Below, in pieces: positions 1-64,000 of a DNA stretch of 64,000 nucleotides. Source of the stretch: Synechococcales cyanobacterium GL140_1_metabinner_5_sub (lineage in GTDB: Bacteria; Cyanobacteriota; Cyanobacteriia; Cyanobacteriales; Chamaesiphonaceae); NCBI GenBank assembly GCA_025359065.1, contig JANYHM010000038.1, positions 124,001-188,000 on the forward strand, given 5' to 3'. Below the pieces are notes generated by a model that searched no databases, was not told where the DNA came from, and saw nothing but the letters and a program-made list of their open reading frames with translations. Made by a program: the position numbers and the translations under genes. How positions within the stretch are numbered: the first letter of the stretch is position 1; each line of letters starts with the position of its first letter.

Positions 1-105
1 TTTTACTAGCAAAATTTTAGGAGTTGCTTCCTTGTTGGGGCAAGATTGGGCATACTTGGTAATATTGGATGATCATAAACATCCTGATCTTGCATCCGCC
101 TTTCG

Positions 106-690
106 ATGAATTTGGAACAATGCTATCAGCTTTTTAATTTACAGCCCGGAGCTACCTCGGACGAGATTCGTGGTGCCTATCGCAAGCTGGCGCGAGTGAT
201 GCACCCAGATGTTAACCCCGAAGACCTCAAGGCTCACGATCGATTTGTTACTCTCAATCAGGCTTATCAGCTATTACTAGAAACTTCCGAGCGTCCTTTG
301 GAATACCAAATATCTGCTGTGCGAGTACCCAAAAGAACCCCAGAAAAATCTCCTGTAGCCAAACCCAGCCCCACCCTTTCTCGTCATGATGCCGATTTGA
401 AGTGGCAAACCTACCAAAAATTACAAGAATTACTTCGTAATCGAGAATTTGTGAAAACGATCGCCTTAGTAGATGGTTTAGCTCAACGAATGGAATCTGA
501 TCAGGATGTCAAACAGTGGCAGGGAATTGTCTATTACTTTTTTGGCCAGCACCTAATCGATCGAGATCAATTAGACAAAGCCCGGATCTATCTTAAAAAA
601 GCTTTAAAAGCCGATCCTAATAATTCCCAACTTGTCCAACAGGTTAAGCACGAGCACCGTCGCATTGAGCAGATTATGGCACGCTTATAG
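106..690 (+). CDS. J-domain protein with TPR-like C-terminus
   Basis: A 194-residue cytoplasmic protein. Residues about 5-65 form a J domain with the HPD motif at 33-35, the tripeptide that stimulates DnaK ATPase activity. There is no Gly/Phe-rich region, zinc-finger or DnaJ C-terminal substrate domain, so this is a type III J protein and not the housekeeping DnaJ. Residues about 98-190 are helical and TPR-like, with a clear unit around residues 150-175 (RDQLDKARIYLKKALKADPN). By inference it recruits a DnaK to a specific client. It stands alone, is followed by 240 bp of non-coding DNA, and has no obvious Shine-Dalgarno sequence at its ATG. Confidence 0.85.
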   Translation: MNLEQCYQLFNLQPGATSDEIRGAYRKLARVMHPDVNPEDLKAHDRFVTLNQAYQLLLETSERPLEYQISAVRVPKRTPEKSPVAKPSPTLSRHDADLKWQTYQKLQELLRNREFVKTIALVDGLAQRMESDQDVKQWQGIVYYFFGQHLIDRDQLDKARIYLKKALKADPNNSQLVQQVKHEHRRIEQIMARL

Positions 691-932
691 TTTGGGTTGT
701 AGTGTTATAAAATCTTTACTGGGAAACCTTTTATCATAGATTGGCGATGATTCTGAAACTTTTGTTGCTACATCAGTAAATACCCGCTTTTTTGCCGATA
801 AAATTTCGCAAAGTTGCAGCAAAATCATATTTTTGATGAATTCTATGAATTTCCCAAATTTAGATCTATATTTAGAAGGGGCAATTTAAGTTTTCGAAAA
901 CCCTCTGTTGATCTGAAAAATTAGGATGTAAA

Positions 933-1319
933 ATGAACATGAAGGAATCAAATCCTACAGCACTAGCCGGAAGAGTCTTGCTTGCTAAGGTGAAAGAATT
1001 ATCTAATTTTTCCCGTCGGGAAACAGCCAAACAATGTGGGTATTACAGCGTCTCTAAGAGCGGACAAGTTCGAGTTAATCTGACTGACTTTTATGATGCT
1101 GTCCTTAAGGCCAATGGTGTACCAGTGGGACCAGAATCTTCTAAAGATGGTCGCGGTCGTGATGCTACTTATGAAGTAACTGTTCACCAAAATGGGCAAA
1201 TTGTAATTGGTGCCGCATACACCAAAAAAATGGGCTTAAAGCAAGGTGATGAATTTAAAATCAAGCTCGGCTACAAGCACATTTACTTAGAAGCGATCAG
1301 CAAAGATGATGATGAATAA
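933..1319 (+). CDS. AbrB-family transcriptional regulator (cyAbrB)
   Basis: A 128-residue protein matching the cyanobacterial AbrB family, DNA-binding regulators linked to carbon/nitrogen balance. The family is recognisable from the N-terminal half (LTDFYDAVLKANGV) followed by a C-terminal swapped-hairpin AbrB-like domain at about residues 78-122 (VHQNGQIVIGAAYTKKMGL). This C-terminal position of the AbrB fold is typical of cyAbrB and unlike Bacillus AbrB. The start at ATG 933 follows TAGGATG at a suitable distance; a second ATG two codons later is an alternative. It is transcribed alone, with a small secreted protein gene 38 bp downstream in the same direction. Confidence 0.9.
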   Translation: MNMKESNPTALAGRVLLAKVKELSNFSRRETAKQCGYYSVSKSGQVRVNLTDFYDAVLKANGVPVGPESSKDGRGRDATYEVTVHQNGQIVIGAAYTKKMGLKQGDEFKIKLGYKHIYLEAISKDDDE

Positions 1320-1357
1320 GCTTTAACCGGTTGAAGATTAACTCCTAGGATTACGAA

Positions 1358-1651
1358 GTGCGCTGTTTTGTTTGTTGGATCTTGACTCTCTCACTAGTTT
1401 TTGCTCAACCACTACCGGTTTGGGCAGCACCTTGTCGCAGTGTTAACAGTGAATTAGTCTGTATTCAAAATATGCAGCGCAGCGCTCAGAAATATTGGGA
1501 ATATCGCGTACAGTTTAAGATTGGCAGCTTATTGGTGCCAGTCGAAATATACGACTGTCGAAATCATCGACAGCATACAATAAAAGGCAAATGGCATGGT
1601 TTCTCTCAGCCAGAAATTGCTGCCTTTGCCTGTAGTCTTTTTCATGGTTAG
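1358..1651 (+). CDS. Small secreted hypothetical protein
   Basis: A 97-residue protein starting at GTG, preceded by CTAGGA as ribosome binding site. Residues 1-23 are a good signal peptide ending in VWAA. The mature part has four cysteines (PCRS, LVCIQ, YDCRN, FACSL), which suggests two disulfides in the periplasm or thylakoid lumen. I do not recognise a family. It follows cyAbrB by 38 bp and may be co-transcribed with it. It converges on fabD. Confidence 0.6.
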   Translation: MRCFVCWILTLSLVFAQPLPVWAAPCRSVNSELVCIQNMQRSAQKYWEYRVQFKIGSLLVPVEIYDCRNHRQHTIKGKWHGFSQPEIAAFACSLFHG

Positions 1652-1717
1652 TGTTAACCAATACTTAACCCCCAAAAAAACTGGTGAATACACTGATTAA
1701 CAAAATTGACATTTTTC

Positions 1718-2593
1718 TTAATTTGTATAAATGCTTACATCAGCATTACTAGAAATATTTACTGTGGTCATTTCTGGGCAGGTGCGGCCAATCAGACCAG
1801 TTAATACTTTGCCCGGTCCAATTTCCATTGCCTGATCGATCCCCAAGCTTGTTAATTCCTGACAAATTTCTAGCCAACGCACCGATCCTGTCATTTGTCG
1901 AGACAGCCGCTCTTTTAAGATGGCAGCATCTGTAACAGCAGTTGGCTCTACGTTTGATAAAACAGGTATTTGTGCATCAGCAAATATGCTGGTTTCTAAT
2001 ACTTGAGCGAATTCGGTAGCGGCATCGGCCATCAGGTGAGAATGAAATGCTCCAGATACTTTTAAGGGCAAAGCGCGCTTAGCTTTAATATTGCCGACCA
2101 AAGTATCTACGCCCGTCGGAGAACCAGATATCACTACCTGGGCAGCGCTATTATCGTTAGCTAGCACCACATCGGCGGTATTTTGAATTGCTGTAATTAG
2201 TTCTGCTCGATCGAAGCCAATCAGCGCCACCATTTTGCCACCAGCCGCTTGGGACATCAATTCACCGCGTTTTTTCACCAATTTCAAGCCGGTGGCAAAG
2301 TCAAATACCCCAGCAGCATATAGTGCCACATATTCGCCCAGGCTGTGACCAGCAACAATCGTGGGCTGTTGCCCTTGTTGTTTCAGCAAATCTACCAAAA
2401 TACTTTCAATTACATAGAGACAGGGCTGGGTATAGCGAGTATCTTGCAGCTCTGGTGCTTCACATATTTCTAATACCGACCAACCCAAAATTTCTTGAGC
2501 AGTGGCAAGCTTTGCCGCCGCGATCTCTGCCAGGTCTGCGATCATCCCGATCGCCTGCGAACCCTGTCCCGGAAATACCCATGCTGTTTTCAT
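1718..2593 (-). CDS. fabD: Malonyl-CoA:ACP transacylase
   Basis: Transfers malonate from CoA to acyl carrier protein, supplying the extender for type II fatty acid synthesis in the cytoplasm. The 291-residue protein begins MKTAWVFPGQGSQ; the GQGSQ loop is at 9-13, and the nucleophile lies in GHSLGEY (Ser about 84). The catalytic His follows in SGAFHSHLM. The open frame extends 46 codons upstream, but that extension does not resemble the family, so the start is placed at the ATG ending at 2593. The upstream 187 bp is shared with the divergent WG-repeat gene. No other fab gene is adjacent. Confidence 0.95.
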   Translation of the reverse strand: MKTAWVFPGQGSQAIGMIADLAEIAAAKLATAQEILGWSVLEICEAPELQDTRYTQPCLYVIESILVDLLKQQGQQPTIVAGHSLGEYVALYAAGVFDFATGLKLVKKRGELMSQAAGGKMVALIGFDRAELITAIQNTADVVLANDNSAAQVVISGSPTGVDTLVGNIKAKRALPLKVSGAFHSHLMADAATEFAQVLETSIFADAQIPVLSNVEPTAVTDAAILKERLSRQMTGSVRWLEICQELTSLGIDQAMEIGPGKVLTGLIGRTCPEMTTVNISSNADVSIYTN

Positions 2594-2780
2594 ATAAATT
2601 CTGCCTACCATTTGTCCAAATACTGATTCCACGATACAGGAAGCCCAGAAACTTTTTTGGCTGTCAGGCTTCTTGTACTTAAGATCATTGACAAATCCAA
2701 AATTCAGACAATTGTAGCTTGGCGAAATCACCGCCCTCAGTTAAATTAGGCTAAGTGCTTAGCGAAATCCTTACCCAGAA

Positions 2781-3872
2781 ATGAACTTCAAACAACTTCC
2801 TCTTGCAATTCTAGCCGTATCTCTGAGCATCAATCCGGCTGTTGCTGCTCCCGCTAACCAGACAGACTTGGCGACGGCTGGAAAGCCACTGTTCACTTCT
2901 GAACGGAACCCGGCTACTCAGTATGATAATCTGTTGTTCCCCGCTTCAGCAGATAACAAATATGGTTACATCAACACTTCTGGAGTCATGATCATCACTC
3001 CAGTTTTTGATGGTACTTTCGTTTTTCGGGAAGGATTAGGAAGAGTTAAGGTGGGTCGTAAGTATGGATATTTGGGTCTAGGTGGCAAAATCGCGATTGC
3101 TCCCACCTTTGATCGAGCCAGTGAATTTGAGAACGGTTTGGCTCTGGTACAAAAAGATGGTAAATATGCTTACATCGATCGCACTGGTAAAATGATAATT
3201 GATGGCAGCGGTTTTACAGATGCCACTTCTTTTTCTGATGGCTTAGCGGTCGTGCGGGTCGGTAAAAAATACGGTTATATCGACACTACTGGCGCAATCA
3301 AAATTCCGGCTAAGTTTAAATTTGCTCACCCCTTTAAAACCGGTATGGCGCTGGTGGTGGGAGAAGGCGAAGTCAGCTATATCAATAAGCAGGGAGAGGT
3401 GAAAATTCCACCTGACCACTTAGTTAACAAGTTCCCTGAAGCAAAAGTCAGAATCCCTTATACCTTTGGTGGCAATGGTTTGGCCAAAATTGCGATCGAT
3501 GGCAAAACCGGCTACATGAACCGGAAAGGCCAAATCGTTCTGCGTCCTCAATATACCGAAGGCTATGCTTTTGTAGAAGGACTGGCTCCGGTAAAAGTGG
3601 GCAACAAGTATGGCTTTATTGATGGCAATGGCAAAATGCTGGTGCCCGCAGAATACGATAGCGTCTCGGAGTTCCAGTCTGGATTAGCGGCAGTAAAGCT
3701 GGGTAACAAGTTTGGTTACATCAACACCGCTGGTCTAATGGTGATTCCTGCCCGCTTCGACTCCGCCTTTTCTTTTAGTGAAAATTTAGCAGCGGTGCTG
3801 ATCGATAAACGGTTGGGCTATGTCGATCGCACTGGTAAGTTAGTGTGGCAGTCTAAAACAGCCAAAGTCTAA
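2781..3872 (+). CDS. Secreted WG-repeat protein
   Basis: A 363-residue exported protein. Residues 1-23 are a signal peptide ending PAVAA. The rest is built of WG (KWG) repeats of about 35-45 residues; I count nine units with cores such as KYGYINTSG, KYGYIDTTG, KYGFIDGNG and LGYVDRTG, in which Tyr often replaces the usual Trp. Such repeats form beta-rich scaffolds, but a specific function is unknown. Its stop codon overlaps by 4 bp the stop of the convergent CP12-like gene. Confidence 0.85.
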   Translation: MNFKQLPLAILAVSLSINPAVAAPANQTDLATAGKPLFTSERNPATQYDNLLFPASADNKYGYINTSGVMIITPVFDGTFVFREGLGRVKVGRKYGYLGLGGKIAIAPTFDRASEFENGLALVQKDGKYAYIDRTGKMIIDGSGFTDATSFSDGLAVVRVGKKYGYIDTTGAIKIPAKFKFAHPFKTGMALVVGEGEVSYINKQGEVKIPPDHLVNKFPEAKVRIPYTFGGNGLAKIAIDGKTGYMNRKGQIVLRPQYTEGYAFVEGLAPVKVGNKYGFIDGNGKMLVPAEYDSVSEFQSGLAAVKLGNKFGYINTAGLMVIPARFDSAFSFSENLAAVLIDKRLGYVDRTGKLVWQSKTAKV

Positions 3873-4078
3873 AGAGAGCAGTAATGGTCTAAACAAAACT
3901 GTCTCAGTGATTCTCGTGCTAGCCGCAGGTTACGGTGGTGAATGGCCGCTCGCATTTCTTCTAAGATTTCGAGTCGGACTGCGCAAGCATTGGAGTCTTT
4001 TCCCTGTAGAGAACAGACTTCTACAGTCTCTTCTTTCATTTGTTCAATGCGTTCTTCTAGGCTGAAATCTTTGGTCAT
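3869..4078 (-). CDS. CP12-like small redox protein (variant)
   Basis: A 69-residue protein. CP12 proteins scaffold GAPDH and phosphoribulokinase into an inactive complex in the dark through two disulfides. Here the N-terminal cysteine pair has CP12 spacing (C-x9-C in VCSLQGKDSNAC) and is followed by a helix. The canonical AWDxVEEL core is replaced by RLEILEEM, and the C-terminal pair is shortened to C-x4-C (FCLDHYC). The assignment rests on the spacing and helix pattern, so this is a divergent CP12 or CP12-derived protein that may not bind GAPDH/PRK in the usual way. It overlaps the end of the convergent WG-repeat gene. Confidence 0.6.
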   Translation of the reverse strand: MTKDFSLEERIEQMKEETVEVCSLQGKDSNACAVRLEILEEMRAAIHHRNLRLARESLRQFCLDHYCSL

Positions 4079-4220
4079 AAGAACCTCGAAAAATAGTTCT
4101 AAGTATTGCTATTAAGGCCAGTCGCGGCCAACTTGTCTATTCTAAGGTGCCCGGTTCGTTCTTGTGGGCAACAAATTGTTGCGGAAAGTAAGGTATTTGT
4201 AACTAAAAAAACTGAGCGTT

Positions 4221-4277
4221 AAAAAAGACCCAGTTGTATCTGATTACGGTATCAGAGGTTACAAAACTGGGTGTTTT
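4221..4277 (-). terminator. Rho-independent terminator of the TPR gene
   Basis: ACCCAGTT (4228-4235) pairs with AACTGGGT (4265-4272); the stem continues with TGTA/TACA and an inner TCTGAT/ATCAGA hairpin. On the minus strand it is followed by CTTTTTT, and on the plus strand by GTTTTT, so it could act in both directions. It lies just after the stop of the minus-strand TPR gene. Confidence 0.8.
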
Positions 4278-4316
4278 TAAATATTTCGTGAGTATTTTCT
4301 AGGGCTATTTTTTCTG

Positions 4317-5237
4317 TTATTTTTCTGGTGAACCCAAAGTTAACACTGCTTTGATGCGCGGGGTCTTCAGAAATCCTTGGGTGTGGGTGACTAGTTTGTC
4401 GCCCCAAAGATTTTCTTTAAGATAATCAATGCTGGCATAGCGGCTATCATTGCGCAGCGCTGTTTCACCTAACTTGAAAGCTTCCTCTTGTTTGCCCTGC
4501 TGATAAAGTGCAACAGCTAAGGCCAATTGGGGTTCGGCGGCTTTCTTTTCGATCGAAATAGCCTGCTGCCAATATTTGACGGCATTGGGTAAGTTGTTCG
4601 TCTCGTAGCTAATCAAGCCAATGTTGTTCAGCGCTGGCCAGAAGTCTTTTTTCTGCTGTACCGATTTCTCGTAGGTGGTAATGGCCTCTGGATAGCGCTT
4701 ACTGCGATAGTAAGCATTGCCTAAGTCAAATAACCCTGGTACGCTGGTAGGGTTAATTTTCAAACCGGCTTGCAGTTGTTCGATCGCTTGGGGATAAGAA
4801 CCTTTCTGAAAAAAAGCGCTGCCTAAAGACAGTAAGACATTGGCATCTTTGGGCGCGAGAGCCTGAGCTTTTTTGAGAGTTTCGATACTTTTGTCAGACT
4901 TTTGGTTTTGCAGATACAAAGTGCCCAAAAGCAGCAAAATATCCGATCGTTCGGGAGCGAGCTGGTTGGCCAAAACCGCCCGTGGAATAGCCTGCTCATA
5001 GAGCTGAAACTGGGAAAGTCGTAAGGCGCTTTCGTAGAGGCGAGCAGCTTCTCTGGCAAAGTCTTTTTGATTTTGCTGTGAAACATAGGGAAGAATCACT
5101 TGAGAGCTAGCCGGAGCGACAACCCCACAGCTTAACAAAGCCAGCATCACGGCGGTATATTTAACCAATTGTCGGAGAACCACGATGTTTATGTTGGTAG
5201 AGGTATTTGGAGAGAAGACAGCAATATTAGTAGACAC
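4317..5237 (-). CDS. Exported TPR-repeat protein
   Basis: A 306-residue protein. A hydrophobic segment at about residues 27-45 ends in ASSQ, consistent with a signal peptide behind a long basic N-region or with a membrane anchor. Residues about 55-270 hold roughly six tetratricopeptide repeats (for example LGNAYYRSKRYPEAITTYEK), a protein-interaction superhelix. The start is GTG at 5237 with AGGGGA just upstream. No enzymatic domain is visible. It is a monocistronic unit with its own terminator, divergent from the exporter operon. Confidence 0.8.
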   Translation of the reverse strand: MSTNIAVFSPNTSTNINIVVLRQLVKYTAVMLALLSCGVVAPASSQVILPYVSQQNQKDFAREAARLYESALRLSQFQLYEQAIPRAVLANQLAPERSDILLLLGTLYLQNQKSDKSIETLKKAQALAPKDANVLLSLGSAFFQKGSYPQAIEQLQAGLKINPTSVPGLFDLGNAYYRSKRYPEAITTYEKSVQQKKDFWPALNNIGLISYETNNLPNAVKYWQQAISIEKKAAEPQLALAVALYQQGKQEEAFKLGETALRNDSRYASIDYLKENLWGDKLVTHTQGFLKTPRIKAVLTLGSPEK

Positions 5238-5517
5238 TGTTCCCCTGGGAAAATTTTAGCATTGGCCAGCGAAACTCGGGTAGTTGTCCGCAAAGCTGTT
5301 TGATCATGGTACGGAGCAAGATGGGAATGTTAAGATTAATGACTGAACACTTAACGTGTCAGCCAAAATTACAGAAATGATCCCTGATCAGCACATTCCT
5401 CAAAAAATATTTTGAGCCATTCGCGGTCTACCCGATACTCCAAACAAGGGAGCTATTTCTCAGGTTTTTAGTCTACAAATACATCGATCCCCTAAATTTT
5501 CAGTTTCTGCATATCTC

Positions 5518-7119
5518 ATGGAAAATTTGCCCGTTTTAGCTTCAAAGCGTCGGTGGCCATTGGTGGCTGGGATTGGTGCTGCCGTTATTGGAATCGCAGG
5601 CATTGGTGCATACGCCTTCACTAATTTTCGATCGAATAGTGATGTGGATTTGCAAAAGTTGACGGTGATAGCTGAAGCCCAAGATGTCACCCTCAAAATT
5701 GCCGCTAGTGGTTCGGTGTTACCAGGGCAAACAGTGAATCTTAGCCCCAAAAATTCGGGGCGAGTAGCCGCAATTTTTGTAGAGCAAGGAGATATTGTTC
5801 GCCAGGGTCAACAGATTGCCCAAATGGAAAATGCCGATGTGCGGGCACAGATCGCCGAAGCCCAAGCTAACCTGCGTCAAGCTCAGGCCAATTTAGCTAA
5901 AAGCAGAAATGGCAGTCGGCCAGAAGAAATTTCGCAGGCACAATCTAGGTTAGATGCGGCGCAGGCTACTTTTGCTCGCACCAAAAATGGCAATCGCCCC
6001 CAAGAAATTGCCCAAGTGCGGGCCAAGCTCGATCAGGTGAAGTCTAATTTGGCTTTATCTCAATCGATCGCTCCCCAACAAATTCAACAGGCCGAATCAC
6101 AAATTGCCTCAGCAGCAGCGCGCCAAAATTTGGCCAAGCTTAAACTAGGACGCTTTCAAAAGTTGGCTAATCAAGGGGCTATTGCTCAGGATCGCCTCGA
6201 TGAAGTCGTGGCCGACTATCAAACCACTACCGCGACTTATACTGAGGCTCAGCAAAGGCTCCAGCAGGTCAAAAACAACTCTCGGCAAGAAATTGCCCAG
6301 CGGCTAGCGGCGGTGGCAGAAGTAGAACAAAACTTGCAACAGCAGCAGGCCGGCAGTCGATCAGAAGATGTCACCAAGGCCGAAGCAGATGTGCGCCAAG
6401 CTCAGTCATCCTTAGAACAAGCTAAAAATGGCTCTCGCCGAGAAGATGTAGATCAGCTTACCGCAGCGGTGGATACGGCGCGGGCGCGGTTGAATGCGGC
6501 TCAGGTTCAGATCCAAGAAACGGTGATTATTGCCCCTTTTGATGGAATTATTACTCAGCGCTATGCCAGTGTAGGAGCGTTTGTGACTCCTACTACCACG
6601 GCCTCAAAAGAAGGTCAGGCTACTTCAACTTCGGTGGTAGCGATCGCTAGAGATTTAGAAGTTAAAGCTAAGGTGCCAGAAGTAGATATTGGTAAAGTTA
6701 ACGTGGGTCAAAAAGTAGAAATTGCGGCGGATTCTTATCCTGATACTAAGTTTCAGGGGACGGTGCGCATAGTAGCTCCCGAGGCAGTGGTGGAGCAAAA
6801 CGTGACTTCTTTTGAGGTACGAGTGACTATCGATGCTGATCGAGAGCAAAAGCTCAGGTCGGGGATGAATGCTAACGTCTCTTTTGTCGGCAAGAGCGCT
6901 CCGGCTGCCCTAATGGTGCCGACGGTAGCAATTGTGCGAAATAAAGGTAAAGATGGGGTACTAATACCGGGCAAAGATAATCAGCCGGAGTTTAAGGAAG
7001 TAGAAGTTGGCTTTAGCGTCAAAGATAAAACCCAGATTCTGAATGGCATTAAGTCTGGCGATCGAGTGTTTATCGACACTCCTAAGGGATTCAAACTCAA
7101 CAAAGATAAGGAGAAATAG
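5518..7119 (+). CDS. HlyD/MacA-family periplasmic adaptor of an ABC exporter
   Basis: A 533-residue membrane fusion protein with an N-terminal anchor at about residues 13-34. It then has a biotinyl-lipoyl-like half motif (VEQGDIVRQGQQIAQME), a very long coiled-coil hairpin (about 110-330), the returning lipoyl half (APFDGIITQRYASVGAFV), and beta-barrel and membrane-proximal domains to the end. The hairpin contains a recurring motif of the form NGSRPEEI at five places (NGSRPEEI, NGNRPQEI, NNSRQEI, AGSRSEDV, NGSRREDV), indicating internal duplication that lengthens it. It is the first gene of a three-gene operon, 5 bp before the permease. It would link the inner-membrane transporter to an outer-membrane TolC-type channel, which is not encoded here. 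Confidence 0.9.
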   Translation: MENLPVLASKRRWPLVAGIGAAVIGIAGIGAYAFTNFRSNSDVDLQKLTVIAEAQDVTLKIAASGSVLPGQTVNLSPKNSGRVAAIFVEQGDIVRQGQQIAQMENADVRAQIAEAQANLRQAQANLAKSRNGSRPEEISQAQSRLDAAQATFARTKNGNRPQEIAQVRAKLDQVKSNLALSQSIAPQQIQQAESQIASAAARQNLAKLKLGRFQKLANQGAIAQDRLDEVVADYQTTTATYTEAQQRLQQVKNNSRQEIAQRLAAVAEVEQNLQQQQAGSRSEDVTKAEADVRQAQSSLEQAKNGSRREDVDQLTAAVDTARARLNAAQVQIQETVIIAPFDGIITQRYASVGAFVTPTTTASKEGQATSTSVVAIARDLEVKAKVPEVDIGKVNVGQKVEIAADSYPDTKFQGTVRIVAPEAVVEQNVTSFEVRVTIDADREQKLRSGMNANVSFVGKSAPAALMVPTVAIVRNKGKDGVLIPGKDNQPEFKEVEVGFSVKDKTQILNGIKSGDRVFIDTPKGFKLNKDKEK

Positions 7120-7124
7120 CCATC

Positions 7125-8369
7125 ATGGGTAACGCTCAAGCTCGCAAGGGTGTAGATTTTGGGGAAAGCCTCAAAATGGCCACCACTACGCTGATTGCTA
7201 ACAAGCTGCGCAGTGGTCTCACAATGCTGGGTATTATTATTGGCAATGCCTCGGTAATTGCCATGGTGGGCATTGGTCAAGGCACCCAAAAGCTGGCCGA
7301 AGATCAGTTTAAATCTCTAGGACCAAATACTCTCTTCATTTTGGCCGGTGGACCAAATAGTCAACAAAACCGCTTGGGCTTACCTCGTACTTTGGTCAGC
7401 GCCGATGCTCAGGCCATTAAGCGCCAGGTGCCCAGTGTGGCTGATGTGGCTGCTCAGTTACAGTCCAGTCAGGCGATTACATACGACAATAAAAATAGTA
7501 CTTCCCAGGTGGTTGGTACTACTCCGAGTTTCTTGACCGTGCGCAGTTTTGAAATTGCTAAGGGGCGATTTATTAATGACAACGACTCTAAAAATGCCAA
7601 TTTAGTAGTGGTGTTAGGCCCTGATTTAGCCGAGAAATTATTTGAAGGCCGGGAGGCGATCGGCCAAAAAATTCGGGTAAAAAATATTAGCTTTGAAGTA
7701 GTTGGGATCATGGTAGCTAAGGGTTCGTCTTTTGGTAGTAACCAGGATGATATTGCCTATATGCCATTATCTACCGCTAGTCGGCGCATTGTCGGACGAA
7801 ATTCACCCTTTGGCCAAGAGGTGTCTTTTATTTCGGTTTCGGCCAAGGATGCTGATAGTTTGAGTGCGGCGGAGTTTCAGATTACTAATTTGCTACGTCG
7901 TCGGCACAAAATAGTGAATGACGATGATTTTACAGTGCGCAACCAAAAAGATGCACTACAAATTGTGGGAACTATTACCGGTGGTTTGACGCTGTTACTG
8001 GGGGCGATCGCGGGTATTTCGCTATTAGTCGGCGGCATTGGGGTAATGAATATTATGCTGGTGTCGGTGACAGAGCGAACTCAAGAAATTGGTCTGCGCA
8101 AGGCGATCGGGGCGACCCAAGGAGATATTTTGATACAGTTTATTATTGAGTCGGTAATTCTATCCGCAGCCGGTGGAGTGGTCGGAACTTTGATTGGGAT
8201 TGGTGGAGTGGTGTTGGTGGCGGTGTTTTCGCCGCTGCCTGCTTCGGTGGCTCCGGCTTCGGTCATTATGGCGGTGACGGTTTCGGGGGCGATCGGACTG
8301 TTCTTTGGGGTCGTGCCAGCAAAACGAGCGGCTAGCTTAGACCCGATCGTGGCTCTAAGAAGCGTTTAG
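7125..8369 (+). CDS. MacB/FtsX-family ABC exporter permease
   Basis: A 414-residue permease without a fused ATPase. There is one transmembrane helix at about 30-50, a large periplasmic MacB core domain (about 55-275), then three helices forming the FtsX domain (about 285-410) with the diagnostic GVMNIMLVSVTERTQEIGLRKA(I)GA segment. The start ATG follows AAGGAGAAATAGCCATC, and the ribosome site overlaps the end of the adaptor gene, so the two are probably translationally linked. With the adaptor and ATPase it forms a tripartite exporter like MacAB or the cyanobacterial DevBCA systems. The substrate is unknown. Confidence 0.92.
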   Translation: MGNAQARKGVDFGESLKMATTTLIANKLRSGLTMLGIIIGNASVIAMVGIGQGTQKLAEDQFKSLGPNTLFILAGGPNSQQNRLGLPRTLVSADAQAIKRQVPSVADVAAQLQSSQAITYDNKNSTSQVVGTTPSFLTVRSFEIAKGRFINDNDSKNANLVVVLGPDLAEKLFEGREAIGQKIRVKNISFEVVGIMVAKGSSFGSNQDDIAYMPLSTASRRIVGRNSPFGQEVSFISVSAKDADSLSAAEFQITNLLRRRHKIVNDDDFTVRNQKDALQIVGTITGGLTLLLGAIAGISLLVGGIGVMNIMLVSVTERTQEIGLRKAIGATQGDILIQFIIESVILSAAGGVVGTLIGIGGVVLVAVFSPLPASVAPASVIMAVTVSGAIGLFFGVVPAKRAASLDPIVALRSV

Positions 8370-8460
8370 ATTTGGATCTGATCATCTGCAACTTTGCAGA
8401 AGTAGCTTCCCCATAGGTCTATGAGCAAACTGCGTAACCTTAGCACACATCCTTATTATC

Positions 8461-9219
8461 ATGCTTATTACATCCTCCGCTCCACTAGTAAAAGACAGCT
8501 TCACTAAGCCAGTGATCATCCGCATGGAAGAAGTCTGCAAAAGCTATGGCATGGCCGATACCCTAGTCAAGGCTTTAGATATGGTCAATCTGACGATCGA
8601 AGAAGGAGAATATTGCTCGATCATGGGACCATCTGGATCTGGTAAATCCTCTGCTATGAACATTATTGGCTGCCTCGATCGACCCACCAGCGGCAGATAT
8701 TACTTAGACGAACTAGATGTCTCTACCCTCCCTGATGACAATCTGGCTCAAATGCGCAACCGCAAACTAGGCTTCGTTTTTCAGCAATTCCATTTACTCC
8801 AACAGTCCACCGCCTTAGAGAACGTGATGCTGCCGCTGATCTATGCTGGAGTCCCGGCGAAAGAACGCCAGGATCGCGCAGCCGAAGCCCTAGAGCAAGT
8901 AGGATTAACCAATCGCCGCAACAACCGCCCCAACCAGCTCTCTGGTGGACAACAACAGCGGGTAGCCATTGCTCGGGCGATCGTCGGTAAACCAGTAGTG
9001 CTCCTCGCCGATGAACCCACCGGTGCCCTAGATTCTAAAACCACCCAAGAAGTGATGAATATCTTCACCGAGCTAAACGACAGCGGTATCACGATCGTCA
9101 TGGTCACACACGAACCTGAAGTAGCCCGCCAAACCCGTCGCATCGTTTGGTTCCGAGATGGCCAGGTCATCCACAACAACCTCACTCCCGAAGAAATGAA
9201 TCAAGTAGCTTTGGGCTAA
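8461..9219 (+). CDS. ABC exporter ATP-binding protein (MacB/LolD/DevA type)
   Basis: A 252-residue ATPase with Walker A GPSGSGKSS (56-64), Q-loop FVFQQFHLL, signature LSGGQQQR (about 160-167), Walker B VVLLADEPTGALDS and H-loop VTHE. The LADEPTGALDS form is typical of ATPases that energise MacB/LolCDE/FtsX-type mechanotransmission exporters. It lies 91 bp downstream of the permease. ATG 8461 gives a 21-residue extension before the conserved start (MEEVCKSYG), so ATG 8524 is a possible alternative. Confidence 0.93.
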   Translation: MLITSSAPLVKDSFTKPVIIRMEEVCKSYGMADTLVKALDMVNLTIEEGEYCSIMGPSGSGKSSAMNIIGCLDRPTSGRYYLDELDVSTLPDDNLAQMRNRKLGFVFQQFHLLQQSTALENVMLPLIYAGVPAKERQDRAAEALEQVGLTNRRNNRPNQLSGGQQQRVAIARAIVGKPVVLLADEPTGALDSKTTQEVMNIFTELNDSGITIVMVTHEPEVARQTRRIVWFRDGQVIHNNLTPEEMNQVALG

Positions 9220-9222
9220 TTT

Positions 9223-11748
9223 CTAGAAATCAAGAATCTCAGATTGATATTGATTAACATAGTCTTCTACCTGCTGTTGGTAGGCCAACAGATTACTTTC
9301 CGCCCACTCCCGATCGTCGCTATTTACATAAATATGGACAAATGGCTCACCCGCATCGGGCAAAATCAGCACCCAGTTATCATTATGAGAACTATAGATT
9401 TTCACCCCATCCTCAGTATCTAACTTCTCACTTTGGTGCATTTCTAACATGTGACGCATCAAGCCACCCTTGACCCCCCACGGGCATCGCACACTATGTA
9501 GCAAATGAAAAACTCGTGGCAACTGCTGACGAATTTTACTCAAAGGGCGATTTTCTCTGGCCAGCATTTCAATCAGCTTCGCCACACAAAACATCGCATC
9601 AAAACCGGCGTGCAGCTCCGGAAAAATAAAGCCCATATCGCCACTGCCACCCAAAACTACATGGGGTAACTTCTGACAAGCCTCCATTAAATCTGTAGGG
9701 TTGGACTTGGTTCGTTTAATTCCACCACCATGACGACGAACCAACTCATCCACCGCACTACTGGCCTGTACTGGCACCACTATCGTCCCCCCTGGATGAG
9801 CCTTTAGAGAAAGATGCACCATCAATGCCGTCATCATTTCATCCCGAATAATATAGCCAGATTCATCCACTAAAGTTAACTGCTCACCATGAGCCGAAAC
9901 CTGTACTCCAAAAGTAGCCATCAGGGCTTCCACCACCCGCCCAAGCTGGTTGAGCAAAGCTTCTCGCTCGGAGCTGTTGGGAGCAGTCTGACTGAGGCTG
10001 GCATTTAGCACCACCGCATCCACACCAAATTTAGATAGTAACAGGGGCAACACGGCTCCCGAAACCGCGTAAGCATAGTCAATAACTACTCGCCCAGTGC
10101 CTCGAATTGAATGCAGGTTCAGATGGCGCTGGAAAGCGCTGTTATATAGCTCAATTCCTTGAATATGGCTGATCTTGCCGATTTCCGAAATACTCGATCG
10201 ACGTAAATCTTCCTTAAAATAAGCCGACTCGATCTTTTTCTCTTGGGCTTTGGAGATATTGATGCCTCGATCGTCGAAAAACTCAATTAACAAATACCCA
10301 GGCCGATCGGGATGCAAACGAACATGCAAACCACCAGATACCGAGAGAGTTGGAATAATCAGCCGTGATACCGGAATCGCCGTAGCATCCAGATCCTGAA
10401 CATTAATTCCTACCGACATCAACCCGGCTTCCAGAGACCGAGCCACCATCCGCGAAATACTACGCTGGTCACGAGAAACCGTAACCTGCATCCCCATTTT
10501 TAGGGTGGAACCATATGCTGCCCCTAGTTTGACTGCAAACTCTGGAGTGATGTCAATATTCGCTAAACCCTGCACCCCCCGCTGGGAAAATAGATTTCGT
10601 CGCGCCACATCGCCCCAAATTAAGTTGAGGGTGACAGTCGCCAGTGGTTCAATTTCTTTATTCGGCCAGACCCGCACATTGCTGTTTATCTGAGATTCTT
10701 CTCCCACCCGTGACATCGAGCCAACTACTGCTCCTTCTAACAACTGTGCCCGCTGTCCCACTCTCACACCGCGACCAACTATACAGCCGCGCAACTGGGC
10801 TTCTTCGCCAATCACGGCACCATTCCAAACCAATGGACGCTTCAAGTTGGCATCGGCACCGATCGTCACGTTGTGACCAATCACCGTCCCAGCCGTAATA
10901 TTCACCCTGGCTCCAATCCGGCAGTTATTGCCGATTACTGCTGGGCTAGCAATAGTTGCGGTAGGGTCAATAGTGGTATCGTGACCCACCCAAATGCCCG
11001 GTTTGATTTGTTCCGAAATGGGCAATATGCTGGGCAACCGATCGAGCGCATCGTACTGCACCTGGCGATAGGTATCTAGTTGACCCACATCACACCAGTA
11101 TCCATCGGCTACATACCCATAAATAGCAGCTTTTTGGGCTAGCAGCAGCGGCAGCAAATCTTGAGCTACGTCAAACTCTTGATCTGGTGGAATATGTTGC
11201 AGCACTTCGGGTTCAAAGATATAAATGCCAGTGTTAACAGTGTCTGAAAAAACTTCGCCCGCCGTGGGTTTTTCTAAGAATTTCTGCACCTTGCCATTTT
11301 GGTCGGCAATGACTACCCCAAAATCTGCGGGGTTGGGTACCGAAGTTAGCACCATGGTTACTTGGGCTTTTTTGGCTCGATGAAAGGCGATCGCCGCACT
11401 CAAATCAAAATCAGTAATACTATCACCGCTGATGACCAAAAAAGTCCGGTCTAACAATTCCCCCACATACTTAATCGAACCAGCAGTCCCCAGAGCCTGT
11501 TCTTCTTCGATCGAGTAGTGAATCGACACATCCCAGTCTTGACCATCCCGGAAATATTGCTGGATGGCCTCTGGCTGGTAATGCAGGGTAATAATGATTT
11601 CTTCGATACCGTGCTGTTTTAGCAAGCCAATAATATGCTCGGCGATCGGGCGATTCAACACCGGCACCATAGGTTTTGGCAATTCGCAGGTGAGCGGACG
11701 CAAGCGCGTTCCTGATCCGCCTGCCATTAGTACTGCGCGTAATTCCAT
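9223..11748 (-). CDS. Mannose-1-phosphate guanylyltransferase with degenerate phosphomannomutase domain
   Basis: An 841-residue three-domain protein. Residues 1-235 are a nucleotidyltransferase with the GGSGTRLRPLT loop and LPKPM, predicted to make GDP-mannose (or a related NDP-sugar) for glycans. Residues about 250-370 are hexapeptide repeats forming a left-handed beta-helix. Residues about 380-800 align with phosphohexomutases, but the phosphoserine loop expected as TASHNP reads VRLHPDRP. The metal loop expected as DGDGDR reads SAHGEQ, while the flanking scaffold (LVDESGYIIRDEMM) is kept. The mutase part is therefore probably catalytically dead and structural or regulatory. The architecture matches a cyanobacterial family annotated as mannose-1-phosphate guanyltransferase. 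It ends 3 bp from the convergent ATPase gene. Confidence 0.9.
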   Translation of the reverse strand: MELRAVLMAGGSGTRLRPLTCELPKPMVPVLNRPIAEHIIGLLKQHGIEEIIITLHYQPEAIQQYFRDGQDWDVSIHYSIEEEQALGTAGSIKYVGELLDRTFLVISGDSITDFDLSAAIAFHRAKKAQVTMVLTSVPNPADFGVVIADQNGKVQKFLEKPTAGEVFSDTVNTGIYIFEPEVLQHIPPDQEFDVAQDLLPLLLAQKAAIYGYVADGYWCDVGQLDTYRQVQYDALDRLPSILPISEQIKPGIWVGHDTTIDPTATIASPAVIGNNCRIGARVNITAGTVIGHNVTIGADANLKRPLVWNGAVIGEEAQLRGCIVGRGVRVGQRAQLLEGAVVGSMSRVGEESQINSNVRVWPNKEIEPLATVTLNLIWGDVARRNLFSQRGVQGLANIDITPEFAVKLGAAYGSTLKMGMQVTVSRDQRSISRMVARSLEAGLMSVGINVQDLDATAIPVSRLIIPTLSVSGGLHVRLHPDRPGYLLIEFFDDRGINISKAQEKKIESAYFKEDLRRSSISEIGKISHIQGIELYNSAFQRHLNLHSIRGTGRVVIDYAYAVSGAVLPLLLSKFGVDAVVLNASLSQTAPNSSEREALLNQLGRVVEALMATFGVQVSAHGEQLTLVDESGYIIRDEMMTALMVHLSLKAHPGGTIVVPVQASSAVDELVRRHGGGIKRTKSNPTDLMEACQKLPHVVLGGSGDMGFIFPELHAGFDAMFCVAKLIEMLARENRPLSKIRQQLPRVFHLLHSVRCPWGVKGGLMRHMLEMHQSEKLDTEDGVKIYSSHNDNWVLILPDAGEPFVHIYVNSDDREWAESNLLAYQQQVEDYVNQYQSEILDF

Positions 11749-11900
11749 AAATCCTGTGTGTTAGATGCTGTCTATATGCTCGGGTTTAATTTTAGCGAAT
11801 GGGGCGTTGCTTCACAATTGTTTTTGTCTCTGCTGTATCAAAGACTTCAAAAAACAATTTATGTCTGTTGGGCAATCTCATTGAACTCTCAAATAGTTAG

Positions 11901-14210
<2,310 letters not shown>

Positions 14211-14218
14211 GTAAATTG

Positions 14219-14240
14219 ACTTGTCTTCTTGGTGACAAGT
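14219..14240. terminator. Possible hairpin between convergent icd and ruvA
   Basis: ACTTGTC (14219-14225) pairs with GACAAGT (14234-14240) in the 74 bp between the two convergent genes. No T-run follows, so its role as a terminator is uncertain. Confidence 0.3.
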
Positions 14241-14284
14241 AGCGAAGCTTTCGGGATTCGGTGATGTTTTTTGTTGAACTATTA

Positions 14285-14905
14285 CTAATTGGATAGTTTG
14301 GCGATCGCAAACCGTAACCATTTCTCCACGTCCTTGGTGGCTGATAGCGCCTCATCGCGCCCAATCATTTGCAGCGCCTGACGGATTTCAATATCATCGT
14401 AGCCCAGAGCCAACAAGGTCATTTCTACTTCCGATTGCAGCTTGGTGTCCATATTTTCATCTAGTTCGATCGAATCCAAATCTGCCACATCTTGCCACTG
14501 TTTCAGCTTGCTCTTCAGCTCCACGCTCAAGCGCTCCGCTGTTTTGGTGCCAATACCAGGAGTCTTGGACAAAATCTTGGTGCTACCTAAGACGATCGCC
14601 TGCACCAATTCTGTAATGCCCAAATGTTCAATCAGCGCAATGCCAATACTGGCACCTACGCCACTTACCGAAATTAATTGACGAAACAAGTCTCGCTCAG
14701 CAGTAGAACTAAAACCATATAGCGAAACCTGATCTTCTCGGAACTGTTGATGGATAAATAGTTGCACGGTGCTGCCCATCACCATGTTGATGCTGGAGGG
14801 GACTTGTACTTCGTAGCCAACTCCTTGCACTTCAATAATCACGATGGTTTTAGTGGGGCTAATCTTTTGGAATAGTTCGATCGAACCCTTGAGATAACTG
14901 ATCAT
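14285..14905 (-). CDS. ruvA: Holliday junction branch migration protein RuvA
   Basis: A 206-residue DNA-binding subunit that tetramerises on Holliday junctions and loads the RuvB motor. It has an N-terminal OB fold (MISYLKGSIELF to FSSTAERDLFRQLI) and tandem helix-hairpin-helix motifs at about 70-130 (VSGVGASIGIALIE and TPGIGTKTAERLSVELK). An acidic linker leads to the C-terminal three-helix domain that contacts RuvB (LLALGYDDIEIRQALQ). Length is normal. No ruvB or ruvC is adjacent, as is common in cyanobacteria; ruvX lies far away at 54.0 kb. Confidence 0.96.
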   Translation of the reverse strand: MISYLKGSIELFQKISPTKTIVIIEVQGVGYEVQVPSSINMVMGSTVQLFIHQQFREDQVSLYGFSSTAERDLFRQLISVSGVGASIGIALIEHLGITELVQAIVLGSTKILSKTPGIGTKTAERLSVELKSKLKQWQDVADLDSIELDENMDTKLQSEVEMTLLALGYDDIEIRQALQMIGRDEALSATKDVEKWLRFAIAKLSN

Positions 14906-15226
14906 CCGAATGCTCTTTGATTTTCAGTTATTGTACTACTGTCCGTAGATATAAATATTTGCAGCCTAGAATGTGCTGAGAGCTAGTGATGTGGGCACTG
15001 CCAATCCTACTCTGGCTTATTACATATTTTTTGGTACTTAGATCTCGCAGTGCAAGATGGATTTGCTCTATTCATAGCTACGACCGCGCCATTCTTTGGG
15101 CGAATTTTGGGAAGAGATCCGAATTTGATTAGTAGAAATGGTGAGCAAACACAAATTTCCCCAAAGTTGCCCAGCAGTACTGGCATCATTAGCCTACAAT
15201 AAAGCAACAAGCTTTTTGCTCAGGTT

Positions 15227-15829
15227 ATGCCTTACAGTAGTTTCACGGTCAGTCAAATTAAAGAAGACTTTGGCATCACGATCCGTGAGGATTTCTGCTT
15301 TGTGCCAAAAGACATACCGCTGGTTGCACCGAGTGTCAAGCTCTTGGCTGTGCTGGAGGATCTGCCCTGGGCGATCGCCGTGGGTACGGAAAAAGCCCGG
15401 TCTGAGGTAATCATCAATCCTGTTTTGTTAGAGGTGCGACGACAGCTAGCAAAGCAAGTAAGTGTGTTCTCTGGCGAGGAAATGAATGTGGATGCAGCCA
15501 GCGGACTCAATGGAGTTTGTGATTTTGTGATTAGCCGCTCTCCGGAACAGTTGGTGCTGGAAGCACCAATCATTGTTTTGGTAGAAGCCAAAAAAGCCGA
15601 TCTGAAGATAGGTTTACCACAGTGTATGGCAGAGATGCTGGCTGCTCAGCGGTTTAATCAAAACAAAGGAAAGGCACTTGATCGCATTTTTGGTGTTGTC
15701 ACCAGTGGTACGCAATGGCGACTAATGCAGCTAGAAGGACAGATAATCGATGTGGATTTGCAAGACTATGGGCTAGATCCCCTCGATCGACTGTTGGGGA
15801 TGTTGGTCTGGATGGCTGCGACTGCTTAG
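15227..15829 (+). CDS. Hypothetical protein with PD-(D/E)XK-like nuclease motif
   Basis: A 200-residue cytoplasmic protein of no named family. Residues about 104-128 read GVCDFVISRS then IIVLVEAKKAD, a D-x(n)-ExK pattern typical of PD-(D/E)XK restriction-like folds, followed by a helix (MAEMLAAQRFNQNKG) and a strand pair (GVVTSGTQWRLMQLEG) as in type I restriction subunit and Uma2-like nucleases. No methylase or partner gene is adjacent, so nuclease activity or a defence role is only an inference. It converges on gshA. Confidence 0.75.
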   Translation: MPYSSFTVSQIKEDFGITIREDFCFVPKDIPLVAPSVKLLAVLEDLPWAIAVGTEKARSEVIINPVLLEVRRQLAKQVSVFSGEEMNVDAASGLNGVCDFVISRSPEQLVLEAPIIVLVEAKKADLKIGLPQCMAEMLAAQRFNQNKGKALDRIFGVVTSGTQWRLMQLEGQIIDVDLQDYGLDPLDRLLGMLVWMAATA

Positions 15830-15911
15830 GTTCCGGCCACTTCCTGAAGGCGAGATGTAAGTATCGGCTTTTTCGGTGACTATGGTGCGGGGCACTACAC
15901 TAAAAACAAAT

Positions 15912-17048
15912 CTAACTTACTGGCTGACAAAGTTTCTCAGCCAAATCAACTTCCTGTGTTTCCATATCTTGGATGGCTTGCTTAATGACTGACCGACCAT
16001 CTTGGTTGACGGCATATTCCATGAGCCACTGTTGGGCAGTGTTACCTCGGTTCAGAATTTTTTGTAAGGGAGTTAAGAAGCATTTAAAACCTCTTTCCTT
16101 AGCGATCGCCCCCGCCCCCACATACAGTTCTTCAATCCAATCAGATGCAGTAATCGATCGGCCATCTTGCCAATGCTGCAAAGTTGCCCCCAAGCTATTT
16201 TTAGCCACTGCGGCCTCATTGGCATCACTAATAGCCACCAGTTCTTCTGGCGTGAACTTGCTGCTGACCAATGGGTCGAGGTCAGGATTTTCCATGAGCT
16301 GCCAAATGCGGGCTTCTAATAAAGCGGTGACGGCCAATAGAGTCACAGGATCGGTGATTAGGTCACAGATGCGCAATTCTAAACGGTTGATATCATAGGG
16401 TCGGCGATCGCCGTTTGGACGTACCGAAGACCAGAGATGACGAACGTTTTGCATCGTCCCCAACTTAAGCTGTTCTTCTGTCCAATCAATAAAGTGCTGG
16501 TGATTGGTGAATAGCGGCACATGAGCGGGAGTTTTGGGAAACATGCCCCAGCGAGTGGAATGATAACCAGTAGGTACACCGTCAAGGAAAGGCGAAGCGG
16601 CGCTGAGTGCCAAGTACAAAGGAGCCTCCAACCGTACTAGCCGACAGGCTTTGATCAGCATCTCTGGGTCGGCAATACCTACATTGATATGGACGCTGGC
16701 GGTAACTACCTTGGTGCCGTAGGTCTGTTCAATGAAGGTATGGTAAGGATGGCTGGGGTCAGAGCGCTGGAATTCGTTGTGGCCACCCAAAGATAGGGTA
16801 CTGCCAGGAATTAGGGTGTAGCCGCCGTTTTTGTTCAGGTATTCCCGCAGTTTGCGACGAGGCTGGAGCAGGGCACAGAGGAGTCGATCGTAGTCTCTAA
16901 AAGGGTCAGTGGCATACTCTACGTTGCGGCTATCTGGCTCGGTCATGTAGCCATCTAAATCGGCAGTAATTTTGTTGGCCATGCCCACAATGTCACCATC
17001 GGGAGTGCCGGTATACACTTCGATCTCAAAACCTTTTGTTAGTAACAC
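15912..17048 (-). CDS. gshA: Glutamate-cysteine ligase, cyanobacterial type
   Basis: First step of glutathione synthesis: ATP-dependent ligation of glutamate to cysteine. The protein matches the cyanobacterial GshA family: KGFEIEVYTGTPDG, EPDSRNVEYAT, IPGSTLSLGG and VVTASVHINVGI. The open frame allows a GTG at 17078, but the family begins at VLLTKGFE; the GTG at 17048 has GGAG eight bases upstream, so I place the start there (378 residues). The gene is monocistronic and divergent from uvrD. Confidence 0.9.
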   Translation of the reverse strand: MLLTKGFEIEVYTGTPDGDIVGMANKITADLDGYMTEPDSRNVEYATDPFRDYDRLLCALLQPRRKLREYLNKNGGYTLIPGSTLSLGGHNEFQRSDPSHPYHTFIEQTYGTKVVTASVHINVGIADPEMLIKACRLVRLEAPLYLALSAASPFLDGVPTGYHSTRWGMFPKTPAHVPLFTNHQHFIDWTEEQLKLGTMQNVRHLWSSVRPNGDRRPYDINRLELRICDLITDPVTLLAVTALLEARIWQLMENPDLDPLVSSKFTPEELVAISDANEAAVAKNSLGATLQHWQDGRSITASDWIEELYVGAGAIAKERGFKCFLTPLQKILNRGNTAQQWLMEYAVNQDGRSVIKQAIQDMETQEVDLAEKLCQPVS

Positions 17049-17170
17049 GGCAAAACTCCAAATACAGGACAAGGACACTGATCCCCATTCCCATCATAAA
17101 CGACTGGATGAAGTTGTGTAACTGACTTGTTGGGTGATTGCCGATAGCGCCAAAGGCGATCGAAACTTAA

Positions 17171-17269
17171 TTATGCAGCAAGAGCGTTAGGTTCTGGTAA
17201 AGATTCTCCACTGGCTTCATAAGCAAGGATCAATGATTCTAGAGCCTCCACACTATTGGTATCAAAGTC
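17171..17269 (-). pseudogene. Short coding-like remnant
   Basis: On the minus strand an in-frame stretch reads DFDTNSVEALESLILAY followed by EASGESLPEPNALAA and a stop, and looks like a protein C-terminus. A TGA stop lies directly before it and there is no start. I do not recognise the family; it may be the tail of a decayed small gene (antitoxin-like proteins often end this way). It occupies the gshA-uvrD intergenic region. Confidence 0.25.
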
Positions 17270-17315
17270 TCAGAAGTTCAACTATACTTAAGAATCCTCT
17301 GCTGCTGCCGATCCC

Positions 17316-19640
17316 ATGACTCAAAACGACTTTCTCGCTATCCTCAACGCCTCTCAGCGTCAAGCTGTCGAGCATTATTGTGGAGCCTTGCTGGTCGTGG
17401 CCGGGGCTGGATCGGGTAAAACCCGCGCTCTCACCTATCGGATTGCCAACCTAATTTTGAAGCATCGGGTTGACCCAGAACATATTTTGGCTGTGACCTT
17501 TACCAACAAAGCTGCCAAAGAAATGAAGGAGCGAGTGGAAGTTTTGTTTGCTCAGCAGTATGCCCTAGAGAAATTCCAGAAGCCACTAAGCGCTTTAGCA
17601 CCGGTAGAGCAGACCAAAATTAAGTCTCATATTTACAAGACCTATATCAAACGGATGTGGGTGGGGACTTTTCATAGTTTGTTGGGTCGAATCTTGCGCT
17701 TCGATATTGATAAATATACTGACGAAAAAGGCCGGAAGTGGCAGCGAAATTTTTCGATTTTTGATGATAGTGATTGCCAAGGGGCAATTAAGCAGATTGT
17801 CACCAAAATGATGAACCTAGATGATAAGAAATTTGAGCCGCGCGCAGTGCGCTATGCCATTAGTAACGCTAAAAATCTGAGTCTTTCTCCAGCGGAATAT
17901 GCGGCTGAAAATAAAGATTACCGAGGACGAGTGATTGCGGAGGTCTATGATGCTTACCAGGAATTTTTGAGTCAGAACAACGCGCTGGATTTTGATGATA
18001 TGTTGCTGGTGCCGGTGCGGTTATTTCAGCAGAACGCTGAACTGTTAAATTACTGGCACCAAAAATTCCGGCATATTTTGGTGGATGAATATCAAGATAC
18101 CAACCGTACTCAGTACCAGTTAATTCAGCTTTTGACTACAAATGGTATTGATAGCAAATTATTTGATGCCTGGGAAGATCGATCGACCTTTGTAGTGGGC
18201 GATGCCGATCAGTCTATTTACTCTTTCCGCATGGCAGACTTCACCATTCTGATGAATTTTCAGACGGATTTTGGGGATAGTTTACCCGATGAAAACACCA
18301 ATACCATGGTTAAGCTAGAGGAGAATTATCGATCGACCGAAAACATCTTGAGTGCGGCTAATGAGTTGATTCAAAACAACACCCAACGGATTGATAAAAT
18401 CTTGAAAGCCACTCGATCGGCGGGTGAACCGATTTTTCTGTATCAGGCTGACAATGAGTTAGCAGAGGCTGATTTTGTTTTGAATAAAGTCGAAGAGCAG
18501 ATCCGGGAGAACTCCGAGATTGCCTATGGTAGCTTTGCGGTGTTGTATCGGACTAATGCTCAGTCGAGGCCGATCGAGGATGCTTTTGTGCGGGCGGGGA
18601 TTCCCTACAAAATTGTGGGTGGGCTGCGTTTTTACGATCGGCGAGAAATTAAAGACGTAGTGGCTTATTTACGGGTGCTGAATAACCCTGAAGATACGGT
18701 GAGTATGCTGCGGGTAATTAATACGCCTCGGCGGGGAGTGGGTCAGGCGACGATCGATAACTTGCAAAATGCGGCTCAGCAAATGGGGGTGCCTCTGTGG
18801 GAAATTGTGAACGACGAGACTTCGGTAAAGACTTTGGCAGGGCGTTCTTATAAAGGTGTTTTGCAGTTTGTAGAAATTATTAATAAATGGCGAGAAGCGG
18901 CGCAAACTGAGTCTGTGAGCACTGTTTTAGCTGGAGTCTTAAATGATTCTGGCTATAGTCAGGAGTTGATTGATCAGGGTAATGATGAGGCTACTGAGCG
19001 GCTGCAAAACGTCCAGGAATTAGTCAACGCTGCGACCCAGTTTCAGGAAGAAACCGAGGAACCAAGCTTGGAGAATTTCTTGGCAAATGCGGCGCTTAGC
19101 TCTGACTTGGACAAGCTCGATGAAAGTAATGCGATTTCGATGATGACGCTGCATTCATCTAAGGGTCTGGAGTTTCCGGTGGTGTTTTTAGTTGGTTTGG
19201 AGGAAGGTTTGTTTCCAAACTATCGATCGCTCAATGACGCAGCTTCGTTAGAAGAAGAGCGTCGCCTGTGCTATGTGGGGATCACTCGCGCTCAGGAAGT
19301 TCTGTATATTTCTTATGCCTTAGAGCGGCGACTCTATGGCAACCGTGAACGGGCGATTCCCTCACAGTTTTTGGGTGAGTTGCCACCGGAGTTATTGGAG
19401 AGCAACCAAAAGCGCAAGCAGTTTAGACATATTGCTCCCAATGCGATGCCAAAGAATACGCCAGCTACTGAAAAATGGACGGTGGGCGATCGGGTGCTAC
19501 ATCCCAAATTTGGTATGGGCAACATTACTCACGTTTTTGGCTCTGAAGGCAAAGTTTCGGTGGCAGTAGCTTTTGAAGGCGGTACCGGCAAGAAGATTTT
19601 AGAGCCACGGGCTACTGGTCTTTATAAGGTTCCTACTTGA
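17316..19640 (+). CDS. pcrA: PcrA/UvrD-type superfamily 1 DNA helicase
   Basis: A 774-residue 3'-5' helicase for repair and replication. Motifs in order are LNASQRQAVEH (Q motif), GAGSGKT (Walker A, about 31-37), AVTFTNKAAKEM (Ia), WVGTFHSL, VDEYQDTN (Walker B), VGDADQSIYSFRMA (III), ENYRS (IV), MTLHSSKGLEFPVVFLVGLEEGLFP (V, in two overlapping parts) and EERRLCYVGITRA (VI). The end (WTVGDRVLHPKFGMGNI) is the Tudor-like domain of PcrA that contacts RNA polymerase. The 1A domain has an insertion around residues 80-110 (PLSALAPVEQTKIKSH). It is the last housekeeping gene before the accessory block. Confidence 0.95.
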   Translation: MTQNDFLAILNASQRQAVEHYCGALLVVAGAGSGKTRALTYRIANLILKHRVDPEHILAVTFTNKAAKEMKERVEVLFAQQYALEKFQKPLSALAPVEQTKIKSHIYKTYIKRMWVGTFHSLLGRILRFDIDKYTDEKGRKWQRNFSIFDDSDCQGAIKQIVTKMMNLDDKKFEPRAVRYAISNAKNLSLSPAEYAAENKDYRGRVIAEVYDAYQEFLSQNNALDFDDMLLVPVRLFQQNAELLNYWHQKFRHILVDEYQDTNRTQYQLIQLLTTNGIDSKLFDAWEDRSTFVVGDADQSIYSFRMADFTILMNFQTDFGDSLPDENTNTMVKLEENYRSTENILSAANELIQNNTQRIDKILKATRSAGEPIFLYQADNELAEADFVLNKVEEQIRENSEIAYGSFAVLYRTNAQSRPIEDAFVRAGIPYKIVGGLRFYDRREIKDVVAYLRVLNNPEDTVSMLRVINTPRRGVGQATIDNLQNAAQQMGVPLWEIVNDETSVKTLAGRSYKGVLQFVEIINKWREAAQTESVSTVLAGVLNDSGYSQELIDQGNDEATERLQNVQELVNAATQFQEETEEPSLENFLANAALSSDLDKLDESNAISMMTLHSSKGLEFPVVFLVGLEEGLFPNYRSLNDAASLEEERRLCYVGITRAQEVLYISYALERRLYGNRERAIPSQFLGELPPELLESNQKRKQFRHIAPNAMPKNTPATEKWTVGDRVLHPKFGMGNITHVFGSEGKVSVAVAFEGGTGKKILEPRATGLYKVPT

Positions 19641-20141
19641 TAGACTTGTTGAAAGATTTGCTTTGACTATAGTTGATTCTCTGTATAAAAAGATTTGCTC
19701 TGACTATAGAGTAACCGTGGAGAGTGTTGGCGGCTGAGATCTATTTGTAGATACAGATATGGCTGCATTTCCGGTGATGGAACTTTAGCCAGATGCTTAG
19801 TGTATCTGTAAAAGGAAGGGAGCGATGAGATTGACTATAGCAATGAGTACCACAGGAACTAAGATTAATTCGACTGTTTCCATCGGATTGAGATTTGTCA
19901 TTTTTGGAGTATTACCTCATTTGGCTTACTGAGCTTTTTCGGCAACTAAAGTCTCTGAATCACCCAAATTTCGGTTGGTGAGAGTATTGCTGACATAACT
20001 CTTAAATGTAAGATTCCCGGCAGTGGGGTTAAAATCGCCAGGTAATCAACATCATTATTAATCAAAGTGTGGCTGATCGCACATTTATTTGCTGTGACCC
20101 TGATCTTGTGCAAATGGTGCAGGTTGCGGAGCCATCACATC
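19641..20141. other. Non-coding interval of about 500 bp with degenerate sequence
   Basis: Apart from the direct repeats, the only signal is a minus-strand coding-like tail at 19926-20045. It reads LPGDFNPTAGNLTFKSYV then SNTLTNRNLGDSETLVAEKAQ before a stop, with a stop directly upstream and no start. It may be the eroded 3' end of another gene. The interval separates the conserved helicase gene from the giant surface-protein block. Confidence 0.35.
19652..19709 (+). repeat. Direct repeat of 21 bp, two copies 37 bp apart
   Basis: The copies lie at 19652-19672 and 19689-19709 and differ by one base; the core is AGATTTGCT(T/C)TGACTATAG. A third partial match, TTGACTATAG, is at 19831-19840. It lies in the non-coding stretch immediately after the helicase gene. 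No coding function is apparent. Confidence 0.7.
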
Positions 20142-23100
20142 TTAGGATTTTACTTTCACCTTGAACTTAATAGAGCCATAAGCTCCGCCCAAAATTGGAT
20201 TGCTGCTATTGGCAGCATTTACGACTACAGTGTTGGTTGATTGATTGGCGGTGGTATTGCTGACCAAGTTGCAGTCGGTGGGGCTGGTGTTAGAGTATTC
20301 TCCTCGATCGTCCCCAATTGTATTGGTAAGATATGTGCTGGTACTACCACTGGGGCTGAGCAAAATGCCTTTACCCACATTAGAGCTATTGAAATTCAAG
20401 ACAAAATCCAGATTTTTGTTCAAGGCATCACAGACTTTAGTTTGGCCTATGCGGTTTTCGCCAGCGTTAAGGTAGTAAATAGCGTATTCAATTTCATCAC
20501 CCGGACGTACTTGGCCAGGATTAATCTCTCCTAATAGATAGTTAGTAGGCCAGCCTGGATCATTATCCTTAGTAGATCCAGATTCATGGATATAGCTGTT
20601 ATATGTGGTTAATCCGTTAGATGAAGCAATGGCGGTGATTCGCTTCACTAAAATTAAGTTGGCACGGCTGCTGGGGCTAGCGCCGAATTCTGAGGTGCTG
20701 TCATTGCTATTGGTAGCCGTGGCAGTAATATTGGTAGCGGCGGCTAAGCCGAGGGTGCCAGCATTGCTAAAAATACAGGGATTAGTGGTGTTACCAAAAA
20801 TGCCGTTGGCATCAGTAGTACATGAGCCAATATAGGTTTTGCCTTCTCCGTGAGGCTTAGATCTGGTATCTCCGAGAACCACTTCGCCATTTTGATCGGC
20901 GGGAGTATTGTCAGCAATAAAAAATTCTAGAGTGAGGTTGCCAAATGCTGTATTGCCAGCCGGATCATTGCCCACATAGCCTTTGGCTGTGAGTGTGCCG
21001 CCACTCAAGGTGGCCGAAGTAATTAGGGGGTAATCTAAATCCTGATTGCTCGCGGTAGATAAGGTGCCATTGTTTGGGGTAATGCCATTGGCAGTATTGC
21101 CGAGATCGATGCCTACACCGACGTTACCGAAGATGGAGTTTTGGGTTATTTTGTTTTTTTGCTTGCCTGCTTCGATCGCTACTCCATAACCACCCAAAGA
21201 ATTACTTACTGTGTTTCCTGAAATAGTTACAGCCGTTTGCTGCGAATCAATGCCTCGGCGGTTTTGATTTAAGATGTTCTTGTCGATTTTAATTCCTTGC
21301 AAATCGCTGGTGCCAATAGCTTGGAGTAAAATCCCGAAGCCGCTGACATTACCAGCTCCATTCCGCAGAATAGAATTATTTTGTACCAAGAAATTGCTGC
21401 TGGTGCCACTGATAGCAGGTCGAATCGCAATACCAGAATCGGCTTGAGAATCGGTTAACAGATTGCGAGTGATCGAGATGTTTCCAATAGTGTTAGGGAA
21501 AAGTTCGATCGCGCTATGTTGACCAATAGTTCCACTCAGGTTTCCAGGCCGCTTGATTTCGTTTTCGCGAATGACTAAACCCGAGAGATCAACAGGTGTT
21601 CGGCCTCCTAAGATACCGCGTTCATTGGTGAAGCCAATAATATTGTTAGTAATAGTGGTGTTGGTAGAGCCGTTGATTACAATGCCAGATTGGGATTGAT
21701 TGGCAGTGGGTGCTGTGAAACTATTAGCTGTAAAGCCGATCACATTTTGAGTGACTAACGGATTTGCAGCTTGGAGTAAAATATCGCCTTGGTTATTGCC
21801 AACTGTGCCAAAACCATGAATGGCAATGCTTTGGATGGTGACATTTGCCCCATTAACGATGATGCCATGAATGACACTGCCACTATTAATGAGTTCTACT
21901 TCAGGAGCATTTAGTTGGACTAGAGACAGGTTGTCTACTCCGACTACGCCTCCGCTGCCGAGAGTTAAACTATTACTATTGCCTACATTAGTTGTTTGGG
22001 TACGACCATCGATCGAGGTATCTGTATCACTAATGGTAAGAGGTGAAGCTAAACTAATCAATGCTCGACCAGCAGTCAACTGATTTACAACGCCAGACCT
22101 TAGACCACCTGGCGGTGAACCACTGGGGAGGGGAATCATGAAGATGGAAACTTCTTTGCCGCTCAGTTGACCGACTTGTGCCAAATTATTATTATTCAGA
22201 GCATTGCTGTTAGCGATAAATTGTCGCAGAGAGCCTTGGCCAGTATCGTTAGTATTAACAATTGTATCAAAGTTGTAGCCGAAGTCTAGGTTGCTGACAT
22301 TGTTTGTCCCAGAAGCTACTGCGGCAATCGACTGAGCTTGACCGGTCAAGTTGCCACTAAATAATCCGGTAGAACTCATAATAGTGCCACTACTACCACT
22401 GACTGCATCTGCAACGCTGGGTTTTTCACCTCCTACTCTATTTGCATCACCTACAGATGCACCAGTAGTTGCATCGCTCCGAAAGGTTTGGATAGGTAAT
22501 AGACCAGCCGTAGGAGTATTTAATAAACGATTGGAGGCGATTGTACTGTTTGCAATTCTAACATAATAGGTAACACTAGTAGGTAGATTGTTGAATTGAT
22601 ATGCACCATTGTTATCAGTGTTACTACTGGCAACAAAATTTCCGCCAGTATCGTATAGTTCAACGCGAGCGTTGGCAACAGGAGTGCCGCTACTAAAGCT
22701 ACGGCCGGCACCGCCACCATAGTTGATATCCTCAAAAATGCGACCTTTGATTTGACGAATATCATCTTCTTGTACAACTACCGGTACACTTGTGCGAGCA
22801 GTTTCACACGCACTGGAGCCAATTAAAATAGTTCCACTACCACCTCCGGTAGCATTTGTGAGCGAAAAACCTACATTATCATTGGGTTGATAAGCTAAAT
22901 CCCCAAAATCGATCGGGATATGAATATATTTACTGGTATTGTTGGGGTCATAATCTCCTATTGGTAGGGTAAGTGTAATGTTAGAACCACTTTTGCTAGC
23001 ACTAAGACCACTTGCCGTTGCAGCACCTTGCAAGGGGGTTCCGACCGTAAAGTTTCTGGATGTCATAAGTCCAGTAAGTGTAATTGTTACTGTTGCCGCA

Positions 23101-23927
23101 GATTTCAACCGACCATTTAATCGAAGACTGAGATAGTAAGGGCTACCACCATCCCCCTCTATTGTAGTAGATAAGTTGACTTTATTAGTCACATCTGTTG
23201 GTAAAAAGTCGATCACTGGTGGGAGACTTAATGTCACATCGTCCAAAAAATTTCCATAGGAAATATTTCTAGTAGTGCCTACTACGGATCCTTGAATTGC
23301 ATTGAAGGCAAAGCGTAACCGAGCACTAGTTTGACTATGAGTATAAGCACCAGTTTTTTGCTGCCAACCTTCATTAAAAGAAGTTGCGAGATCAGGACTG
23401 CTATATAACAGTGTACTGGGAGGAGTTTTGCCAGTCCATAGAGTCGGATCAGATACCGTGACTCGCATAATATTGATATCATTGGCAACTGATGCCTTGC
23501 GTACAGCATGAAGTAGGCTCCAATTAACTGTCTCATCTTTCAAAACGCAGATATCTTGGTATATGGCAGAATTGCTGGCGGCATTTAATTCGACATGCTG
23601 GCCACTATGATTACTTGGACTCTGTCCATTGTTTGTTCCATTCCAATATTCCAAACTGTTGGCGTAAGGAGAGGTATCTTCTGTAGTTTGCCAAACTGTT
23701 GGGGGTGTATTTCCATAGCCTTCGGTGATGGCGACTCCTATGCCACTGACCACTGGTTGTTCAAAGCCTGGATTAGCAATAATACGAGATGGGATGAGCG
23801 GACTGGGGGTAGTCGGGGTTGGTAAGGCTAATACTCTTTTGGCCAGTCCTGCAACTAAAAATAGGTATAAAGTGGTTACAACGCCAATTGAGCGAGCGAT
23901 TATTAAATATCGTGAATTACGCTCCAC
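20142..23927 (-). CDS. Giant exported surface protein 1 (beta-helix, B-type and shared C-terminal domains)
   Basis: A 1261-residue protein. A hydrophobic export signal lies at about residues 15-35. Residues about 45-210 resemble a carbohydrate-binding or jelly-roll module (IIANPGFEQPVV opening, DDVTLSLP ending). A Calx-beta-like region follows, and then a Cna/SdrD B-type domain from about 395 (GRIFEDINYGGGAGR, NNGAYQFNNLP). From about 549 (GYNFDTIVNTNDTGQGSLRQ) there is a right-handed beta-helix of repeated N-x-I turns, followed from about 1090 by a domain shared with the two neighbouring paralogs (NLILVKRITAI, RPGDEIEYAIYYLNAG, ending YGSIKFKVKVKS). The GTG start has GGAGAG six bases upstream. 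It is probably an adhesin or outer-surface polymer; the ligand is unknown. Confidence 0.85.
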   Translation of the reverse strand: MERNSRYLIIARSIGVVTTLYLFLVAGLAKRVLALPTPTTPSPLIPSRIIANPGFEQPVVSGIGVAITEGYGNTPPTVWQTTEDTSPYANSLEYWNGTNNGQSPSNHSGQHVELNAASNSAIYQDICVLKDETVNWSLLHAVRKASVANDINIMRVTVSDPTLWTGKTPPSTLLYSSPDLATSFNEGWQQKTGAYTHSQTSARLRFAFNAIQGSVVGTTRNISYGNFLDDVTLSLPPVIDFLPTDVTNKVNLSTTIEGDGGSPYYLSLRLNGRLKSAATVTITLTGLMTSRNFTVGTPLQGAATASGLSASKSGSNITLTLPIGDYDPNNTSKYIHIPIDFGDLAYQPNDNVGFSLTNATGGGSGTILIGSSACETARTSVPVVVQEDDIRQIKGRIFEDINYGGGAGRSFSSGTPVANARVELYDTGGNFVASSNTDNNGAYQFNNLPTSVTYYVRIANSTIASNRLLNTPTAGLLPIQTFRSDATTGASVGDANRVGGEKPSVADAVSGSSGTIMSSTGLFSGNLTGQAQSIAAVASGTNNVSNLDFGYNFDTIVNTNDTGQGSLRQFIANSNALNNNNLAQVGQLSGKEVSIFMIPLPSGSPPGGLRSGVVNQLTAGRALISLASPLTISDTDTSIDGRTQTTNVGNSNSLTLGSGGVVGVDNLSLVQLNAPEVELINSGSVIHGIIVNGANVTIQSIAIHGFGTVGNNQGDILLQAANPLVTQNVIGFTANSFTAPTANQSQSGIVINGSTNTTITNNIIGFTNERGILGGRTPVDLSGLVIRENEIKRPGNLSGTIGQHSAIELFPNTIGNISITRNLLTDSQADSGIAIRPAISGTSSNFLVQNNSILRNGAGNVSGFGILLQAIGTSDLQGIKIDKNILNQNRRGIDSQQTAVTISGNTVSNSLGGYGVAIEAGKQKNKITQNSIFGNVGVGIDLGNTANGITPNNGTLSTASNQDLDYPLITSATLSGGTLTAKGYVGNDPAGNTAFGNLTLEFFIADNTPADQNGEVVLGDTRSKPHGEGKTYIGSCTTDANGIFGNTTNPCIFSNAGTLGLAAATNITATATNSNDSTSEFGASPSSRANLILVKRITAIASSNGLTTYNSYIHESGSTKDNDPGWPTNYLLGEINPGQVRPGDEIEYAIYYLNAGENRIGQTKVCDALNKNLDFVLNFNSSNVGKGILLSPSGSTSTYLTNTIGDDRGEYSNTSPTDCNLVSNTTANQSTNTVVVNAANSSNPILGGAYGSIKFKVKVKS

Positions 23928-24010
23928 AAATAGCTCTCCATCTTAGTCTATATTAACCACTTTAGCTTACCCAATCATTTCATAGAAATAACATTTTTGA
24001 TAAGCGTAAA

Positions 24011-24077
24011 ATAAAGCTGGCTTTCGCATTGGTAGAGTTCAATTAATGTTCCCTAAGAACGGATCGCCAGCTTTTTA
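24011..24077 (-). terminator. Terminator of giant surface protein 2
   Basis: AAAGCTGGC (24013-24021) pairs with GCCAGCTTT (24066-24074) around a long loop. On the minus strand it is followed by ATTTTA. It lies directly after the stop of the gene ending at 24078, so the paralogs are probably transcribed separately. Confidence 0.6.
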
Positions 24078-27000
24078 TTAATTAACTCGGGTGCGGAAAC
24101 GCATGAAGCCGTAGGGTTTATCGTTCAGGGTGGCGTTAACGGGGTTTACTATCGTACCCAGATCGACCACCACTGCACCATTAGTATTGATAGGAATCGC
24201 AGTAGTCGGTGATGGCCGACAAGCATTAGGTAAGATACTTCCCGGTGGATAGTAGCGGGCAGTATCTCCATCATTGAGATTAGTGTAAGATTTAATTTGG
24301 TCATTAACCTGGGCGACAATTCCCCGATCGCCACCTGCACTGCCAGCAGCCGGGGTCATAATCGGTAATATTCCTGACCACATGGCGATCGAAGGTACAA
24401 AAGTTTGTTTTTCTGGAATTAAGTCACAAATACTCACGTTGTTGGCGGCACTATCACCATTTGATAAGAAATAAATTGTGTATTCCAGCATGTCACCTGG
24501 TCGCACATTGCCTCCATCGGTACCACCAACTAAGAAAGTTGCTGGGTTTGGCCATTGGTCAGTATCTGGGGGAGAAATTGCTGGTACTGATAGAACATTG
24601 TCATCATAAGGATTGTTTGGTTCATCATAGTAGCTAGATAGATTTTGACCATTGAGGGTAGCAGTAGAACCATTGATATTAGTAATACGTTTTACTAGTA
24701 ACACATTGGGGTTGTTCAGCGCTACGCTGCTAAACTCTGAGGTGTTGCCACTACTATCGGTGGCGGTGGCAGTAATGCCGATCGCATTGGTAATATTGCT
24801 AGGAAAGCTGCAATTAAATAATCCAGTGGTACTGGCGTTACAGCTACCAATATAAGTGCGGCCCTCACCGTGGGCTTTGTTTTTGCCGTCACCTAACAAT
24901 ACTTCGCCATTTTGATTGGCTGGGGTATTGTCAGCAACAAAAAATTCTAACTTATTGGCAGCAAAGGTAGTGCTACCATTGGGTTGATTGCCGATAAAGC
25001 CTTTCACGGTCAGAGCGCCACCGTTAACCCGAGAAGAAGTAATCACTGGGTAGTCAGTGCCAATATTAGGAATAGCTGGGTCGGTAGCACCATTGTTGGC
25101 GGTAACACCGTTACCCAATAGCCAGCTCCGAGGATCAATGTCAATTCCTAAGCCCGCGTTGCCATAAATGCTGTTTTCGGAGATGGTGTTATGGATCGGA
25201 GCAATTGTAGTGGTTGCTGGTAAGACGCTGCTGCTAGCGCTTAGTAAAATTCCTGCTCCAGCGTATGGTGTGCTGCTTACTGGATTGGTGTTTTTGATGA
25301 TGTTACGGAAGATGGTGTTATCGGAAGCGTTGTTATATAAGCCAATCCCGGCAGTAGAAGAACCATCGATCGTGTTGTTTTTGATCGAGTTACCACTCGT
25401 AGAAGCAGCGAGGGTGCTAACTAATTCAATGCCCTTGCCACTATCTAAAGTGTTACTGCTCACCCCGCGAGTATTGGCAATTAGGTTGCCTTCTACAGTG
25501 GCATTAGAAGTGCTCCATAGAGCAACACTATCACCTTCGGCTGATTTTTGACCGCTGCCAGGAGCGGTGTTAGGGCCATTGGCTTGGTATTCGTTACCAG
25601 TAATTTTAGAACCATTGGCACCAGCACCATATAAGAGTGTGCCATAGCCGTTGTAGGCAATGAAGTTATTCTTGACTTCGCAGGAAGCAAAGCAGATTGT
25701 GCCATAGCGTTGATTTTGTAACGAGGCTCCAGGATCTGATCCGTCAGCAAAAGTCCCAATTAAGTTCTGTTCAATAATTGCCGCGCCTGCTGGTGAGACA
25801 TTGCTACCGGTACTGCTGCCGACTCTGACCGCTCCACTATCACCGCCCGCCGCAGTAGCATAGTTACCTTTGGTACCGTAGACTGCAATGCCTTTTAGAA
25901 TGGCATTATCGGCGTTAAGGGTAATGGCATATTGATCGGCATTGGTTGAGTCAGTTAAATTGCGACCATCAATGACAATCTCTGGCCGATCGGTCTTGGT
26001 CACTGTTTGGTTACTAATTCCTACGCCCACACCGCTACCAACCTGACCAGAATTAGAGTTACCAATATTGGTAGTTTGGGTAAAACCACTAATGGTCGTA
26101 TTGCTATCAGTTACCGCATCTAGAGGTGATGCCAGGGTAATTACTGCTGCTCCATTGTTATTGGCGGTGCCTGCAACTTGATTGACCAAACCGGCTCTTT
26201 GACCAGCATTGCTGCTGCCGTTGGGAATCATAAAGATGCTGACTTCTTTGCCACTGGTTTGTCCCACTTGTTGGAGGTTTGTGTTGGGTAAACTATTACT
26301 GTTTAAAATAAACTGGCGGAGAGAGCCTTGTCCAGCATTATTAGTGTTGACGATCGTATCAAAGTTATAGCCAAAATCTAGATTGGTGACTGGCAGATTA
26401 GCTACTTTTACTTTGGTCAAAGATTCGATATATTCGCCAGCTACTGCATTGCCACCTGCTGTGGTGAATTTGCCACTACTAGGATTAAAGATTGCACCAG
26501 TGCCAGCCTTGCCAGCATCAACTTGGCTGGGCATTTCGCCCCCAACTTTGTTGAGGATATCTGTGACAGTGTTGGCTGTTACGCCCGCATCGGTAATAAA
26601 GGTTTGGACTGGTAATAATCCGCTGTTGGTGGTAGAACGAGTAGATTTGACGGTGTTGTTGACGGTACGGACATAAAAATCACCTACTGGTACACCAGGG
26701 AAATTGTAGTTGCCACCGCCAGTGGTTGTGGTCGATCGAATAAATTTGCCAGTGCTATCATAGAGTTCGACAGTAGCTCCATCAATTCCGACACCATTAG
26801 AGGCAGTCTTTGTGCGGCCAGCACCGCCACCATAATTAATATCTTCAAAGACGTTGCCTGAAATATCGTTACCTAAGACTAATGCCGAACCGATCGCACT
26901 GGCTTCGCGGGTACTGTTAGCCGGGGAACCAACCACTTCTTGACTACCAGAAGGTGTTCCAGTCGCAGCAGGGTCAGCATTGTCTAAGGTATAGACATCG

Positions 27001-27776
27001 GTGCTGCTGTTGTTAAGATAAGGCTGGTTTTGGAGTCGATCTTTGGGATTGGAACTAGAAGTTACATCTTCGGGACTGTTACCCAGTAACACGGTAACAT
27101 TTGTGCCAGCATTAGCCGTAATTGTTACTGGTACTCGTACCTTAATAGTGCCACCAGCATTTACTGAGCCGCCGTTAGCTCCGATTGTGGTGCTTAATAA
27201 AGCACCAGTGCTGTTAGTAGCAGCAGTAAAAATTGCTGGTACATTTATGGGGGCGGGGTTGCTACCTACACCATCAAATACTAAGCTGTTATAGCCAATA
27301 ATTTGTAATTGACCGACTGTACCACCACCGGTAACAGTTGCCGTGCTAGGAATCACAAACTTGGTGGGATCGTTACCAACGTTGGTAATAGTGAAATCGA
27401 AATAAACTACATCGCCAGTATGAATGCCCGGAGCATTTTGATAAAGTCCGGCACCGGCTACGTTACTGGGGGCATCTACCGGAATAGCTGCTCCCACCGT
27501 GATGCCAGCTACTTCAGCGACGGTGAGGGTTACAATGTTAGAGACTACGCCTTCTTCGGTGTTGGTCAAATCATCGCCATCAATAAAGGTACCAGTGGCC
27601 TGGTTATCGATTATTGTTCCACCTGCTGGAGATGCGGCAATGAGTGGTAATACATATAGTGCATTGCCGGTGGCAGCTAGCCCGAAAATCAGCGCCAGTT
27701 TGACCCAAGATTGTGTCTTAGAGGTGGCGCTTTTTTGACCTAGATGTTTGATGGCGATCGGGCGAGATTTCAACAT
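24078..27776 (-). CDS. Giant exported surface protein 2 (paralog of protein 1)
   Basis: A 1232-residue protein with an N-terminal membrane/signal segment at about 26-48. Next comes a DUF11-like beta-sandwich region (about 55-260), then a B-type domain from about 309 (GNVFEDINYGGGAGR) and the segment GYNFDTIVNTNNAGQGSLRQ at about 472. A right-handed beta-helix covers about 600-930, and the shared C-terminal domain runs from about 1029 (VLLVKRITNI, RPGDMLEYTIYFLSNG, ending YGFMRFRTRVN). The B-domain to beta-helix part is close to protein 1 at protein level and visibly similar at DNA level, indicating a tandem duplication. The N-terminal modules differ, so domains have been exchanged. No enzymatic motif is seen. 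Confidence 0.85.
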   Translation of the reverse strand: MLKSRPIAIKHLGQKSATSKTQSWVKLALIFGLAATGNALYVLPLIAASPAGGTIIDNQATGTFIDGDDLTNTEEGVVSNIVTLTVAEVAGITVGAAIPVDAPSNVAGAGLYQNAPGIHTGDVVYFDFTITNVGNDPTKFVIPSTATVTGGGTVGQLQIIGYNSLVFDGVGSNPAPINVPAIFTAATNSTGALLSTTIGANGGSVNAGGTIKVRVPVTITANAGTNVTVLLGNSPEDVTSSSNPKDRLQNQPYLNNSSTDVYTLDNADPAATGTPSGSQEVVGSPANSTREASAIGSALVLGNDISGNVFEDINYGGGAGRTKTASNGVGIDGATVELYDSTGKFIRSTTTTGGGNYNFPGVPVGDFYVRTVNNTVKSTRSTTNSGLLPVQTFITDAGVTANTVTDILNKVGGEMPSQVDAGKAGTGAIFNPSSGKFTTAGGNAVAGEYIESLTKVKVANLPVTNLDFGYNFDTIVNTNNAGQGSLRQFILNSNSLPNTNLQQVGQTSGKEVSIFMIPNGSSNAGQRAGLVNQVAGTANNNGAAVITLASPLDAVTDSNTTISGFTQTTNIGNSNSGQVGSGVGVGISNQTVTKTDRPEIVIDGRNLTDSTNADQYAITLNADNAILKGIAVYGTKGNYATAAGGDSGAVRVGSSTGSNVSPAGAAIIEQNLIGTFADGSDPGASLQNQRYGTICFASCEVKNNFIAYNGYGTLLYGAGANGSKITGNEYQANGPNTAPGSGQKSAEGDSVALWSTSNATVEGNLIANTRGVSSNTLDSGKGIELVSTLAASTSGNSIKNNTIDGSSTAGIGLYNNASDNTIFRNIIKNTNPVSSTPYAGAGILLSASSSVLPATTTIAPIHNTISENSIYGNAGLGIDIDPRSWLLGNGVTANNGATDPAIPNIGTDYPVITSSRVNGGALTVKGFIGNQPNGSTTFAANKLEFFVADNTPANQNGEVLLGDGKNKAHGEGRTYIGSCNASTTGLFNCSFPSNITNAIGITATATDSSGNTSEFSSVALNNPNVLLVKRITNINGSTATLNGQNLSSYYDEPNNPYDDNVLSVPAISPPDTDQWPNPATFLVGGTDGGNVRPGDMLEYTIYFLSNGDSAANNVSICDLIPEKQTFVPSIAMWSGILPIMTPAAGSAGGDRGIVAQVNDQIKSYTNLNDGDTARYYPPGSILPNACRPSPTTAIPINTNGAVVVDLGTIVNPVNATLNDKPYGFMRFRTRVN

Positions 27777-27936
27777 AATCGGTGCAGCGGCGTGACGGAG
27801 GAGCTAGGTGAATTGGTAGATGGGGTGAATGAAACTACTCTGATATAGTCAATATACCCAAATTAATATTGATCGAGGTCAGTATATTCTCTAGCATATT
27901 TTTTGGCACTATTAATGATGCTAGAGTCTATCTGTG

Positions 27937-30900
27937 TTAATTGACTTTGGCTTTAAAACGAATATATCCGTAGGAAGTAGTTGGCGTGCCAGCACTAGTG
28001 GAGTTCATCAGTGGAGAGGTGGTGGTGCCGACATCGACAACAACCACCTTATTAGATAAGTTGCTGCCCACTCTGGCTCCAAGATTGCAGCTAGTAGCTA
28101 AAGATGGGGTGGTTAATTGGCCATTATCAGTATCGACTCCAGTATTAGTGAGATACTGAACAGAGCTATTTCCTGCTGCCAAAGCTAAACCTTTACCGAC
28201 AGTAGTCACATTGCTGCTATCAAATTGTGTTTGAAAAGTAAGATTGGCATCTAATTGATCACAAATTTTGGCTTGTTTGGCAGGGTTGCCACCTCCATTG
28301 AGGTAATAAATCGTATATTCAATCTCGTCTCCAGTTTGAACATCAGGCAAAAATGTTTTACCTACAGTGTAAGTATTGGTGCAAGCACCTGCTGATCCAG
28401 TAGAACCTGGCCAGTTACAGTGGTTGTCATCACTAGTTGTAGTCGCAGAGCTTGAGTCATCCACAAAAGTTGTAAAGTTTTCTGGTACAGTTTGGTTGTT
28501 TCTTTTAATCGCGGTGATTCGTTTTACTAGCAGTAATTTAGCTTTGTTTACACCTGTACACGTTTGGTCATCAGCTACTGCTGTAGTAGTAGGGTCATCT
28601 GAAACAATTCCAACCGGTAAGCTACCATCATAAAAAAAGTTTGATTGGTTACATACTTTAGTGCCTACCGCATTTACCTTAACCCGAAAAACAACAGTTG
28701 CTTTTCTAGCTGCACCAGTAGTCAATACTCCACTAGCTTCACCAGGGCTATTGATTAGCTTAGGATTAACTGTGTTGGAGTAAGGCATGGCACCAGAGTT
28801 ATCAGCTTTAGCTATACCATTAAGTGTAGTAGAACCTGCTACATAAGTGGTGCCTGTTGGGATAGTATCTATGAGGGTGGTGTTACCAGCAACCAAGTTA
28901 CCATTATTAGTGACATTAAGCGTATATTCTAAAATATCGTTAGCGCTGAGGATGTTAGTCCCAGGATTAGTAATGTTAGCCACTGTTTTGATGAATGCAC
29001 CGGTAGGGTTCAAATCGGGATATGTACAACTCCCTAAATCGGCGGAACCAGGAGTTGTAAGAGGAAGAGATGTAACTACGTTTGTACCTAAATTCCAACC
29101 AAAAGACTTGCCACCACTGCCTTGCATATAAAGTGTGTTGTCACTTGCTTGGAAAGCCAAGCCCGCTACAGGGTCTGTGGATGCTGCTTTGCCGAGTAGT
29201 ATAGCAGTTGGGGTCGAACTCTGAGGATTAATGATTTGAAAAAGGCGGAATTCGGTTGGGACATTAGAGTTATTGGAGTCATAAGTCACAATATACATGC
29301 GACCAGCATTATCAAAGGCAATATCTCCACCGCCCGACTGACCTACTTGAGCACGACCAAAGTTACCAATATCATTATTGGGATTATCTGTGATGGTATT
29401 TGCAGCAGAGAGGAAGCCGCTTGTGCCTGAACGATTTGGGCTAAAGCGGTAAAATGTTTTTTGACCATCGGCAACGTACAAGGTGCCATCTGGTGCAAAA
29501 CCCATGCGGTTGAATGAATTGGTCAAAGACCCAGCCGAGCCATCAGAGCGCACGATGCTTATAGGAGAATAAGGGACTGTCAATGCTATGCCAGTATCGG
29601 TGATATTAGAACCGTTGTAGTAGAATAGTTTGGCACCAGTCCCTGTATTCTCCATATAATAAACGCGCCGATTGCCGCTGCTATCCAGTAGCGGATCAAC
29701 AGCGAGTGCTGCAACGGCAGTTGTAGTGCCTCCTGTAGTTGTCAAAGTAGCAATCTGTGTTGCAGGAGTTCCATCTGGTGGACTATAGCTTCTAAGACTG
29801 TTGAAAGTTCCACTATTGTTGTAAGAGCCATAAATAGTTCCGCAAGCCAAGACAGCAGCCCCGATCGATACCTGATAATCTTCAACTTCTCCGTCGGTAG
29901 CAATTCCATTGGGGGTACTTGCTGTGACTGTGGCATCATTGGTAAAGCGGAAACGGGCGAAAGTATTTCCGGCACTAGCCGTAATTCCTGTCCAGTCGAG
30001 AGAACCAGCGGGTGTATTATTTGTAATCGCAATGCTGGTATATTCTCCGATCTCAAACGTACCATTTTTATTGAAATCGATCCAGGCGTGCAGTGTACCC
30101 GTTCCGGTTGCGGTGATACTGGCAGCGGGGATGGTGTAGCTGGTTGCTCCAGCAGTCAAAGGAGGAAAGCTGGTGATACCATCATCACCTGTATCACCAT
30201 TAGCCTGAACACTATTATAGTCTGTGCCTTCTGCCGTTACTGTTGCACCTAAATATGTACCGCTAACAATCGAATGTGAGGCAGATCCATAGCTACTGGG
30301 TGCATCTCCAAAGTCTCGGCCAGCAACAACGTTTACACTAGTTGGATCAATGTTTGTGGTTTGGGCTTGCACAACGCTGCCTGCTGGGACAGTAATCCCG
30401 GCTGGGACTGAACTGGTGTTATCAACATTATCGCTTGAGGAGCCAGTTCCTGTAATACTAGAGCCAGTAGCGTTAGATTGGTTATTTAGTGCTCCGGTAA
30501 ATCCACTGTTGACAACAGTAGGAATATTAACTGTAACAACTCCACCTGGAGCCAGAATACTGCCCGTGTCCAATAGATTGCTGGTATTGACTCCAGTATA
30601 TGCGATGTTTTTGGTTGCACTAGTACCAGACCCCGATACAACGACTGTTTGGCCACCAGTACTAGAAACCGTCACACCACTTGGTAATTCATCATTAATT
30701 TGGAAATTGTTGGCAGGTACTGCTGAGAAGTTTTTGTAAGAAATTGTCCAAGTGACAGTATCACCGGGTGTAATAGTGCCACTACCATCAGCATCAATAG
30801 TAAGCTTTGCAGATTTATAGCCATTAACCGTGCTGATAGTAGTGGCTGCTGGAGTGGTGTTGGTAGTAGGGCCATCAAGGTATACGATTGTACCTTGGTT

Positions 30901-32160
30901 AGTAACACTAGTCGGCACATTTGTGGTATTGATAGTTACTTTAAAAGTAATAGTTGCTCGGTTAGAATACCCCACTTTCAATGCTCCAGCAGATGAAGTA
31001 CGCCCATTGATTCTAGTAACAGTGGCAAAAGGATAAGTTGCTCCTGAAATAGGAAGTCCATTGAGAGTGGCACTGTTGGCTACATACGTCGTGGCAGCGG
31101 GTAATACGTCGGTGAAATCTAAGTTTACGGCTGGAGCAGTACCAGTATTTTCAACTTCGATCGTATAGGTTAGAGTATCACCAGGTCTTGCTAAGCCGTT
31201 GGGGCTAACTGATTTAGTGGCAGTAACAATAGGAGCAATGTTCGGTTGACTGCCACTTGCCATATCTGTAATAAATCCCCCAGCAAGAGTAGACCCCACC
31301 TGTACCGCCGTAGCATCATTGACATTCACTCTATAAATATTGGTTCCCTGGAAAACATTAGCAACTGCATCGATGCCAGCGATATACAGATCACCCGCTG
31401 CATCGAAGGCAATGCTCCCGACAATTACACCAGTGCCAGCTGCATTTGAAACTGGCAGCGCAACACCTCCGACAGTAATTTGACCGATTGGAATAGCTTG
31501 TCGGACTCCACTATTTAGATTGATGCGATACAATGAGTTGCCAAAAATTGCCCAGCCAAACCCATAGCCATCAAAAGCAATATCTCCACTACTCGTGGAA
31601 CCTGATGGCGATGTTCCCTGAAAAGTCATCAGACCTAATGAATTAATTGTGGAAGTAGGGCTACCTGTAGTAAAAGTGTACATTGTATTGTCGTTAGCAA
31701 CGCCATACCCAACACCTCCCCGAAATCCCATTCTGACCATAGGAATACTTCCACTACTACCGGCAAAGGTGCCAAGAGATCCTGATTGATTAGTTCCGTC
31801 ATAACGCCTTAAATTGTTTGGAGTTAGTGTTCGATCAGAATAATACAATTGGAGGTTAACTGGATCAAGTCCTAGTGCCGCTGTGTTAGCCACTCCTGTC
31901 GTGAATAAGAGTGGGGATAAGACCCCACTGGGGCTGATAGTTCTAACCTGATTGATGGCACTAGAATTAGTTGAATAATTAACATATATATCTGTATTAT
32001 TCAGCGGTGCAGCAGTGGCTCCGCGAGCTATTAGTCCGATCGAACTGCCAATAATAGCACCACTTAATAATAAAGTTGTAAATAACTGAGAAGCTGTTCG
32101 ATCGCAGAGTACATCATTAGAAGAATCAAGTTGGCGCAGGAATGACAGAAAAGATTTCAT
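27937..32160 (-). CDS. Giant exported surface protein 3 (propeller-like, DUF11, GEVED)
   Basis: About 1407 residues. A hydrophobic export segment ends GATAAPL. A propeller-like region follows (DIYVNYSTNSSAINQV, LGLDPVNLQLYYSD), then two DUF11-type repeats (RPGDTLTYTIEVENTG and TPGDTVTWTISYKN), and a GEVED domain at roughly 610-765 (GDAPSSYG, LHAWIDFNKNGTFEIGEY, DGEVEDYQVS). A second propeller-like copy, another DUF11 repeat, and the shared C-terminal domain (LLLVKRITAI, GDEIEYTIYYLNGG, ending YGYIRFKAKVN) complete it. A GTG at 32202 would add 14 residues; neither start has a clear ribosome site, so the ATG ending at 32160 is preferred. Confidence 0.82.
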   Translation of the reverse strand: MKSFLSFLRQLDSSNDVLCDRTASQLFTTLLLSGAIIGSSIGLIARGATAAPLNNTDIYVNYSTNSSAINQVRTISPSGVLSPLLFTTGVANTAALGLDPVNLQLYYSDRTLTPNNLRRYDGTNQSGSLGTFAGSSGSIPMVRMGFRGGVGYGVANDNTMYTFTTGSPTSTINSLGLMTFQGTSPSGSTSSGDIAFDGYGFGWAIFGNSLYRINLNSGVRQAIPIGQITVGGVALPVSNAAGTGVIVGSIAFDAAGDLYIAGIDAVANVFQGTNIYRVNVNDATAVQVGSTLAGGFITDMASGSQPNIAPIVTATKSVSPNGLARPGDTLTYTIEVENTGTAPAVNLDFTDVLPAATTYVANSATLNGLPISGATYPFATVTRINGRTSSAGALKVGYSNRATITFKVTINTTNVPTSVTNQGTIVYLDGPTTNTTPAATTISTVNGYKSAKLTIDADGSGTITPGDTVTWTISYKNFSAVPANNFQINDELPSGVTVSSTGGQTVVVSGSGTSATKNIAYTGVNTSNLLDTGSILAPGGVVTVNIPTVVNSGFTGALNNQSNATGSSITGTGSSSDNVDNTSSVPAGITVPAGSVVQAQTTNIDPTSVNVVAGRDFGDAPSSYGSASHSIVSGTYLGATVTAEGTDYNSVQANGDTGDDGITSFPPLTAGATSYTIPAASITATGTGTLHAWIDFNKNGTFEIGEYTSIAITNNTPAGSLDWTGITASAGNTFARFRFTNDATVTASTPNGIATDGEVEDYQVSIGAAVLACGTIYGSYNNSGTFNSLRSYSPPDGTPATQIATLTTTGGTTTAVAALAVDPLLDSSGNRRVYYMENTGTGAKLFYYNGSNITDTGIALTVPYSPISIVRSDGSAGSLTNSFNRMGFAPDGTLYVADGQKTFYRFSPNRSGTSGFLSAANTITDNPNNDIGNFGRAQVGQSGGGDIAFDNAGRMYIVTYDSNNSNVPTEFRLFQIINPQSSTPTAILLGKAASTDPVAGLAFQASDNTLYMQGSGGKSFGWNLGTNVVTSLPLTTPGSADLGSCTYPDLNPTGAFIKTVANITNPGTNILSANDILEYTLNVTNNGNLVAGNTTLIDTIPTGTTYVAGSTTLNGIAKADNSGAMPYSNTVNPKLINSPGEASGVLTTGAARKATVVFRVKVNAVGTKVCNQSNFFYDGSLPVGIVSDDPTTTAVADDQTCTGVNKAKLLLVKRITAIKRNNQTVPENFTTFVDDSSSATTTSDDNHCNWPGSTGSAGACTNTYTVGKTFLPDVQTGDEIEYTIYYLNGGGNPAKQAKICDQLDANLTFQTQFDSSNVTTVGKGLALAAGNSSVQYLTNTGVDTDNGQLTTPSLATSCNLGARVGSNLSNKVVVVDVGTTTSPLMNSTSAGTPTTSYGYIRFKAKVN

Positions 32161-32895
32161 AGCGATCAGGAGTAATACATGAGAGTGATTAACTATTAGC
32201 ACCGTAGAACGGCCAAGATGATACTGGATATATTCCGATCAAAGCCTGACCGTACCTAGTGCGTAGATCACATTTGGTTTTAATCAACAGCAGTTAAAGC
32301 TCCACTTTCATAAAAATAAAAGCACAGGTCTAAATACTGATTATTACCATAATGCCCAATATGTTAGGCAAATTCATAGTAGAATTACCGAAATATCGAA
32401 TGATGAAAATACCTAGATACTGATTGGCCTAGGCATTTTAGACATTATTTGTCTGACAAGATCTAAATCACAGCGCTCACTAAAAAACTCACTAAAAAAG
32501 TGGGCTTAACTTGCAATATTCCGTAAATTTTGCATTTATTTTCTCAGCAAAAATCAACATTGCCTAGTTTAGCTTGGCGATTTAAGTTACTAACTTAAAT
32601 AACTGATTCTTCATTCCGCTCGGAGCTTTTCATCCTGCTGGTATTATGACTATTAGTTCTCCGTTGGCTGTCAACTCAAGTCTCATTTCTGGGTTGTCTT
32701 GACGCAGTTGCTCAAAATCTTCATGAGTAAGCCGCAGAGTGATGTGGCTGATGTCAACTAACAGCGGTTTGGTTTTAGAGATTGCATAATTATTATTTTT
32801 TGCTAATTCCCACTTTCTTCTTTAAATCTAACGTGAAATGTGCCAAAAACCGAGATAATAATAGGCATGGTACTCCAGTCAAAATAATTTTAACC
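32161..32895. other. About 735 bp without an intact gene
   Basis: Contains the upstream region of giant protein 3, AT-rich DNA and the Uma2 remnant. An open frame upstream of 32896 in frame with the DUF456 gene is not coding-like. No RNA gene or clear promoter was identified. Confidence 0.5.
32582..32776 (-). pseudogene. Uma2-family (DUF820) endonuclease remnant
   Basis: The minus strand encodes KPLLVDISHITLRLTHEDF followed by EQLRQDNPEMRLELTANGEL and IVIIPAG, which is the typical N-terminus of Uma2 proteins common in cyanobacteria. A TGA at 32630-32632 interrupts it, and the frame continues KAPSGMKNQLFKLVT to a second stop. The remaining two thirds, including the catalytic PD-(D/E)XK core, are missing, and no start codon is present in frame. 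It is a decayed fragment. Confidence 0.7.
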
Positions 32896-33471
32896 ATGTC
32901 ATTTCCCACCGTCGTAACCCACTGGCTGCCCACCATAGCCTACTGGTTGCTCTTGGCCGTGATGCTGCTGGGCGTAGCCGGAGCATTCATTCCTGCCATT
33001 CCTGGGCCAAGCTTAATTGTCGGAGCAGTCGTAGCTGCGGGCTTTATCTATGGCTGGCCACAAGTGACCGTGCCGCTAATTGTTTCAATAATTGTCTTTG
33101 CCCTGTGCTTTGTGATCGAATACCTCGCCGGAGTGCTGGGCGGCCAAAAAGCTGGAGCTAGTCATTGGGGACAAATCGGAGCCATGGTTGGCTTAGGTTT
33201 GGGCTTCTTTGGCATGTTACCTACTTTGCCCGTAGGTGGGCCATTGATCGGCATTTTCTTTGGACCGTTTATCGGTGCTGTAGGTGGCGAAATTCTGTAT
33301 CTAATGCGTGATAAAAGTTTATCGGCGCTTGATCGACTGCAAAAATCACTGAAAGCTGGGATAGGAATCGTAGCTGGTTCAGTGGTGGGATTGGTGATGC
33401 AGGGGCTGCTTTGCTTAGGAGCATTGATTGTATTTTTGATCACTACATACAGTAACGGCTGGCCAGCTTAA
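32896..33471 (+). CDS. DUF456-family membrane protein
   Basis: A 191-residue, very hydrophobic protein with about five transmembrane helices. Glycine-rich helices and motifs such as AFIPAIPGPSLIVGA, GGQKAGASHWG and GGPLIGIFFGPFIGA are typical of DUF456, a family of unknown function. The open frame reaches 32782, but the extra 38 residues are low-complexity; the ATG at 32896 begins the membrane domain. Confidence 0.82.
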   Translation: MSFPTVVTHWLPTIAYWLLLAVMLLGVAGAFIPAIPGPSLIVGAVVAAGFIYGWPQVTVPLIVSIIVFALCFVIEYLAGVLGGQKAGASHWGQIGAMVGLGLGFFGMLPTLPVGGPLIGIFFGPFIGAVGGEILYLMRDKSLSALDRLQKSLKAGIGIVAGSVVGLVMQGLLCLGALIVFLITTYSNGWPA

Positions 33472-33592
33472 TAGTTTTTGGGGAACACCGTTCAGGTTGA
33501 CCGACTCTAGCAGATAATGTTTGGGGGATATCTCTTTTGTGGAGATCTAGACCTTTTCCAACCTGTCTACTTAATTCATTGCTAGGGTGTGA

Positions 33593-34108
33593 ATGAACAA
33601 TAAACTTTTTCAAGGACTTTTAATCGGATCTCTACTATTACAAGGGGTTGTGATTCTTGCGGCTGACGCTGCTCCCAAAAAAGAAACAACCAAAAAGCCC
33701 GCCAAGCCAGAAGCTAAAGCAGAACCCGAACAGGTTGTGCTCGGTGACACGGTGGTGAGAGACAGCGGTATTCTCTATGAGTTGACCTCCTGCAAACGAG
33801 AAGCAGATGCAGTAGTCTGTCGCTTATTGTTGATCAACAAAAAGAAAGAAGATTTGACGGTCTCCTTTAAAATTGCTGGCACCCGATTTATTGATAAAGC
33901 TGGAGATGAATACAAAGCTACCAAAGTAAAAATTGGTAGTGTAGATGGTGATGATGCAGAAAACTCGCTCATTCCTGGTGTTCCACTCAAAGCATCTGTG
34001 ACCTTTGCGGCTCCACCGGCTAACGTGCGCACGATGGTAGTGATTGCTATTAACCATTCTCCGGGTAGCAGCATGAAATTCCGTAACGTTATTATTGGTG
34101 GTAAGTAG
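33593..34108 (+). CDS. Exported hypothetical protein
   Basis: A 171-residue protein with a signal peptide (residues 1-27, ending ADAAP), a Lys/Pro/Ala-rich linker (about 28-46) and a beta-sandwich-like domain of about 120 residues with two cysteines (SCKREADAVVCRL). The strand pattern resembles DUF4352-type periplasmic domains, but I cannot assign it. It ends 6 bp before xth in the same direction, so the two may be co-transcribed. Confidence 0.65.
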   Translation: MNNKLFQGLLIGSLLLQGVVILAADAAPKKETTKKPAKPEAKAEPEQVVLGDTVVRDSGILYELTSCKREADAVVCRLLLINKKKEDLTVSFKIAGTRFIDKAGDEYKATKVKIGSVDGDDAENSLIPGVPLKASVTFAAPPANVRTMVVIAINHSPGSSMKFRNVIIGGK

Positions 34109-34114
34109 CAGCTT

Positions 34115-34912
34115 ATGCAAATCGCTACCTGGAACGTCAATTCGGTACGTACTCGCCTCGGAATTGTGACTGACTGGCTGCAACGTCAGCCAGTAGATGT
34201 GCTCTGTCTCCAAGAAACCAAGGTAACAGATGAACAGTTTCCCCGATCGGCTTTTACTGATCTGGGTTATGAGGTATACATTTCTGGCCAAAAATCTTAC
34301 AACGGTGTAGCACTCATTAGTCGCCAGCCTCTCACTAATGTTTCGGTGGGATTTGCTGGCATTTTAGGCGCTGAGCCAGTGGGAGATTTGGACGAGCAAA
34401 AAAGAGTAATTTCTGGTCAGCTTGGGGATGTGTCGATCATCAATTTGTATGTGCCCAACGGTAGCGAAGTAGGCAGTGAAAAATATCATTACAAGCTGCG
34501 CTGGCTGGAGTTGCTGCGGCAATATCTGACGGCGCAGTCTGATAAATCACTCTGCGTTTGCGGTGATTTTAATATTGCATTGGAAGCGATCGATATTCAC
34601 ACCAAAAAGAAAGATGACCACATTATGTATTCGCCAATTGAGCGGGCAGCGCTGAAGTCTGCGGTGCTAGATTTGGGGTTAAAAGACGTGTTTCGGCATT
34701 TTGTGACTGAGCCTGGTCACTATAGCTGGTGGGATTATCGTCAGGGTGGCTACAGCCGCAATCGGGGCTGGCGGATTGACCATTTATACTTGAGTCCAGA
34801 GTTGATCGATCGGGCGACGGGCTGCACGATCGACAAAGCTCCGCGTGAACTGGAGCAGCCCAGCGATCATACGCCGGTAATTGTGGAGATTGAGCAACCT
34901 GTGTTAACTTAA
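34115..34912 (+). CDS. xth: Exodeoxyribonuclease III
   Basis: AP endonuclease and 3'-5' exonuclease of base excision repair. The 265-residue protein has the exonuclease-endonuclease-phosphatase fold: IATWNVNSVRTR (metal Asn), LCLQETKV (metal Glu), VSIINLYVPNG, VCGDFNIA (Asp/Asn pair), YSWWDYRQGGY, GWRIDHLYLSPEL and the catalytic SDHTPVIVE at the end. Length and motifs are complete. It follows the exported hypothetical by 6 bp. Confidence 0.95.
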   Translation: MQIATWNVNSVRTRLGIVTDWLQRQPVDVLCLQETKVTDEQFPRSAFTDLGYEVYISGQKSYNGVALISRQPLTNVSVGFAGILGAEPVGDLDEQKRVISGQLGDVSIINLYVPNGSEVGSEKYHYKLRWLELLRQYLTAQSDKSLCVCGDFNIALEAIDIHTKKKDDHIMYSPIERAALKSAVLDLGLKDVFRHFVTEPGHYSWWDYRQGGYSRNRGWRIDHLYLSPELIDRATGCTIDKAPRELEQPSDHTPVIVEIEQPVLT

Positions 34913-34939
34913 CGAAAGTCCATACTCCTAACAAGTTCC

Positions 34940-35491
34940 ATGCTGTCTCGTCGCAACTTTTTTTCGGCTGTCTTTGCCGTTCTTCTCAGTTTTTTAAGCT
35001 GGTCAAATTTTGTGCCAGCAGCTTATGCCTTGGGTGGCAAGATGCCAGCGCTAAACTCCCCGGCTCCGAGTTTTTCATTGCCAACCAACACTGGCGATGG
35101 CACAGTATCTTTGCAAGATTATCAAGGCAAGTGGGTGGTGTTGTATTTTTATCCTAAAGATTTCACTTCGGGCTGTACTTTAGAAGCTCGGCGTTTTCAG
35201 CAAGATATGGGGGAATATGCGAGCAGAAATGCCCAGATTATTGGTGTCAGCGCCGACTCAGTAGACTCTCACGCCAAGTTTTGTGATTCTGAAGGTTTGA
35301 AGTTTCCGCTGTTGGCCGACGAAGGCGGGAAGGTGAGCAAGTCTTATGGTTCTTGGTTAGGCATTTTTTCGATGCGCCACACTTTTATTATCGCGCCCGA
35401 TGGTGAGCTGAAAGCTGCTTTCACCGGAGTGAATCCGGCAGTACACAGCAAGGAAGTATTATCAAAGTTAGATGAGTTGAAGTCTGCGTAA
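34940..35491 (+). CDS. Tat-exported peroxiredoxin (BCP/PrxQ type)
   Basis: A 183-residue thiol peroxidase. Residues 1-30 carry a twin-arginine motif (SRRNFF) followed by a hydrophobic stretch and an AYA cleavage site, so it is probably sent folded to the periplasm or thylakoid lumen. The peroxidatic Cys lies in DFTSGCTLEA, with a Ser where most PrxQ have Pro. The resolving Cys usually five residues later is Arg here. Another Cys in HAKFCDSEG could resolve instead. It detoxifies peroxides. It is 27 bp downstream of xth in the same direction, a possible oxidative-damage pairing. Confidence 0.9.
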   Translation: MLSRRNFFSAVFAVLLSFLSWSNFVPAAYALGGKMPALNSPAPSFSLPTNTGDGTVSLQDYQGKWVVLYFYPKDFTSGCTLEARRFQQDMGEYASRNAQIIGVSADSVDSHAKFCDSEGLKFPLLADEGGKVSKSYGSWLGIFSMRHTFIIAPDGELKAAFTGVNPAVHSKEVLSKLDELKSA

Positions 35492-35523
35492 GATTCAGTC
35501 GAGTTCAGGAATCTTCAACTACC

Positions 35524-37251
35524 ATGCAACAAGTAGACTTCACCACCCTCACCGCAGCTTGCCAGGAGCTGTCGATCGATTGGATTCCTTCTCGGTTAGA
35601 GACCGTTTACCAATTCGATAAACATACTGTAGCTCTGGGCTTGCGCAATTTTGCCGGTCGGGGCTGGCTGGGCATTTCTTGGCATTCAGAAGCTGCGCGG
35701 ATTGCCATGACTCAGGCACCACCAAAAATTCCTGATACTTTTACTTTTAGTCAACAGCTCAAATCGCAGCTTGGTGGTCTGGCTTTGGTGGCGATCAAGC
35801 CTGTGGCTCCTTGGGAGCGGGTGATGGATTTACAGTTTGCCCGTAGACCGGGGGATCCGATCGAGTTTCATTTGTTTGTGGAGGTGATGGGTAAGTATAG
35901 TAATGCTACGCTTACTGATGCAGATCGATTAATTATTGCTACTGCTCACCAGGTCAGTGGTAAACAGTCTTCGGTGCGGACAGTGCAAACTGGGCAACCA
36001 TACGAGTTGCCACCCGGAATGCTGAGTGCGATTCCAAAATTGAGTGAGTCGATCGAAGATTGGCAAGAACGAGTGAATTTGCTGCCGGGATTGGCGACTA
36101 AGCGGTTGATTGCTAGCTATCGGGGTTTGAGTACGGCTTTGACCAGTGGGTTGTTAATCGCTGCGGGGTTAGCGGTGGATAGTCAGACCAGTGATTTATC
36201 GGCAAAGCAATGGCAATCATTATTTATGCAGTGGCAGAGTTGGCTGGAGTGGGTGGAGGCTGGCGATCGCTGGCAGCCGGTATGGACAGAGACTGGCTAT
36301 AGTGTGATGGGCTGGGGCGATCGACCAGCTAAGTCGGTAAATGCGTTAGTTGATGGTTACTTTCAACAAATTTTAGGGCGATCGAACTTTGGGGCGGTGC
36401 GCCAGCAGCTCTTACAAAAGCTGAAGGTGGTGATTACTAAGTTAGAAGTAAAAGCCCAGACTTTTCGATCGCGCTTGGCAGAATCGGTGGATGCCGATTT
36501 GAGTCGCAGTAAGGCTGATTTGCTAATGGCCTATTTGCATCTGTGGCAGCCCGGAATGAAAAAGATTACCTTGGCTGATTTTGAAACTGGGGAGGAGGTG
36601 TCGATCGCCCTTCAGCCGGAAAAAAACTGCATTCAAAATGCCCAGGCTTTATATAAGCAATTTCAAAAACTCAAACGGGCACAGACCATTGTGGTGCCTT
36701 TGTTAGCAGCGGTAGATGCCGAGTTGAGTTATTTAGCCCAAGTGGAAAATAGCGTGGGGCAGATCGAAGTTTATCAACAGCTCAGTGATTTAGAGACTTT
36801 GATTGAAATTAAAGAAGAGCTGATTTTAAGTGGTTATATGGCTGCTCCGGCTAATCGATCGAAACCCTTATCTGCTACTTTGCCCCATCGTTTTACTAGT
36901 CCCAGTGGTTTTGAGGTGTTGATCGGGCGCAACAATCGCCAAAATGATTTATTGACTTTTAAAACTGCGACCGATTATGACCTGTGGTTCCATGCCCAAG
37001 AAATTGCGGGCAGCCACGGGTTGCTGCGTTTACCGGCTGGGGAAGTAGCTCAAGAAGCTGATTTGCAGTACACCGCTAATTTGGTGGCTTACCATAGTCG
37101 CAGTCGTCAAAGTGCAGCGGTGCCGGTGGTTTATACGGCACCCAAGCATGTTTATAAGCCCAAAGGCGCACAGTTAGGCATGGTTGTTTATAAACACGAA
37201 CAAATCATCTGGGGCAATCCGCAACTAGTTGCAGCTACAAAGTTAAAGTAA
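35524..37251 (+). CDS. rqcH: NFACT-family protein (RqcH/Rqc2 homolog)
   Basis: A 575-residue homolog of RqcH/FbpA. RqcH binds obstructed 50S subunits with peptidyl-tRNA and directs C-terminal alanine tailing. The NFACT-N domain covers about 1-200 (FHLFVEVMGKYSNATL) and a coiled-coil middle domain about 300-450. The C-terminal NFACT-R domain from about 460 contains DLWFHAQEIAGSHGLLRL. At the site where I expect the conserved Asp-Arg pair, the protein has WERVMDL, i.e. Glu-Arg. It sits 32 bp after the peroxiredoxin gene. Confidence 0.9.
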   Translation: MQQVDFTTLTAACQELSIDWIPSRLETVYQFDKHTVALGLRNFAGRGWLGISWHSEAARIAMTQAPPKIPDTFTFSQQLKSQLGGLALVAIKPVAPWERVMDLQFARRPGDPIEFHLFVEVMGKYSNATLTDADRLIIATAHQVSGKQSSVRTVQTGQPYELPPGMLSAIPKLSESIEDWQERVNLLPGLATKRLIASYRGLSTALTSGLLIAAGLAVDSQTSDLSAKQWQSLFMQWQSWLEWVEAGDRWQPVWTETGYSVMGWGDRPAKSVNALVDGYFQQILGRSNFGAVRQQLLQKLKVVITKLEVKAQTFRSRLAESVDADLSRSKADLLMAYLHLWQPGMKKITLADFETGEEVSIALQPEKNCIQNAQALYKQFQKLKRAQTIVVPLLAAVDAELSYLAQVENSVGQIEVYQQLSDLETLIEIKEELILSGYMAAPANRSKPLSATLPHRFTSPSGFEVLIGRNNRQNDLLTFKTATDYDLWFHAQEIAGSHGLLRLPAGEVAQEADLQYTANLVAYHSRSRQSAAVPVVYTAPKHVYKPKGAQLGMVVYKHEQIIWGNPQLVAATKLK

Positions 37252-37290
37252 CCACAGTAGACCATGTCTACCATGATCGATTATATTAGC

Positions 37291-37737
37291 CTACTTACAG
37301 TAATTATCAAATTCAGCAGTTAGAGTTTTTTCCTTAGTAGCCAAAGCCTGTAAATCAGATGCAGCTTGATCCACTCTAGCTTCATTTTTAGCTGTAATCG
37401 CCGAAGACATCCCATCTAAGGCTTTTCCATAATTTATGTAAGATGTGGCAATACGTGATTGAAAACCCTTAATTGTTTCATCTTGAATGGGTAAGTCTTG
37501 GATTTCTTTACTGTATTTGCGCATTTTTTCAGAGGTGTCAACAAGTAACTGATTGACTTGTTTAGGATTGGTAGTTTTAGCTGCTGTGGCGAATTCGTTG
37601 GCCAAAACTTCAGCATCTTTGGTGACTTTAACGACACTATTGCATTGGATTATTTTAGTTGCACCACAGCTCGTGGATAAAAGGGCGATCGAGCCAGTGG
37701 TTGCGAGTAAACCAATTTGAGTGATTAATTTGTGCAT
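37291..37737 (-). CDS. Putative lipoprotein, hypothetical
   Basis: A 148-residue protein. Its N-terminus (MHKLITQIGLLATTGSIALL) is followed by STSCGA, which approximates a lipobox with Cys 24 as the lipidation site, though the -3 residue is not ideal. The mature part is mostly helical and Ala/Lys/Thr-rich, with two further cysteines (QCNS and the C-terminal YCK). I do not recognise a family. It converges on rqcH. Confidence 0.65.
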   Translation of the reverse strand: MHKLITQIGLLATTGSIALLSTSCGATKIIQCNSVVKVTKDAEVLANEFATAAKTTNPKQVNQLLVDTSEKMRKYSKEIQDLPIQDETIKGFQSRIATSYINYGKALDGMSSAITAKNEARVDQAASDLQALATKEKTLTAEFDNYCK

Positions 37738-38020
37738 TTGCTATCTCCATTTATTTTGTAGAAAATTCCAAGTGACAGTAGCAAACATTGCTGCTGATCC
37801 CCTAAATTTTTTCATATTCTTTACGACTACCATCTGATCAAGGCGATTTACGGATAGTGAATTTTATTTATCTCAAGCCTAAACTAAAATACATACTAAT
37901 TGCTGAGTATTTTAATCGAATTTTGTATTGTTAATCCAAGAAAATAGATGTATGTGGTGCGCCTTAGAAACTTTTGGGTTTACGATATGCTGTAAGAGTG
38001 AAAACTAAAGTCTGAAAGAC

Positions 38021-39076
38021 ATGAAAAAAATCGTTGTGGGTTTATCGGGGGGCGTAGATAGCTCTGTAGCCGCCGCCCTGCTGTGCGATCGAGGATATGA
38101 AGTAATTGGTCTGACCCTGTGGCTAATGAAGGGCAAGGGACAGTGCTGTTCGGAAGGAATGACTGATGCGGCCAAAATTTGTGAGCAGTTAGGCATCGAG
38201 CATTACATTGTAGACAGCCGCGAAACTTTTGAAAAATACATTGTGGACTATCTGGTGGAGGGCTACCAAGCGGGCATCACGCCTTTGCCTTGTTCTCAGT
38301 GCAACAGCGAAGTGAAGTTTGGGCCGATGGTGGCTTACGCCAAAGCCACTTGGGATAGTGATTTTATTGCCACAGGACATTACGCCCGGATTGATCAAGT
38401 ATCTGACAGTCCGAATGGTCGCTATCGTCTACGGCGGGCGGTGGATTTGACTAAGGATCAGTCCTACTTTTTGTACACTTTGACTCAGCCTATGCTGGCT
38501 TCTACGGTCTTCCCATTGGGCGAGACCCATAAGACCGAGACCAGGGCGATCGCCGACAAAATGGGACTTTCTACCGCCCAAAAGCCCGAAAGTATGGATT
38601 TGTGCTTGGTAGAAAAACACGGCTCGATGCAGTCCTTTTTAGAAAAATACCTAGAACCAGCTCCGGGCAAGATTGTGAATTGCCAAGGTGAGGTACTAGG
38701 TGAGCATCGCGGCATTCATAATTACACGATCGGGCAACGGCGAGGAATTGGTCTGGCGGCACCAGATCCGCTGTATGTGGTCGCTTTAGATCCTGGCAAA
38801 AACCAGGTGGTGGTTGGCTCCCGCGCCGAAACCCACAGCTCAGAATGTATGGTTGATCGCATTAACTGGGTGTCGATCGAGCAACCCAGCACTCCCATTC
38901 GAGCAGAAGTCCAAGTGCGCTATCGATCGCCTGCGGCTTTAGCCACTGTGATTCCCTTAGATAATGGCTCAGCCCGCATCATTTTTGACGAACCGCAGTT
39001 CGGCATTACTCCTGGCCAAGCTGCTGTTTGGTATGAAGGTGACATGGTACTCGGTGGTGGAATTCTGATTCATTAA
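38021..39076 (+). CDS. mnmA: tRNA-specific 2-thiouridylase MnmA
   Basis: Adds the 2-thio group to U34 of tRNAs for Lys, Glu and Gln. The 351-residue protein opens with the PP-loop [16 protein letters not shown]. The catalytic Cys lies in [14 protein letters not shown]; the second cysteine lies in [29 protein letters not shown] and the barrel domain IGQRRGIGL are all present. Length is normal. It is monocistronic, with nagA 125 bp downstream. Confidence 0.95.
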
Positions 39077-39201
39077 TTAGTTTGTGCCCTATTACACCAA
39101 AAAATTTTTAGCCTGTTATTTGTACTATTAATGTAGGGAATTGGCGATCGACCCCAAGAACAAGCTATAGTCTTGAGAAATCGAGTTTCCAGGTAGCCAC
39201 C

Positions 39202-40356
39202 ATGCCAGTCACTGCCAAGATTATCAACGCCCGAGTACCTGGTCATAACAGCACCCAGCAGATTTTAGTGGTTGATGGCAAAATTCAAGCGATCGCCCCG
39301 GTCATTGCGGCCAACTCCGCAGACTGCCCCGTTACTGACCTAACCGGAGACTGGTGCTCATTGGGTGGGATCGATCTACAAATTAACGGAGCCTTGGGCT
39401 TAGCTTTTCCTGATTTACATCGCGGCGATCATCAAAAACTGCGCGAAATTTGTGATTGGCTGTGGAAACAAGGCATAGATGGCTTTGTGCCCACCTTAGT
39501 GACCACTTCGATCGACAACTTTCAGCGATCGCTCCAGGTCATTAGCGAATTTATGGCGCAGCAGACCACCGGCACTGCCCAAATTTTGGGAGCACATCTA
39601 GAAGGCCCTTGCTTGAACCCCGAAAAACGTGGCGCTCACCCAGCAGAGTATTTACTGCCCTTGACCTTAGAAAACGTCAAAAAAGTAATTGGTGACTATG
39701 GTTCGATCGTCAAAATCATGACCCTGGCACCCGAACTAGATCCCAGCGGTTTAGTGGTGCCATTTTTGCGTCGTCAAGGAGTCGTAGTGAGCCTCGGTCA
39801 TTCTGTGGCTAGCTTGCCGATCGCCGAACGCGCTTTCGACGAAGGAGCCACCATGGTGACTCACGCCTTCAATGCCATGCCCAGCCTTCACCATCGTCAG
39901 CCCGGTCTTCTGGCTGGAGCTTTGACTTATCACGGAGTGCAATCTGGTTTTATTGCCGATGGTCAGCATGTTCATCCCACCATGCTCAAGGTATTTTTAA
40001 GAGCCGCTAAGTTTGGTGATCATGCCTTTTTGGTCAGCGATGCATTGTCTCCTTTGGGTTTACCAGATGGCCTGTATCCTTGGGATAACCGCAAAATCGA
40101 AATCAGTTCGGGTACCGCGCGCCTACCCGATGGCACTTTGGCCGGGACAACTCTGCCGTTGTTGACTGGGGTAGATAATTTAGTGAGCTGGGGAGCCTGT
40201 GACTTGGAGCAGGCTATAACTTTGGCGACTACCGCGCCACGGCGGGCGATCGGTCTACCCTCCGACTATCTTGGTCAAGCGGCTACCCTGTTGCGTTGGC
40301 AGGTTGATCCTAAAACTCAGCAGATTACTCGATCGAGATTGATGCAGAAGGCTTAG
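39202..40356 (+). CDS. nagA: N-acetylglucosamine-6-phosphate deacetylase
   Basis: Deacetylates GlcNAc-6-phosphate to glucosamine-6-phosphate in amino-sugar recycling. The 384-residue amidohydrolase has GGIDLQINGALG, HLEGPCLNPEKRGAHP with the metal Glu, VSLGHSVAS, THAFNAMPSLHHRQPG and LVSDALSPLG with the catalytic Asp. No nagB or transporter gene is adjacent. It is transcribed in the same direction as mnmA and chlM but with gaps suggesting separate promoters. Confidence 0.93.
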   Translation: MPVTAKIINARVPGHNSTQQILVVDGKIQAIAPVIAANSADCPVTDLTGDWCSLGGIDLQINGALGLAFPDLHRGDHQKLREICDWLWKQGIDGFVPTLVTTSIDNFQRSLQVISEFMAQQTTGTAQILGAHLEGPCLNPEKRGAHPAEYLLPLTLENVKKVIGDYGSIVKIMTLAPELDPSGLVVPFLRRQGVVVSLGHSVASLPIAERAFDEGATMVTHAFNAMPSLHHRQPGLLAGALTYHGVQSGFIADGQHVHPTMLKVFLRAAKFGDHAFLVSDALSPLGLPDGLYPWDNRKIEISSGTARLPDGTLAGTTLPLLTGVDNLVSWGACDLEQAITLATTAPRRAIGLPSDYLGQAATLLRWQVDPKTQQITRSRLMQKA

Positions 40357-40403
40357 GCGCTGGTATGATTTACTTTGCTGAGAAAACATTTTGAAAAACT
40401 CCT

Positions 40404-41099
40404 ATGAATGCCATCGATGACAAAAGCATAGTCAAAGAATACTTTAATGGCACCGGCTTTGATCGATGGAAGCGGATCTATGGTGATGGCGAAGTAAACC
40501 GAGTACAGCTCGGCATCCGCACCGGCCACCAAAAAACTGTAGATACTTTGCTGGGCTGGTTCAAAGAAGATGGCAACATTGAAGGCTTGACTGTTTGTGA
40601 TGCGGGCTGTGGTGTGGGCAGCCTGAGCATTCCTCTCGCCGAGATGGGCGCGATAGTGAATGCCAGTGATATTTCTGAAATGATGGTAGGCGAAGGCAAA
40701 GAGCGGGCGGCCAAGCTGTTTGGTAACAACAACAATCCTGCTTTTGCCACCAGTGATTTAGAAAGCCTGAGCGGCAATTATGACACCGTGGTTTGCTTAG
40801 ATGTGTTGATTCATTATCCTGAAGAAAAAGCTGGGGATATGATCAAGCATTTGGTCTCGATGGCCGATCGCCGCTTTGTGGTCAGTTTTGCGCCCCACAC
40901 TACTTTGCTGTGTATGCTGAAAAAAATTGGCGAGTTTTTCCCTGGCCCGAGCAAAGCGACCCGCGCTTATTTACACCGCGAAGCAATGATCGTTAAGGCG
41001 ATCGAAGAACAGGGCTTTGAAATTAAGCGTCGTGCCCTCAACACCGGTAATTTCTATTTTTCCAAAATGATTGAAGCTGTCAAAAAAACCGATCAGTAG
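40404..41099 (+). CDS. chlM: Magnesium protoporphyrin IX methyltransferase
   Basis: Methylates the C13 propionate of Mg-protoporphyrin IX with SAM, a committed step of chlorophyll synthesis. The 231-residue protein has the ChlM/BchM N-terminus (VKEYFNGTGFDRWKRIYGD), the SAM site VCDAGCGVGSLSIPLAE and the family segment VVCLDVLIHYP. It is first in a tight run of four genes (gaps of 27 bp, 16 bp and a 4 bp overlap) that also encodes a photosystem I accumulation factor and phylloquinone enzymes. Confidence 0.95.
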   Translation: MNAIDDKSIVKEYFNGTGFDRWKRIYGDGEVNRVQLGIRTGHQKTVDTLLGWFKEDGNIEGLTVCDAGCGVGSLSIPLAEMGAIVNASDISEMMVGEGKERAAKLFGNNNNPAFATSDLESLSGNYDTVVCLDVLIHYPEEKAGDMIKHLVSMADRRFVVSFAPHTTLLCMLKKIGEFFPGPSKATRAYLHREAMIVKAIEEQGFEIKRRALNTGNFYFSKMIEAVKKTDQ

Positions 41100-41126
41100 T
41101 CAATCTATTTCCCACCATTCACACTT

Positions 41127-41678
41127 ATGATCAATTCTTTTTGGCAATTCTTCGGACGCACATTCTGTCTTTTGATGATGTGTTTAACCATCTTTGCTGC
41201 GCCAGCTTGGGCAGCGATGGATGACGATCGATTTGATGGCAATATTTATGTGCTATACGCTGGCAATGGTTCCCTCGTGCCACCACGCATTAACTTAGCC
41301 GATTCATTAAAAGATCAAAAGCCAGCAATGCTGGTGTTTTATTTGGATGATAGTAAAGACTGCAAACGCTTTGCGGGAATTGTCTCTCAGGCGCAGTCTT
41401 TCTATGGACGAGCCGCAAATTTGATCCCAGTATCGGTAGATAGTTTAACTGCTGCCAAATACGCAAAAAATGAAGCGGGCTATTATTACAGCGGCAAAGT
41501 GCCACAAACAGTAATTTTTGATAGCAGCGGCAAAATTGTTTTTAATGAAAGCGGCAATAGCAGTTTTGAATCGATCGATATTGCTTTCCGCAAAGTCTTT
41601 AACCGCCCCGATCGTCCAGCGGGTAAGAAGTTAGAACAACGCAGCTTAAATGAATTCAACAGCGAGTTGGTTAATTAG
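41127..41678 (+). CDS. Thylakoid photosystem I accumulation factor-like, thioredoxin-fold protein
   Basis: A 183-residue protein with a signal peptide (residues 1-29, ending AWA). The mature sequence starts AMDDDRFDGNIYVLYAGNGS and has a thioredoxin-like core (PAMLVFYLDDSKDCKRFAG, KVPQTVIFDSSGKIV, cis-Pro region VPQ). There is only one Cys, in DSKDCK, so a redox CxxC is absent. The sequence matches my recollection of the family annotated as thylakoid membrane photosystem I accumulation factor. Its place between chlM and menHE supports a role in PSI biogenesis, which is inference. Confidence 0.8.
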   Translation: MINSFWQFFGRTFCLLMMCLTIFAAPAWAAMDDDRFDGNIYVLYAGNGSLVPPRINLADSLKDQKPAMLVFYLDDSKDCKRFAGIVSQAQSFYGRAANLIPVSVDSLTAAKYAKNEAGYYYSGKVPQTVIFDSSGKIVFNESGNSSFESIDIAFRKVFNRPDRPAGKKLEQRSLNEFNSELVN

Positions 41679-41694
41679 TCAGTAAATTAAGGCC

Positions 41695-42453
41695 ATGTAC
41701 ATCCAACAGTGGGGCGATCGAACATTACCTTCTCTGCTGCTGCTGCATGGTTTCATGGGCAGCAGCGCCGATTTTCTCCCACTGATTCCCCGTCTTATTC
41801 AACACTTTCACTGTATTTGTGTAGATTTGCCCGGTCATGGTCAGACGGAAATTGTCGAGCATAATTTTGTCAGCACTGCCGAACAAATTTTAAACATCGT
41901 CCCAGATAACTGCTATCTTTTTGGCTATTCTTTGGGTGGTCGGTTAGCGCTTTATCTGGCTTTACACTATCCCGATCGATGGCAAAAGGTAATTTTAGAA
42001 TCGGCCAGTTTTGGTCTGTCAGATCCTCCGATGCGGGAACAGCGCCAGCAGCAAGATCGGGCGATCGCCCGCAAATTGCGCCAGCCAGACTTAGATTTTG
42101 CTGCTTTTATCCATAAATGGTATCAGCAGCCAGTTTTTACTGGTATTGAAACTCATCCCAATTTCCCTGAATTAATTGTTAGTCGATCGAACAATAACCC
42201 ACTATCATTGGCTCGATCTTTAGAAACCACGGGTTTACGCCAACAACCATATCTAGGAGAACTATTAAAAACCAATATAATTCCTTTACTAATATTAGCT
42301 GGTGAACAAGATATTAAATTCGTCGAAATTGGCTACCAAATTGCCAGTATCTGTCGGCAAACCCAGTTAACTATTGTGCCTGATTGCAGTCACAATATTC
42401 ATTTTCAGCAGCTAGATCTTTGGCTTGAAGCAGTGTTGGAGTTTTTGATATGA
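41695..42453 (+). CDS. menH: 2-succinyl-6-hydroxy-2,4-cyclohexadiene-1-carboxylate synthase
   Basis: Alpha/beta hydrolase-fold lyase of the phylloquinone/menaquinone pathway. The 252-residue protein has LLHGFMGSSADF (oxyanion region), VDLPGHGQT, the nucleophile elbow FGYSLGGRLAL, an acid region LAGEQDIKF and the catalytic His in CSHNIHF. The last four bases overlap the start of menE (ATGA), so the two are translationally coupled and the MenH assignment is well supported by context. Confidence 0.9.
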   Translation: MYIQQWGDRTLPSLLLLHGFMGSSADFLPLIPRLIQHFHCICVDLPGHGQTEIVEHNFVSTAEQILNIVPDNCYLFGYSLGGRLALYLALHYPDRWQKVILESASFGLSDPPMREQRQQQDRAIARKLRQPDLDFAAFIHKWYQQPVFTGIETHPNFPELIVSRSNNNPLSLARSLETTGLRQQPYLGELLKTNIIPLLILAGEQDIKFVEIGYQIASICRQTQLTIVPDCSHNIHFQQLDLWLEAVLEFLI

Positions 42454-43676
42454 GATTAGACTCACAAATCCAAAATTGGTTAATTAAAGAAAATCAATTT
42501 TCCTTCGGAAACGCTCCGCGATCAAGTATTTTAACTTTACTAAATCTCCAAAAACAGCAAATTCAAAATCAGCCACATCATATTATTTCAACAAAAGACA
42601 CCGAGCAATTTATCATTGAATTTTTAGCAGCAGTGAGTTTAGAAATTCCAGTATTTCTCGCTGATCCGCGCTGGGGTGAAGTAGAACAACAGCAGTTTAT
42701 TGATTTGATTACTCAAGGAACGTCGCAACCGGGCACCATCATGATTCCGACCGGGGGCACTAGTGGACAGCTAAAATTAGTGGTTCATAGTCCGGCCACT
42801 CTCTCCGCAGCAGTGCAAGGATTTCAAGAGTTTTATGGTGTAGCTAAAATCAACTCTCATTGCTTATTACCCCTGCATCATGTCAGCGGTTTGATGCAGC
42901 TATGGCGATCGATTATCACCAACGGCCATTTCAGCACCAGCCAAGCAGCCCCAGACTCTTTTATTTCTCTAGTCCCAACCCAGCTCCAGCGCTGGCTGCC
43001 CAGTCGATCGGACTGGCTGCGATCTTTTAAAACAGTGATTATTGGTGGTGCCCCGGCAGCCGCGAATTTATTAGCTGAAGCTCGTGCTGCCCAAATTCCG
43101 TTGTCGCCCAGCTATGGAGCCACCGAAACAGCGGCGATGGTGGCAGCTCTGCCTGTCACCGATTTTTTGGCCGGAGCGGTGGGCTGTGGTCAACCTTTAC
43201 CCCATGCTCGTCTGCGGATCCAGCCAGATATCCAATTAAACAGTGGACGCATCGAGATTAAATCTCGATCACTAATGCTGGGCTATTATCCAAGCCTCAG
43301 AGAACCTCAACAATATTGGCTCACTGACGATCTGGGTGAGTTTGATGAATTGGGTAATTTGCAGATTATTGGTAGAGAAAGCCAAAAAATTATCAGCGGT
43401 GGTGAAAAGATTTTTCCAGAACAAGTAGAAGCAGCTATTTTGGCTACTGGTTTAATAACAGATGTTTGTGTTTTGGGGATACCTGATGCGGAATGGGGCG
43501 ATCGAGTAGTAGCCTGTTACGTCGGAGCTATTGATCCACTAGTTTTACAAACAGCCGTGGCTGATCGACTAGCTGATTTTAAACGTCCCAAAGCCTGGTT
43601 TGCTTTAGCAGAAATTCCTCGCAATAGCCAGGGAAAAGTTGATCGTAAACGACTGCGCCAACAAATTAATCCTTAA
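42450..43676 (+). CDS. menE: o-succinylbenzoate-CoA ligase
   Basis: Activates o-succinylbenzoate with ATP and CoA in phylloquinone synthesis; phylloquinone is the A1 electron carrier of photosystem I. The 408-residue ANL-family enzyme has the P-loop IMIPTGGTSGQLK, LLPLHHVSGLMQLWRS, SYGATETAAM, LTDDLGEFDE and the C-terminal hinge and lysine motifs (SQKIISGGEKIFPEQVE, PRNSQGKVDRK). It is somewhat shorter than long-chain acyl-CoA ligases, as usual for MenE. Start overlaps menH by 4 bp. Confidence 0.93.
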   Translation: MRLDSQIQNWLIKENQFSFGNAPRSSILTLLNLQKQQIQNQPHHIISTKDTEQFIIEFLAAVSLEIPVFLADPRWGEVEQQQFIDLITQGTSQPGTIMIPTGGTSGQLKLVVHSPATLSAAVQGFQEFYGVAKINSHCLLPLHHVSGLMQLWRSIITNGHFSTSQAAPDSFISLVPTQLQRWLPSRSDWLRSFKTVIIGGAPAAANLLAEARAAQIPLSPSYGATETAAMVAALPVTDFLAGAVGCGQPLPHARLRIQPDIQLNSGRIEIKSRSLMLGYYPSLREPQQYWLTDDLGEFDELGNLQIIGRESQKIISGGEKIFPEQVEAAILATGLITDVCVLGIPDAEWGDRVVACYVGAIDPLVLQTAVADRLADFKRPKAWFALAEIPRNSQGKVDRKRLRQQINP

Positions 43677-43744
43677 ATTAGTCCTTGGTAGCAAGTAAGA
43701 TAATATGGGCATTCTGGTAACAATATCTACCGAAATTTTCCAGT

Positions 43745-44206
43745 ATGAAAAACGTTTTTTTGGCAGCCAGCCTGTCAGTCAGCACTCTGATTTGTCAAGC
43801 CACACCAGCCGCAGCTCAATTTGGTCAAGGTCAAGGAGCTTCGTTTGCTCCTACAGTTACTTTCGAGAACGGTAACACTCTCTGGAGCCTAGAAAATCGT
43901 GCTTTTCTTAACGAGCATTTTTCTTTGCGTACCGTAGCAGGCTTTGCTAGCAGCGATTCCAATGGCAATAAATACAGCACTTCTCTAAACTATAATATCA
44001 ATCTTGATGACGAAGCTAAGACCTTTAGCCCATTTGTAGGTCTCGGTGCAGCCTATTACTCTGGTGCTAGTAACCAAATTGCTGGTTTTGCTCAGGCCGG
44101 AATCGACCTCAATTTTGAAGGTTTGAGCGTTACCGGCAGCCTTGCCCTACCTTTTAACGGTGACAGAGGACTATCCACCTCGATCGGACTCGGCTTAAAA
44201 TTTTAG
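43745..44206 (+). CDS. Small exported beta-rich protein
   Basis: A 153-residue protein with a signal peptide (residues 1-24, ending AAA) followed by alternating beta-strand sequence (HFSLRTVAGFASSD, TSLNYNINLDDEAK, PFVGLGAAYYSG) that ends in an aromatic residue, GLGLKF. This resembles a small eight-stranded outer-membrane beta-barrel. No named family is recognised. It follows menE by 68 bp and converges on rbcR. Confidence 0.65.
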   Translation: MKNVFLAASLSVSTLICQATPAAAQFGQGQGASFAPTVTFENGNTLWSLENRAFLNEHFSLRTVAGFASSDSNGNKYSTSLNYNINLDDEAKTFSPFVGLGAAYYSGASNQIAGFAQAGIDLNFEGLSVTGSLALPFNGDRGLSTSIGLGLKF

Positions 44207-44213
44207 CCAGCTT

Positions 44214-45209
44214 TCAACTCTCAACTACAAAAGTCGGAGCCACCTCCCCACGACCTTTCTTGCCATTCATCGTTTCACTGTTCCAAGTATAAGAAGTAAA
44301 CTGGGGCAAAATTTCGCTACAAAAAGCATCAGCAGCCTTTGATCGATAGCGGTTGGGGTTAACAATTGCCGATAGAGTACGCTGGATTTTTAGCCCTTCA
44401 ATTTGGGCACGGCACATCAGGCCAATTTGCAGCTCTTTTTCGATCGCCGAAAGCGAGACAAATGCTGCGCCCAGGCCAGCTTGCACCGCATTTTTAATCG
44501 CTTCAATCGAGTTTAGCTCCATCTCAATTTTTAACCGTTTGGGGTCAATATCGCAGCGGGTCAAAACCTGATCGATTACTTTGCGAATGGTAGATTGAGA
44601 ATCTAAGGAAATGAACTTTAGCTTATAGATATCTTCTTTGGGAATGCTGCCCAGCTTGCCCAACGGATAACTGCTGGGGACAATTAACGCCAACTCATCT
44701 TCGGCGTAAGGAACAACATCTAGGGAATCATGCAGTTCAGCCGGTACTTCGCCCCCAATAATTGCCAAATCCACCTGGCCATTGGCCACACTCCAAGCTG
44801 TCCGGCGGGTGGAATGAACGTGGAGTTGTACCGAGACATCGGGATATTTTTCCCGAAAAGCGCCAATCATTCGAGGTAATAGATAGGTGCCAGTAGTCTG
44901 AGAAGCCCCAATGATTAGCGTGCCGCCCTGTAAGTTTTGTAAATCTTCGATCGCTCGACAAGTCTCTTGGCAAAGAGTTAGAATCTTGTCTCCATAATTT
45001 AATAGCAAATGTCCTGCTTCGGTTAACTGCGCCCTGCGCCCACCCCGATCAAATAATGGAACATCTAACTGGCGTTCTAGATTTTGCACCTGCAAACTAA
45101 CCGCAGGCTGTGATACATATAGGCTGTCGGCGGCACGCTTAAAACTGCCTTCGGCGGCGATGGCTTTGAGGATGCGTAGCTGATCGAGAGTAAACGGCAG
45201 GTCGGACAT
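44214..45209 (-). CDS. rbcR: LysR-type regulator of the Rubisco operon type (RbcR)
   Basis: A 331-residue LysR regulator. The N-terminal winged HTH ([20 protein letters not shown], then [20 protein letters not shown]) and the linker-effector region ([39 protein letters not shown]) match the cyanobacterial RbcR group, activators of Rubisco and carbon-fixation genes that sense metabolites. An upstream in-frame start would add 11 residues, but the family starts at [11 protein letters not shown]. The neighbours are not Rubisco genes, so it acts in trans. Confidence 0.88.
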
Positions 45210-45319
45210 ATTAACGGTTACTAGAGAGCTACAGAGCCGCACGCAGCACTGATTCTCTGATTATCCCCGAAAAAATGACCTTTGTATAATAAAAACTAAT
45301 AAGCAAATTCTTCTACTAT

Positions 45320-46543
45320 ATGTGTCGCATTTTGAAATATCCTTTGCCTTTTAGCCTAGAAAGACTACCCGCAGAGACTTGTGTGGTAGGGGGAGCTGTG
45401 CGGGATGCTCTTTTGGGCAGAACTCGTGGAGTTATCGATATCGATTTGGTGGTGCCGGTAAATGCGGTGGAGTTAGCCCGCGATATTAGCCGTGATTATC
45501 AAGCTGGCTTTGTGATGCTCGATGCCGAAAGATCGATCGCCCGCCTAGTATTTGATGGGATGACGGTAGACTTTGCCCAGCAAATGGGTGGTAGTTTAAC
45601 AGCCGATTTACATCGTCGGGACTATCGAATGAACGCGATCGCCTATCACCTAATAGAGCAACGTTTAATTGATCCCTTAGATGGCCGTGGTGATCTACAG
45701 GCCAAACTAGTGCGGATGGTTTCGGCGCAAAACTTAGCAGATGATCCCCTGCGATTACTGCGGGGCTATCGACAAGCGGCGCAGCTAGGGTTTGAGATTG
45801 AATCAGAAACTGCTCGCACCATTCAGAGCCTTGCACCACGTCTAAATACGGTGGCTGCCGAGCGAATAATGACCGAACTACGCTATCTTTTAGCTGTTAG
45901 TCACCATGATATTCGGGTGGTGATTGCAGCGGTAGACTTGCTCCAAGTTTGGTTGCCCGGAATTCAGAGAGAGACTCTGGCTTCAGAGCTGCAAGCTCTT
46001 ACGGCTGCACTGCGTTTGATCGAATCCCAAGTGCCGCAGCTTTGGCAAGAATTAAATATTCCCCTTCGTCCAACTTTACCCACTACGATTGCCGATATCA
46101 CTTTGCTTTATGGTCTGTTGGGATCGTTACCTAGTAAAGAAATATTAACTAATCTGACCGCTAGCGTTGCCGAAATTATGGCGATTAATATACTACAACA
46201 AAGTGCCTCCATCCTTTGGCCTGCAAGTGTAGTAGATGTCTTTCGTTTATTTCAAATTACCGGCAAATACTTTCCGGGGTTCGTAGTGCTCAATCTTGCT
46301 GCTGGCAGAACTTTGACGACTTTGAAACCGCTGATTGATCGGTATTTTGACTTACAAGATCCTTTATCACATCCAGTGATAATTGTCAATGGCAAAGAAC
46401 TGATGTCGGCCTTGAATCTGCCCCCCTCGCCAGCGATCGGGCAACTGTTAGCAGAAATTCAGCTTGGGCAGATACGTGGAGAAATTGTTACGAAACAAGA
46501 AGCTATATCCTACGCTAGGTCAAAGGTTGCGGAATGTAAGTAA
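45320..46543 (+). CDS. CCA tRNA nucleotidyltransferase / poly(A) polymerase family
   Basis: A 407-residue class II nucleotidyltransferase that adds CC, A or CCA to tRNA 3' ends. Motifs are VGGAVRDALLG with the catalytic DIDLVV, the B motif HRRDYRMNAIAYHL, LIDPLDGRGDL, and the DDPLRLLRGYRQAAQL neck. Cyanobacteria can have separate CC- and A-adding enzymes, and this sequence alone does not decide which activity it has. Divergent from rbcR by 110 bp. Confidence 0.88.
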   Translation: MCRILKYPLPFSLERLPAETCVVGGAVRDALLGRTRGVIDIDLVVPVNAVELARDISRDYQAGFVMLDAERSIARLVFDGMTVDFAQQMGGSLTADLHRRDYRMNAIAYHLIEQRLIDPLDGRGDLQAKLVRMVSAQNLADDPLRLLRGYRQAAQLGFEIESETARTIQSLAPRLNTVAAERIMTELRYLLAVSHHDIRVVIAAVDLLQVWLPGIQRETLASELQALTAALRLIESQVPQLWQELNIPLRPTLPTTIADITLLYGLLGSLPSKEILTNLTASVAEIMAINILQQSASILWPASVVDVFRLFQITGKYFPGFVVLNLAAGRTLTTLKPLIDRYFDLQDPLSHPVIIVNGKELMSALNLPPSPAIGQLLAEIQLGQIRGEIVTKQEAISYARSKVAECK

Positions 46544-46732
46544 TCTTGCGGGTAGATAGACCTGGCCTGAAAAATCAGGGTATAATTTAGGTGGACTTAT
46601 AAATTAATTACTCTAGGTACAGAATTTTTAATCTTCTAAGTTTCATTGAAAGCTTTGCCCTCACACAGCAAGCTTTCCCAGCGAAAACAGGGAACGCTAA
46701 AACCACCAGTTCGACTATCTACGCTGACTGTA

Positions 46733-47428
46733 ATGAACATCCCTCTTTTACCAATTCGTTCCCGACTTCATCTATTTCCCAAGCCTGCTTTTTGGCTTAA
46801 AGCGTTATGCCTACTGCCTTTAGCCATGCCCATAGTACGAGTAGTACTATCCGGTTTTGCTTGGTTTAGCTGGTTGAATTTTCCGTTTAGTTGGCTCGCT
46901 GCTACTGGCCTCGTTACAACACTACATGTGTTACTTCCCATGGCAATTGTTGCTGGCATCTACTGGGGTGTGCGCTCAATATGGTCGGCCAAAACGACTT
47001 TTTCTCAGGCTTTGTGGTTTGCCTGTTCTACGATGCTGATTGTAGTAGTTTCTTTCTGTGGGACTGTGGCGATCGCGGCTGTGGCCGAGTCCACAATTTG
47101 TCGAATGCCCACACCTACTATTTTAGTGGGTGGTAGCTGTAGTAATCATTTCGCCAATACTGACCTGACCGATGTGATCTCCAGCATGGAGACTTATAAC
47201 CTGCGCTATTACACATGGATGTTGTGGCTGATGTTAATTGCCTATTGCTATCAGGCTGAGGCTTTCTTCTGGGAAAGAACGCTGCCTAGAATAGATGCTT
47301 TTGATACCTATTCGCAAGAAGAAGATATGGGGTCAAGCGAACGCTTTGCACAGGAAGATGTGTCTAATCTTGATGCCATCAGACCCATTACAGACGGTGA
47401 TGTTTTAGATGGTTCGCCCAATTTGTAG
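46733..47428 (+). CDS. Hypothetical multi-pass membrane protein
   Basis: A 231-residue protein with about four hydrophobic helices (around ALCLLPLAMPIVRVVLSGF, TTLHVLLPMAIVAGIYWGV, ALWFACSTMLIVVVSFCGT and YTWMLWLMLIAYCYQ) and an acidic cytoplasmic tail. Three cysteines and a Gly-rich loop lie between helices 3 and 4. I do not recognise a family. An in-frame TTG at 46646 would add 29 polar residues; the ATG at 46733 is preferred. It converges on the sugar permease gene and shares its terminator. Confidence 0.6.
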   Translation: MNIPLLPIRSRLHLFPKPAFWLKALCLLPLAMPIVRVVLSGFAWFSWLNFPFSWLAATGLVTTLHVLLPMAIVAGIYWGVRSIWSAKTTFSQALWFACSTMLIVVVSFCGTVAIAAVAESTICRMPTPTILVGGSCSNHFANTDLTDVISSMETYNLRYYTWMLWLMLIAYCYQAEAFFWERTLPRIDAFDTYSQEEDMGSSERFAQEDVSNLDAIRPITDGDVLDGSPNL

Positions 47429-47450
47429 ACAATAAAACAGCGTAATTTTA

Positions 47451-47486
47451 AAGCGGAGTTAGAGGAGCTATCCTTTGACTCCGCTT
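47451..47486. terminator. Bidirectional terminator between convergent genes
   Basis: AAGCGGAGT (47451-47459) pairs with ACTCCGCTT (47478-47486), with an inner AGGA/TCCT pairing. It overlaps the last codons of the minus-strand permease gene, so the stop codon lies in the loop. A T-rich tract (TAAAATTACG) follows on the minus strand. Confidence 0.55.
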
Positions 47487-48298
47487 GCTACATCAGTGGG
47501 TACGATATATTTTTGCACAAATAAAAACATTACTAATATTGGGATGATCGAAGTAATCGCTCCGGCGGCCACCAGTCGCCAGTTAGAACCAAAGGCTCCG
47601 CTAGAGAGCTTAGAAACTGCTAGGGGCAAAGTATAAAATTGATCATCTTTAATTACGATCAGCGGCCACAAGAAATCACTCCAGGCACCAATAAAAACAA
47701 AAATAGACAGGGTAATTAGCGCTGGACGAATGGCTGGCAGCATAATATTCCACCAAATTCCTAAATCGTTGCAGCCATCGATGCGGGCGGCTTCTTCTAG
47801 TTCTTGGGGTACACCGCGAAAGGCTTGGCGCAGCAGATAAATACCGAAGGCCGAAACGATGTTGGGTAGGATAATACCCAAATAGCTATTGACTAAATCT
47901 AACTGCACCGCGATGATATACAGCGGAATCATCACAATCTGAAACGGGATCATCAAGGTCGATAGAACTACTGCCCAGATGGCTTTTTTACCCCAAAAGT
48001 TTAAACGAGCCAAGGGATAAGCAGCCAAGCTGCAAAATAGCAAGTTGCAAGCCACGCTGGCGATCGCCACAATCATGCTGTTCATTAAGGCCAAGCCAAA
48101 GTTACTGCTCTGAAACACCTCGCCAAAGTTATCTAGGGTGAGAGATGTGGGGAAAAATTGGGGCGGTGATTGGAAGACATTTTCGCTGTTGGACTTTAAG
48201 GCCGTGCTGCTCAGCCATAGTAAAGGTGCCAAGGTAACGAGGGCGATCACACTTAACACCAAGTAGTTAGCCAGGGTTTTCCAATTGAATTTTTTCAT
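47468..48298 (-). CDS. Carbohydrate ABC transporter permease (MalG family)
   Basis: A 276-residue inner-membrane permease with six predicted helices and the EAA loop that contacts the ATPase (ELEEAARIDGCNDLGIWWNI). The N-terminal region (LAPLLWLSSTALKSNSENVF) and C-terminus (KYIVPTDVASGVKG) are typical of the MalG/LacG type. No solute-binding protein, second permease or ATPase is nearby, so partners are encoded elsewhere. Its ATG overlaps the purK stop as ATGA, placing it as the second gene of a purK transcript. That overlap decides the start, five codons inside the maximal open frame. Confidence 0.9.
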   Translation of the reverse strand: MKKFNWKTLANYLVLSVIALVTLAPLLWLSSTALKSNSENVFQSPPQFFPTSLTLDNFGEVFQSSNFGLALMNSMIVAIASVACNLLFCSLAAYPLARLNFWGKKAIWAVVLSTLMIPFQIVMIPLYIIAVQLDLVNSYLGIILPNIVSAFGIYLLRQAFRGVPQELEEAARIDGCNDLGIWWNIMLPAIRPALITLSIFVFIGAWSDFLWPLIVIKDDQFYTLPLAVSKLSSGAFGSNWRLVAAGAITSIIPILVMFLFVQKYIVPTDVASGVKG

Positions 48299-49416
48299 GG
48301 ACGGGGATACCAAATTGCTTCAATTTGTTCGGCTACTGCGATCGATCTTGCCCGATCATCAGTATCTAAAATCACCGTCACATGACCCAGTTTGCGACCA
48401 GGGCGTACTGATGGTTTGTGATACCAATGTAGATATGTCCCTGGAATCTCAGAAATCCTGTCACGCTGGGCTAAATAGTCTGATGTAGATTCTTCATAAC
48501 CCAATAAATTCACCATCACTGCTGATCCACAGGTCAAACTAGGATCTCCTAAAGACATGCTTGCTACGGCTCTTAAATGCTGGGTAAACTGGGAAGTAGC
48601 ACAGGCTTCGATCGATAAATGGCCAGAGTTATGAGTACGAGGAGCCAACTCGTTAACCAATACTGCACCATCGTCAGTATAGAAAAATTCGATCCCCATA
48701 ATTCCCACCGTACCCAAATTTCTCAAAATAGTGCGAGCAATCTCGGTAATCTGGGTTTGGGTGGTGGCACTGAGTTCTACGGCAGTGTAGACCCGTTGGC
48801 AAACTTGGTTGACTTGGACAGTTTCGACGACTGGGTAAACAGCAATTTCTCCAGTGATTGATCGGGCGGCCATCACGGCTAATTCACAGGTAAAAGGCAC
48901 AAACTCTTCAATCAAGCCACTCTCTGGAAACTGCTGTTGTAAAGTTTTTAAAGTAGCCGCGTCCCGCACAATAAAAGTCCCTTGGCCATCGTAGCCATGG
49001 CGACGAGCTTTAAAGACTAACGGAAACTGCCAATCGGCAGCGGCAGGAGCATGACTTAAGCAAAACTTGGGTACCGGCAAGCCCAGTTTTTGCAAAAAGC
49101 AGCGCTGATCATATTTATCTAGCAGCGGTGTGAGGGAACTAAGGGGTGGGCGGAAAATTGCACCAGGAATTTTGCTGAGAGCAACCAAATCCACAAATTC
49201 GTTCTCAAAGGTAATCCAGTCGCATTCCTGAGCAAGCTGAGTGGTGGCAGCCAAATCATCGATCGAGGCCAAAATGGTGCGGTCAGCCAAGGCCACAGCG
49301 GTGTCGGTGGAGTTGGGGGTCTGGATGACAATTTTTAAATTTAAACTGGCCGCCGCACTAGCCATCATGCCCGCCAATTGACCACCGCCAATGATACCTA
49401 CTCGCTGCAAAACCAT
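48295..49416 (-). CDS. purK: N5-carboxyaminoimidazole ribonucleotide synthase
   Basis: ATP- and bicarbonate-dependent carboxylation of AIR in purine synthesis. The 373-residue ATP-grasp enzyme starts RVGIIGGGQLAGMMASAA and carries FKARRHGYDGQGTFIV (ATP-binding lysines and glycine loop), IEFFYTDDGAVLVNELAPR (metal Glu/Asn) and NSGHLSIEACATSQFTQHLRA. Length is normal. purE is not adjacent. It overlaps the downstream sugar permease gene by 4 bp. Confidence 0.95.
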   Translation of the reverse strand: MVLQRVGIIGGGQLAGMMASAAASLNLKIVIQTPNSTDTAVALADRTILASIDDLAATTQLAQECDWITFENEFVDLVALSKIPGAIFRPPLSSLTPLLDKYDQRCFLQKLGLPVPKFCLSHAPAAADWQFPLVFKARRHGYDGQGTFIVRDAATLKTLQQQFPESGLIEEFVPFTCELAVMAARSITGEIAVYPVVETVQVNQVCQRVYTAVELSATTQTQITEIARTILRNLGTVGIMGIEFFYTDDGAVLVNELAPRTHNSGHLSIEACATSQFTQHLRAVASMSLGDPSLTCGSAVMVNLLGYEESTSDYLAQRDRISEIPGTYLHWYHKPSVRPGRKLGHVTVILDTDDRARSIAVAEQIEAIWYPRP

Positions 49417-49568
49417 GACCCCGGATGCTGAAGAACTTCGTCATTGTACGTTATGGGAGTTGCCAGTGGAATGTTAGTTGCCGGTGGACAGTGAGCTTGC
49501 AAATTTTTGTGATAAGTAACCGACTTGACTAAAGATTTAGATGAGCTGAGCTTGACCGATCATCCTTC

Positions 49569-50048
49569 CTAACAACCCAAAGAATCCCGCGTATCAGCCC
49601 CTGTCTTAGAATTCACTCCATCGGCCTGCTTACAAAGCTGCAACACCTGCTCTTTACCCAGCAAAGCCCCAGTAAAATCAGCGCCTTTAATATTCACATT
49701 CTTGAACCTCGATCGCAGCATAATGCTGTCTACCAAAATGGCATCGCTTAAATCAGTGCCGTTGAACTTTACCTGATCAATTAGCGCCTGAGTAAGATTC
49801 GCACCATGCAAATTGGTGTTTACTAGCGAAGAAGTACTCAACACCACCCCCATCATATCGGCACCGGAAAAATTGGTACTTTCGAGGTTGGCATTAGAAA
49901 ACTCCGCTTTTTGCAGCTTCTGACCCGAAAAATCTTTCCGTGCTAGCTCCGCGTTGCTAAAAGATAACGGTGGTGCCGGTACAGCAAAAGCATCACCGGG
50001 AAACAGCCACAGGCAACAAGCTAAGACCAAAGAAAGAAATTTAAACAT
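49569..50048 (-). CDS. Lumenal pentapeptide-repeat protein
   Basis: A 159-residue protein. The signal peptide MFKFLSLVLACCLWLFPGDAFA decides the start at the ATG ending 50048 rather than 20 codons upstream. Residues about 30-130 are A(D/N)Lxx pentapeptide repeats (SNANLESTNFSGADMMG, HGANLTQALI) forming a square beta-helix. The end (LCKQADGVNSKTGADTRDSL-GC) has two cysteines that can form a disulfide and resembles thylakoid-lumen pentapeptide proteins of plants and cyanobacteria. Function is unknown. Confidence 0.85.
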   Translation of the reverse strand: MFKFLSLVLACCLWLFPGDAFAVPAPPLSFSNAELARKDFSGQKLQKAEFSNANLESTNFSGADMMGVVLSTSSLVNTNLHGANLTQALIDQVKFNGTDLSDAILVDSIMLRSRFKNVNIKGADFTGALLGKEQVLQLCKQADGVNSKTGADTRDSLGC

Positions 50049-50124
50049 ACAATGTAAAGTTTTATAAGTACTACTTCCGTCATTGTATGGCAATTTCCTG
50101 TTCAACAATTAAAACCCAGTCAAA

Positions 50125-50151
50125 AACCCCTTCAGCCAAGGTGAAGGGGTT
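50125..50151 (-). terminator. Rho-independent terminator of gnd
   Basis: AACCCCTTCA (50125-50134) pairs perfectly with TGAAGGGGTT (50142-50151). On the minus strand it is followed by TTTTTGAC. A second small hairpin (TTCAGC/GCTGAA) lies at about 50157-50176, closer to the stop codon. Confidence 0.85.
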
Positions 50152-50208
50152 GATTGTTCAGCATCGATCGCTGAAGCCATAAGTCTTATAGACGAACTAA
50201 TTAATTAT

Positions 50209-51657
50209 TTAAACTTGAGGCCACTCGGTATGGAATTTCTGAGCAGCTTTCGGATCAGTGGTGCTGAAGGAATTAGGCTTATCGGTACGCTCATAAGTAT
50301 GGGCTCCAAAGTAATCCCGCTGCGCCTGAGTCAAATTCTGTGGCAAGTTGGCACGGCGATAGCTATCGAAGTAGTCCAAGGAAGCACTGAATGCTGGAAC
50401 AGCAATACCTAAGCGAGCTGCTTGAATCAACACTTCTCGCCAAGCTCCCTGCCGATCGAGGATAGTTTGCTTAAACTCGGGAGCCAACAGCAGGTTAGGC
50501 AAAGCTGGATTTTGGTCGAAAGCCTTTTTTATGCTATCTAAGAAGCCCGCGCGAATAATGCAGCCGCCTTTCCAAATGCGGGCAATTTCACCCAGGTTCA
50601 AATCATATTTCTCTGCCTGAGAAGCCGATCTAAGTAGCGCCATCCCCTGGGCATAAGAACAAATCTTCGAGCAGTAAAGCGCATCCCGCACCTGGTTAAT
50701 AAAAGTAGCTTTATCGCCAGTGAACTTCTCGGTTGGTCCGCTCAAGATTTCGGAGGCTGCAACCCGCTCATTTTTATAGCTCGACATAATGCGGGCATTC
50801 ACTGCCGCAATAATTGTAGGAATAGCTACACCCAGCTCCAGAGCGCTCTGTACAGTCCAGCGACCAGTGCCTTTTTGGTCAGCCGCATCCATAATCAGCT
50901 CCACCAAAGGCTGCTGGGTTTCGGGATCAATTTTGCGGAAAATATCAGCGGTAATTTCGATTAAGAAAGAGTTCAGCTCAGCGGTTTTATTCCAATCGGT
51001 AAAGACCTGACGCAGCTCTTGATGATTCAAACCCAAAACATTTTTCAGCAGATCGTAGGCTTCAGCAATAAGCTGCATATCGCCGTACTCAATGCCATTG
51101 TGGACCATCTTCACGTAGTGGCCAGCGCCAGCGGGCCCAATGTAGGTAACGCAAGGACCATCATCAACTTGGGCAGCAATTTTCTTCAGGATTGGCTCTA
51201 GGTTATCGTAGGCAGCCTTGGTTCCACCCGGCATCAAGCTAGGGCCGTTTAATGCGCCTTCTTCGCCACCACTGACTCCCATGCCAATGAAGGTCAAGCC
51301 GATACTTTCTAGTTCGGTGGCGCGACGAGCGGTGTCGCCAAACAGCGAGTTACCACCATCGATGATGGTGTCGCCTTTAGCTAGTAGGGGTTTGAGTTGT
51401 TGAATTACTTTATCTACCGGGTCGCCAGCTTGCACCATCAACAAAATGAGGCGAGGTTGGGCAAGGCTGCTGACGAAGTCTTCGATCGAAGATGCCGCAT
51501 GGACATTTTTGCCGGGAGCACGGTTCTTCATGAAGCTCTCGGTTTTGTCTGGACTGCGGTTATATACAGAAATCGGGTAGCCGTTGCGCTCTACGTTTAA
51601 CGCAATATTTTCGCCCATAACGGCGAGGCCGATGACACCAAAGCTTTGTAGAGTCAT
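50209..51657 (-). CDS. gnd: 6-phosphogluconate dehydrogenase, decarboxylating
   Basis: Oxidises 6-phosphogluconate to ribulose-5-phosphate with NADP in the oxidative pentose phosphate pathway, the main night-time source of NADPH in cyanobacteria. The 482-residue protein has the Rossmann site GVIGLAVMGENIALNV and NRSPDK (NADP phosphate), GVSGGEEGALNGPSLMPGG, the catalytic GAGHYVKMVHNGIEYGDMQ with Lys and Asn, and DQKGTGRWT. Length is normal. It has its own terminator. Confidence 0.97.
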   Translation of the reverse strand: MTLQSFGVIGLAVMGENIALNVERNGYPISVYNRSPDKTESFMKNRAPGKNVHAASSIEDFVSSLAQPRLILLMVQAGDPVDKVIQQLKPLLAKGDTIIDGGNSLFGDTARRATELESIGLTFIGMGVSGGEEGALNGPSLMPGGTKAAYDNLEPILKKIAAQVDDGPCVTYIGPAGAGHYVKMVHNGIEYGDMQLIAEAYDLLKNVLGLNHQELRQVFTDWNKTAELNSFLIEITADIFRKIDPETQQPLVELIMDAADQKGTGRWTVQSALELGVAIPTIIAAVNARIMSSYKNERVAASEILSGPTEKFTGDKATFINQVRDALYCSKICSYAQGMALLRSASQAEKYDLNLGEIARIWKGGCIIRAGFLDSIKKAFDQNPALPNLLLAPEFKQTILDRQGAWREVLIQAARLGIAVPAFSASLDYFDSYRRANLPQNLTQAQRDYFGAHTYERTDKPNSFSTTDPKAAQKFHTEWPQV

Positions 51658-51763
51658 ATAAATCTGGGGTAAGTTGAGTTTTGGCTGTTTGCTGTTATAG
51701 GTTAACGCGATCCCCCCAAAATGACGGCCGATCGGCAGTAATCTTAAGATTTAGGCAACAAAA

Positions 51764-51783
51764 AAGCGGCCAGTTGGCCGCTT
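51764..51783 (-). terminator. Rho-independent terminator of the porin gene
   Basis: GCGGCCA (51766-51772) pairs with TGGCCGC (51775-51781), flanked by AA/TT. On the minus strand it is followed by a run of six T. It lies 21 bp after the porin stop. Confidence 0.88.
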
Positions 51784-51804
51784 GCACTCTAAACAGTTAA
51801 TTTT

Positions 51805-53439
51805 TTAGAATGTAAAAGTTGTACGAACAGTACCTAACAACGAACCAGTATTGTTGTTACCCAATTGGCTAGGGTTAGTCAAGTAGATCAAACCAGGAGT
51901 GATCGACAAATTATCGTTGAGCTTGTATTTGTAGAATCCTTCTAGGTGGTAAGCACTAGCGGCACTAGCTGAATTATTAGTTACAGTAGGAGGCTGACCT
52001 ACAAAGAAGCCTAACAAGTTACCGGGTTGGCCGATATTGGGGAACGCTGCACCAACACCATAGGTAAGAATGCTAGCATTGCCGATCGGTGTGCCTGGAG
52101 TCCCAGTAGCTCCAGGAATTACAGCTCCAGTTGCAGAAGTGGCAGTTATGTAGCCGTTCAAAGAAAAATTATCATTTACTTTGTAAGAAGCAGAAGCTCC
52201 ATAAGAATTGCTGTTCTGAGCAGCTAAGCCAGTACCAACTGCCGCTCCACCAGTACCAAAGTCATAAATAGCACCGCCAGCATTGTATGCACTAACGTAG
52301 GCCAAGCCAAAGTCAAATTTTTCGGAAGGCTTAAAGTTAACTTGAGCCAAGATGGAGTTGCGACCACCAAAAATACCACCACCAACAGCAGGGCTATTGG
52401 CTCCGGAAGCACCACCAAAATAGCTGAGGTTAATAGAGTCTAGACCAATACCAGTGTTGGCACCATTCAACGGAATGGTTACACCTAGTCCAGTACCACC
52501 ACCAACTTTATAAATGGGGTTTTCTTCAGCCAAAGAAGAAATCGCGCCACTACCACCAGTGAAATCTTGGAAGTAAGGGTTGTGAGTTTCAGCGTAGTCG
52601 GAGTGAATACCATTGAAAGCTCCAGCATAAACAGTGGCATTGCCCACTGGGAACTGATAAGCCAACCAGTCTAAACTAAAAGAATTGTTTACACTGCCAC
52701 CAAAGCTAGTCTGACTACCATTGGCTGAGGGGATTCCACCATTTAGACCACCGATATTGACATCATTGCGCAGGGTGCCGTAGCCTGCTCCATTGTTTTG
52801 AGCATTTAAACGAGTGTAGAGCTTGTCTTTGCCAGTAAAAGTACTCTCCAGTAACAAACGAGCGCGATTACTAACAGTGGCGTTGCTGCCAGGAGCACCA
52901 CCAGAAAGTACTGTATTCAAACCAACAATTACTTCACCTTTAAGTTTAGTGGTGGTTGAAAATTGGCTAGTTTGAGCCAATGCAGTGCGCTGTTGAACTT
53001 TTTCAATGCGAGTATCAATGTTGCTTAGCTCAGCGCGAAACTCTTGAGTAAGGCGACGTAGGGTGTCTAGCTCTTCGGAAGGCACTTGGTCAGCATTTTT
53101 CGCTAAAACTGGCTCTACTTTTTGTAAGCAAGATTTAAGACCGTCAACAAAAGCATCCCGCGAAACCGCTTGACCACTAAAGGCTTTGCTGTCACATTCA
53201 TACTTATTAACTAAACCCTGAAGTGCAGTATACTGCCAATCACTAGGCTGAACTTCAGTTGCATCGGGACTAAGAGTTTCATTTTTGGCAACAAGAGGTG
53301 CCGCAGATGTAATATCTGTCAGTCTATCGACAGTTTTGGTGGTAGCTACAGGTGCAGCAAAGGCAGTAGTGGAAACTAGCAAGCTAGCTGCATAAGCAGC
53401 AGGCAGTGCAAACAGAATTCTTTGGGCAATACGGGACAT
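51805..53439 (-). CDS. Outer-membrane porin with SLH-like domain (iron uptake porin type)
   Basis: A 544-residue outer-membrane protein. The signal peptide (about 1-28) ends AFAA. Residues about 60-120 form an SLH-like domain (DWQYTALQGLVNKYECDS, RDAFVDGLKSCL) that binds peptidoglycan. A short coiled coil (ELDTLRRLTQEFRAELSNID) follows, then a beta-barrel from about 155 to the terminal phenylalanine (TVRTTFTF). This is the architecture of the abundant cyanobacterial porins annotated as iron uptake or carbohydrate-selective porins. The ATG follows GAGGAGAAC, an excellent ribosome site. It has its own promoter and terminator, consistent with high expression. Confidence 0.92.
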   Translation of the reverse strand: MSRIAQRILFALPAAYAASLLVSTTAFAAPVATTKTVDRLTDITSAAPLVAKNETLSPDATEVQPSDWQYTALQGLVNKYECDSKAFSGQAVSRDAFVDGLKSCLQKVEPVLAKNADQVPSEELDTLRRLTQEFRAELSNIDTRIEKVQQRTALAQTSQFSTTTKLKGEVIVGLNTVLSGGAPGSNATVSNRARLLLESTFTGKDKLYTRLNAQNNGAGYGTLRNDVNIGGLNGGIPSANGSQTSFGGSVNNSFSLDWLAYQFPVGNATVYAGAFNGIHSDYAETHNPYFQDFTGGSGAISSLAEENPIYKVGGGTGLGVTIPLNGANTGIGLDSINLSYFGGASGANSPAVGGGIFGGRNSILAQVNFKPSEKFDFGLAYVSAYNAGGAIYDFGTGGAAVGTGLAAQNSNSYGASASYKVNDNFSLNGYITATSATGAVIPGATGTPGTPIGNASILTYGVGAAFPNIGQPGNLLGFFVGQPPTVTNNSASAASAYHLEGFYKYKLNDNLSITPGLIYLTNPSQLGNNNTGSLLGTVRTTFTF

Positions 53440-53536
53440 GTTGAATTGTTCTCCTCAAGCAAACTTTTTTTCGTGCTTTTACAAGCAGATGAAATGTACC
53501 AATTAATCAGGATTAACTGAAACTTAGCACACTCTC

Positions 53537-53542
53537 ATTATA
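53537..53542 (-). promoter_or_regulatory. Probable -10 element of the porin promoter
   Basis: On the minus strand a perfect TATAAT lies about 100 bp upstream of the porin ATG, followed by GAGAGTGTGC. A weak CTTTTG sits 17 bp upstream as a possible -35. This would give a 5' leader of about 90 nt. Just upstream an inverted repeat (CACCGG and CCGGT around ACAAAGGCTTTTGT) could bind a regulator. Confidence 0.45.
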
Positions 53543-53640
53543 AGCATTTTGACCGGTGACAAAAGCCTTTGTTCCCGGTGAAAGACTGTATTTGAGATAT
53601 TTTTTGATAGCCTATTCTACAAATATGCCACAAGCCATCT

Positions 53641-53656
53641 TGTATCACGCGATACA
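53641..53656. promoter_or_regulatory. Palindrome TGTATC-N4-GATACA
   Basis: A perfect 6+6 inverted repeat with ACGC spacer in the porin-ruvX intergenic region. The size and symmetry fit a dimeric regulator site, but no regulator can be named. Confidence 0.35.
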
Positions 53657-53715
53657 TTGAATATACATGTGCTTTGTAAGAATGTGCTACAGCAAATATA
53701 CCCATAAAAGACTAT

Positions 53716-53764
53716 CCGCTCCCACTTTTGACCAACATAAGGTTGAAGTCAAAAATGAGAGCGG
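53716..53764 (-). terminator. Strong hairpin, possible terminator on the minus strand
   Basis: CCGCTC (53716-53721) pairs with GAGCGG (53759-53764), TTTTGAC (53726-53732) with GTCAAAA (53748-53754), and CAAC with GTTG inside. On the minus strand it is followed by ATAGTCTTTT. It could end a short minus-strand transcript that begins near 53950. Confidence 0.5.
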
Positions 53765-53772
53765 TCTAGCGA

Positions 53773-53904
53773 GTTTTCGCTCTGGAACCTGACTGCCGGG
53801 AGAACCCCAGGCAATGGCAGGCAAAATATTGATTAAATAGATTGACCTGTCGGAGTCTTAGAGAACGGCCCCGGCACACAGCCGGTTAGCTCCAGTTGAA
53901 AAAC
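53773..53904. ncRNA. Candidate rod-shaped structured RNA (6S-like), strand unresolved
   Basis: Nested complementary segments span about 130 nt: GTTTT 53773-53777 with AAAAC 53900-53904, CTGGA 53782-53786 with TCCAG 53891-53895, ACC with GGT, TGCCGGG 53794-53800 with CCCGGCA 53870-53876, and CAGG-CAA with TTG-A-CCTG near the apex. Between the last two stems there is a large asymmetric internal loop. A long rod with a central bubble is how 6S RNA looks, but I cannot recall a cyanobacterial 6S consensus well enough to confirm it. No rnpB, tmRNA or SRP signature is present. The interval lacks any long coding frame. Confidence 0.35.
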
Positions 53905-53929
53905 CCTGAGAATTACTACTATCTGTCAT
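53858..53929 (-). CDS. Possible 23-residue small ORF
   Basis: On the minus strand an ATG ending at 53929 is preceded by GGAGGTGTTGCCC, a near-perfect Shine-Dalgarno at good distance. It encodes MTDSSNSQGFSTGANRLCAG followed by AVL and a stop. The frame overlaps half of the rod structure described for 53773-53904. It could be a real small protein, a leader peptide, or chance; the ribosome site is the only positive evidence. Confidence 0.25.
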   Translation of the reverse strand: MTDSSNSQGFSTGANRLCAGAVL

Positions 53930-54021
53930 GGGCAACACCTCCGTAATATATTGAAAGGACAATCGGAACCTATAGCTCCAAGGTTAACGCTAACATTGGG
54001 ATAGGGTTTTGGCAATGGTTT

Positions 54022-54459
54022 ATGAGCAAGATTTCGGCGATCGGCCTCGATGTGGGCAGTAAAAGAATAGGAGTCGCAGGCTGTGATGGCACCGGAATGA
54101 TTGCTACTGGTCTGTTCACCCTAGAGCGCAGCTCGTTTGAACAAGATGTCGAAATGTTACGAGAGTTAGTGATTAGCCGCGAAGCCACCCTGTTAGTGGT
54201 GGGTTTGCCCTATACCCTAGATGGAGAATTGGGCAAGCAAGCCCAACGAGTCCAAAAGTTTGCCAATCGTTTGGGGCGTACTTTAAATCTCCCGATCGAG
54301 TATGCCGATGAGCGCCTGACTTCGGTAGCTGCCGAAGAAATGATGATTGCCAGTGGTCGATCGCCCCGAGACAATAAAGGAGAAGTCGATCGGCGGGCAG
54401 CAGCAATCATTTTGCAACAGTGGCTAGATCAGCGGCGGGCAGCCAAGACTTTAGGCTAG
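54022..54459 (+). CDS. ruvX: Putative pre-16S rRNA nuclease / RuvX (YqgF family)
   Basis: A 145-residue RNase H-like protein of the YqgF family, implicated in 16S rRNA 5' maturation and formerly described as a Holliday junction resolvase. The motifs ISAIGLDVGSKRIGVA (first catalytic Asp), LVVGLPYTLDGELGKQA, EYADERLTSVAAEE (second acidic site) and DRRAAAIILQQWL (last Asp) are all present. Length is typical. A terminator shared with pgk follows. Confidence 0.92.
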   Translation: MSKISAIGLDVGSKRIGVAGCDGTGMIATGLFTLERSSFEQDVEMLRELVISREATLLVVGLPYTLDGELGKQAQRVQKFANRLGRTLNLPIEYADERLTSVAAEEMMIASGRSPRDNKGEVDRRAAAIILQQWLDQRRAAKTLG

Positions 54460-54506
54460 TGTGTAGCAGAAGGTTTGATTGTAGCTGTAACCAAAGAAAC
54501 AGAAAA

Positions 54507-54530
54507 CCCCGGCTGAACCGGGGCTTCTTA
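54507..54530. terminator. Bidirectional terminator between ruvX and pgk
   Basis: CCCCGG (54507-54512) pairs with CCGGGG (54518-54523) around CTGAA. It is followed on the plus strand by CTTCTT and on the minus strand by TTTTCTGTTTC. The two genes converge on it. Confidence 0.85.
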
Positions 54531-54547
54531 TCAAATAATCTGCAAGT

Positions 54548-55750
54548 CTAAGCTTCGTCTAAAGCTGCAATTCCAGGTAAGATTTTGCCTTCGAGTAACT
54601 CTAAGGAAGCACCACCACCAGTAGAAATATGGCTCATTTTGTCAGCCAAGCCCACTTGTTCTACCGCAGCTACCGAGTCACCACCACCAATAATAGTGAT
54701 AGCGCCCGTAGCCGAAATATCTGCCAAAGTGTGAGCGATCGCCTCGGTACCAGCCGCAAATTTAGGAAACTCAAACACGCCCATGGGGCCATTCCAAATT
54801 ACCGACTTACAATCAGCTAAAGCTGCTTGAAAAGCCTTGATCGAATCAGGACCAATATCTAAGCCCATCCAGCCTTCAGGAATATTGTTGATATCTACAG
54901 TTTGAGCATTGGCATCAGGAGAAAAGTTATCGGCTACCACTACATCAGTGGGTAAAATAAGCTGTACGCCTTTTTCCTTTGCTTTGGCTTCCAAAGCGCG
55001 GGCTAATTCCAATTTATCTTCTTCTACTAAAGATTTACCCACGCTTAAACCACGGGCTTTGTAAAAAGTAAAGATCATGCCGCCGCCCAAGAACAGCTTG
55101 TCGCATTTGTCTAACAAAGTTTCAATGACACCAATCTTGCTAGAAACCTTCGAGCCACCCACGATCGCTGCCAAAGGTCGCTGAGGAGACTCTATCGCAC
55201 CCTGCAAATATTTAAGTTCGCTTTCGATCAAGTAGCCCGCTACAGAAGGTTTTAGGTACTTGGTTACGCCTTCAGTTGAAGCGTGGGCGCGGTGAGCAGT
55301 ACCAAAAGCATCGTTTACATAGAGGTCGGCGATCGAAGCCAGTTTCTTGGCGAATTCTGGATCGTTCTTTTCTTCTTCAGGGTAGAAGCGGACGTTTTCT
55401 AATAAAGCAACTTGACCATTGGTCATAGCGCCAACTTTGCTAGCTACTTCGTCGCCGATACAGTCATTACATTTGACTACGGTTTGGCCTAAGAGTTCAG
55501 AAAGTCGATCGGAGACAGGAGTTAACCGAAGCTTTTCGTCTACGCCTTTGGGACGACCAAAGTGACTGCAAAGAATCACGATCGCGCCTTTGCCAGTCAA
55601 ATCTTTGATGGTGGGCAGAGCGGCACGAATACGGGTATCGTCGGTGATCTTGCCGTTGTCGTCTGTGGGCACGTTAAAGTCAGCGCGGACTAATACTTTT
55701 TTGCCGGTGAGGTCGGCAGCAGAAAGACTGGCTACTGATTTTTTAGTCAT
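54548..55750 (-). CDS. pgk: Phosphoglycerate kinase
   Basis: Interconverts 3-phosphoglycerate and 1,3-bisphosphoglycerate with ATP, serving both the Calvin cycle and glycolysis. The 400-residue protein has [13 protein letters not shown], the substrate arginines and [28 protein letters not shown], the hinge [16 protein letters not shown], and [13 protein letters not shown] at the ATP site. Length is standard. It is a single gene with about 185 bp of upstream AT-rich DNA. Confidence 0.97.
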
Positions 55751-55935
55751 AAAATTTTATTTACCTATATTAACTTAGCTAGCTGATTATCTATATTTTC
55801 TTACCACAGGGATCGTAGATGTGCGGCAGTTAGAAAAATATTGTAACCAGAAACCGGTGAAGGAAAAAAAGATTTTTTGTTTTTGAGAATTAATGGCTCC
55901 TTTTCTTGTCAGGATAGCTTTATATCTGATGCCTG

Positions 55936-56748
55936 CTAGGCCAGCACTCGATTCAGTTTGCCGCTGGCAAAGCCCTCTAGATCTAAAGTGACAAAAGCAA
56001 AGCCTAGTTCCTGTAGAGCTTTGACGATCGAGGGTAACTCTGAATTGCTGGCAAATTGACCGATCGATGCTGCGGGTAACTCAATACGTGCTGTGTCTCC
56101 GATCGATCTCACCCTAAGCTGCTCGTAGCCCAACTTCCGCAGATAAATCTCGGCTCTGCCGACTCGGTGGAGCTTGTCGATCGAAATCTCTTCGCCATAG
56201 GGAAAACGCGAACTCAAACAAGGCTGGGCGGGTTTGTCCCACACCGTTAAACCCAAATGTTTAGCGATTTCTCTGACTTCTATTTTGGTGATACCTAGTT
56301 CGGCTAAGGGCGATCGGGCACCTCGTTCCTGGGCAGCTTGAATACCTGGTCGATAGTCTTGGAGGTCATCAGCGTTCACACCATCTAAAACATAGGGATA
56401 GCCGAGCTGCTGCGCCAAGGGCTTGAGAGTATCATGCAGCTCGCTTTTGCAAAAATAGCAGCGATTCACTGGGTTCGCCCGGTACTCAGGATTATCTAGC
56501 TCATTAGTTCTTACCACCCGATGAGTAATCCCAATTACCGCCGCCTGAAGCTGGGCATCTTCTAGTTCTTCTGGTAGCAAAGAAGGCGAAGCTGCTGTAA
56601 CTGCCAAGGATTTCTCACCTAGGCAGTCATAAGTGACTTTAGCAACTAGCGTGCTATCTACGCCACCAGAGTAAGCTACTAGTCCTCGATCGAGATTACC
56701 AATCAATTGGCGTAAGGCAACTAACTTATCGTTGGTAGCAGCTTGCAT
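55936..56748 (-). CDS. larE: LarE-type ATP-dependent sacrificial sulfur transferase
   Basis: In lactate racemase maturation LarE donates sulfur from its own cysteine to make the nickel-pincer cofactor. The 270-residue PP-loop protein has LVAYSGGVDSTLVAKVTYD, the conserved NRCYFCKSEL, NADDLQDYRPG and KPAQPCLSSRFPYGEEI, whose Cys is at the sacrificial position. No larA, larB or larC is in the window, and many LarE homologs occur without them. It lies 15 bp downstream of an ABC permease gene on the same strand. Confidence 0.9.
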   Translation of the reverse strand: MQAATNDKLVALRQLIGNLDRGLVAYSGGVDSTLVAKVTYDCLGEKSLAVTAASPSLLPEELEDAQLQAAVIGITHRVVRTNELDNPEYRANPVNRCYFCKSELHDTLKPLAQQLGYPYVLDGVNADDLQDYRPGIQAAQERGARSPLAELGITKIEVREIAKHLGLTVWDKPAQPCLSSRFPYGEEISIDKLHRVGRAEIYLRKLGYEQLRVRSIGDTARIELPAASIGQFASNSELPSIVKALQELGFAFVTLDLEGFASGKLNRVLA

Positions 56749-56763
56749 GGCTTTGAGTCAGGA

Positions 56764-57543
56764 CTAAAACTGACGACGGGAGAATATCCCAATGGTAATA
56801 CCCAAAAAGATGGCAGTAAAGAGCAGCGCATAGCCCACCGAAGCCCAAAGGACAGCCGCAGCGGGTAAGTCATTATAAACTGCCAAGTTTTTTAAGTCCA
56901 ACCGAGATAAGTCGGGCAAGATCATAAACATGATGTCGCTGGTCTTGCGCAGAGCCGAACTGGCGGCAATACCGCTATTGGTGCGCTCCACCATGCCCTG
57001 GGTGCCATGGCCAGCAAACCAAATCAGGGCGGTCATTAAAGTCGCCAACAGCGGGCTGGTCATAGAGCCAAACATCAGTGATACCGAAACCATCACTACT
57101 AGCTCTAGAAACAAAAAACAGCCTGAGATAATTAGAGGCGTGGCCTGATAAGGAACTTTGGCGATCGACAGCATTCCTAAATAAATTGCCATCATTCCGA
57201 CTACCATTACGGCCATGACCGCCGAGAGGCCGAAGTGCTTGCCAATAATTAATTCTGCACGGCTTACTGGTTTGGGAATGAGAGCCAGGATAGTTTTACG
57301 GTCGATTTCTTTATTGATTAAGTTACAGCCGACAAAAACGGCGATGACTGTACCCAGTATTTGGGCGACGGCTAAGCCCAGATCTAACATCATTTTGCCT
57401 TGGGCACTACCGGCTACTTCCGGTAAGATTTGCCAAGCTGCCGCCATAATGAGGGCAAAGATGCCGATCGCATACAGAATCCGCTCCCGAATGATTTCTC
57501 GAAAGCTGTTGACACCCACTGCCCAGATCCGAATTGCGTTCAT
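56764..57543 (-). CDS. ABC-2-type transporter permease
   Basis: A 259-residue inner-membrane protein with six predicted helices. It starts MNAIRIWAVGVNSFREIIRE, the amphipathic opening of ABC-2 permeases such as those related to GldF and NosY, and contains GCNLINKEIDRKTILALIPK and PVSRAELIIGKHFGLSAVM. No ATPase gene is adjacent. It is the upstream partner of larE with a 15 bp gap, which suggests one transcript. Substrate unknown. Confidence 0.85.
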   Translation of the reverse strand: MNAIRIWAVGVNSFREIIRERILYAIGIFALIMAAAWQILPEVAGSAQGKMMLDLGLAVAQILGTVIAVFVGCNLINKEIDRKTILALIPKPVSRAELIIGKHFGLSAVMAVMVVGMMAIYLGMLSIAKVPYQATPLIISGCFLFLELVVMVSVSLMFGSMTSPLLATLMTALIWFAGHGTQGMVERTNSGIAASSALRKTSDIMFMILPDLSRLDLKNLAVYNDLPAAAVLWASVGYALLFTAIFLGITIGIFSRRQF

Positions 57544-57806
57544 TGTTCGCTATGCCTTTTGAAACTCAATAAAAAGTTGGTAAATATCTTAGATTATGCC
57601 CCGCCCAGAGCAATTTTTAGCAGTCTATCAGATCACTGGATGGCGATCGAATAATCAAAACCGCCAAATTCCTACCCTGTCTGTTTTGCGGCCATAAAAA
57701 CTATTCCACAACTTATCAGGGAACATTTTTGCCCCACTAGCATTCCCTTTGAAAAATTGAATCTCTCATGGGAGAATGACCACAACCATCTACCCGATCG
57801 CACCCA

Positions 57807-59849
57807 ATGAAACGAACTGCTTTATTACTTGCTAATACCGTAGCTTTTCTGGCTGTCCAGCAAACCACCTTCGCCATTACCCCAGTAAATGTGGCCACTG
57901 TCACCTGCGATATTTTGGTGGTCGGCGGCGGGTTTAGTGGTACTGCTGCCGCTTACGAAGCCCTATTGGCTGGCAAGGAAGTGTGTATGACCGATATTAC
58001 CGACTGGGTTGGTGGTCAAATTTCTAGCCAAGGGGTTTCGGCTTTGGATGAACGCCCTACCCAACGCAAAGAAGGAATTTTTCCTCGGGGCTACAAAGAA
58101 CTGCGCCAGAGCATTAAAGACCGCTATGGCAAACTGAATCCAGGAGCATGTTGGGTGAGTGAATCTTGCTTCTTACCCAAAGATGGCCACCTTATTTTGA
58201 CTGAGATGCTAAAAAAAGCAGCGGCCAAAGGCGGCGGACAGCTCAAGTGGTATCCCAACACTGTGATCAAAGACCTGCAAGTAACAGCTAAAGGCCAGGG
58301 CCAACAGGTAGCAGCAGCGATCGCCATTCAGCATTCCTCTCAACCCGGCAATGCCCCCATCAATAGCACACCGCTATCTCAGACGATTACCGATGCCTAT
58401 ACTTACAAAAATTCTCCTCGGTTCCGGAAAGAAATTATCCGCTTTGCCCCCAGTTCCGCCAAAATCGATCCGACTAAGCCCGCTAAACCGGCGGACTGGT
58501 ATGTAGTAGAAGCTACCGAAACCGGCGAATTGATTGCCCTGGCTGGTATTCCTCACAAACTAGGTATCGACCCCCGCAGTGCGGCTGAACCTTCTTCACC
58601 CGATGAAAAAGGCGATCGATACTGTACTCAGGGCTTCACCTATCCTTTTGCCATGGCCACTACCGAAACTCCTCAGCCGCAAGTAGAACCAAAGTTTTAT
58701 CAGCAATATGCCCCCTACTATAGCTATGAGCTAAAACGCTTGGCAGATTTTGGGTTGGTCTACAGCTACCGGCGGATCATGAGCAAGGGCGAAGGCCAAA
58801 AAATGACCTTTGGTGGCATTGGCTATACTGCTCCAGCACCGGGTGATATCTCCATGCAAAACTGGACTTGGGGTAACGATTACCGCCCTGGTAGCAGTCA
58901 AGATAATTTAATTTTGGATGACGAACAGCTAGCCGCTAGTGGTCAACTCAAACCGGGTGGTTGGCAAGGAGGTCTGAGGCCAGAAACCCTACAAAAAGGC
59001 GAGGAAATTGCTCAAGGTTTCTACCATTGGTTAGTGGCCGGAACTACTGATAGCCGTGCTCCTTTGGCCAAAGAAGCTTGGCAAAAAACTCCGAACCTTA
59101 ACCAGCGTTATCTACAAGGATTAGATTCTCCCATGGGCACCGCCAACGGTTTATCTAAATATCCTTACATCCGAGAAAGTCGGCGAATTATTGGTCGCCC
59201 TAGCTTTGGTTATAGCAATGGGTTTCTGATTACTGAAACCGATATTTCGCGCAATAACCTGTGGACTCCAAACCGAATTGCTAACTTGACTGATCAGGAG
59301 CGTCGTTTATTGGGAGCCAGATTAGCAGATGGCAGTAGCGTGATCGATCGCCTGCAAGATCCTGGAGTCCAAATCGAACTCAAGCAGCGCCAGCGCGCCA
59401 CGGTCTATCCAGATACGGTGGGGATTGGTCACTATGCGATCGATTTCCATCCTTGTATGCAGAGCAGTCCTGCCGAAGCCCCAGCAAACCTGGAGCGGCT
59501 GGGTGGTAGAAATGGTGAAGGCCAAGCTTATCCGTTTCAAGTGCCCTTAAGAGCGATGATTCCTCAGAAGATCGACAACATGCTGGTTGCGGGCAAAGGG
59601 ATTGCCACCAGCCACATTGCCGCTGCTGCCTATCGGGTGCAGTCTTTTGAGTGGTCAGCCGGAGCGGCAGCAGGTACAACGATCGCCTATGCCTTAGAAA
59701 AAGGGGTCTTGCCCTATCAGTTGGTCGAAAATCTCCCTCGGGCAAATCCCCAGCTCCAAGAGCTGCGCAATCGCTTAGAACGCCAAGATAACCCCACTGT
59801 GTTCCCTGGCACTTCGATTTTCAATAACAACTGGAAAGACTGGAAGTAG
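57807..59849 (+). CDS. Exported FAD-dependent oxidoreductase
   Basis: A 680-residue flavoprotein. A signal peptide (residues 1-23, ending TFAI) precedes the FAD Rossmann site CDILVVGGGFSGTAAAYEAL and the second FAD segment VCMTDITDWVGGQISSQGV. C-terminal motifs DNMLVAGKGIATSHIAAAA and YRVQSFEWSAGAAAG complete the FAD_oxidored (PF12831-like) fold. The substrate is unknown. Export of a flavoprotein without an RR motif is unusual, because flavin loading normally precedes Tat export. Its stop is 1 bp from the stop of convergent dxs. Confidence 0.85.
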   Translation: MKRTALLLANTVAFLAVQQTTFAITPVNVATVTCDILVVGGGFSGTAAAYEALLAGKEVCMTDITDWVGGQISSQGVSALDERPTQRKEGIFPRGYKELRQSIKDRYGKLNPGACWVSESCFLPKDGHLILTEMLKKAAAKGGGQLKWYPNTVIKDLQVTAKGQGQQVAAAIAIQHSSQPGNAPINSTPLSQTITDAYTYKNSPRFRKEIIRFAPSSAKIDPTKPAKPADWYVVEATETGELIALAGIPHKLGIDPRSAAEPSSPDEKGDRYCTQGFTYPFAMATTETPQPQVEPKFYQQYAPYYSYELKRLADFGLVYSYRRIMSKGEGQKMTFGGIGYTAPAPGDISMQNWTWGNDYRPGSSQDNLILDDEQLAASGQLKPGGWQGGLRPETLQKGEEIAQGFYHWLVAGTTDSRAPLAKEAWQKTPNLNQRYLQGLDSPMGTANGLSKYPYIRESRRIIGRPSFGYSNGFLITETDISRNNLWTPNRIANLTDQERRLLGARLADGSSVIDRLQDPGVQIELKQRQRATVYPDTVGIGHYAIDFHPCMQSSPAEAPANLERLGGRNGEGQAYPFQVPLRAMIPQKIDNMLVAGKGIATSHIAAAAYRVQSFEWSAGAAAGTTIAYALEKGVLPYQLVENLPRANPQLQELRNRLERQDNPTVFPGTSIFNNNWKDWK

Positions 59850-59850
59850 C

Positions 59851-61770
59851 TTAAATAGCACTACTCAAAGTTTTCGCATTACTCTCTGCAAAGAAAGTAG
59901 TGCGAACCCGCTCGGCAATCTGAGGACTAGTCAAACCCAAGCTAGACAGAGATTCATTTGGAGAAGCATGTTCTACTAGTAAATCTGGCACCCCAATCCG
60001 ATCAATCTCCGCCATAATCCGGGCATCGACAATTGCCTCGGTCACTGCCGAACCAAAGCCGCCTTGAAGACAGCCTTCTTCGATCGTTACCACTTTCTTG
60101 ATTTTTTCGACCAGCGGCAAGATTAGCTCAGTATCTAGCGGCTTCACAAACCGGGCATTGATCACCGTAGCCTCAATTCCATGCTCACTCAGCAACTGCG
60201 CCGCCTGTAGAGTTGGATGCACCATCGAGCCATAGGCCACCATTAGCACATCATCACCCTGGCGAAGAATCTCACCTTTGCCGATCGGCAAAGTTTCCCA
60301 GCCTTCTTCCAATAGCGGCACACCATAGCCTTCCCCACGGGGATAGCGCATGGCGATCGGGCCATCGGTATATGCTACCCCAGTAGCCACCATCTGCTGT
60401 AGCTCACCCTCATCTTTGGGAGCCATCACCACTATGTTTGGAATGAATCGGAGATAGGCAATGTCATACATTCCTTGGTGGGTGGGGCCATCAGCACCAA
60501 CAATGCCCGCTCTATCCATACAGAAAAATACTGGCAGATTTTGAATGCACACATCATGGATGATTTGGTCAAAAGCTCGCTGCAAGAAGGTCGAGTAAAT
60601 TACCGCCACCGGACGCATTCCTTCCGTAGCCAGCCCTGCGGCCAAAGTAATGGCATGTTGCTCCGCGATACCCACATCTACATACTGCTTGGGCAGTTTG
60701 GCTTGGAACTTATCTAAACCAGTCCCCGTTGCCATGGCAGCGGTAATCGCTACAATGTTGGGGTTGTGCTGCGCCAAGCCAATTAAAGTATGAGCAAAGA
60801 CCTTAGAATATCCGGGGGGTTTGGGTTTGTTAGAAGGAATAGCTTTACCAGTAGTTAGGTTAAAGGGAGTTTGAGCATGGTATCCCACCTGGTCTTTTTC
60901 GGCAATTTCGTAGCCTTTGCCTTTGGTAGTAGCAACGTGAACCAGTACCGGGCCTTGGTGTTTATGTGCCGACTTAAAGGTGGCAATCAGCTCGGCAATA
61001 TTGTGGCCATCCACCGGTCCCATATAAGTGAAGCCCAGCTCTTCAAATACAGCTCCGACCTTGGGCACCGCTAAACGCTTCATGCCTTCTTTGACCCGAT
61101 CGAGCTCTGGCGAAATTACTTCCCCTACAAACGGTAAGCTTTTGATTTGACCCTGAATGTTGTCAGTCATAGACTGGATTTCGGGTGTCACCCGCAATTT
61201 GTTTAGATAGCGTGGAATTGCCCCTACATTGGGAGAAATCGACATTTCATTGTCGTTTAGCACTACCAACAAATTAGTTTTCTTCAAATGTCCAGCATGG
61301 TTAATAGCTTCTAGAGCCATGCCACCGGTCAAAGCTCCATCGCCAATTACCGCTACGCACTTAAAGTTTTCGCCCTTCAGATCTCTGGCGATCGCCATGC
61401 CTAAAGCGGCTGAAATACTAGTAGAGGCATGTCCAGCCCCAAAATGGTCAAACTTACTTTCACAGCGCTTCAAATACCCGGCAATTCCGCCCTTTTGGCG
61501 CAGAGTATCAAAGTTGCGGTATCTGCCGGTCAGTAATTTATGGGGATAAGCCTGATGCCCCACATCCCAGACTACTTTGTCTTTATCTAAGTCCAATGTT
61601 TGATAAAGGGCGATCGTTAGTTCTACGACTCCTAACCCTGGCCCCAAGTGGCCGCCAATAGTGGAAACGGTTTCTAGGTGCTTTTCTCGAATTTCTCGAC
61701 CGATTTGTTCTAGCTCGCGCACCGACAAGCCGTGAAGTTGGTTAGGATGAGTAATGTCGCTTAGGTGCAT
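59851..61770 (-). CDS. dxs: 1-deoxy-D-xylulose-5-phosphate synthase
   Basis: First and rate-limiting step of the MEP isoprenoid pathway, condensing pyruvate and glyceraldehyde-3-phosphate; products feed carotenoids, the phytyl chain of chlorophyll and quinone tails. The 639-residue TPP enzyme has [17 protein letters not shown], the TPP motif [13 protein letters not shown] ending with [38 protein letters not shown] and [18 protein letters not shown]. Length is standard. It is a single gene. Confidence 0.97.
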
Positions 61771-62014
61771 AGCTGATCGGGTGTGGAGGTGTCTTCTTTA
61801 ACTCTAGATGATTTTTTCCCTGCGGGAAAGCTATTTTGATATCGCTGAAATATCTTTGATGGTAAAAAAATCTGTGGTTACTGTGTTATGCGTAACGCAC
61901 TCTGAGGTGAAATTCGTTGTAGGATGTGAAATAAGTTATGCCTAGAGATAAATTCTGGCGGAAAATCAGATATCTTACTAAAGCAATAGCTTATCAAACC
62001 TAATATCTATTTCC

Positions 62015-64000
62015 ATGTCAGTGAAAACATCTTTTCGGGTCTTTTTGTCATTTTTGGTGGTTCCGATCGGCACAGCGCTGATCAACCAACTACCCGGTCA
62101 GGCAGAAAAGCCTCGGTCTACGAATGAAGATTTTTTCAATGGGACTAATGCTCGCAAAAATCTCTCACAAAATTCACTGGTATCTGATGCACCAGCCGTA
62201 AATTATGTTGAGGCCAAAACCTCTAATGTTGAAAGCAGCAGGCTATTACCGATTATTTCTCAGGCCACTGGTTTTAATCAACAGGGTAAAGTAATAGTAC
62301 AGTCTGTAGAATCAATGCCGCCTAACCAGGTGACACCTTCAGAAATTTCGCCCATATCACCGCAAGCTAAGCCCTCGACAAAATCCCCTGTAAAAGATAG
62401 TCCATTTCGCTTATTTGGGTGGGATACAGCTAAACCGATCGGGCAAGGTAATTTGCTTTTGCAGTTTGGGGGCACTTCTTTCAATAACCCCTACGACTTT
62501 AGAGGTGGCACTAGTAGACAGGTAAATCGCAGTAACGATGCCTCCCTGGAGCTAGTCTATGGGTTGAGCAAAGATGCTCAAATAGGAATCAGTTTGGCTG
62601 GCAAAGACGACACCATTTTTGCCAACCTGGTAAATCCCAACAGCCAGCTACAGATTCTGAACAACAGCATTCCGATCCAAGCCAAGTGGCGTTTTTACAA
62701 TCAATCTAGTTTACAGGGGGCGATCGTGGCGGGAGCTGAATTCCCGGCTCCTTTTTCTTCACTGTTTTTCCGTCCACAGCGCAGCATTGACTATTCCCAA
62801 ACCGCTGCCGGTGGAGTAGGTGTCGATCGCATTTTTGCCCCCAATAACTCCGTGATTTGGGGCTTGGGTTTGCCAATATCTTATCAGGCGACCGATAAAT
62901 TATCGCTGCACTTAAATCCTCGTCTGAGTATCTTTCCTAGTAGGTTGGCTGTTTCCGAAATTCAAGGAGATCCCAATGCTATTAGAAACGCCGGGATTGG
63001 CTTTGATGGTCAAAGCCTCAATTATTACGGCACCGTGGCCGGAGTTGGGGTGGGTGCTAGCTATGGCCTCACGCCTAATCTTCAGCTAGCTGCCGATTTC
63101 ACCCAAATTTTGGCCGGCAAAAACACGATCGAGCAGGCTAGCAATGGCAGTTTCTTGGGTGCCAGACCAGTTTGGAATGCTGGCTTACAATATGCTCCCA
63201 ATAACAATACAGGAATATCATTGTATGCCACCAACCGCTTTAGTCCGACTAGTTCCTCTCCAGCTAATCTGTTGGCACAGACCGGCGGAGACTATGGAGT
63301 AGGTTTAAACGTGACCTATTTACCTGATTTTAGTGGCACCTTAGCCAATGAATCTCGGACAGCTTACCCTAGTAAAAGTGCCTTTTGGAATAGCCCTACC
63401 GGTTTTCCTAGCACCACAGTTCCTGGTGGCAGTATTTTGTATCAGTTAGGGGTAGGCAGTCAAAGCCAGATCAATCCCTCAATTCGTTGGGGTTTGGCAG
63501 ATGACTTTGAAGTTGCCATCACCCACAACAACAGCAACCGTCGCGAAATGCCGATCGAGACTGGTTTGTTTGGCCGCTGGGGTTTAGTGGCCGATCGAGG
63601 ACAAAGCGGTTTTAATGGTGGTTTAGGATTGGGTCTGGTACGGGTCGATGGTGCCGATTTACAGTTGGGCTATGGCCTTTATGGCGAAGTGCCAATTTCT
63701 TATCGGCTTCCAGGCAATGCTCTGACCCTGCACGCTACTCCTAAGCTGGTGATTCCGGCACAGTTCCAAGGTGTGCCGCGCGTTTTAGCTTTGGCTTTAG
63801 GTGCCACTTGGCAAGCGACTGAAAACACTCAAGTATTCGGTGGTATTTCGCCCAGCTTAATTGGTGCTAATCAGTTGGTAGCCGGGAATGCCCTGGCAAT
63901 CAGTGGCAGTACTCCGGTATATAATTTGGGTGTGCGACAGTTGTTCCCGAGCGGGAATTCAACTTATGGTGTAGAACTCTATTATACTAATGGCGCTGGT
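62015..64000 (+). CDS. Exported beta-barrel outer-membrane protein, 3' end cut by window
   Basis: The frame opens at ATG 62015 and stays open for 662 codons to the window end. Residues 1-33 are a signal peptide (FRVFLSFLVVPIGTALINQL). A disordered Ser/Pro-rich linker (about 34-130) leads to FRLFGWDTAKPIGQGNLLLQ, then regular alternating strands with aromatic ends (ASLELVYGLSKDAQIGISLA, GVGVGASYGLTPNLQLAADF). This is typical of a large outer-membrane beta-barrel. No named family is recognised. Divergent from dxs by 244 bp. Confidence 0.75.
   Translation, partial: MSVKTSFRVFLSFLVVPIGTALINQLPGQAEKPRSTNEDFFNGTNARKNLSQNSLVSDAPAVNYVEAKTSNVESSRLLPIISQATGFNQQGKVIVQSVESMPPNQVTPSEISPISPQAKPSTKSPVKDSPFRLFGWDTAKPIGQGNLLLQFGGTSFNNPYDFRGGTSRQVNRSNDASLELVYGLSKDAQIGISLAGKDDTIFANLVNPNSQLQILNNSIPIQAKWRFYNQSSLQGAIVAGAEFPAPFSSLFFRPQRSIDYSQTAAGGVGVDRIFAPNNSVIWGLGLPISYQATDKLSLHLNPRLSIFPSRLAVSEIQGDPNAIRNAGIGFDGQSLNYYGTVAGVGVGASYGLTPNLQLAADFTQILAGKNTIEQASNGSFLGARPVWNAGLQYAPNNNTGISLYATNRFSPTSSSPANLLAQTGGDYGVGLNVTYLPDFSGTLANESRTAYPSKSAFWNSPTGFPSTTVPGGSILYQLGVGSQSQINPSIRWGLADDFEVAITHNNSNRREMPIETGLFGRWGLVADRGQSGFNGGLGLGLVRVDGADLQLGYGLYGEVPISYRLPGNALTLHATPKLVIPAQFQGVPRVLALALGATWQATENTQVFGGISPSLIGANQLVAGNALAISGSTPVYNLGVRQLFPSGNSTYGVELYYTNGAG

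Follow-up and report, generated by a model that had tools for sequence, protein, structure and literature searches.

A strictly C-terminal Ig-like domain of cyanobacterial surface proteins occurs with a predicted giant barrel, a candidate docking and sorting partner

Surface display of giant proteins by cyanobacteria has, to our knowledge, been little described beyond type I secretion and pili. The closest described systems each resemble part of the arrangement reported here. In type IX secretion, varied Sec-exported cargo ends in an Ig-like domain of type A or B, and the SprA translocon is a very large barrel. SlpA of Deinococcus is a large barrel of the outer membrane with a link to the cell wall, and the intimins and invasins (inverse autotransporters) join Ig-like domains to a barrel. 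DUF11 domains, renamed CLIPPER, build adhesin stalks, and a Lys-Asp-Asn isopeptide triad has been described for them (PMC12617251). Here we describe a cyanobacterial domain, CT, that ends giant surface proteins, and a predicted barrel protein, OMP, with which it occurs. We propose, at a probability of roughly 0.57, that CT is the C-terminal docking or sorting domain of a Sec-dependent surface-protein system built round OMP; no published description of such a system was found in the open-access literature searched.

The window, by which we mean the whole 64,000-nucleotide stretch of DNA that was analysed, contains three giant ORFs on the minus strand with one common C-terminal module (Table 1). 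This had been noted in the first-pass annotation, and both the coordinates and the common module were confirmed: the CT of protein 3 aligns over its full length with those of protein 1 (39% identity, E=7e-35) and protein 2 (29% identity, E=3e-17), a likeness that, judged from these alignments, is far above chance. All three modules start with L/I/V-LVKRIT and end with YG(S/F/Y)(I/M)(K/R)F(K/R)x(K/R)V at or adjoining the stop codon, and the (R)PGD motif that had also been ascribed to each of them does not hold for the third, which reads QTGD. A fourth copy forms the end of a 1176-aa ORF on another contig (C73) of the same genome. The cargo had been called otherwise unlike, which is true of protein 3, whose cargo is unrelated to that of the other two, and not of proteins 1 and 2, which have ~790 aa of SdrD_B-like and beta-helix sequence in common (39% identity) and differ mainly at the N-terminus. 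Because of this common beta-helix middle, the window holds two independent cargo types rather than three. By Pfam and NCBIfam models, proteins 1 and 2 have a beta-helix together with SdrD_B and CarboxypepD_reg-like domains, and protein 3 has DUF11 repeats and GEVED. In the window, sites resembling promoters and terminators exceeded those in shuffled sequence by at most about one standard deviation.

Table 1. Giant surface proteins of the window with their terminal domains, and distant relatives of OMP in other records
Feature	Coordinates	Strand	Length	Parts or remarks
Giant surface protein 1	20142..23927	-	1261 aa	Sec-type leader; N-terminus (jelly-roll-like in the first-pass annotation); SdrD_B/CarboxypepD_reg-like domain; right-handed beta-helix; CT domain
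CT domain of protein 1	20145..20657	-		LILVKRIT ... YGSIKFKVKVKS
Giant surface protein 2	24078..27776	-	1232 aa	Sec-type leader; SdrD_B-like domain; beta-helix homologous to that of protein 1; CT domain
CT domain of protein 2	24081..24704	-		VLLVKRIT ... YGFMRFRTRVN; inner part matches TIGR01451
Giant surface protein 3	27937..32202	-	1421 aa	Sec-type leader; regions (propeller-like in the first-pass annotation); DUF11 repeats; GEVED; CT domain
CT domain of protein 3	27940..28536	-		LLLVKRIT ... YGYIRFKAKVN; AlphaFold2 Ig-like sandwich model
Distant OMP relative L154				Acinetobacter plasmid
Distant OMP relative L155				Thermus
Distant OMP relative L156				Roseovarius
Distant OMP relative L158				Deinococcus pMP1

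Scanning of contigs with an alignment of the four CT copies gave 77 loci from the best 80 of 156 matches, all of them cyanobacterial by record title, and CT matches were present in 48 of 386 cyanobacterial genomes. A profile built anew on 131 copies found 155 distinct full-length copies over all the loci retrieved. The domain ended at the last residue of the protein in 116 of these, one residue before it in 30 and two before it in 5, and the remaining 4 lay no more than 13 residues from the stop. No full-length copy among the 155 was internal, as had been anticipated for a sorting or anchoring signal, and the search patterns, being internal to the domain, did not select for a C-terminal position. 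Weak partial matches were mostly internal and reflect the relationship of CT to DUF11. Cargo was surveyed in 54 dissimilar proteins, which were scanned against Pfam with CT taken off. The variety of cargo foreseen in the first-pass annotation was borne out, with 42 Pfam families among the 54 proteins: DUF11 (23 members), GEVED (9), SdrD_B (8), LTD (4) and MG10 (3) were found along with VWA, L-type lectin and P-domain, and other DUF11 domains were missing in 31 of the 54. A Sec-type leader was called in 75 of 96 full-length clients by a simple hydropathy rule, which is crude, on stop-to-stop ORFs.

CT is 171-208 aa long and is an Ig-like derivative of DUF11/CLIPPER (PF01345, TIGR01451), with which it has in common the Ig-like sandwich, a PGDxxxYTIxxxNxG core and candidate Lys-Asp-Asn positions. 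The NCBIfam model for the DUF11-type repeat, TIGR01451, matches the CT of protein 2 over its cut-off (E=2.4e-10), so that the relationship is real; Pfam DUF11 matches the same domain below threshold (15.1 bits vs 24.6). In contrast to the family at large, CT has a long insert, an invariant C92, a near-invariant C150 and a strictly C-terminal position, and it scores under the Pfam thresholds. Across 81 CT sequences, K5, R6, I7, T8, W42, G59, C92, D93 and G190 were invariant, while C150 was found in 80 and N162 in 64. A disulfide may link C92 and C150, and K5, D93 and N162 are, by analogy of position, candidate equivalents of the isopeptide triad. AlphaFold2 modelled the CT of protein 3 as an Ig-like beta-sandwich (pLDDT 92.3, pTM 0.89). 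None of the PDB structures matched this model closely, the weak best matches including Gram-positive pilin Ig domains (FimP, GBS backbone pilin), and no sequence relatives of CT were found in the PDB.

Inspection by eye of the C-terminal 26 residues of sampled CT copies revealed no transmembrane helix and a beta-strand end instead, and CT proteins were rejected as PEP-CTERM or LPXTG sortase substrates on these grounds. They were likewise rejected as type V autotransporters, since CT is an Ig-like domain and not a C-terminal barrel, and as type I (RTX) substrates, since most clients have a Sec-type leader and their C-termini end in the CT strand.

In 39 of the 77 loci drawn from the best 80 of 156 matches, a protein of ~1250 aa, OMP, adjoins the CT gene. 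In the usual operon order, a large DUF11-type protein comes first and a DUF11 protein of 200 aa next, then a DUF11 and SdrD_B protein of 500 aa, OMP, and the CT protein or proteins, with an optional but frequent beta-helix/OmpA protein between OMP and the latter. In the window's genome, the whole OMP operon lies on contig C28, and the genes for the four CT proteins lie on C34 and C73; since the operon is on another contig, these CT genes are dispersed clients. Apart from a Porin_4 stretch, OMP matches no family in Pfam or NCBIfam. Its structural model, of medium confidence (pLDDT 72, pTM 0.51), has two Ig-like domains, then 32 long strands in residues 457-1070 and ~10 more before those, and OMP is thus predicted to combine two Ig-like domains with a very large barrel of 32, and up to ~40, strands. 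Foldseek returned the large barrels SlpA, SprA, MtrB and LptD at low TM (~0.2), which supports the predicted size class and not homology to any export channel; the top PDB match was SlpA of Deinococcus. Unlike SlpA, the OMP of cyanobacteria has Ig-like domains ahead of its barrel, with OmpA modules either fused to it or carried by a partner protein. Ig domains of intimin and InvE were also among the matches, but the Ig domains of OMP precede a far larger barrel than in intimin and invasin, and the cargo is a separate polypeptide. Sequence relatives of OMP in the PDB were confined to a beta-galactosidase Ig stretch and one chance-level match.

OmpA-like domains are fused after the OMP barrel in L123, L124, L134, L136, L139, L140 and L157, in place of, or alongside, the separate beta-helix/OmpA protein. 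The large DUF11-type operon proteins (GIANT family; L113:2064-7679) and the 200-aa DUF11 proteins (D200 family) have terminal strands at the stop, FTFRRKVN and VSYQVKVR, that resemble the end of CT. By this resemblance, the recognised element might be a free last strand in general.

The OMP profile matched in 47 of the 386 genomes. By strict calls, CT and OMP were both present in 43 of 386 genomes and neither occurred alone; the strict lists were drawn up after inspection of both result lists and their exceptions, and Fisher values for the pairing overstate independence, the genomes being related. By lenient calls, both were present in 45 genomes, CT only in 3 and OMP only in 2. As CT-only genomes, G203 and G336 were rejected (partial DUF11 matches), as was G332 (a 183-aa fragment at a contig end). 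G284 was rejected as an OMP-only genome: it has just a 46-codon OMP match with two stops (L120, G284:C1, near 1210746) and no CT genes. Presence varies within genera: for instance, G199, of the same genus as G284, has both genes and G284 neither beyond this remnant, which suggests joint loss of CT and OMP. The deep-branching genomes G035 and G047 are OMP-positive and without a full CT. DUF11 was found in 75 of the 386 genomes, 32 of which have neither CT nor OMP by strict calls. A transporter or protease occurring together with the domain had been expected of a sorting signal, and OMP provides a candidate for the machinery; on the protease side nothing was found, the operon encoding neither protease nor sortase. 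The contrary outcome, in which CT would be equally frequent at internal positions or be an ordinary DUF11 family with no partner, was looked for and was not what we found.

Co-variation was assessed with distance matrices for 66 neighbouring OMP-CT pairs. The distances correlated at 0.62 for OMP-CT, and at 0.30 for OMP-cargo and 0.17 for CT-cargo, where saturation of the cargo distances lowers the values. The OMP-CT correlation was still 0.61 among 1353 comparisons with unrelated cargo. This fits a stable CT with changing cargo around it, and common operon descent can explain part of it. Co-occurrence and co-variation would also be expected of CT proteins that served OMP as structural partners and took no part in export.

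Under the proposed docking and sorting role, cargo would reach the periplasm through Sec, where CT would fold and be recognised by OMP and its periplasmic DUF11/OmpA partners. OMP would release the protein outward, retain its C-terminus at the outer membrane, or do both, and the OmpA module would link the whole to peptidoglycan. Several clients could share one barrel, and the window's genome has its four CT proteins away from the OMP operon. Because the operon encodes no ATPase, protease or sortase, export, if any, would be driven by outside folding or by unlinked factors, and CT would probably be retained rather than cleaved. A stronger form of the proposal is that the giant barrel, together with its Ig, DUF11 and OmpA partners, is an undescribed outer-membrane export system that passes Sec-delivered CT clients to the surface; we hold this form tentatively. 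The interpretation of CT in the first-pass annotation as a sorting or anchoring signal is thus partly supported, by strict position, varied cargo and a co-occurring candidate partner.

About as open as export is the reading that CT is an anchor and not an export signal, such that proteins translocated by a separate general route would dock by CT on an OMP platform, as S-layer proteins do on receptors. We consider it possible, though short of probable; as a narrower form of the docking and sorting proposal, its confidence overlaps with that of the latter. The OmpA modules of the operon, sometimes fused to OMP, point to a platform tied to peptidoglycan, and the top structural match, Deinococcus SlpA, is described in PMC9388160 as a connector of outer membrane and cell wall. 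The operon also encodes no energy source. However, a limited search found no other route with a matching distribution, and a pure anchor would not usually be as large as this barrel is predicted to be.

Capping alone ranks below both export and anchoring, and we regard it as rather doubtful. Here CT would be a DUF11/CLIPPER domain that ends and stabilises an adhesin fibre, export would take another route, and OMP would be a co-inherited part of an adhesin operon. Such a cap is consistent with the derivation of CT from a family that forms adhesin stalks (PMC12617251) and with its invariant Lys and Asp and mostly conserved Asn at candidate triad positions, and a co-inherited operon explains most of the adjacency. 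Yet in 31 of the 54 sampled cargos there is no further DUF11 for CT to cap, CT persists on cargos that are unrelated to one another and follows OMP, and the window's genome encodes its clients on other contigs than the operon. Moreover, other cyanobacterial DUF11 proteins, one of them from the window's genome, lack such a cap. We compared the C-termini of 20 DUF11 proteins from OMP-less genomes and from the window's own genome outside the system (2 of the 20 run off the stretch at one end). The CT strand ended none of the 20; most had no strong hydrophobic (Sec-type) leader and several had RTX motifs. Because these C-termini differ, cyanobacterial DUF11 stalks have various ends, and the CT end goes with OMP. 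The fallback offered in the first-pass annotation, a divergent DUF11 repeat forming the outer end of a fibre, was therefore right as to origin, but CT is probably not merely a fibre end, because most sampled cargos have no other DUF11 repeats and the DUF11 proteins of barrel-less genomes end differently.

RTX/type I-secreted cyanobacterial DUF11 proteins are, like CT clients, giant surface proteins with DUF11 stalk domains; unlike them, they mostly have no Sec-type leader, have RTX motifs in several cases and another C-terminus, and occur in OMP-less genomes and in the window's genome outside the CT-OMP system. A 1577-aa DUF11 protein of the latter genome (L177 on C18, ORF 4955-9685), with no strong hydrophobic leader and a different C-terminus, is apparently a client of another export route.

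That CT is the sorting domain of a cyanobacterial type IX secretion system is very improbable: the logic is the same (Ig-like C-terminal domain, Sec leader, giant barrel) and SprA structures are among the Foldseek matches of OMP (TM ~0.18), but TM-scores are low, CT and OMP have no detectable sequence homology to type IX components, no T9SS gene or sortase was recognised in the operon, whose partners are DUF11, SdrD_B and beta-helix/OmpA proteins, and neither SprA_N (PF14349; a weak search in which no control matched) nor Por_Secre_tail (PF18962; controls matched only below cut-off) was matched in the window's genome.

Relatives of OMP extend beyond cyanobacteria. A tblastn search of OMP against plasmids gave 52 records, and in four inspected non-cyanobacterial records, from Gamma- and Alphaproteobacteria, Thermus and Deinococcus (Table 1), distant relatives lie beside DUF11, SdrD_B or OmpA genes. 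Their annotations read hypothetical, TonB-dependent receptor or DUF11 protein. The Acinetobacter OMP is fused to a D500-like part and followed by an OmpA protein; the protein after that is related over its N-terminal 390 residues to CT clients of cyanobacteria (E=3e-17), but has an ordinary DUF11 strand as its C-terminus. The profile comparison between CT and this C-terminus covered only 37 columns at 5% probability, and CT proper is therefore ascribed here to cyanobacteria and not to proteobacteria. Because the DUF11 neighbours of the distant OMP relatives end in ordinary DUF11 strands, not every member of the OMP family comes with CT. Neither Pfam nor NCBIfam has a name for the barrel, and its plasmid-borne relatives carry other annotations, so the family may be mislabelled. 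That CT predicts a partner barrel across 386 genomes makes the proposed docking and sorting system testable and gives a way to list its clients, and CT is a possible tag for surface display.

Of 13 loci with a REP-type transposase ORF (Y1-like, named by sequence), 11 have it immediately upstream of a CT gene and in the same orientation (L017, L018, L021, L026, L031, L047, L049, L051, L065, L072 and L073; for example L021:5097-5702). The transposase ORF often stands between OMP and CT, and might take part in the exchange of cargo.
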